From a virus, in IMG/VR virus record IMGVR_UViG_3300043419_000333, positions 1-25,034 of that record: a DNA stretch of 25,034 nt. One strand, given 5' to 3'. The stretch's first letter is position 1, and each line of letters opens with the position of its first letter. This document shows, in pieces, positions 1 to 25,034 of this stretch. Position numbers and translations under genes: made by a program. The notes beneath the pieces are model-generated. The model was not told where the DNA came from. It searched no databases and saw only the letters and a list, made by a program, of their open reading frames with translations.

Positions 1-1739
1 GCGTTAGTTGTTCCACTCCCCCTAATAAACGCATCACCCATCACCTGCAAACGCTGACCGCTGTCGGTGGTTGTGCCAATCAATAAATTTCCTGTAGATG
101 CTGTTACTCTTAATCTTTCAGTACCACCAAAACTTACTCCTGTTCTTATCCCAATTGATTGAGAACCATCCTCTGGTTGCAAATAACCAATACCATTAGT
201 ACCCTGGTCAACACCTAATGTAATATTTGTAAATCTTGCCAAAGCAAGTTGGCAGAATATACCACCTGGTGTAAACAATAGACCTCTAATATTACCTTGT
301 CCATTAACATCTAAAGTTCTTATAGGTGTATTAGTCCCAATCCCCAACCTACTATTAGCAGCATCCCAAAACATCCCTGTTGATGAACTAAAAGTAACAT
401 CCCCATTTAATAGTGTTGTCCCCTGCACCTGCAAACGCTGACCGCCATCGGAATCAGTGCCAATTAAAACATTGTTAGTATTTCCTTTGAAAGTAATTGC
501 TCTTGCATTTAATCCACTATTAAAAATAGTAAAGTCAAATGTTGTACCAAAACCTGCCATACTCCACTTCTCAACACTGGATGCACTAAATGTAAAACCT
601 GCGTTCCAATTTGCTCCCGTTGCTGAACTATCAAAATACAATCTTGTTGTCGCTGCACTTGTTATTGCTAAAGCAACACGATGATTATTTACGGTTGTTA
701 TAGCAGTTATACTGAGTTTACCATTAGTGTTATCCCAAAACAGATTATTACTCCCCGTCTGACTATTCGTTCCATTCCAATATGCAACTTGTCCGGAAAC
801 ACCGCTACCCGTTATTCCGGCGGCGATTGTCCATGACCTATCAGCGGACAAATCGAATGTAGTTCCGTTGATGGTAAGTGTGCGTGTGGTTGGAACGGGT
901 GTGAATCCTAATGCGGTTGCTATTGTCTTGTTTTTCCAAAGTTGAGAACTTGATTCGTAGATTAGTGCCTCATTGTTTGCTACCGATGTAATGCTAACGT
1001 CATGGAGTTCATCCAATTCCCACCCGTTCATTACCTTCACATATATCTTGCCATTATTAGCATGAGCATACTCAACGTAACCGATTACTACAATATGACC
1101 TGCACCCGTTGGTTTGACCTTTGTAATCGCACCAGGTGTTGTAGGACTTAAATAAAGCACATCCCCATCAACCCAAGTTTCGCCTTGTAAGGAACCCGTT
1201 GTGTTGATGTTCTCAATCTGACCAACGCAAATGATGAACCCTTCTTGATTTGTTGGGATTGTTTCGGTAACAAGTCCAATTGTGTCAGCACTATTCGCAT
1301 CGTTATTCGCTTGAGCAAAAGCTACGGCTAACCTTTGCCCTTGCGCACCGCTTACCCTTACCGCTTGGTATGCTGCCTTTGTTAGTGTAGTATTCGGTGT
1401 AACTTTGTTCACAATCCTTGCAACCAAGTCAACACCATTCTTTAGGATAACGCTACCACCCTTTAAAGTTGTTTCGCTTGATCCAATCGTATTGTTCCAA
1501 CGTGTTGTACCAACTGCCGCCGTTCCCGTTGGTGTTGTATCAAGCGTTAACTGTCCGGCCGTCAATCCGAATTCGCCAAGGTTCACGTTAGTTGTTGCGC
1601 CGGTATACGGTACGTATACTAAACCTAAGCCGGATACTAAGCTTTTAAAAGAAGTTCCCGTAGTAGGATCTCCTACGAGTATTAGATCCGTAGAAGATAG
1701 TGCTCGACTATCTAACTGATTTATTTTTTTATTCGGCAT
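1..1739 (-). CDS. Tail fibre / receptor-binding protein, C-terminus cut by the window edge
   Basis: The minus strand is open from an ATG at 1739 to base 1, giving about 579 residues with no stop. The N-terminus (MPNKKINQLDSR) followed by a YVPYTGATTNVNLG motif is typical of Bacteroidota phage fibres that attach to the tail tip and project outward. The middle has an LSADRSWTIAAG stretch common in fibre shafts. The distal part carries two copies of an LIGT..D.GQRLQV unit. The start overlaps the end of the upstream gene by 11 bases, so the two are translationally coupled. The first ~47 codons share the TG/CA-poor composition of the structural block, while everything distal to about 1598 has ordinary composition. 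The gene therefore looks like a chimera with a conserved anchoring N-terminus and a swapped distal part. The cut end would hold the receptor-binding tip or a peptidase/chaperone domain. Confidence 0.85.
   Translation of the reverse strand, partial: MPNKKINQLDSRALSSTDLILVGDPTTGTSFKSLVSGLGLVYVPYTGATTNVNLGEFGLTAGQLTLDTTPTGTAAVGTTRWNNTIGSSETTLKGGSVILKNGVDLVARIVNKVTPNTTLTKAAYQAVRVSGAQGQRLAVAFAQANNDANSADTIGLVTETIPTNQEGFIICVGQIENINTTGSLQGETWVDGDVLYLSPTTPGAITKVKPTGAGHIVVIGYVEYAHANNGKIYVKVMNGWELDELHDVSITSVANNEALIYESSSQLWKNKTIATALGFTPVPTTRTLTINGTTFDLSADRSWTIAAGITGSGVSGQVAYWNGTNSQTGSNNLFWDNTNGKLSITAITTVNNHRVALAITSAATTRLYFDSSATGANWNAGFTFSASSVEKWSMAGFGTTFDFTIFNSGLNARAITFKGNTNNVLIGTDSDGGQRLQVQGTTLLNGDVTFSSSTGMFWDAANSRLGIGTNTPIRTLDVNGQGNIRGLLFTPGGIFCQLALARFTNITLGVDQGTNGIGYLQPEDGSQSIGIRTGVSFGGTERLRVTASTGNLLIGTTTDSGQRLQVMGDAFIRGSGTTN
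42..445 (-). repeat. Pair of repeats in the distal fibre gene
   Basis: An identical 20-base stretch occurs at 42-61 and 426-445 (same orientation, 384 bases apart). It encodes the QRLQV part of a repeated LIGT..D.GQRLQV motif. The surrounding codons are similar but diverged. Fibre genes often carry such units, and they can serve as sites for recombination that swaps tips. Confidence 0.7.
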
Positions 1740-2733
1740 ATATAAGTTTATCTGTGTTATTAATAAGGAAGTACTGCCCGTCCGCCCAGAGTAAGAAATT
1801 ACCTCCGTCGGTAGGTACCTGACATTTATTAGCGTCGAAGCGAGTAGATATATCTACCTTAACGGATACGCCAGCCGTTAAGTCTTGTAATTGATAATCC
1901 TTTATCTGCATAGGGTAATCGGTACCGATCTCCCACGAATGTTGAAAGCCGAAGTAATTAAGCATTGCTAGGAAATCTAAAGCTACAGAAGCCATATCGC
2001 TTTTAACTTCAAACTCGTTAGCTAGACTTCTATCCGCTATATCTAGAAGATCGAAAAAATAAAACGTAAAGCTATACGTAGCTAAACGATCCGTTAAACT
2101 TATACGACTAGTCTGGTTTAACTCTCCGAACATAGCCGGGTAGGTTACGTCTTCTCCGTCTAAGAACTCGTCGAAGGAGCCTATAAATACGTGGTTAATT
2201 TGTTTATGCGCCGTAGCTAATGCCTCTATCCTTCCTACGGTTTGCTTTAACGTTAACGTATCCGAAGCGTACTCCTCGAAGTTATAAGTACTAGGTACTT
2301 GGCAACGGTTAGCGTCGAAGCGTACGCCTATAGTTACGTCTACGGATACTCCGCACGTTAGATCCTGTAATTGATAGTCTACGATATTTAAAGCATACTC
2401 TTCGCCTACTTCCCAAGTAGTGTAGTCTACGTCTTTAAGAAGCGCTAAATAATCCTGAGCTACAGAGCTCATATCGCTAGTAACGTCCCAAACGTTTGCT
2501 AGCGACTTATTAGCGGTATCCATTAAGTCGAAAAAATAGAACGTAAAGTTATAGTTAGCTACTCTATCGGTTAGAGATACGTTCCCGTCCGGCTTTAATT
2601 CCGCAAATAGCGCAGGGTAGGTAACGTCGGTAGAATCTAAAAACTCGTCGGGTGCTCCGATAAAGAAATGATTAATCTGCCGATGGCTTAGCGCTAACTC
2701 CTCTAACCTTGATATGATTTCCTTTAGTGTCAT
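1729..2733 (-). CDS. Structural protein made of two tandem ~155-residue modules (tail completion-like)
   Basis: The 334-residue product is an internal duplication. Residues ~1-160 and ~161-310 align along their length. Shared pieces are TLK..I.R.E.LA..H.QINH, FIG..DEFLD..DVTYPA, an SLTDR segment, FTFYFFDL, a DYQLQDLT.GVSV segment and RFDAN.CQVP. Each module has the mixed alpha/beta look of a small phage neck, tail-terminator or baseplate protein, but I cannot assign a named family. It lies between the connector-like gene and the fibre, with which it overlaps by 11 bases, so a role at the head-tail joint or baseplate is plausible. A unique ~25-residue C-terminal tail follows the second module. 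The ATG at 2733 directly precedes the first repeat. Confidence 0.75.
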   Translation of the reverse strand: MTLKEIISRLEELALSHRQINHFFIGAPDEFLDSTDVTYPALFAELKPDGNVSLTDRVANYNFTFYFFDLMDTANKSLANVWDVTSDMSSVAQDYLALLKDVDYTTWEVGEEYALNIVDYQLQDLTCGVSVDVTIGVRFDANRCQVPSTYNFEEYASDTLTLKQTVGRIEALATAHKQINHVFIGSFDEFLDGEDVTYPAMFGELNQTSRISLTDRLATYSFTFYFFDLLDIADRSLANEFEVKSDMASVALDFLAMLNYFGFQHSWEIGTDYPMQIKDYQLQDLTAGVSVKVDISTRFDANKCQVPTDGGNFLLWADGQYFLINNTDKLIYAE

Positions 2734-2799
2734 TCTTTTTTTCCTGTGTCGCTAAGAAGAGGCGTAGTTTTATTAGGTTTTTTTTACTTATGTTTTTAC

Positions 2800-3399
2800 T
2801 CATATATAAAATGGATCGTTACTATTATAACCTGCCGGAGGTCGCTTATTTAAAGAGTAATCATCCGGAGGCATTTCCGTTTCGTTACCTAAGTATATAG
2901 GAATCGTATAAGAGGTACGATCAGGGTAGACGGTATCTACTCCGGCTACGAAAGTTACGTACTCCGGAAACTTCTCGTTACCGTACTCTATTAGGTACAT
3001 TCTAGCGCGGTTTACGTAATGCTCCGCTCTAGATTTATACTTAGCTACGATACTATACATTTCCGACATACTAGGCTGCGTAGCGTTATCTACCGTTTTC
3101 TGCGATACTCCTTTATTCCAAAACTGATAATTTAAACCCTCGGGAAGTTCGCTCATTACGTAGTTACAGATAGCCATTATTAGGTAGTTATCCATTAGAT
3201 CTTTATAATCTCCTGCTAACGTACCGGCGGCTATATCCGATAGAATTTTATTATAGAGAGTAGAGCCGAGGAGAGGCATAATATAAAGATCTTGTACGGC
3301 TTTAATCTCCGGGTATATAAGTTTATCGTCTACGTTGTCGTGTAGCGACATACGCTCTTTAACGACGCTAGGAAGGATTATATAAGTAACTGTTGGCAT
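2800..3399 (-). CDS. Head-tail connector-like protein
   Basis: This 199-residue protein has an all-helical central part and a PLLGSTLYNKIL motif near residue 45. It is followed by YNYVMSE-like and AEHYVNRARMYLIEYG helices. The pattern matches conserved Bacteroidota phage proteins found beside portal genes (possibly the DUF6712 family, from memory), which resemble gp6-type adaptors in size and helical content. It starts directly after the portal stop codon (3400), which supports a role in the neck. The C-terminus (residues ~160-199) is Pro/Tyr-rich and probably extended. The assignment to connector rests on position and helical pattern, not on a catalytic motif. Confidence 0.6.
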   Translation of the reverse strand: MPTVTYIILPSVVKERMSLHDNVDDKLIYPEIKAVQDLYIMPLLGSTLYNKILSDIAAGTLAGDYKDLMDNYLIMAICNYVMSELPEGLNYQFWNKGVSQKTVDNATQPSMSEMYSIVAKYKSRAEHYVNRARMYLIEYGNEKFPEYVTFVAGVDTVYPDRTSYTIPIYLGNETEMPPDDYSLNKRPPAGYNSNDPFYI

Positions 3400-5427
3400 C
3401 TATTTATTTTTTATAACTACGTTTTTAATCCACGCGTGACGGCAGTGAAACTCTACTACGCCGCTATTATTCCAAAACCCTCCGGCTCTAGTAAATACCG
3501 AGTACCCTAGTCTTTCGGATAGTCTTTGTATATCTTGTCTAGTAAATAATCTCGTTTTAGAGATAGATACCATACGACGGCAGAAAGGACGCGACGTAGG
3601 AAGCAGCTCGGGGCCAGCTACGTCGCTTCTCTTCTCGTAGGAGTATAATACCTTAATCTCGGGTAGAACAGTCTTAGGCAGCCTCTCCGTTATCTTACGG
3701 ATTACTTTACCGCCTTCGGTTAAAGGAAGTATTACGCCGGACTTCGTAAGAGATTCTATAATATCGTTTACGATAGCCTTCTCGTATTTTAAAGCTTCGG
3801 CTATTTTATCGTTAGTTAGATCCGGCTGCTTTTTAAGTAACTCTAGTATCTTAGCCTCTCTCTCCGTATATTCTCCTACTACGGCGAAGGTTTGACGCAT
3901 GTCCTCGTCATCTCCTAGATATACCTCCGATTTAATTACGGTATAGTTAGCTCGATCTTCTCCGAACTCTAGAAACATATCCGCTATATACTCGTCTTCT
4001 TCGTCTTCGCTAAAAGCTTGATCGTTAGTACTAGGATTATCGTCTAACCCGAGGTACTGATTTATTTGATCGTTCGTAAACCCGTAAGCCTGTAACTGTA
4101 TCGCGCTCTGAGCCTTCGTTAACTTACCTTGACTAAATAAGCGGACGATCCTCATTAGATTTTGCTGCTGCCTTCCGGATAACTGTACTAGCTTCTCGTT
4201 ACCTAAAGACTGAGCTACTACTTGCGCCGTAGGTTCTATTCCGTACTTCGAAGGATCTATACCTAACTTTTCTAGTATCCATTCTTTAGGTATAAGCTCC
4301 TTAAACTGTACCGGATCTAATTCGATTCCTACCGGTTCTACGTCTTTAATCTTATACTCCGCTTCTACTCCGGCTACGCTAGAAAAATAACCTACGATTT
4401 CTTCTATCTGTTTTTGCTTATGCGTTACGTACGTATTTTTAAATATTTCGTACGCCGTTTTTAATTCGCTTGCATTGCCGAGCTTTCCCTCCTGCTGTAT
4501 ACCAAATAGGAGTGGATGCGTAATATTATGCCCGGAGAAGATGTTATTTGTTATAAGATTATCTACTCCGGAGAAATCTTCTTTAGTAAGATCCGAAGCG
4601 CCTAGATCGTCTACGGTAGGCTTCTTAGCCGGATCGTTATTAAATCCGATTAAGAGCTTTTTACCTTCCGCTCCGGTAGCGGCGTTTTCTAGACGCGCTT
4701 GTATCTTAGCCTTCTTCTGTTCTTCCGGCTCTCCGTTATAAAAGTTAATAAACTTCGAAGAGCTAAAGCCGGTTTTCGCGTTCGTTAAAGTATGCCTAGA
4801 TACTTCTATGTCGGACTCTACCCAATTACAAGCGGCTACCCAAGACGGGAGAGCGTATGGAGCTTTACCGCAGCGATACTCCTTATAGTAAAAAATAGAG
4901 GTTTCAGCTATACCCGGACGAAACTTAGGGTAACTAGTTTCCGGTTTTAGCATATTATTATTCCACTCTTTTTTATAGTAGAAGGTATTATTATACTCGT
5001 TAGTACGCATCCGCTCGTAAGCGATATGGTAGTAATTATAACCTCCGGCTAACTTAGGTATAACTTGAAAATATACGCCTCCGAAATTCTCTATATCGAG
5101 GCAGGCTAATTTCATTAATTGATCCCAGCTCTGCGATTCGTTAGCCTTCTTTAAGAATATTTCCCCGGCTGGATCTTCAGACTTTAAGCCATTACCGAGT
5201 ATGTAAACACACTTACCGTTGATGATAGCGTTGTGTTTAGCGGATTTATTGTATAACCAAAGTAGGTAGGTCGGGTAGTCGTTTCGATCTCCGAAAGGTA
5301 TATAATCATAGCCTCGTTTTTCTTGCATTAAAGGTATACGACTATCGGCAAAGTCTTGCGACTTTACCTCTATTAAATCGCCTTCGAAATTAACCGGCGT
5401 ATCCTTTATATGTCGTCGTTGGTTCAT
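3400..5427 (-). CDS. Portal protein with winged-helix insert and MuF-like C-terminus
   Basis: The 675-residue protein starts with a portal-type domain (roughly residues 20-450): YIPFGDRNDYP, then an LYNKSAKHNAIINGK helix, a LENFGGVYFQV-like segment and an aromatic-rich wing. The core HPLLFGIQQEGKLGNASEL segment is shared by Bacteroidota phage portals. Portals form the dodecameric DNA gate at one capsid vertex. Residues ~520-585 look like a winged helix (ILELLKKQPDLTNDKIAEAL). Residues ~590-675 hold SRPFCRRM, DIQRLSERLGYSVFTRAGGFW and FHCRHAW, a C-terminal block that resembles MuF-type head morphogenesis domains. The start overlaps the end of the upstream 126-residue gene by 38 bases. The region near 4470-4560 has more ordinary TG/CA content than its surroundings. 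Confidence 0.85.
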   Translation of the reverse strand: MNQRRHIKDTPVNFEGDLIEVKSQDFADSRIPLMQEKRGYDYIPFGDRNDYPTYLLWLYNKSAKHNAIINGKCVYILGNGLKSEDPAGEIFLKKANESQSWDQLMKLACLDIENFGGVYFQVIPKLAGGYNYYHIAYERMRTNEYNNTFYYKKEWNNNMLKPETSYPKFRPGIAETSIFYYKEYRCGKAPYALPSWVAACNWVESDIEVSRHTLTNAKTGFSSSKFINFYNGEPEEQKKAKIQARLENAATGAEGKKLLIGFNNDPAKKPTVDDLGASDLTKEDFSGVDNLITNNIFSGHNITHPLLFGIQQEGKLGNASELKTAYEIFKNTYVTHKQKQIEEIVGYFSSVAGVEAEYKIKDVEPVGIELDPVQFKELIPKEWILEKLGIDPSKYGIEPTAQVVAQSLGNEKLVQLSGRQQQNLMRIVRLFSQGKLTKAQSAIQLQAYGFTNDQINQYLGLDDNPSTNDQAFSEDEEDEYIADMFLEFGEDRANYTVIKSEVYLGDDEDMRQTFAVVGEYTEREAKILELLKKQPDLTNDKIAEALKYEKAIVNDIIESLTKSGVILPLTEGGKVIRKITERLPKTVLPEIKVLYSYEKRSDVAGPELLPTSRPFCRRMVSISKTRLFTRQDIQRLSERLGYSVFTRAGGFWNNSGVVEFHCRHAWIKNVVIKNK

Positions 5428-5770
5428 ATCCTTGTTGTATTAAATTAGTAGCAGGGTTTAGAAGCATTTTACCGCACTCTACTAAATTTAATCCGGTAGG
5501 ATTAGTATTAGTAGAACTAGCCTGCTCGTAAACCTCGTAGCTATATTGACCTGCCTGCGCAGAAGCGAAAAGCGTTATAGTATTAAAGCTATATATATTT
5601 ATTCTATCCGGATAACTAGACGTATCGCTAGTACTATTAACGATCTGTTTATATACTACCTTAGTCGATACGTTAGTAAATACGAAAAGATAGTAAGCGT
5701 TAACGAGCGTAGTAGATTCGTTAAGCGTTACTAAAGTATCGGACTGTTGACCTATAGTATATACGATCAT
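5390..5770 (-). CDS. Small beta-rich virion protein of unknown function
   Basis: The 126-residue product is rich in Thr, Ser, Tyr and Val and alternates polar and hydrophobic residues, as a beta-sandwich would. A typical stretch is GQYSYEVYEQASS. It lies directly upstream of the portal gene and overlaps its start by 38 bases. The 3' end therefore encodes both a PTTTYKGYAG-like tail and, in another frame, the portal N-terminus. I do not recognise a named family. Similar small ORFs sit next to portal genes in Bacteroidota phages and may be decoration or head-fibre proteins. No signal peptide or membrane segment is visible. Confidence 0.6.
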   Translation of the reverse strand: MIVYTIGQQSDTLVTLNESTTLVNAYYLFVFTNVSTKVVYKQIVNSTSDTSSYPDRINIYSFNTITLFASAQAGQYSYEVYEQASSTNTNPTGLNLVECGKMLLNPATNLIQQGYEPTTTYKGYAG

Positions 5771-5806
5771 TATACTATAGTGGCAAAAAACGCGATTTTG
5801 TTTAAT

Positions 5807-5834
5807 AAAAAAAGGGTACCGATATCGATACCCC
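5807..5834 (-). terminator. Intrinsic terminator after the 170-aa gene
   Basis: Read on the minus strand, a GGGGTATCGATATCGGTACC hairpin closing on CC is followed by seven T residues. It lies 26 bases past the stop of the 170-residue gene and before the 126-residue gene. It could limit transcription of the portal genes relative to the capsid genes. Confidence 0.75.
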
Positions 5835-5859
5835 TAATTTATAAGCCCACGAAGAAAAG

Positions 5860-6372
5860 TTATGTAAGAAGAGTAGCTAGAGTAGCGTCATTAACTTCGT
5901 ATGCGAGATTCTTCTCGTCACCTTCGAAAGTTAACTCATACCCGTTACGATCTGCTAGTACCTTACCCGTCTTAGCGGCGGCGGTAGTAAGCGTTAAGCC
6001 GTAATCGGAGCCGTACATCCAATTAACGCTATTCTCATCTACGATAACAAATATTAACCTATTCTGCGCGAGAAGGAATAACTCATTCCTTACGGCAGTA
6101 GTCATATTGTTAATCGGAAATTTAATAGTCTGTTTATTGCTAAGCGTACCCATTTCGCGTGACGCGGTTAGAGCTTCATCTCCTTCGCCGGTATGCGCTA
6201 TTAGATTATACTTTTTAAATGTCTTAGTAGAAGCCTTAGTAATAGCTGTAACTAGTCCTGCGGTCTGGGTAAAAGAGGTTACGTTTTCGAACTCAATAAC
6301 GTATATTTCTTTTACACCGCCGTAATTAAGGCGGCAGTCTAAGTTATATCCGGTTGTTAGTGCGCAAGGCAT
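5860..6372 (-). CDS. Virion protein next to the capsid gene, possible tail-tube-like protein
   Basis: This 170-residue protein starts MPCALTTGYNLDCRLNYGGVKEIYV. A Cys-containing TTGY.LDCR..YGGVKE N-terminus recurs in Bacteroidota phage genomes next to the major capsid gene. The rest alternates beta strands (YVIEFENV, KKYNLIAHTGEG, YELTFEGDEKN) and is compatible with a tube- or decoration-type beta fold. The gene follows the capsid gene by 49 bases and is closed by a terminator at 5807-5834, so it should be expressed strongly together with the capsid. Tail tube is the best functional guess because no other tube gene is obvious. It is not proven by any motif. Confidence 0.6.
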   Translation of the reverse strand: MPCALTTGYNLDCRLNYGGVKEIYVIEFENVTSFTQTAGLVTAITKASTKTFKKYNLIAHTGEGDEALTASREMGTLSNKQTIKFPINNMTTAVRNELFLLAQNRLIFVIVDENSVNWMYGSDYGLTLTTAAAKTGKVLADRNGYELTFEGDEKNLAYEVNDATLATLLT

Positions 6373-6421
6373 AATATTATATTTTAAGTTAGGGCGGATT
6401 AACTCATCCGCCCATTGTTAT

Positions 6422-7420
6422 TTACCCGAGATACAGAACGTTGTTAGCCTGACGAGCTACGTGAGCCGCGATAGTGAAAATATGCTTTACAAACATATCC
6501 TCTCTATTATTCGCGATCTTATTAATCTCCATCTTATTAATGTCCGCTACGAGGTCGGTACACCAGATAAGATTAGAAGGAAGAGCGGCTACGATACAAT
6601 TCTCGGGAAGCGGTACAAATTTAATTTCGATACCGTTATAGAAATACTTATCAGCTTTAATATCTACAGAGAAAAGATCGCGGTAAGTTGCGCTTACGTT
6701 AAAGATATTAATAAACTGCTTATGAGAGTAAGGAGCGTAGAAGTAAGGCTTTTCGGTTTGAGCTAAAACTACCGCAGGAATAGCGGCGTAAACTTTGCCA
6801 TACTCTGTAGCTACGTTAGAGCTAGAGATTGTAGTACCAGCTACTTTAACGCGAAGCCCGAGAGCGCCACCGTTATAAATCATCTTAGCTACTACACCGT
6901 CGAACTGAGTAGCCGTCTGAGCTGCTGCCCATGTTTGTTCGGCGGCTCCAACTTGGTTATTAGCGGTACCGGCGGTAAGCGCGGCGATAGCTGTCTTAGT
7001 AGCGGCGGTAACACCGGTCCACCATTTGCTTTCTGCGTCGAGAGATACCTCTTTACCGTAAGCTGCCATAACGGTACGCTCGAACTCGGTGCTCATAATT
7101 TCCCAAGCGCCGGGCTTCATTGACCTCTTAAAGCGAGAAGGACGGAGTACGTTAGGATCAAACTCGTGGTAAAACATTACCTTAGTAGGGGTAACTGCGG
7201 TATCAACGAGAGTAAAGGTACCAGCCGAAGTTGGTGCGCCGGAGGCGTAAGCTTGCAAGCTTACAATATTAGTATTTTCGGTAAAGATAGTTTCGTTCTT
7301 AACGTCGGTTTCGAACGATACTAAATTGTCAGCAACTGTTTTGTTTTCAAACAGAAGCTCCTCGAGAATGGGCTCATAGGCTTTGCCTCTGATGTCCACG
7401 ATTGTTGCAGAAATTGCCAT
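6422..7420 (-). CDS. Major capsid protein
   Basis: The 332-residue product has the size and composition of an HK97-fold major capsid protein. Supporting segments are an N-arm (PILEELLFENKTVADN), a long Ala/Thr-rich central part (residues ~120-190), a YFYAPYSHKQFINIFNVSATYRD-like segment and a C-terminal HIFTIAAHVARQANNVLYLG end. The context agrees: XkdF-type protease and scaffold-like genes come just before it, and a small virion gene with a terminator follows. The first ~34 codons use GCA, ACA, GTG and CTG freely, while most of the remainder avoids TG and CA. This makes a sharp local exception at about 7319-7441. Confidence 0.85.
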   Translation of the reverse strand: MAISATIVDIRGKAYEPILEELLFENKTVADNLVSFETDVKNETIFTENTNIVSLQAYASGAPTSAGTFTLVDTAVTPTKVMFYHEFDPNVLRPSRFKRSMKPGAWEIMSTEFERTVMAAYGKEVSLDAESKWWTGVTAATKTAIAALTAGTANNQVGAAEQTWAAAQTATQFDGVVAKMIYNGGALGLRVKVAGTTISSSNVATEYGKVYAAIPAVVLAQTEKPYFYAPYSHKQFINIFNVSATYRDLFSVDIKADKYFYNGIEIKFVPLPENCIVAALPSNLIWCTDLVADINKMEINKIANNREDMFVKHIFTIAAHVARQANNVLYLG

Positions 7421-7422
7421 TG

Positions 7423-7596
7423 TTATTTGTTTTTAGATTTTGAAATTTTAACCTCTTTCTCTTCCTCGATATCGTCCGGAAACCTACTTTTAAGGTGTTC
7501 TAGTTGATCTTGAGTTAGATTTGATTCGTTAGTAAACGGATTAGAACGAGGACCATACGCCCAGATTTCTACGCCGTCTTTTATTTTTAAAGCCAT
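7423..7596 (-). CDS. Small conserved phage protein between scaffold and capsid genes (57 aa)
   Basis: An ATG at 7596 opens a 57-residue frame ending in TAA just two bases before the capsid start codon. The product begins MALKIKDGVEIWAYGPRSNP and ends in a charged, Lys-rich tail (EEEKEVKISKSKNK). It is separated by five bases from the upstream scaffold-like gene, so it fits tightly in the head operon. Similar very short ORFs occur before capsid genes in Bacteroidota phages, but no function is known to me. It may be a head accessory or a translational leader for the capsid gene. Confidence 0.7.
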   Translation of the reverse strand: MALKIKDGVEIWAYGPRSNPFTNESNLTQDQLEHLKSRFPDDIEEEKEVKISKSKNK

Positions 7597-7601
7597 TTTA
7601 T

Positions 7602-8168
7602 TTATCCTTTTTGTGCGCGAAATTTCTCGAGTGGAGTCATTTCTTCAAAGTTTTTAGATTGCTCTTTCGGAGCTTCGATACTATTATTAGCGATCTTTTC
7701 TACTAGAGAAAACATTTGCTTTAAAGACTCCTGCTGTACGGCGATAGTCTTAGCCTGATCTTCTACTACTTTTTTAAGATCGTTAACTCCGTTTTCGATA
7801 GCGCTAAACATTCCGGGGAGTTTCTTCATTGCTTCTACTTCGATTTCTACCGCCGGAGCCTCTCCGTTAGCTTCCTTTACTTCGGTAATAAGTCCGCCGC
7901 TTACCATAATTACTTTACCGTTTTCGAGTTCGTGCATTCCGTCCGGAGCCGGAGCGCCGTCTAGAGTTACGGATCCGCCTACTTCGAGTTTATCGATAGA
8001 AACTACGGAGCCAGATTTAAGCTTATAGTCTTCAAACTTAGACTCTACGCCGGACTTAGGCGCAACGTTAGGAGCCATTTCTCCGGAAGCCGGAATAACG
8101 GGTTGAGGTGGAACCATGCTACCGAATAGCATAGACTTTATTGTTTCGATTGCTTCTCTAGTAGACAT
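7602..8168 (-). CDS. Capsid scaffold-like protein
   Basis: The 188-residue protein has three parts. An N-terminal segment is rich in Pro and Gly. A compact beta module at residues ~50-105 reads YKLKSGSVVSIDKLEVGG, then DGAPAPDGMHEL and GKVIMVSGGLITEV. A predicted coiled coil follows at residues ~115-165 (VNDLKKVVEDQAKTIAVQQ), and the tail is polar (TPLEKFRAQKG). A soluble coiled-coil protein between the prohead protease and the major capsid gene is the usual signature of a scaffold, which nucleates procapsid assembly and is removed by the protease. The beta module recurs in Bacteroidota phage genes at this place. The role rests on position and architecture. Confidence 0.7.
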   Translation of the reverse strand: MSTREAIETIKSMLFGSMVPPQPVIPASGEMAPNVAPKSGVESKFEDYKLKSGSVVSIDKLEVGGSVTLDGAPAPDGMHELENGKVIMVSGGLITEVKEANGEAPAVEIEVEAMKKLPGMFSAIENGVNDLKKVVEDQAKTIAVQQESLKQMFSLVEKIANNSIEAPKEQSKNFEEMTPLEKFRAQKG

Positions 8169-8199
8169 AATTAGAATATTTTAAAATAAGTGGTAGTTT

Positions 8200-9228
8200 T
8201 TAAAAGTTTGTTTCATTTAAGATCTCAACTATTTTTTCAAAGGTTTCATCGTATTTATCTTTTTTCTTCATCCCAAAATTACCCTCGACGGAAAAACCTT
8301 TAATTAAATTGTCTTTAACGTACTTCCAGGCTACGTCGTTTTCGACGTACATAGATCCGAAAAGACTACCGTCTGCTAGATCTTCGAATCCTTTAATAGG
8401 CATTATACCTCTACTCTTATCTGATTGAAATATCTCGAATAACGTTACTCCCGGTACCTGCATATCGGAGTTATGCATCAAATTAACGTTATTATGAAAT
8501 CCCTTCTTAGCTAATTTAATCGCGATCTTAGTAATCGTTTCGGGAGAAAAGAATACTTCATATTCTCCTAGCTCCGGATCGTTACGGTATATTTTTTGAT
8601 TTGCGACCATTAGAGGACCAGATATAATCCTACGCTCCTCGTCTTGAATTGCGAAGGCTTTACGCTCTACGCTTTTTATCTTACTCTCCGCCCAAGATAG
8701 AGCGGACTTACCGCCCCAGGAATCGTACATAAGTTTACCGCAGCCATCTCCGTATCCCTTACTATTTTCTAAATCTACTTCGTGCCTAGATAGGTAAGAG
8801 TACATACGCTTTATAGTTTCTATACTGATCTTCTCGCCGTTCGCCAATTGGTTAGCTCTAGCTTTTCCGACGGGAGTACCGCAAGAACCCCATCCGTTTT
8901 CTTCGGCGTACTTTAACGCCGCCTTAGCGTTATTCTTAACGGAGTCCGGATAATCGTTATAGGACTCTTCGGCGAAATGTTGCTCCCATATAGAGTAGCA
9001 GATAGCTACCGCCTGCTCGTTATCCTTTCCTTCGTTAACTACGTAGGATATACAACGCGGTATAAATTCGGTTTCTCTCTCGCCTTTAGAAGGCTCTATA
9101 AAGTCTTCGCTAAACTTTAGAAAGTCTTTTTTAATCGCAGGCTTGTCCACTAATGCGATAAAGTCTACTTGCATATCGCTATCTACGTTTTCGTCGATTA
9201 GCATTTCGTAAATCGGTAATTTCTTCAT
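8200..9228 (-). CDS. XkdF-type putative prohead serine protease with two N-terminal modules
   Basis: The C-terminal half (residues ~195-340) matches the XkdF-like putative serine protease domain. Its signatures are ISGPLMVANQKIYR, GEYEVFFSPETI, NVNLMHN, GVTLFEIF, LADGSLFGSMYVEND and GFSVEGNF. Prohead proteases cleave scaffold and capsid during maturation. Two further modules precede it. Residues ~50-85 carry FIPRCISYVV and EQAVAICYSIWEQHF. Residues ~95-190 carry KARANQLANGEKIS, IKRMYSYLSRHE, CGKLMYDSWGGK and SWAESKI. These modules are common in Bacteroidota phage head proteins, but their function is not known to me. The gene sits directly before the scaffold-like gene, as expected. I did not pin down the catalytic Ser/His pair, although the conserved NLMHN and SVEGN motifs are good candidates. 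Confidence 0.85.
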   Translation of the reverse strand: MKKLPIYEMLIDENVDSDMQVDFIALVDKPAIKKDFLKFSEDFIEPSKGERETEFIPRCISYVVNEGKDNEQAVAICYSIWEQHFAEESYNDYPDSVKNNAKAALKYAEENGWGSCGTPVGKARANQLANGEKISIETIKRMYSYLSRHEVDLENSKGYGDGCGKLMYDSWGGKSALSWAESKIKSVERKAFAIQDEERRIISGPLMVANQKIYRNDPELGEYEVFFSPETITKIAIKLAKKGFHNNVNLMHNSDMQVPGVTLFEIFQSDKSRGIMPIKGFEDLADGSLFGSMYVENDVAWKYVKDNLIKGFSVEGNFGMKKKDKYDETFEKIVEILNETNF

Positions 9229-9247
9229 TTTATATTTTTTTTATTTA

Positions 9248-10981
9248 TTATCCTAACCTAGCGGCTCTCTGTAGCCTAGCTTGTCTTTCTTGACTATCGT
9301 TTATATCGGTATCTAGTACAAAAGCTCTATTTACCCCGCCGGCGGCGGCGTTTCCGATACCTTGAATAGAAGCGGAGTTTAACTGCATACCTAACGCCTG
9401 CGGTTGAACGGGAGCGGAAGCAGAAGGTAAAGAAGCCGAAGATCCACCGGATACTTCGCTACCTCCTTTCATAGAAGGTATCTTAGTACTTATAATCTTT
9501 TTTACGTTTATTAATCCCGCCGCAATCGTAGCCGCCGCCGCTACTGGTCCAAAAATACCTCCTTGCGCAATAGCTTTAGAGGCTCCTTCGTAGGTATTCA
9601 TTATAGCCTGAGCTACCGCTATACTCTTTCCGGCTATACTATTTTTATCTACTAGTCCACCTATAATATCTAAACTCTGTTGAGCTAAATCAAACTGCGC
9701 CTGCTGCTCGGCTTTTTTAAGATCAGAATTTTTCTTATCTACTTCCGCTAATTTATTCGAAGCTACTACCTCTTTATCTTTATTATCTAATACCGTTTGT
9801 GCTCTCTGACCTTCTACCTCAAACTGACTTTGTAGATAAGCGTCATCCGCTTCTCTATCTTTAATTTCCTTAGCCTTAGCTTCGTTTTGTGCGTTCGTTT
9901 TATTCTCCGCCGCCTGTACCTGTAATTTAAATGCCCGTACTTCCGCATCTATTAAAGCTTGTTTTCTTTTAGCTTCTTCGTCTTCGATAGCTTTTTTAGC
10001 CGCCGCTTCTTCCTTACGCTTAGCTACCCTCTTATCGCTCTCCTCTTTCTCGATAGAAGTAATCTGCCCCTGAGTTTTCTTAGCGATCTTAGCACTCTGA
10101 GCCGCAGCGTCTTCCGCCGCGATAATCATAGCGTCGATCTGAGATAGCTTCTCTTTATCGACGTTCTTCATATTCATTAATTCTAAACGAGCCGCCTTTA
10201 GCGATTCGATAGAACCCTCTCGAATAGATTTAATAACGTCCGCCCTAGCTCCTAACTCGATAGCCATAGACTCTAGGAGGAGCCTAGCCTTAGTTTGATT
10301 TATCGCTATAACTTTATCGCTCTCTTCCTTCTCGATACGAGCCGCTTCTTTAAGCGCCGCAATCCTTTGCTTTATCGGTACGTTAGCGTCCGCCGCGATC
10401 TCCCTAGCTTCCTGTAATTTACGATTAGCCTCCGCCGTAGCTATAGCCGAATTTTTCTGCGCGTCTTCTAAATCGTCTAGCGCTTCGGTAATCTCTCCGA
10501 AGCGTTGCGCCGTCTGTTCCGTAGTTACTCCTAGAGCGGATAGGACGCTAATTAAACCTCCGGTAACGTTTTCTATAAGCCAAGTAAAGCCGTCGATAAG
10601 AGGCGTTAGTATACCGTTTATAAACGTATTAAATACTCCGCTAAGAGTACCGAAGGCTTTACCTAGAGAGTCGGCAACGCCTTCCATTTGTTTGAATTTC
10701 TGAAATAACGCTACGACTAATCCGGCTATAAGAGCGAAGACTCCTATAATAGGATTAGCCTTTAGGATATTAAAAGCCTGCGTTAACGCTCCTACTCCTT
10801 GCGAGGCTTGACCTAAAGCCGGAGATAGAGCGCCTAATTCTCCTTTAAGTTTCCCGAATTGCGCACCTGCGTCTTTTACTCCGGCTCCCGTATTTTTAAC
10901 CGCGTTCTGTACGCCTTCTACCTTCTTCGCGCTATCTCCGGTATCTACCTGTATCTGTGCTTTTATATTTATATCCGCCAT
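9248..10981 (-). CDS. Tape measure protein
   Basis: The 577-residue product has the classic layout. It has a Gly/Ala-rich amphipathic N-terminus, a strong hydrophobic segment at about residues 77-95, a second hydrophobic region at ~110-150, and a long charged Ala/Glu/Lys-rich helical part (residues ~165-430) likely to form coiled coil. A second hydrophobic helix follows near ~435-490 (IAVAQAIMNTYEGASKAIAQ, then AAAATIAAGLINVKKI), and the end is Gln/Ala-rich. Tape measure proteins set tail length and pass through the tube during DNA ejection. Its modest length predicts a short siphovirus-type tail. It overlaps the upstream tail gene by one base. Confidence 0.85.
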   Translation of the reverse strand: MADINIKAQIQVDTGDSAKKVEGVQNAVKNTGAGVKDAGAQFGKLKGELGALSPALGQASQGVGALTQAFNILKANPIIGVFALIAGLVVALFQKFKQMEGVADSLGKAFGTLSGVFNTFINGILTPLIDGFTWLIENVTGGLISVLSALGVTTEQTAQRFGEITEALDDLEDAQKNSAIATAEANRKLQEAREIAADANVPIKQRIAALKEAARIEKEESDKVIAINQTKARLLLESMAIELGARADVIKSIREGSIESLKAARLELMNMKNVDKEKLSQIDAMIIAAEDAAAQSAKIAKKTQGQITSIEKEESDKRVAKRKEEAAAKKAIEDEEAKRKQALIDAEVRAFKLQVQAAENKTNAQNEAKAKEIKDREADDAYLQSQFEVEGQRAQTVLDNKDKEVVASNKLAEVDKKNSDLKKAEQQAQFDLAQQSLDIIGGLVDKNSIAGKSIAVAQAIMNTYEGASKAIAQGGIFGPVAAAATIAAGLINVKKIISTKIPSMKGGSEVSGGSSASLPSASAPVQPQALGMQLNSASIQGIGNAAAGGVNRAFVLDTDINDSQERQARLQRAARLG

Positions 10982-13005
10982 TAGTATATCCTATTTATTA
11001 TTTTAACTAACTCTACTTTACAAGTATCTTCTTTAGAAGCGTTAAAGTCTTCTATTTTATTTAAACGGTATAGTACTCCGTCTACCCAGATTAGTTTCGA
11101 GAAGTCTAGGTTATATATATCTCTATTAGATAATTTCATAGTAGAGGTTAATAGTCTAGAGTCTTTATCGGTTATCTCGGCTAGGTAGGCACTCCAGTAA
11201 ACGTTAAAGAGGTTATTAGGAGTATACGAAGTAGTTGTAAACGTAATCTCTTTAGGTACTCCGAAATTTAGATCGAAGGTAGAGGTACTAGGATCGTTTA
11301 AATGTCCGGCGTAGCCGTAAGAGGTATAAGAGGCTAAGGTAGTACCTCCGTTTTTAAGCGCCCAAGAAGTTACTCCGGTAATCTTTTTAGCTTGTAAGAT
11401 CCTAATTACGCTATCTATCTTATCTTCTTTTAAATTCTCGTTAGACTTTTTATATATAGCCGGGTAAACTTTATCGGTTCCGGATTCCTTATAAAGAACC
11501 GAGCTAGCAAATATTACTTCTACGGAAGTAGTTTCTTTCGCAAATTCGTACTCGCTATCGTAAATATAATCTCCGTAATTCTCGTTATATTTCTTACGGT
11601 AGTTCTCGGCGTAGAAATCGTTATCCGATTTATACTTATAGGCGTAGTATCTAGAGTTAAGTTCGCTCATTGGCTTTATGCGCATCGGTTTCGAGCGATC
11701 TACTTTAAGCGACCAATCTACCGCCGTAGCGTCTTCGTAATACGTTACGAACGGAGATACTTTAATTTTCTTCTCCGTCGTATAGTCTTCGAAAATATAA
11801 AGATTAAACATTTTAACTATCGAAGAGAAGAAGTCTTTCTGTAGTATTCCTTTAGGTATAGTATCGTTAATAACTATATTATCTCCGTAGTTAATAACGA
11901 CATCGGTAGGGGTAGTAGATATTATATTAAAATAACCATCTTCTATGTCTAAGTCCGAAAAGTTACCTACTAGATCTACGTCTAGAGTATCGGTATTAAC
12001 GAGAGCTATAGAAGCTACGTTTAGGATCGCGTTAAAGTTATAACCGCTTCCGGGTAAAGTATAAGTAACGATAGAAATAGGCGTACCGTTTTTACGTAAC
12101 TGTATCGTAAAGTCACTAGACGGACTTATAGCGTTTATAACTCCGGATACGTTTAATATAATACTACCGGCGAAAGCCGTACCGGAGTTATAGGTAAAGT
12201 CGCTACCGCTTCCGGTTATAGTAAAGTTACCTGCGTTAGATATATTAAATTCTACGTTACCGGCGGCGGAAGTATAATTTTTAGTTTTAGCTGTAGCTAC
12301 TAACGCGTCAGAGGTATTTTTAGTTAACTCTTTCTGATTATTCGGTATAACTAAACGATCGAATAGCGCCGTACTTAGTAGAGGAAAGTCCCAAGTATAG
12401 CCGGAGGTATTTATAATATTTGTTAGATATTGCTTTACGTATAGAGCCGGACGAAAGGCTTTAAAGTCGAAGTCTATTTTATTAGTCGATACTACTCCGT
12501 AATCTATAAGCGGAAAGTATACGCCGGATCCGGCTATAGAATCCCAACTACTAGCGATATTAGTATAAGTCCAGGCTATGTCCGCTATACCGAAATCTAG
12601 ATCTTCTAGCTTCTTCGTACCTAGAGCGGCTATAAAGCCTCCTAGCTCTCCGAATACTGCGCACTCGTACTCTATAAAGCCATCGTCTATAATAACTTCT
12701 AAGACGCGGAATATACCTTTAAAGACTTGCATATTATCCGCGAAGATTATAGCGTTAGCGGCTATAGCGGCGTTAAAGTTTATTCCTACGTTATCTCCTC
12801 CCGGGTTATACGAATTAGCGGCGTTAACGCTAAATATATTACCTAGAAGCTTATTATTATTTTTCGTACCCGGTAGTAAGATCGTTTTACTAAACGTACT
12901 ATTTTTAGCTCCGAAGTCTTTAATATCGTCGATCGCTAGAGTTAGAATCGTACTAAAAGACTCGTTAATATCTACTTTATTATTTTCTAGGTAAAGTTCT
13001 ATCAT
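10981..13005 (-). CDS. Large tail / baseplate protein
   Basis: The 674-residue protein lies immediately upstream of the tape measure gene. The N-terminus (MIELYLENNKVDINESFS, then DFGAKNSTFSKTILLPGT) is a recurrent start of a Bacteroidota phage baseplate protein. A middle region of beta-rich Gly/Ser/Thr repeats (~240-370) resembles carbohydrate-binding or immunoglobulin-like sheets. The C-terminal part contains long aromatic and basic stretches. It probably belongs to the tail tip or hub. Composition is extreme: I count one His, two Cys and six Gln in 674 residues, as expected if TG/CA-containing codons are avoided. The start overlaps the end of the 380-residue gene by four bases (ATGA-type coupling). 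Confidence 0.65.
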   Translation of the reverse strand: MIELYLENNKVDINESFSTILTLAIDDIKDFGAKNSTFSKTILLPGTKNNNKLLGNIFSVNAANSYNPGGDNVGINFNAAIAANAIIFADNMQVFKGIFRVLEVIIDDGFIEYECAVFGELGGFIAALGTKKLEDLDFGIADIAWTYTNIASSWDSIAGSGVYFPLIDYGVVSTNKIDFDFKAFRPALYVKQYLTNIINTSGYTWDFPLLSTALFDRLVIPNNQKELTKNTSDALVATAKTKNYTSAAGNVEFNISNAGNFTITGSGSDFTYNSGTAFAGSIILNVSGVINAISPSSDFTIQLRKNGTPISIVTYTLPGSGYNFNAILNVASIALVNTDTLDVDLVGNFSDLDIEDGYFNIISTTPTDVVINYGDNIVINDTIPKGILQKDFFSSIVKMFNLYIFEDYTTEKKIKVSPFVTYYEDATAVDWSLKVDRSKPMRIKPMSELNSRYYAYKYKSDNDFYAENYRKKYNENYGDYIYDSEYEFAKETTSVEVIFASSVLYKESGTDKVYPAIYKKSNENLKEDKIDSVIRILQAKKITGVTSWALKNGGTTLASYTSYGYAGHLNDPSTSTFDLNFGVPKEITFTTTSYTPNNLFNVYWSAYLAEITDKDSRLLTSTMKLSNRDIYNLDFSKLIWVDGVLYRLNKIEDFNASKEDTCKVELVKIINRIY

Positions 13006-14144
13006 ACGAACTGCGTTTTATAACTACCGCCAAATTCTACTTCTATCATTAAGTTAATTAAACCGTCTACGATATGCTCTCTAAATTCGTAGTTAGTACC
13101 CGAAATAGTTACCGGGTATAGTTCGCCTTCGTCTTCTAGGTAAACGTCGTTAGATAGGACTAATTCCGATAGCCATGCGTAGTCTAGATCGCTAAGCCAA
13201 TCGCTATTTAGACGGAGCTTCTCGCGGTACCTACCGGCGAAATCCGTCTTCTGTCGATATAGTACGTTATTACTCGCTACCGATACTACGCCGGAAGAAC
13301 TAACTCTATATCCTAACTGTTGGAAAGATTTCTTTTCTATATCGAAAGTTTTTTTAGATACTTTATTAAATAAGAAAGTATCGTAAGCTCCTAGCTTATT
13401 TAAAAAGTGTACGTAGTAATTCGTATACATTCCTTCGCAAACTACGTTAACTCTATACGTCTTAGTACCTAAAGCTACCGTATAGGTAGTAGTAGCGCTA
13501 GTAAAATTACCGGGGTACTCGTCGTTAATAGCCGAAGGAGATATATTTAAAACGATAGCCGTATTAGCCGCTCCGGGAGTTATAGTCTTAGTACGGGTAG
13601 AAGTACCTCCGGTTATAACTACGTTAAAGGTAGCGGTAGTTTCCGCGAAGTAGGATATAAAGTAATTAGATCCGGTATAGGTTAAAGTAATTGCGTTAGA
13701 TCTATTACTTAGTACGTCGTCGTCGTAATCGCCTAAGTTAGTAAAGTCGTTTATACGCCCGTTATAATGGTTAAAGTACTTACGAGTAGAGTCCGTTAAT
13801 ACTACGGCTCCTACCGTACCGCTATACTCTTCTCGTATCTTTACTACGATAGATATTGACCACTCTCCTTCGCCTAACTCTATAGCCGTAAAAGTACCTA
13901 GAGAAGGTAAGAAGTTAAGCGTAATATATTCGCGTACGATAGTACCGATATCGATTATACCTCTATTATTAGTAGGGTTAGGAAAGTACTTACCGGTAAA
14001 TACTAGAGATCCGTTAACCCAGACTTCGCCTACGTACTTATAGTTAGGGTAGGTCGTAGGGTTAGCGGCGTGCGCGTCGTATACTACGTATACTAAAGGA
14101 TCGTTTACGGAAGAGTATTGAGCGGGAGTTGATTCGAACGTCAT
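13002..14144 (-). CDS. Tail tip (distal tail-like) protein
   Basis: The 380-residue product starts MTFESTPAQYSSVNDPLVYVVYDAH and is beta-rich throughout. It has a YKYVGEVWVNGSLVFTGKYF segment, a Thr-rich middle (residues ~150-230) and a C-terminal EFGGSYKTQF end. Proteins of this type sit beside the large baseplate gene in Bacteroidota phages and are thought to form part of the tail tip. The gene overlaps both neighbours by four bases, so the three genes form a coupled tail unit. I cannot name a Pfam family with confidence. A distal tail role is inferred from position and predicted fold. Confidence 0.6.
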   Translation of the reverse strand: MTFESTPAQYSSVNDPLVYVVYDAHAANPTTYPNYKYVGEVWVNGSLVFTGKYFPNPTNNRGIIDIGTIVREYITLNFLPSLGTFTAIELGEGEWSISIVVKIREEYSGTVGAVVLTDSTRKYFNHYNGRINDFTNLGDYDDDVLSNRSNAITLTYTGSNYFISYFAETTATFNVVITGGTSTRTKTITPGAANTAIVLNISPSAINDEYPGNFTSATTTYTVALGTKTYRVNVVCEGMYTNYYVHFLNKLGAYDTFLFNKVSKKTFDIEKKSFQQLGYRVSSSGVVSVASNNVLYRQKTDFAGRYREKLRLNSDWLSDLDYAWLSELVLSNDVYLEDEGELYPVTISGTNYEFREHIVDGLINLMIEVEFGGSYKTQFV

Positions 14145-14764
14145 GGTACTAAATTATTTATTATATCTATCTTAACCGCCGTACCTAATTCTTTCTCGGC
14201 TATAGGTAGGAATTTATTTGTAGCGTCGCGCCAGAAGTGGCGAGGTTTAATACCTTGCCGTTTAATCATATAGCCCAAAGATACCGCCGCTCGGGTAGAA
14301 GCGTCTAGCATACTTTTGCCTTTAGCCTCTCTACTCGTTACGGATACTTTAACGTTTCTAGAGCTTGCGCCCTCTCGAGCTATATAAGCCTTTAAGGATT
14401 TAACCATAGCGCCTTTAGGATCTACGCCTTTCGTCTTATATTGAAATCTCGATCCGCGATTAACCGCCCAACCGTTAACGCCTTCGTCTACGTAAGAGGC
14501 GTATAGAGGCGCGTTAATACCTACGGTTAAAATATCTCCGTTTACTTCGAGATCGGTAGGCGTTATATTATCTTGCATATAGCCCGAAGAGGCTACGTCT
14601 TTTTTCTCTATCTCTTCGTTAATAAGCTCGATATACGTAGCCGCTAACTGTATTACCGTATTACCCGTATCCGTAAACTCTACCGGCGAATAGTCCGCTC
14701 TAGCTTCTCCGGCTAGTTCTATATCGGTATCTTCTAAAACGGTATGTACGATAGATCTAGCCAT
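14141..14764 (-). CDS. HK97 gp10-like tail completion / minor tail protein
   Basis: This 207-residue protein has the two hallmarks I associate with the HK97 gp10-like family. One is a PLYASYVDEGVNG motif near residues 85-97, where other members have an YA...E.G segment. The other is a C-terminal IKPRHFWRDATNKFLP motif, where members read RPF or RHFW before a terminal helix. Family members act at the neck or tail end to join head and tail. The central segment is basic (REGASSRNVKVSV). The gene overlaps the downstream tail-tip gene by four bases and abuts the upstream gene by one. Its place among tail genes, far from the portal, is unusual for a neck protein. Confidence 0.65.
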   Translation of the reverse strand: MARSIVHTVLEDTDIELAGEARADYSPVEFTDTGNTVIQLAATYIELINEEIEKKDVASSGYMQDNITPTDLEVNGDILTVGINAPLYASYVDEGVNGWAVNRGSRFQYKTKGVDPKGAMVKSLKAYIAREGASSRNVKVSVTSREAKGKSMLDASTRAAVSLGYMIKRQGIKPRHFWRDATNKFLPIAEKELGTAVKIDIINNLVP

Positions 14765-15429
14765 TACTTGCTAATATGTTTCTGATACGATTGATACGAT
14801 TTAAGGTACGCTAAAGTATTAAAAGCCTGTAATACCGGTAGCTCGAAAGCCTTATCTAAAGTAATACCTTCGTGCTCCGCTACTTGCTTAGCGGAGTATA
14901 TCCATCCGTACTGTTCTATAAACGGATGCGGCTTTTCTACCCGAGCTTCTTCTTCGTCTTCAAGGCTTTGCTCTTCCGCCTCAAATAAGCCTTTGTACGA
15001 ATTAAGGAGATCAGCAAACGAAAGAAGGAAGGCGCTAATATCTTTAAGAACATATCGTATATTTTTATTTAGGAGTATCTCGGCTTTTACTTTATGCTCT
15101 CTAGTATCATCCCATATAGAAGCAGCTACGAGGTGCATACTATCTATTTCGCCTAACTTTAAAAAGTGCTGTACTTCTATAAACTGTCCGAGCGTAATAC
15201 TAAAAGCGTCTACGTTTAGTTTAATACGGCTAAAGAAGGGTTTTTTATCGATACCTATAAAAGACTTTTCTATCTTCTTAGAAAGCTTTAAGAACTTACG
15301 AGGCTTCATATTATTAACCTCGTCGTAGGAGAGGTTATAGAGATCGCAAACGATCAAGGCTATCTGAGTTACCTCGTCGTTTTCGGAGTTCCAGAACCCG
15401 GCTATACGTTGATATTCCGCTAACGTCAT
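14764..15429 (-). CDS. Tail assembly chaperone-like protein
   Basis: The 221-residue protein is helical. It starts MTLAEYQRIAGFWNSE, has a FIEVQHFLKLGEIDSMHLVAAS segment in the middle and an acidic patch near residue 155. The end (GWIYSAKQVAEHEGITLDKAFE, then FNTLAYLKSYQSYQKHI) resembles the C-terminal half of tail assembly chaperones that bind the tape measure during assembly. It is the first gene of the tail operon, just downstream of the terminator-flanked tRNA-like element. I saw no slippery sequence that would suggest the frameshift typical of lambda G/GT. Function is inferred from fold pattern and position. Confidence 0.5.
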   Translation of the reverse strand: MTLAEYQRIAGFWNSENDEVTQIALIVCDLYNLSYDEVNNMKPRKFLKLSKKIEKSFIGIDKKPFFSRIKLNVDAFSITLGQFIEVQHFLKLGEIDSMHLVAASIWDDTREHKVKAEILLNKNIRYVLKDISAFLLSFADLLNSYKGLFEAEEQSLEDEEEARVEKPHPFIEQYGWIYSAKQVAEHEGITLDKAFELPVLQAFNTLAYLKSYQSYQKHISK

Positions 15430-15466
15430 ATACTATAAGTGGTCGTTTTGCGGGTTTTGTTTCTAG

Positions 15467-15495
15467 AAAAAACCCCAGTATAGAAATACCGGGGG
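15467..15495 (-). terminator. Intrinsic terminator 3' of the tRNA-like element
   Basis: On the minus strand, CCCCGGTAT-TTCT-ATACTGGGG forms a hairpin (one C/A mismatch) followed by six T residues. It lies downstream of the tRNA-like element and about 40 bases before the start of the tail operon. Tail genes probably need their own promoter or antitermination. Confidence 0.75.
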
Positions 15496-15523
15496 ATTAA
15501 CCGCCTGCGAGAGCTAGGTTAGT

Positions 15524-15605
15524 AGTCGGGGTAGGATTCGAACCTACGGAACCATTAACGGAATCAAGACACTTAGGTAGGCTCCACAAATTCCGCCACC
15601 CGACT
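15524..15605 (-). tRNA. Class-II tRNA-like element (Leu/Ser type), anticodon arm not resolvable
   Basis: The 82-base minus-strand element has a perfect seven-pair acceptor stem (AGTCGGG with CCCGACT) and a perfect T arm (GTAGG, TTCGAAT loop, CCTAC). It also has a GGTGGCGGAATT D-arm start like that of tRNA-Leu, plus extra length for a variable arm. I could not form a proper five-pair, seven-loop anticodon arm; the region around 15560-15580 seems broken. No CCA is encoded. It may be a degenerate tRNA, a tRNA-like structure, or an attachment-site remnant copied from a host tRNA 3' end. Two intrinsic terminators flank it, so it would be made as a short separate unit. Confidence 0.55.
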
Positions 15606-15608
15606 TTT

Positions 15609-15641
15609 AAAAAAACCCCTAACGTAGAAACGCCGGGGGGG
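15609..15641 (-). terminator. Intrinsic terminator after the large terminase gene
   Basis: On the minus strand a CCCC..CGT-TTCT-ACG..GGGG hairpin with a small internal loop is followed by seven T residues. It lies about 32 bases past the terminase stop and directly before the tRNA-like element. It separates the packaging genes from the tail operon. Confidence 0.75.
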
Positions 15642-15672
15642 TAGTATGTCAAATCACTAACTAAACACAAAA

Positions 15673-16866
15673 CTAATATTCATCTTCCGCGAAGGAGTAG
15701 TTACCGCTATTCTCGAACTGCGAAAGCTTATTTAACCCTATATATCGTAACGCGTCTATAGCGTGGTTCATTATATCCTCCGGAGCGTTAAGCGCTCTTC
15801 CTTCTCGATCCTTAGCCCAGCGGTACTGCCGTAGTTCTTTAATCAAATTTAGGCTATTTTTCGTAACCCTAATTTCGTACTGTTGTAATCTATCGATAGA
15901 AGCCTTTATAGAGTCTGGTCCTTTCCTAGCAGCCTCGATATAGAAACCGGCGTTACTTACGTCCGCTATACTCTTAGGCTCCGCCGAATCAGCTACGATA
16001 GCTCTAGAAGTATGTACTCCGTAGGCTTTTAAACGCGCTATTATCTCTCCGTTAGTAAGCTTAGTCTGATATAGTAACTCGTTTACGTATATCCTTCCGT
16101 CGTACCTATAAGCCTCTATAAGCGCCGTAGGATCGTTCGTAAAGCCCCAGTCTAGTCCGTAGGCTATAAACTCGGCTTCTTTCGGTATAGACTCGCAAGG
16201 CTCCCAGTTATTAAATACTACTCCGTCTAGAGATCCGATCTCTCCTAAGCCGTAGACGCGGTACCAATTAGTCCAAAAGCCGGAGCCGGTACTAGCCTTC
16301 TCCTTAGCCTTTAGAATAAAGTTTAGAGCGGATTCCGGGCAGGCTTCGTTATCTAGGTAGTTAATAATTAAAAAGTCTACGTCGGTATCGTTTAGAAGTT
16401 CGTCGTGAAACCAGAAGGGGTTAGTAGGATTCCAATCTAGGTATACGCCTTTCTTAGTACGAGAGGCTAATTCTGTATATGCGTGAAAGCTCATATTATT
16501 GCTTTCATTCATATATAGCCAATCTCTTCTAGCTCCTCTTAGCTTAGCGTCGTTATCCGCCGAAAAAAACTCTATTACCGATCCGTTAGCGAAGGTATAT
16601 TTAAAGTCGGTAGCGTTCCAACGCTCTTCGAACCAGCGCCCGGTTTCGAACATTATTTTTTTAAAGTCTTTCATAGCTCCGCGCTTTAAGTGCGGTATCG
16701 ATTCAGCTACTACCGAGATCTCGCTAAACGGAGATTTAGCCGCTACGTCTATTAGTATAGGAAGTATAGCGTACGTTTTGCCGGCAGAAGTCCCACCTTG
16801 TACGCCTCTAACGAAGCGCCTAAGCTTTAAGATCTTATTAATAGCGGTAGTACGTATAAAAGCCAT
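15673..16866 (-). CDS. terL: Terminase large subunit
   Basis: The 397-residue motor protein has a Walker A motif QGGTSAGKT at residues 23-31 and a Walker B-like WLYMNES at 116-122. Its C-terminal RNase H-fold nuclease has YGLDWGFTNDPTALIEAY (near residue 240), VADSAEP (~295) and a final HAIDALRYI (~370). The GGTSAGKT form and the GLDWGFTNDP motif place it among PBSX-type terminases. It pumps genome DNA into the procapsid and cuts it. Its ATG overlaps the stop of the small subunit gene by one base, so the two are coupled. It is closed by a terminator at 15609-15641. Length is normal to slightly short for the family. Confidence 0.95.
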   Translation of the reverse strand: MAFIRTTAINKILKLRRFVRGVQGGTSAGKTYAILPILIDVAAKSPFSEISVVAESIPHLKRGAMKDFKKIMFETGRWFEERWNATDFKYTFANGSVIEFFSADNDAKLRGARRDWLYMNESNNMSFHAYTELASRTKKGVYLDWNPTNPFWFHDELLNDTDVDFLIINYLDNEACPESALNFILKAKEKASTGSGFWTNWYRVYGLGEIGSLDGVVFNNWEPCESIPKEAEFIAYGLDWGFTNDPTALIEAYRYDGRIYVNELLYQTKLTNGEIIARLKAYGVHTSRAIVADSAEPKSIADVSNAGFYIEAARKGPDSIKASIDRLQQYEIRVTKNSLNLIKELRQYRWAKDREGRALNAPEDIMNHAIDALRYIGLNKLSQFENSGNYSFAEDEY

Positions 16867-17285
16867 TACTCGGGTTTAACGTCCGGGAATAAACCTTGCT
16901 CTACCTTTACGTCGGTTTGAGTCTTCTCTACTAGTCCGTTAAGGCGCTGCGTTATCGACGGGTTATAGATACCCGCCATACCTCCGCCTATCTGATCTTC
17001 TCGTATAGCTTCCTTTATACGCGAACAGATCGGTACATAATCGTTATATCTTCCGTCGCGGTTAGAGAAATAGTCTTTTAATTGAGTTATACGATCCCAA
17101 CAAAAGAGGTTAAAGCCTTCCATCGTTAGAGGTCTTTCCTTCTTACGATCTACCTGTACTCCGGCTCCTCCTACCCAATCGGTAACGATAAACGGCTTAC
17201 TTTTAGCGTCTTTCCGGTAGGCTTCGAATAGTACCCATAAATCTTCCGGCGTAAGATATTTACTTAATCCTTTCTTAGTCGGCAT
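16866..17285 (-). CDS. terS: Terminase small subunit (gp3-like DNA-packaging protein)
   Basis: The 139-residue product directly precedes the large terminase. It shows the pattern of Bacteroidota phage small terminases: a PEDLWVLFEAYRKDAKSKP N-terminal helix, RPLTMEGFNLFCW (a helix-turn-helix-like segment), and YNDYVPICSRIKEAIREDQIGGGMAGIYNP with a terminal QRLNGL helix. Small terminases recognise the packaging site and stimulate the motor ATPase. The start overlaps the end of the upstream 67-residue gene by 11 bases and the stop overlaps terL by one base. These overlaps mark one operon. Confidence 0.85.
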   Translation of the reverse strand: MPTKKGLSKYLTPEDLWVLFEAYRKDAKSKPFIVTDWVGGAGVQVDRKKERPLTMEGFNLFCWDRITQLKDYFSNRDGRYNDYVPICSRIKEAIREDQIGGGMAGIYNPSITQRLNGLVEKTQTDVKVEQGLFPDVKPE

Positions 17286-17478
17286 TTTCTTCGGGTTTAG
17301 GGTTTTCGAATACGAAGCGTACGAGTTCGTTAACGCAGGACTGGCATCCTCTAACCGCCCAATCTAACTCGGGGTTAATTTCCTTAGCTAACGCTATAAA
17401 TTTCTCTATCTCGATATCCGAAGCGTGGGCATCGATTCCGATTTTTACTCTTTCATAGAGATACTCTAGTTCTTTCAT
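17275..17478 (-). CDS. Small acidic protein of unknown function (67 aa)
   Basis: The 67-residue product starts MKELEYLYERVKIGID and is helical and acidic. It has two Cys close together (GCQSCVNEL) and ends in a charged tail. It overlaps terS by 11 bases and the upstream 59-residue gene by four bases (ATGA), so it is translated within the packaging operon. I do not recognise a family. The close Cys pair is not enough to claim metal binding. Confidence 0.65.
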   Translation of the reverse strand: MKELEYLYERVKIGIDAHASDIEIEKFIALAKEINPELDWAVRGCQSCVNELVRFVFENPKPEENAD

Positions 17479-17654
17479 ATTTCTTTTATTTTATTTTTTA
17501 CTTCTAACCATAATAAGTTATCCGGGAATATATTAGCTTCTATAAGTATATCTACGCAGATCGTAGCGCATTCTTTAGCGTTATACTTTACCGGACCATG
17601 TACGTATTTTTCGAACCGTTCTACTAAACCTATAGCTATATCTCGCGAGTTCAT
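17475..17654 (-). CDS. Small AKxCA-family protein (59 aa)
   Basis: An ATG at 17654 opens a 59-residue frame that ends at a TGA (17475-17477). It shares four bases with the gene on each side, so it is clearly part of the coupled cassette. The product starts MNSRDIAIGLVERF, then has NAKECATICVDILIEA and ends LLWLEVKNKIKEI. These motifs match the ADEL/AEEL, AKQCAL..(D/N)E and W..VK.EIEKL pattern of the products at 21395-21625, 22718-22960 and 22957-23046. It is therefore a paralogue carried inside the TG/CA-poor block. Such tiny proteins recur in Bacteroidota phages; the function is unknown. Confidence 0.8.
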   Translation of the reverse strand: MNSRDIAIGLVERFEKYVHGPVKYNAKECATICVDILIEANIFPDNLLWLEVKNKIKEI

Positions 17655-18124
17655 AGATCTATAAATTTTTTAATATTCTTCCTAGCGTTCTGTACCGTAT
17701 GGTATATCGAAATATGCGGGATACCCGTCGCTTCGGCTACCTTACGATACGTACCTAGTTCGGCGTATAGTTCTAGTATTTTAGCTTCGTACCAATGGAT
17801 TCTATGTAAAGGTACTACAATTACCTCTACTTCTATTTCCTCTAATACGTCCGGTAGCGATTCTAAGTACGTTTCCTTCGCCTCTAGCTTCCTAAACGAG
17901 CCTCTTTCCCATCGGACCATATTAACGAGCATTTTAGCGACGTAAGCCTTTAGTTTATTTCTATTATAGAGATCTATAATAAACTCTTCCGGCTTAGAGA
18001 GGAGATCCTCGAAAGTATGTTGTAATACCTCCTCCTGTATATCTACCGGTCGTATACGCGATAAACATACCCGAAGGTCGTTAGATATATAAAGCTCGGC
18101 TATTATGTCTTTAGAGTTTTTCGT
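17651..18124 (-). CDS. Sigma-70-like / HTH transcription factor, apparent ACG start
   Basis: The frame encodes ~157 residues if it starts at an ACG codon (18122-18124), reading (M)KNSKDIIAELYISND. The next ATG is only at 17932, which would remove the first 64 residues. Those residues look coding (PVDIQEEVLQHTFEDLL, then FIIDLYNRNKLKAYVAKM) and resemble the N-terminal, region-2-like half of small sigma-like proteins in Bacteroidota phages. The C-terminus is a helix-turn-helix with ELGTYRKVAEATGIPHISIYHTVQNARK. The protein could direct transcription of the packaging and structural operons or act in a sequence-specific switch. It follows the GTTACA repeat region directly, and a TAA lies four codons upstream of the ACG. 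A lost ATG, an ACG start or a shorter product from 17932 are all possible. Confidence 0.65.
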   Translation of the reverse strand, partial: TKNSKDIIAELYISNDLRVCLSRIRPVDIQEEVLQHTFEDLLSKPEEFIIDLYNRNKLKAYVAKMLVNMVRWERGSFRKLEAKETYLESLPDVLEEIEVEVIVVPLHRIHWYEAKILELYAELGTYRKVAEATGIPHISIYHTVQNARKNIKKFIDL

Positions 18125-18162
18125 AGTATAAAATTATAAATAATTAGATAAATATTTAGAAA

Positions 18163-18420
18163 GTTACAATAGTTACAGAATAGTTACACCTATTGTAACT
18201 TTTAAGTCATTGATTTCTAGCGAGTTATAGTGATAGTTACAAAGTTACAGGTTTTTCGGTATCTCTATCTCTAAATACCTATATATGTATTATATATATA
18301 TATAATATAAGTATTTTTTACTTCTTAGTAAGTATGTAACTTTGTAACTTTGACCTATAACCCGCTCCTACACTAGGTTTGAAAGTTACATCCGTTGTAA
18401 CTTTGCTGTAACTTTGTAAC
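18163..18420. repeat. Array of 12 GTTACA/TGTAAC copies (iteron-like; candidate origin or operator)
   Basis: The sequence GTTACA starts at 18163, 18172, 18183, 18236, 18244 and 18385. Its inverse TGTAAC starts at 18194, 18335, 18343, 18396, 18407 and 18415. Many neighbours lie 8-11 bases apart, close to one helical turn. The copies fall into two clusters that flank an AT tract. The only non-coding stretch of this size (18134-18419) sits between the DUF3987 replication gene and the sigma-like gene, so an origin of replication or an operator is likely. The repeats keep TG and CA where the surrounding block avoids them, which argues for a conserved function. They also contain TAACTTTG, a match to the Bacteroidota promoter -7 element TAnnTTTG, so a promoter array is an alternative. 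Confidence 0.75.
18280..18318. other. AT-only tract inside the repeat array (possible unwinding element)
   Basis: A run of nearly pure A/T with alternating TA steps lies between the two repeat clusters. Iteron-type origins commonly place such easily melted DNA beside the initiator-binding repeats. This role is inferred from the layout only. Confidence 0.5.
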
Positions 18421-20708
18421 TAAAAAGCCTTCTCGTACGTATTTCTTTCGATCTTTTCGAAGAGTTTCCCGACGTTTCGCTTTAAAAATACCTTTACGGT
18501 AGATTCTTTCATACCTAAACTAGTTCCGATTGTAACTATCGTTTTAGTGGTAAAGTGCGCCGGAAGTTGTTTATATAGTTTCTCCGTTACTCCTATAAGA
18601 GCTTCTACCGGGTTATCAGGGTTAAGTAGTTTTAAAGCTTTATGCATATTCGATAGAAAGTACTCCGTAAGCCTTATAGCTCTTTCGATAGAGGCTAAAC
18701 GTATCTCGTAGCTACGATTACCTAGATCTTCGGCTACTTGTATAATTAGGGCGAAGCGAAGGCAGTAGTCTTGATATTTAGCTATAATCCCTTTAATATG
18801 GTCGCTCGTCGCTATGTTATACTTTTTATTCTTATTATCGAACCACGATTTATATAGGTCGTTAGCTTCCGGCGAAAGGTAGTATATCGCCTTCTCTTCC
18901 TTCCGTAGGTTTATAAGATCTATAAATATCTTCCTAAAGCTATCGTTAACGTGTTTAGGTACGGTAATCTGTTCCCACTCCGTTTTACGTTGCGGCTCCG
19001 GATATACGAAAATAAACCTATGATAAAACCCGTTATGGGCGTTATCATCCCGGCTAAGGGATTCTAGTACGCCCGGTTGTATACCTCCGACGATAGTACA
19101 AAAAGGTTCTTCTACCTTATTTTCGTCGCGCGTAATACGTTGAAGTAGTATAGAATCTCCGGACCACATCGATAGCCACTTTTGGACTTCGTCACCCGAC
19201 TTGTACTGGTTCATTCTATTTAGGAATCCTACTAACTCGTCCGCTACTAGAGCGCAGCCTCCTTTATTAAAGGATAGGATTTTAACGACCATTTCTATCG
19301 TAGAGTCTTTTATAATCGTTTGCGGGAAAGAAGGCTTTAAAGGCTTCTCTTCTCCTTTCTTCTTACTCTTATCGTACTCGGCTAGTCTATCGTTATAATC
19401 TTTAAGAAGTAGCTCGTAGCTCTTATAAAGGTCGTTATCATACTCTTCGATAGGTTTAAAGGCTTTAGTAAGCGCCGGAGTTTTAGAGGCTCCGGGAGGC
19501 GCTACGATCGCTATATAGAGAATAGGTTTAACTATATACCCGTCGAAAGGACTTAGTACCGTAGAGTTTCCTATAGCGGTAGATAAAGCGGCTAGGATAG
19601 ATCCGGCTAGATATTCGTGTTGTATTCTTTGCGATCTTATAAAGCCTTGTATTTCTTCCGGGAATATATCGTACGGGAAGGCGGCTTTATCGTTTATCGC
19701 TACGTTAGTTATATCTAGCTTCGGAGATAGGTCTATATCGTTATCCGCGCAGATCATTTCGATAGTATCTATCGTAAGCCTCCAATCCCGTTTAGACTTA
19801 TAGTATATAATCCGGGTAGGAGTAAGAACCCAAGAGGTATCGTTTTCGTTAATCTTAGTATGAAAGTTAGGGTAGTCGACGAAGGAAGCGGACATTAATA
19901 AAAGCTTCTTACTACCGAAATATACTTTAGCGGAGTACGTAGCGTTAGATCCTTTCCGAAGATAGGGAGTAAATTTCTTCCGGCTAAATAGGCGTTTATC
20001 TTTTACCTCGTATAGATCTAGGGAGTTAAGGAGTTCTACGAAAATATCGTCGGTACAATCGCTATCGAATTTTAAAGCTATCGCTTCGTATTCGGAAGGG
20101 TACTCTATAATCTTAGCTTCCGGGGTTAGTTCGTCACCTTTCGTATAGGCGTTAAAGTAGGAAGCTATAGAGCATAGCGTATCGAACTCGTCGCTAGTTA
20201 GTTCTTCGATATCGTCGAACTCGTTATAGATAAACTCGTAACCGGGGGTAGGAGCGCAGAAGCTAAGTAGTCCGCCGGTATAGATAGCGATTACTTCTCT
20301 TCCTTCTTCGGAGAGAGCTAGCATACGCTTATTAGTTATCTTACTATACTTAGCGTAAACGTGGTAGCCGTTAGATCTCGTAGACTCGATACATACTTTA
20401 CGTAGTACGTCTTCGTTTAGGGCGCGGACGGTTTTAAGAAATTCGTCGAAGATATTTTTACGATTATCGTTTTTTAGATCGAAGTCGAACATAAAATACG
20501 GGGGGTATAGTTTTAAAGCCATACCGTTAGCGTCTTGAATCTTATTAAACCAACGAGTAATATCGTCTAGGTCTGGGCGGTCGCTACCGTTTCTTATATC
20601 CGTTTTATGCTCCGGATATATCCGCGCGTCTTTACTCTCGGTATCCCACTTAATAGGAATAGGAGTAAGCCCCATATTAAATATGTCGTGAAATATTTTA
20701 ATGTCCAT
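18420..20708 (-). CDS. DUF3987-type primase/helicase replication protein
   Basis: The 762-residue protein has an N-terminal region (~1-250) with features of a primase-polymerase-like domain: GLTPIPIKW near the start, FMFDFDLKND (~75) and STRSNGYHVYAKY (~105). A long C-terminal part resembles the DUF3987 family of phage and plasmid replication proteins. Its segments are a P-loop-like VAPPGASKTPALTKAF near residue 400, a GGCALVADELVGFLNRMNQY Walker-B-like segment, then GDEVQKWLSMWSGDS, TIVGGIQPG and NGFYHRFIFVYPE. A C-terminal helix-turn-helix-like region (GTSLGMKESTVKVFLKRN) ends the protein. It should initiate or drive phage DNA replication. The origin-like repeats lie immediately past its stop codon, and the last repeat abuts that stop. 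The P-loop is atypical (GASKT). Confidence 0.8.
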   Translation of the reverse strand: MDIKIFHDIFNMGLTPIPIKWDTESKDARIYPEHKTDIRNGSDRPDLDDITRWFNKIQDANGMALKLYPPYFMFDFDLKNDNRKNIFDEFLKTVRALNEDVLRKVCIESTRSNGYHVYAKYSKITNKRMLALSEEGREVIAIYTGGLLSFCAPTPGYEFIYNEFDDIEELTSDEFDTLCSIASYFNAYTKGDELTPEAKIIEYPSEYEAIALKFDSDCTDDIFVELLNSLDLYEVKDKRLFSRKKFTPYLRKGSNATYSAKVYFGSKKLLLMSASFVDYPNFHTKINENDTSWVLTPTRIIYYKSKRDWRLTIDTIEMICADNDIDLSPKLDITNVAINDKAAFPYDIFPEEIQGFIRSQRIQHEYLAGSILAALSTAIGNSTVLSPFDGYIVKPILYIAIVAPPGASKTPALTKAFKPIEEYDNDLYKSYELLLKDYNDRLAEYDKSKKKGEEKPLKPSFPQTIIKDSTIEMVVKILSFNKGGCALVADELVGFLNRMNQYKSGDEVQKWLSMWSGDSILLQRITRDENKVEEPFCTIVGGIQPGVLESLSRDDNAHNGFYHRFIFVYPEPQRKTEWEQITVPKHVNDSFRKIFIDLINLRKEEKAIYYLSPEANDLYKSWFDNKNKKYNIATSDHIKGIIAKYQDYCLRFALIIQVAEDLGNRSYEIRLASIERAIRLTEYFLSNMHKALKLLNPDNPVEALIGVTEKLYKQLPAHFTTKTIVTIGTSLGMKESTVKVFLKRNVGKLFEKIERNTYEKAF

Positions 20709-20736
20709 ACGTTAGTAGATTTGACTTTTTTAGAGC

Positions 20737-21207
20737 TTATAAAGATACTATATAATCGTATAAATAGAAGAACTCCTCCGGCGTTTTAATAAACTCGTAT
20801 ATACCTCCGGCGCGGCGCTCTCTAGCTTGTTCGGTTAACTGATCCGGTCGCGGTCTATCCGAGCCTACTTTAATTTCTAGCATAACCGATCTACCTTTAA
20901 TAGTAGCGGATATATCGGCACTGCCTTTCCGCGTTGATGATGGCAACCACTTTTTAACGCCTATTTTTGCCCCCGATGGTTGTTTCTCAACACTATCAAC
21001 AAGCCGCCCCATTACGTTGATTCTGGTGGCCCGGTGGCCTTTCCATGATAGGTAATTGCAAACAAACGATGTGAGGCCGTTCGCGGTGTCAACCTTCGGA
21101 ACCTTCGGTTCTAAATAATACCCGTCTTTATATGCCGATGGATATTGAACTTTAAACCATTCCAGGTGCGCGGACATGTACCTGGGGTGATCAGTTTTTT
21201 TTGCCAT
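20737..21207 (-). CDS. VRR-NUC domain nuclease (chimeric composition)
   Basis: The 156-residue product ends in a VRR-NUC core: KGSADISATIKGRSVMLEIKVG gives the G..D and ExK catalytic positions (near residues 97 and 109), followed by RPRPDQ and ARERRAGG. VRR-NUC proteins are PD-(D/E)XK nucleases, often Holliday-junction or flap enzymes of phages. I choose the ATG at 21207 (MAKKTDHPRYM), which overlaps the end of the upstream gene by 17 bases; an upstream ATG at 21237 would give a 47-base overlap. Composition changes inside the gene: the N-terminal ~96 codons are ordinary, and from about 20918 onward TG and CA are avoided. The join lies in the catalytic core. Confidence 0.85.
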   Translation of the reverse strand: MAKKTDHPRYMSAHLEWFKVQYPSAYKDGYYLEPKVPKVDTANGLTSFVCNYLSWKGHRATRINVMGRLVDSVEKQPSGAKIGVKKWLPSSTRKGSADISATIKGRSVMLEIKVGSDRPRPDQLTEQARERRAGGIYEFIKTPEEFFYLYDYIVSL

Positions 21208-21391
21208 AGTATTCATTATAAAATTGTTCGGCATCAATCAACGCATCGTGTTTTTCCATGTCGGTTGTGCCGTTCCAATATGCGTCAATGATTTGTTGTT
21301 TTTCTTTTTGTTTGGCGAATTCAACCGATGCTTTATAATCATCAAGGCCGAATTCTTGAACCAACCATTCAACTGCTGTTTGTTGTGCCAT
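21191..21391 (-). CDS. Small conserved phage protein (66 aa), AVEWLV family
   Basis: The product starts MAQQTAVEWLVQEFGLDD, then has a FAKQKEKQQIIDAYWNG helix and an EQFYNEYYGKKN end. This TAVEWL...KEKQQI.DAY...AE.YYNE pattern is very frequent among Bacteroidota phage and prophage accessory ORFs. The function is unknown to me. It overlaps the VRR-NUC start and lies three bases after the upstream ORF, so it belongs to the coupled accessory cassette. Confidence 0.75.
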   Translation of the reverse strand: MAQQTAVEWLVQEFGLDDYKASVEFAKQKEKQQIIDAYWNGTTDMEKHDALIDAEQFYNEYYGKKN

Positions 21392-21394
21392 AGT

Positions 21395-21625
21395 TTATAG
21401 TTTTTCTATCTCTTTCTTTACCTCTTCCCAATACTTAAACCTATCTTTCTCCCACTCTATACCTCCTCCCCCCATCCATGCATACATCTCGTCTATCCTT
21501 TCATCTATACTCAGTAATGCACATTGCTTGGCAATGGAATAGACTGCTGCATTTGTTGTTTCGGGATGCGGTAGTTCACTAAGGAATTTATTATATAGTT
21601 CTTCTGCTTTATTTTGCGATGTCAT
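21395..21625 (-). CDS. Small AKxCA-family protein (76 aa)
   Basis: The 76-residue product starts MTSQNKAEELYNKFLSEL, has SIAKQCALLSIDERIDEMY in the middle and a Gly-rich GGGGIEW loop, and ends YWEEVKKEIEKL. It is the clearest representative in the window of a small family defined by an N-terminal AEEL helix, AKQCAL and a W..VK.EIEKL end. Its start overlaps the upstream 67-residue gene by 17 bases. The function is unknown. Confidence 0.75.
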   Translation of the reverse strand: MTSQNKAEELYNKFLSELPHPETTNAAVYSIAKQCALLSIDERIDEMYAWMGGGGIEWEKDRFKYWEEVKKEIEKL

Positions 21626-21812
21626 TGCTATTGATTAACATACCTGCTATCTTATTTCTTTGGGCTTCCATCTTCTCTTCTATATTATCTACTCTAGCAT
21701 TTAAATAACCCTGTACAAACCCATTAATCCAAAAGTATTTATCATTTTCATCACAATGATGACATCCTTCCCATTGCGTTTCGGCTAATTGCTCTATTTC
21801 TTTTGCTGTCAT
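21609..21812 (-). CDS. Small protein of unknown function (67 aa)
   Basis: The 67-residue product starts MTAKEIEQLAETQWEGC, has a CHHCDENDKYFWINGFVQGY segment and ends in a charged helix. The C..C pair with neighbouring His residues hints at metal binding but is far from diagnostic. The gene abuts the upstream 129-residue gene by one base and overlaps the downstream ORF, which fits a coupled accessory array. No family is recognised. Confidence 0.65.
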   Translation of the reverse strand: MTAKEIEQLAETQWEGCHHCDENDKYFWINGFVQGYLNARVDNIEEKMEAQRNKIAGMLINSNDIAK

Positions 21813-21813
21813 A

Positions 21814-22203
21814 TTAATATTCTCTTATTGGTGTATATTTCTCAATCGATATAATATAATCATCTAATATTAATGCATTTCTGCCTATATAATAATAATC
21901 CCCCATCTTAAATGCTCTATGTACTTCCCCAATACCGTTTAGAAACGTCTGAACTGTATATTGGTTATCTGGATTGAATCTAGCATGAAATACTTGAGTA
22001 TCCTCTTCTGTCTCTAAACTGTCTTCATACACCCCATTCTTCCACATCCACTCAAATAAACGAATGCGTTCACCCTCGGTCATTTCATACCAATACTTAT
22101 CAGTTAGACTTTGCCAAAACATGGCTCTTGCAATTGCTCGTGGGGGTATGCACGCTTCTGCTAAGAATGATAACTCAAAGAAGTCAATTTGAAATGTGCT
22201 CAT
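21814..22203 (-). CDS. Conserved hypothetical phage protein (129 aa)
   Basis: The product starts MSTFQIDFFELSFLAEACIPP, then PRAIARAMFWQSLTDKYWYEMT and RIRLFEWMWKNG. These features recur in conserved accessory ORFs of Bacteroidota phages. The C-terminal half is more beta-rich (YTVQTFLNGIGEVHRAF, YYYIGRNALILDDYI). No enzyme motif is visible and no function is known to me. It sits three bases past the 104-residue gene and one base before the next ORF. Confidence 0.7.
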   Translation of the reverse strand: MSTFQIDFFELSFLAEACIPPRAIARAMFWQSLTDKYWYEMTEGERIRLFEWMWKNGVYEDSLETEEDTQVFHARFNPDNQYTVQTFLNGIGEVHRAFKMGDYYYIGRNALILDDYIISIEKYTPIREY

Positions 22204-22206
22204 TAC

Positions 22207-22521
22207 TTATTTGTTTAGTTTTCTCAAATCCTCATCCAATCTTTCAAGGAACGACTCCTCACCATCATCTCCTGACAATAGCCAATCAATCCTTTGAGCA
22301 TACACTTCAGCTATGTTTAAGATGTTGACAGCATCCTTGAACTTGGCAATCACTTCATCTGGATACTTATAGTGGTACGGGTCTTGTATGTCTCCAAGCC
22401 AATACTCACTATTGAGTTCTTGCCTAGTCTTTTTTCTGCCACTCTTATTTATCTCATCTATAATAGCTTCAGCTATATACCCTATTCTTCTTTGGTCGTA
22501 TTGAAATTTTCCTCCACTCAT
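22207..22521 (-). CDS. MSGGxF-type small phage protein (104 aa)
   Basis: The product starts MSGGKFQYDQRRIGYIAEAI, a widely shared N-terminus of small phage proteins of unknown function that begin MSGG.F.Y. The remainder is helical and charged, with FKDAVNILNIAEVYAQRIDWLLSGDD and a LDEDLRKLNK end. It lies one base after the 63-residue membrane ORF and three bases before the next gene. The function is unknown. Confidence 0.75.
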   Translation of the reverse strand: MSGGKFQYDQRRIGYIAEAIIDEINKSGRKKTRQELNSEYWLGDIQDPYHYKYPDEVIAKFKDAVNILNIAEVYAQRIDWLLSGDDGEESFLERLDEDLRKLNK

Positions 22522-22522
22522 G

Positions 22523-22714
22523 TTATTTGTTTATTTGCAATAAGAGTCTGAATAAAATGAAGGTTATAGCAAAGTCTAATACAATTAATGCTATAACTAG
22601 TCCAGCTGAATGCTCTTCCATTATATCAATAGTTTTTCTTGTACACCAATTAAACAGGTGCTGTACTAATACAATGAATAAGCATAGTGAGATTGTTGCG
22701 ATTGTTAGTGCCAT
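22523..22714 (-). CDS. Small membrane protein (63 aa, two transmembrane segments)
   Basis: The product has two hydrophobic stretches: residues ~3-20 (LTIATISLCLFIVLVQHL) and ~40-58 (LVIALIVLDFAITFILF). A short loop with a Cys and basic residues (FNWCTRKTID) separates them. It is therefore predicted to be an inner-membrane hairpin. In a phage accessory cassette it could be a superinfection-exclusion or holin-like protein, but there is no lysis enzyme beside it and nothing distinguishes these options. Confidence 0.6.
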   Translation of the reverse strand: MALTIATISLCLFIVLVQHLFNWCTRKTIDIMEEHSAGLVIALIVLDFAITFILFRLLLQINK

Positions 22715-22717
22715 AGT

Positions 22718-22960
22718 TTATAGTTTTTCTATTTCTTGTTTAACTGAACCCCACCATTTAGCACTATCTTCTAACTTTTGAGGATACCAATACTGTGAAC
22801 TTGAACCAGCTTCATCCCAATCTGTATCAACAGGTTCAAATGGTGCTGATAGTATTATTTCATTTACTGCAACCAATGCACATTGTTTAGCAATTCTTGA
22901 ATCATTTGTCAAACGCCAATACCCAACATGCAATTCATCTGCTTTCTCTTGTGGTGTCAT
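22718..22960 (-). CDS. Small AKxCA-family protein (80 aa)
   Basis: The 80-residue product starts MTPQEKADELHVGYW, has SRIAKQCALVAVNEIILS and ends WWGSVKQEIEKL. It shares the order and motifs of the 76-residue product at 21395-21625. The start overlaps the stop of the upstream 29-residue frame by four bases (ATGA). The function is unknown. Confidence 0.75.
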   Translation of the reverse strand: MTPQEKADELHVGYWRLTNDSRIAKQCALVAVNEIILSAPFEPVDTDWDEAGSSSQYWYPQKLEDSAKWWGSVKQEIEKL

Positions 22961-23046
22961 ATTTTTTCTATTTCAGTTTTTACATCTTGCCAATATTCTA
23001 CTTTTGGTGCATGGCTGATATAATAATTAATCCCCGATTCCATCAT
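22957..23046 (-). CDS. Very short AKxCA-family C-terminal fragment (29 aa)
   Basis: An ATG at 23046 (or 23043) opens a 29-residue frame, MMESGINYYISHAPKVEYWQ, that ends DVKTEIEKI at a TGA shared with the next start codon. The end matches the W..VK.EIEKL terminus of the neighbouring paralogues, but the AKQCA part is missing. It overlaps the upstream 58-residue ORF by 20 bases. It is probably a decayed or minimal paralogue that still couples translation. Confidence 0.5.
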   Translation of the reverse strand: MMESGINYYISHAPKVEYWQDVKTEIEKI

Positions 23047-23203
23047 CGTTGTTTTTGATTTTATATATTTCCATGCACGCCCATTGTATTAATGCCGATA
23101 AAATTTCCTCTTTTTTATCATGCTCTAAATCATGGTAATCCGGGTAAATTTTGAATATTGTATGTTCGATTTTGCCATCGTTGTTAATATTCAATCCACT
23201 CAT
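23027..23203 (-). CDS. Small protein of unknown function (58 aa)
   Basis: An ATG at 23203 opens a 58-residue frame ending in TAA at 23027. The product is helical and acidic: MSGLNINNDGKIEHTIFKIY, then an EEILSALIQWACMEIYKIK helix and an NNDDGIGD end. The segment ILSALIQWACMEIY has the look of a small phage accessory protein. No family is recognised. It is the first ORF after the HNH gene terminator, so transcription probably restarts just upstream. Confidence 0.6.
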   Translation of the reverse strand: MSGLNINNDGKIEHTIFKIYPDYHDLEHDKKEEILSALIQWACMEIYKIKNNDDGIGD

Positions 23204-23246
23204 TGTTATTTTTATTTTTGAGTTGTTTCCAAAATGGAAATGGGTT

Positions 23247-23277
23247 AAAAAATGAGCCAGGGTAGAAACCCCGGCCC
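23247..23277 (-). terminator. Intrinsic terminator after the HNH gene
   Basis: On the minus strand GGGCCGGGGT-TTCT-ACCCTGGCTC forms a ten-pair stem (two wobble pairs) followed within two bases by a run of six T. It lies 20 bases past the HNH stop codon and separates that gene from the small accessory ORFs. Confidence 0.85.
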
Positions 23278-23297
23278 GTTCACAATTAAAAACAATA

Positions 23298-23855
23298 TCA
23301 ATCCTCTTGATTCAATATGCAATCAACAATGAAATCATTGTGAATTTCCAATGTATCAAGCAAAATATTACTGTCAAATCTTCTGTACATTTTTCGTTCT
23401 TGATCGTATATAATAAAACGATGCGCTTTTTTATGATGTTTTTTTGTCAACCAAATTACATTTTTTGCATGCTCAACATTATATGACCAATGATGTTTTT
23501 CCAATGTTTTATCCGGGTTTTTTAAAGATGCTGATAAACTTCTGACTTGATATTTTTCTGGATATCTATCATTATATTTTTTCGATCTTTCCGGGTTTGC
23601 TTTGTTGATTTTGTTTGAATATAATTTCCGGTATTTTATTCTACCTCTTTTGCGTTCTTTTTCTAAAAAACCATCATGATTTTTATTTGATAAATAATTG
23701 CCCTTGACATCATTTTTAGTGCATTCTTTACATTTATTTAAATGCCCATCGGACATTTTAGAATGTTTATAAAATTCAATCAAGGGCAATAATTTTCTGC
23801 ATTTGAAACATATTTTTTCCATCACATGATTTTTGTAAAAATACAAATTAATCAT
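23298..23855 (-). CDS. HNH endonuclease with zinc-binding N-terminus
   Basis: This 185-residue protein (or 173 from the inner ATG MEKICFKC near 23820) has an N-terminal CFKC...CKEC zinc-ribbon-like part. A basic linker follows, then a C-terminal HNH-type core: KTLEKHHWSYNVEHAKNVIWLTKKHHKKAH. Stand-alone phage HNH proteins of this type are usually homing endonucleases that cut DNA lacking them, or nickases. The gene has its own strong terminator and lies between the SSB-like gene and the small ORFs, so it may be an insertion in an older operon. Base composition is AT-richer than in the genes to its right. Confidence 0.8.
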   Translation of the reverse strand: MINLYFYKNHVMEKICFKCRKLLPLIEFYKHSKMSDGHLNKCKECTKNDVKGNYLSNKNHDGFLEKERKRGRIKYRKLYSNKINKANPERSKKYNDRYPEKYQVRSLSASLKNPDKTLEKHHWSYNVEHAKNVIWLTKKHHKKAHRFIIYDQERKMYRRFDSNILLDTLEIHNDFIVDCILNQED

Positions 23856-23882
23856 TTAAAATGGAAAATTAAAAGTTCCATT

Positions 23883-24245
23883 CTAAAATGGCAAATCCGA
23901 CAGAATATCCGCCGCCGGTGCATCCGGTTGCCTCAATTCGGATTTTTTAAAATTACCGATGTACGTTTTCTTTTCCTTTGCTTCGCGTTGTTCCTTTGAT
24001 TGACGAACCGAAACGGAACCGATGTTTCCGTATTGATCAACATTTTCATTGATCCAAATGTCGATGTTCAAATACAACTTGCCATTTTTTGCCTGCGTTA
24101 AATTTCCTTTTGGGATGTCCGAAACGCAAATCGAACCATTGAATAATTGATTCATAATCATTGCCGGGTATCGGGTGCCGGTGCCGTTAAAAGTTAAATA
24201 GCGATATTTTCCGGAATTCCGTATTTTAAAATTTGCCGTTCCCAA
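23883..24245 (-). CDS. Single-stranded-DNA-binding-like protein
   Basis: The 120-residue product ends in DILSDLPF, which resembles the acidic D(D)(L/I)PF tail by which SSB proteins bind partners. The body has short beta strands (YRYLTFNGTGTRY, KNGKLYLNIDIWINENVDQYG, IGSVSVRQS), compatible with an OB-type fold but without a clear canonical SSB match. Its start overlaps the 3' end of the exonuclease gene by 52 bases. Together the two look like a recombination or replication pair in which the SSB-like protein coats the strand exposed by the nuclease. Confidence 0.65.
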   Translation of the reverse strand: MGTANFKIRNSGKYRYLTFNGTGTRYPAMIMNQLFNGSICVSDIPKGNLTQAKNGKLYLNIDIWINENVDQYGNIGSVSVRQSKEQREAKEKKTYIGNFKKSELRQPDAPAADILSDLPF

Positions 24246-24757
24246 AATTCGGGCGCTTGTCTTATCAACGCCTTTTCGGTGTTTAGTGTTTTAGGACATA
24301 CCCGAATGATGATCCCGGTGGGCGTGTTTGTTGCTAAACAATACCCGGTTAATTGATTGCCATATCCAAAATGATCAATCGACTTGCCCAATGGCATTTC
24401 CGAAACTTTCAGATCCACAATCAACCGGCCCGGCCGAATCAAATCAATACGGCCTTTGTATTGCATCGACAAGCCGGCGTGTTCCATGTTGCATGTTACC
24501 GATACTTCGGATTGCATGTGTTTAACCAATTCGCCAATCTGAAACAATAACACCCGGGCAATGGGAACAACCAATTCCCGGTTTGCTCCATTGTACTTCT
24601 CTGGCTCCAGGATGTAATTATGTACGGCGGTTCCCAACATCATTTTTTTAGTCGGTACGAAATCGCCGTTTTTGATTCCGGAATACGAAAGGCCGGGAAG
24701 GGCGCGGTATTGATCAAAGTTCAAACCGGGATGAACTTTTAGTCGGGTTACTTGCAT
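24194..24757 (-). CDS. PD-(D/E)XK exonuclease (RecE/YqaJ/DUF3799-like)
   Basis: The 187-residue product has the core of RecE C-terminal and related phage exonucleases. An N-terminal YRALPGLSYSGIKNG is followed by LGTAVHNYILEP (helix before the core). The catalytic strands are MQYKGRIDLIR and RLIVDLKVSEM, giving the D..DxK residues near positions 108 and 124. A GYGNQLTGYC helix supplies the final Gln. Such enzymes chew double-stranded ends in phage recombination, and a partner annealase often lies nearby; here the SSB-like gene follows. It overlaps both neighbours. Confidence 0.8.
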   Translation of the reverse strand: MQVTRLKVHPGLNFDQYRALPGLSYSGIKNGDFVPTKKMMLGTAVHNYILEPEKYNGANRELVVPIARVLLFQIGELVKHMQSEVSVTCNMEHAGLSMQYKGRIDLIRPGRLIVDLKVSEMPLGKSIDHFGYGNQLTGYCLATNTPTGIIIRVCPKTLNTEKALIRQAPEFWERQILKYGIPENIAI

Positions 24758-25034
24758 ACTTCAATGGTTTCAATGCCAGGGATAACGTTTCCGGTTTCGT
24801 TGATATGCTTTGCCAATGCGTCCGCCATTTGTCCGATGGTTAACTTTGTCCATGATTTGACGCGAACGTATTGGTTAACGTATGGCCACAACCGGACAAA
24901 GTTCGAAACAATCGCTTTTGCCCATTGTTCCGTTTCATCAACTTTAATCTTGATTTCCTTTTTTACTTTCGGCGTTTCAACGATCATGGTTTCGGCCTCG
25001 GCAATCAATGCGTTGGTTGCGGTTTCGAATTCCA
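24748..25034 (-). CDS. Protein of unknown function, N-terminus cut by the window edge
   Basis: The frame is open from base 25034, and only the C-terminal ~94 residues are seen. A TTG at 25008 is an in-frame codon and not necessarily the start. Visible segments are a charged ETPKVKKEIKIKVDET, then EQWAKAIVSNFVRLWPYVNQYVRVKSWTK-like helices and QMADALAKHINE. No catalytic motif is seen. It overlaps the exonuclease start by ten bases and is therefore likely part of the same recombination operon, perhaps an annealase or accessory factor. Confidence 0.6.
   Translation of the reverse strand, partial: EFETATNALIAEAETMIVETPKVKKEIKIKVDETEQWAKAIVSNFVRLWPYVNQYVRVKSWTKLTIGQMADALAKHINETGNVIPGIETIEVCK

Follow-up and report, generated by a model that had tools for sequence, protein, structure and literature searches.

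The iterons of SaPI origins flank an A/T tract. The initiators of SaPI and SCCmec elements have iterons just 3' of their own gene and read them through a C-terminal domain, and SaPI Rep and its origin form a matched pair, as described in PMC7581432 (citing Ubeda 2007 for SaPI). SCCmec Cch2 uses its C-terminal domain to bind direct repeats that follow the helicase gene (PMC7581432). The pRN1 initiator ORF904 has a PrimPol-helicase-winged helix order and its origin, an essential stem-loop of 100 nt in which no iterons were found, lies downstream, 3' of the gene (PMC4234260). In PLE, the initiator RepA and its iterons co-vary and are swapped as a module (PMC7145576, PMC8263062), and conflict, as between the Odn nuclease and PLE, can drive iteron change (PMC8263062). 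A role as mobile-element helicase was earlier predicted for the DUF3987 domain, and C-terminal winged helices were proposed to serve in origin recognition (PMC5862659). For PrimPol-DUF3987 phage initiators, no described origin was found in the searchable literature.

Here we analyse a box array in a 25-kb IMG/VR virus record (IMGVR_UViG_3300043419_000333, positions 1 to 25,034; this whole stretch is referred to as the window), in which terminase genes adjoin the array. We consider it highly likely, from sequence comparison, that this phage replicates from the array, bound by its initiator Rep through a winged helix; two opposed assemblies would melt an A/T tract. As in SaPI, the repeats lie directly downstream of the initiator gene, the first box sharing a base with the stop codon, as they do in 27 of 31 relatives, and they stand on both sides of an A/T-rich tract. 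The window Rep, however, matches only DUF3987 in Pfam and not DUF927 or Primase_Cterm/D5, it carries its own PrimPol and belongs to a full phage rather than to a satellite, and a near-exact mirror layout with many different words is seen in its family. By analogy, the array would thus work like a SaPI origin, but we do not class it as a SaPI replicon because Rep belongs to another family. The Cch2 iteron AAGTG resembles the window unit AAGTNNCA, although Cch2 has three iterons only, a separate primase-polymerase and a helicase of a different family (PMC7581432). The domain order of ORF904 is also that predicted for the window Rep, but the window has twelve iterons together with hairpin folding. 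PLE RepA differs in being a RepA_N protein with N-terminal DNA binding and three semi-palindromic iterons of about 30 bp (PMC7145576, PMC8263062). As for iteron plasmids of the R6K/RK2/pSC101 type, Rep has no RepB/Rep_3-type WH1-WH2 match in Pfam.

Rep and its box array

Rep (762 aa; 18420..20708, minus strand) matches PF13148 (DUF3987) with an E value of 2.4e-60 and phage helicase/primase families in PHROG. In Foldseek searches with its AlphaFold model (mean pLDDT 84.9), the PrimPol part resembled pRN1 ORF904, the top match, and NrS-1, and the AAA+ part was closest to MCM helicases. Rep is therefore predicted to comprise an N-terminal PrimPol, an MCM-like DUF3987 AAA+ helicase (residues 363-692) and a C-terminal winged helix (about residues 705-762; 18423..18596, minus strand), the latter modelled with pLDDT mostly above 90. 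Searched alone, the winged helix returned generic winged-helix folds, none below E 0.09, and Rep had no match by sequence among solved structures. No DNA similarity to cultured phages was found, the best Rep match there being 30%, and the genome contigs searched with Rep gave one distant match, in Marinifilum, by which a Bacteroidota host is suggested.

The motif GTTACA/TGTAAC occurs 17 times in the whole window, and twelve of these boxes, six per strand, fall inside 258 bp at 18163-18420. Plus-strand boxes start at 18163, 18172, 18183, 18236, 18244 and 18385, and minus-strand boxes at 18194, 18335, 18343, 18396, 18407 and 18415, giving start-to-start distances, by rising coordinate, of 9, 11, 11, 42, 8, 91, 8, 42, 11, 11 and 8. 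This is far above chance: one 6-mer occurs 12 times in the 453 bp 3' of rep, compared with a mean of 4.5 and a maximum of 7 in 300 dinucleotide shuffles and a maximum of 6 in the other windows of the contig (n=237). The six GTTACA and six TGTAAC boxes of the original prediction are thus borne out, as is its placement of the array downstream of the DUF3987 gene, which is right in the gene's own sense, rep being on the minus strand. The box nearest rep overlaps its stop codon by one base (18420). Exact 13/14-mers of the array did not occur in the literature searched.

On the minus strand, which is the Rep sense, the order is F-8-F-11-F-11-R-42-F-8-F-[A/T]-R-8-R-42-F-11-R-11-R-9-R, or in short FFFR-FF-[A/T]-RR-FRRR. 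An outer quartet near rep (18385..18420, FFFR; 18415-18420, 18407-18412 and 18396-18401 on the minus strand, 18385-18390 on the plus strand) is followed by an inner pair of boxes 8 bp apart (TGTAACTTTGTAAC, FF; 18335..18348, minus strand), by the pure A/T stretch that the boxes had been said to flank, a run of 23 bp at 18288..18310 that we presume to be an unwinding element, by the inner pair of the far side (GTTACAAAGTTACA, RR; 18236..18249, plus strand) and by the far outer quartet (18163..18199, FRRR; 18194-18199 on the minus strand, 18183-18188, 18172-18177 and 18163-18168 on the plus strand). Tandem boxes 8 bp apart show a unit of 8 bp, AAGTTACA. When boxes are paired first with last and inward, their outer ends sum to 36583 once and to 36584 five times (window coordinates), so that a single dyad centred at 18292, within the A/T tract, relates five pairs exactly and the outermost pair within 1 bp. 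This near-exact dyad is a point absent from the earlier description. Six symmetric pairs had p 0.0005 by gap shuffling with the order of orientations fixed; a test by orientation shuffling is weak, since the box positions stay symmetric. A candidate IHF site, AATCAATGACTTA, lies in the far 42-bp spacer (18203..18215, minus strand).

The boxes had also been described as held against a local bias. TG/CA is depleted from about 1.7 to 20.7 kb of the window, with odds of 0.15-0.6 and 0.33 over the block (1700-20700; CG 1.69, TA 1.45), whose genes contain 698 TG/CA, 440 of them forced by Met, Trp, Cys, His or Gln. The depletion is common to L006 and L007, and L008, whose Rep is 84% identical, is near normal. 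The lost sites went to many different dinucleotides, so this looks like dinucleotide avoidance rather than one mutation type. A test of in-box TG/CA density was dropped as circular by choice of the word, and retention relative to L008 was used instead. Among the TG/CA of the L008 array, 11/13 in boxes and 1/14 outside are still present in the window (Fisher p 7e-5), which bears out that description; substitution between the two arrays is 5/77 within boxes and 61/186 elsewhere (p 2e-6).

Arrays and their words among Rep relatives

Through Rep and its alignment we collected 49 viral loci; at 90% identity, 31 were non-redundant. An array was scored as at least 8 copies of one 6-mer in a 453-bp flank. 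Of the 31 relatives, 27 have such an array 3' of rep, none has one 5' of rep and none inside the gene. Lack of conservation in relatives, which the original prediction had named as refuting, is thus not what was seen for the array, although its word differs between them. At L009 the array is of mixed GTWACA words, and at L159 a GTTACA array stands 640-900 bp from rep with one inserted reverse ORF between them. No clear array was found, among these 31 loci, at L013 (degenerate) or L168 (none). Of 14 loci in Bacteroidia genomes that encode distant DUF3987 proteins (about 30%), 2 had a 3' array of at least 8 copies; the 3' array is a trait of the PrimPol-fused family and not of DUF3987 helicases in general. 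Two of the distant Bacteroidia genes, L186, a DUF3987 helicase gene, and L188, have CCGCCA x10 and GGACCA x8, respectively, in the 3' flank, possibly GC-rich counterparts of the array.

The words among relatives include GTTACA, GTAACA, TTATGC, TATAAC, GTTGCA, TTGTGC and AGTAAA. To place the 19 words on a tree of Rep residues 1-700 takes at least 20 changes, and GTAACA and GTTACA each arose more than once. The FFFR-FF-AT-RR-FRRR layout recurs with other words, such as GTAACA (L014), TTATGC (L015, L031), TTGTGC (L017) and TATAAC (L020), with spacings of 8, 11 and 42/52; the difference of about 10 bp between spacers suggests whole helical turns. Gap shuffling gave p below 0.002 in L008, L015, L020 and L031, and exact dyad symmetry is complete only in the window, L008 and L014. 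Several relatives have inner and outer pairs with different centres, and six relatives show no excess of symmetric pairing. One box per subunit cannot be a general rule, since box numbers range from 9 to 19. Furthermore, matches to the IHF consensus WATCARNNNNTTR numbered 24 in the 31 flanks and 2.6 in shuffles (sd 1.5, maximum 7), a ninefold excess, often between the inner pair and the outer quartet, and such sites may be read by a Bacteroidota IHF/HU protein. The slope of GC skew changes near the array in two relatives, a change for which gene direction may account.

Word and protein change together at the C-terminal end of Rep. In three pairs of close relatives with different words (L164/L166, L162/L164 and L155/L163), identity is 0.83-0.88 over residues 1-700 and 0.36-0.52 over residues 733-762, the lowest 30-residue window of Rep in each pair, so that the difference is concentrated in the recognition helix and wing. 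The mean drop in identity was 0.202 for these pairs and 0.009 for same-word pairs (n=5; Mann-Whitney p 0.004, the pairs not being independent). The signal is present only for recognition helix and wing in close pairs; across all pairs, the C-terminus as a whole (from residue 695) showed no signal when its identity was compared with word identity. Word-dependent divergence includes the recognition helix (residues 735-744; 18477-18506, minus strand), at whose end residue 744 (18477-18479) is Arg in 23/23 loci with words ending in CA and in 0/5 with others. Among the latter, residue 744 is Asn at the three loci whose word is AAGTAAAA or AAGTCAAA; Ser occurs with AAGTAAGG, Gly with AAACGAAA. This link reflects 3 independent changes only (sign test p 0.25). 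Arg-G and Asn-A are usual direct protein-DNA contacts. The predicted winged helix and the word-linked divergence in its recognition helix and wing, from sequence and model only, are consistent with a C-terminal reading of the origin.

Probable origin function and alternative readings

The twelve boxes are very probably landing sites of the phage's own replication starter protein. The original prediction left the choice between an origin and a multi-site operator; because the array is kept next to rep (27/31) and the word changes along with the part of Rep that reads DNA, the origin is favoured over an operator of the neighbouring gene. In the latter case a small HTH protein, or another regulator, would control the downstream HTH/TerS operon or rep itself; rep and the gene that follows the array are on one strand, and an HTH protein is encoded next door. 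However, the downstream gene varies (24 clusters in 31 loci), which shows that the array goes with rep rather than with its other neighbour; moreover, the word co-varies with the Rep winged helix, and a 260-bp symmetric array around an A/T tract would be unusual for an operator, which makes this explanation very improbable. Rep autoregulation through the array is possible as a second role. Of the two candidate binders, the 762-aa protein is likelier than the one called sigma-like, a label that Pfam did not support, the neighbouring HTH gene (17651..18121, minus strand) giving a weak HTH_23 match only. This gene probably starts upstream of the ATG at 17932 and is outside the conserved module. 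Its L008 homologue starts with GTG, and the same position in the window reads ACG, possibly a casualty of TG loss or a rare start.

Rather than duplex boxes, a hairpin of the mirror arms, single-stranded or cruciform, could be what is recognised, as in a pRN1-type origin. In fact, the array folds as single-stranded DNA into one long hairpin (z -7.7), the arrays of most relatives fold better than shuffles, and the pRN1 initiator, with the same domain order, has a stem-loop origin downstream of its gene (PMC4234260). But hairpin strength is an automatic outcome of inverted boxes, the spacers of L008 are not complementary, and the direct pairs 8 bp apart and the co-variation of word and Rep indicate duplex reading; we thus hold this alternative to be highly improbable. 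A packaging site, recombination site or neutral repeats without replication function, which the terminase genes about 0.9-1.3 kb beyond the array could suggest, is extremely improbable, as relatives have different genes there yet keep the array beside rep, and the boxes are conserved while the spacers change (5/77 and 61/186 substitutions).

The best reading is therefore a Rep-specific, SaPI-style replication origin, possibly one at which two opposed hexamers are loaded. Rep, encoded directly upstream in its own sense, would bind the 8-bp unit via its C-terminal winged helix, and the six mirror-image boxes on each side of the A/T tract would give two oppositely oriented assemblies, probably hexamers with one box per subunit. 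Two hexamers are proposed on the strength of the symmetry, of the resemblance of the fold to MCM and of the parallel with SaPI. Between inner pair and outer quartet, the spacer may be bent by an IHF/HU-type protein. The assemblies would melt the A/T tract and then load as MCM-like helicases, and the fused PrimPol domain would prime, so that forks could start both ways.

More tentatively, and on balance doubtfully, the family could serve as a natural library, with at least 19 pairs of initiator and word, whose ancestral origin was a strict 2 x 6 double-hexamer origin switchable in specificity by few residues. Simple contacts would let one small winged helix read all words: Arg744 would contact the G opposite to C7 in AAGTNNCA, and Asn744 would contact A7 in AAGTAAAA/AAGTCAAA. 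The ancestral origin would have offered one box to each subunit of two opposed hexamers of the MCM-like kind, in a bacterial virus.

Independently of that reading, the geometry of the array is largely kept in the family while its word turns over at least 20 times, and the change maps to one 30-residue stretch of the protein. With these natural sequences it can be tested how an initiator switches specificity in step with its origin, and whether MCM-like initiators that load themselves set two opposed hexamers by mirror-image sites. They also offer a rule for finding origins in uncultured phages, namely that the place to search is immediately beyond the primase-helicase stop codon.

GTTACA arrays elsewhere and the ends of the window

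The ends of the window (1-1640 and 21160-25034) are not TG/CA-depleted and depart from the 94-96% match to the relative G002, which could reflect recent recombination or a chimeric contig.

In viral contigs matching the exact 14-mer GTTACAAAGTTACA, clusters of at least 6 boxes were found at 43 or more loci. Isolate-derived viral records are among those with GTTACA clusters (L075:283-520, L089:1562-1888 and L093:990-1227), and at L075 and L093 the cluster adjoins a phage tail tube protein (Phage_TTP_1) and not an initiator. At L036, L056, L059, L077, L080, L104, L133 and L101, GTTACA arrays are directly 3' of VapE, DUF927/HTH_56 or NrS-1-like initiators. The initiators with such arrays (VapE-like, DUF927 with Cch HTH_56, DUF5906 and NrS-1-like) are not BLAST relatives of the window Rep, and the same word across unrelated initiators is a selection effect because the loci were found through the word itself. 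Among the matches listed, several of these arrays lie no further than about 10 bp 3' from the initiator stop, and the same 8-bp pairs are present. These loci, a sample chosen by the word, suggest that 3' arrays could be a common habit of self-loading initiators.
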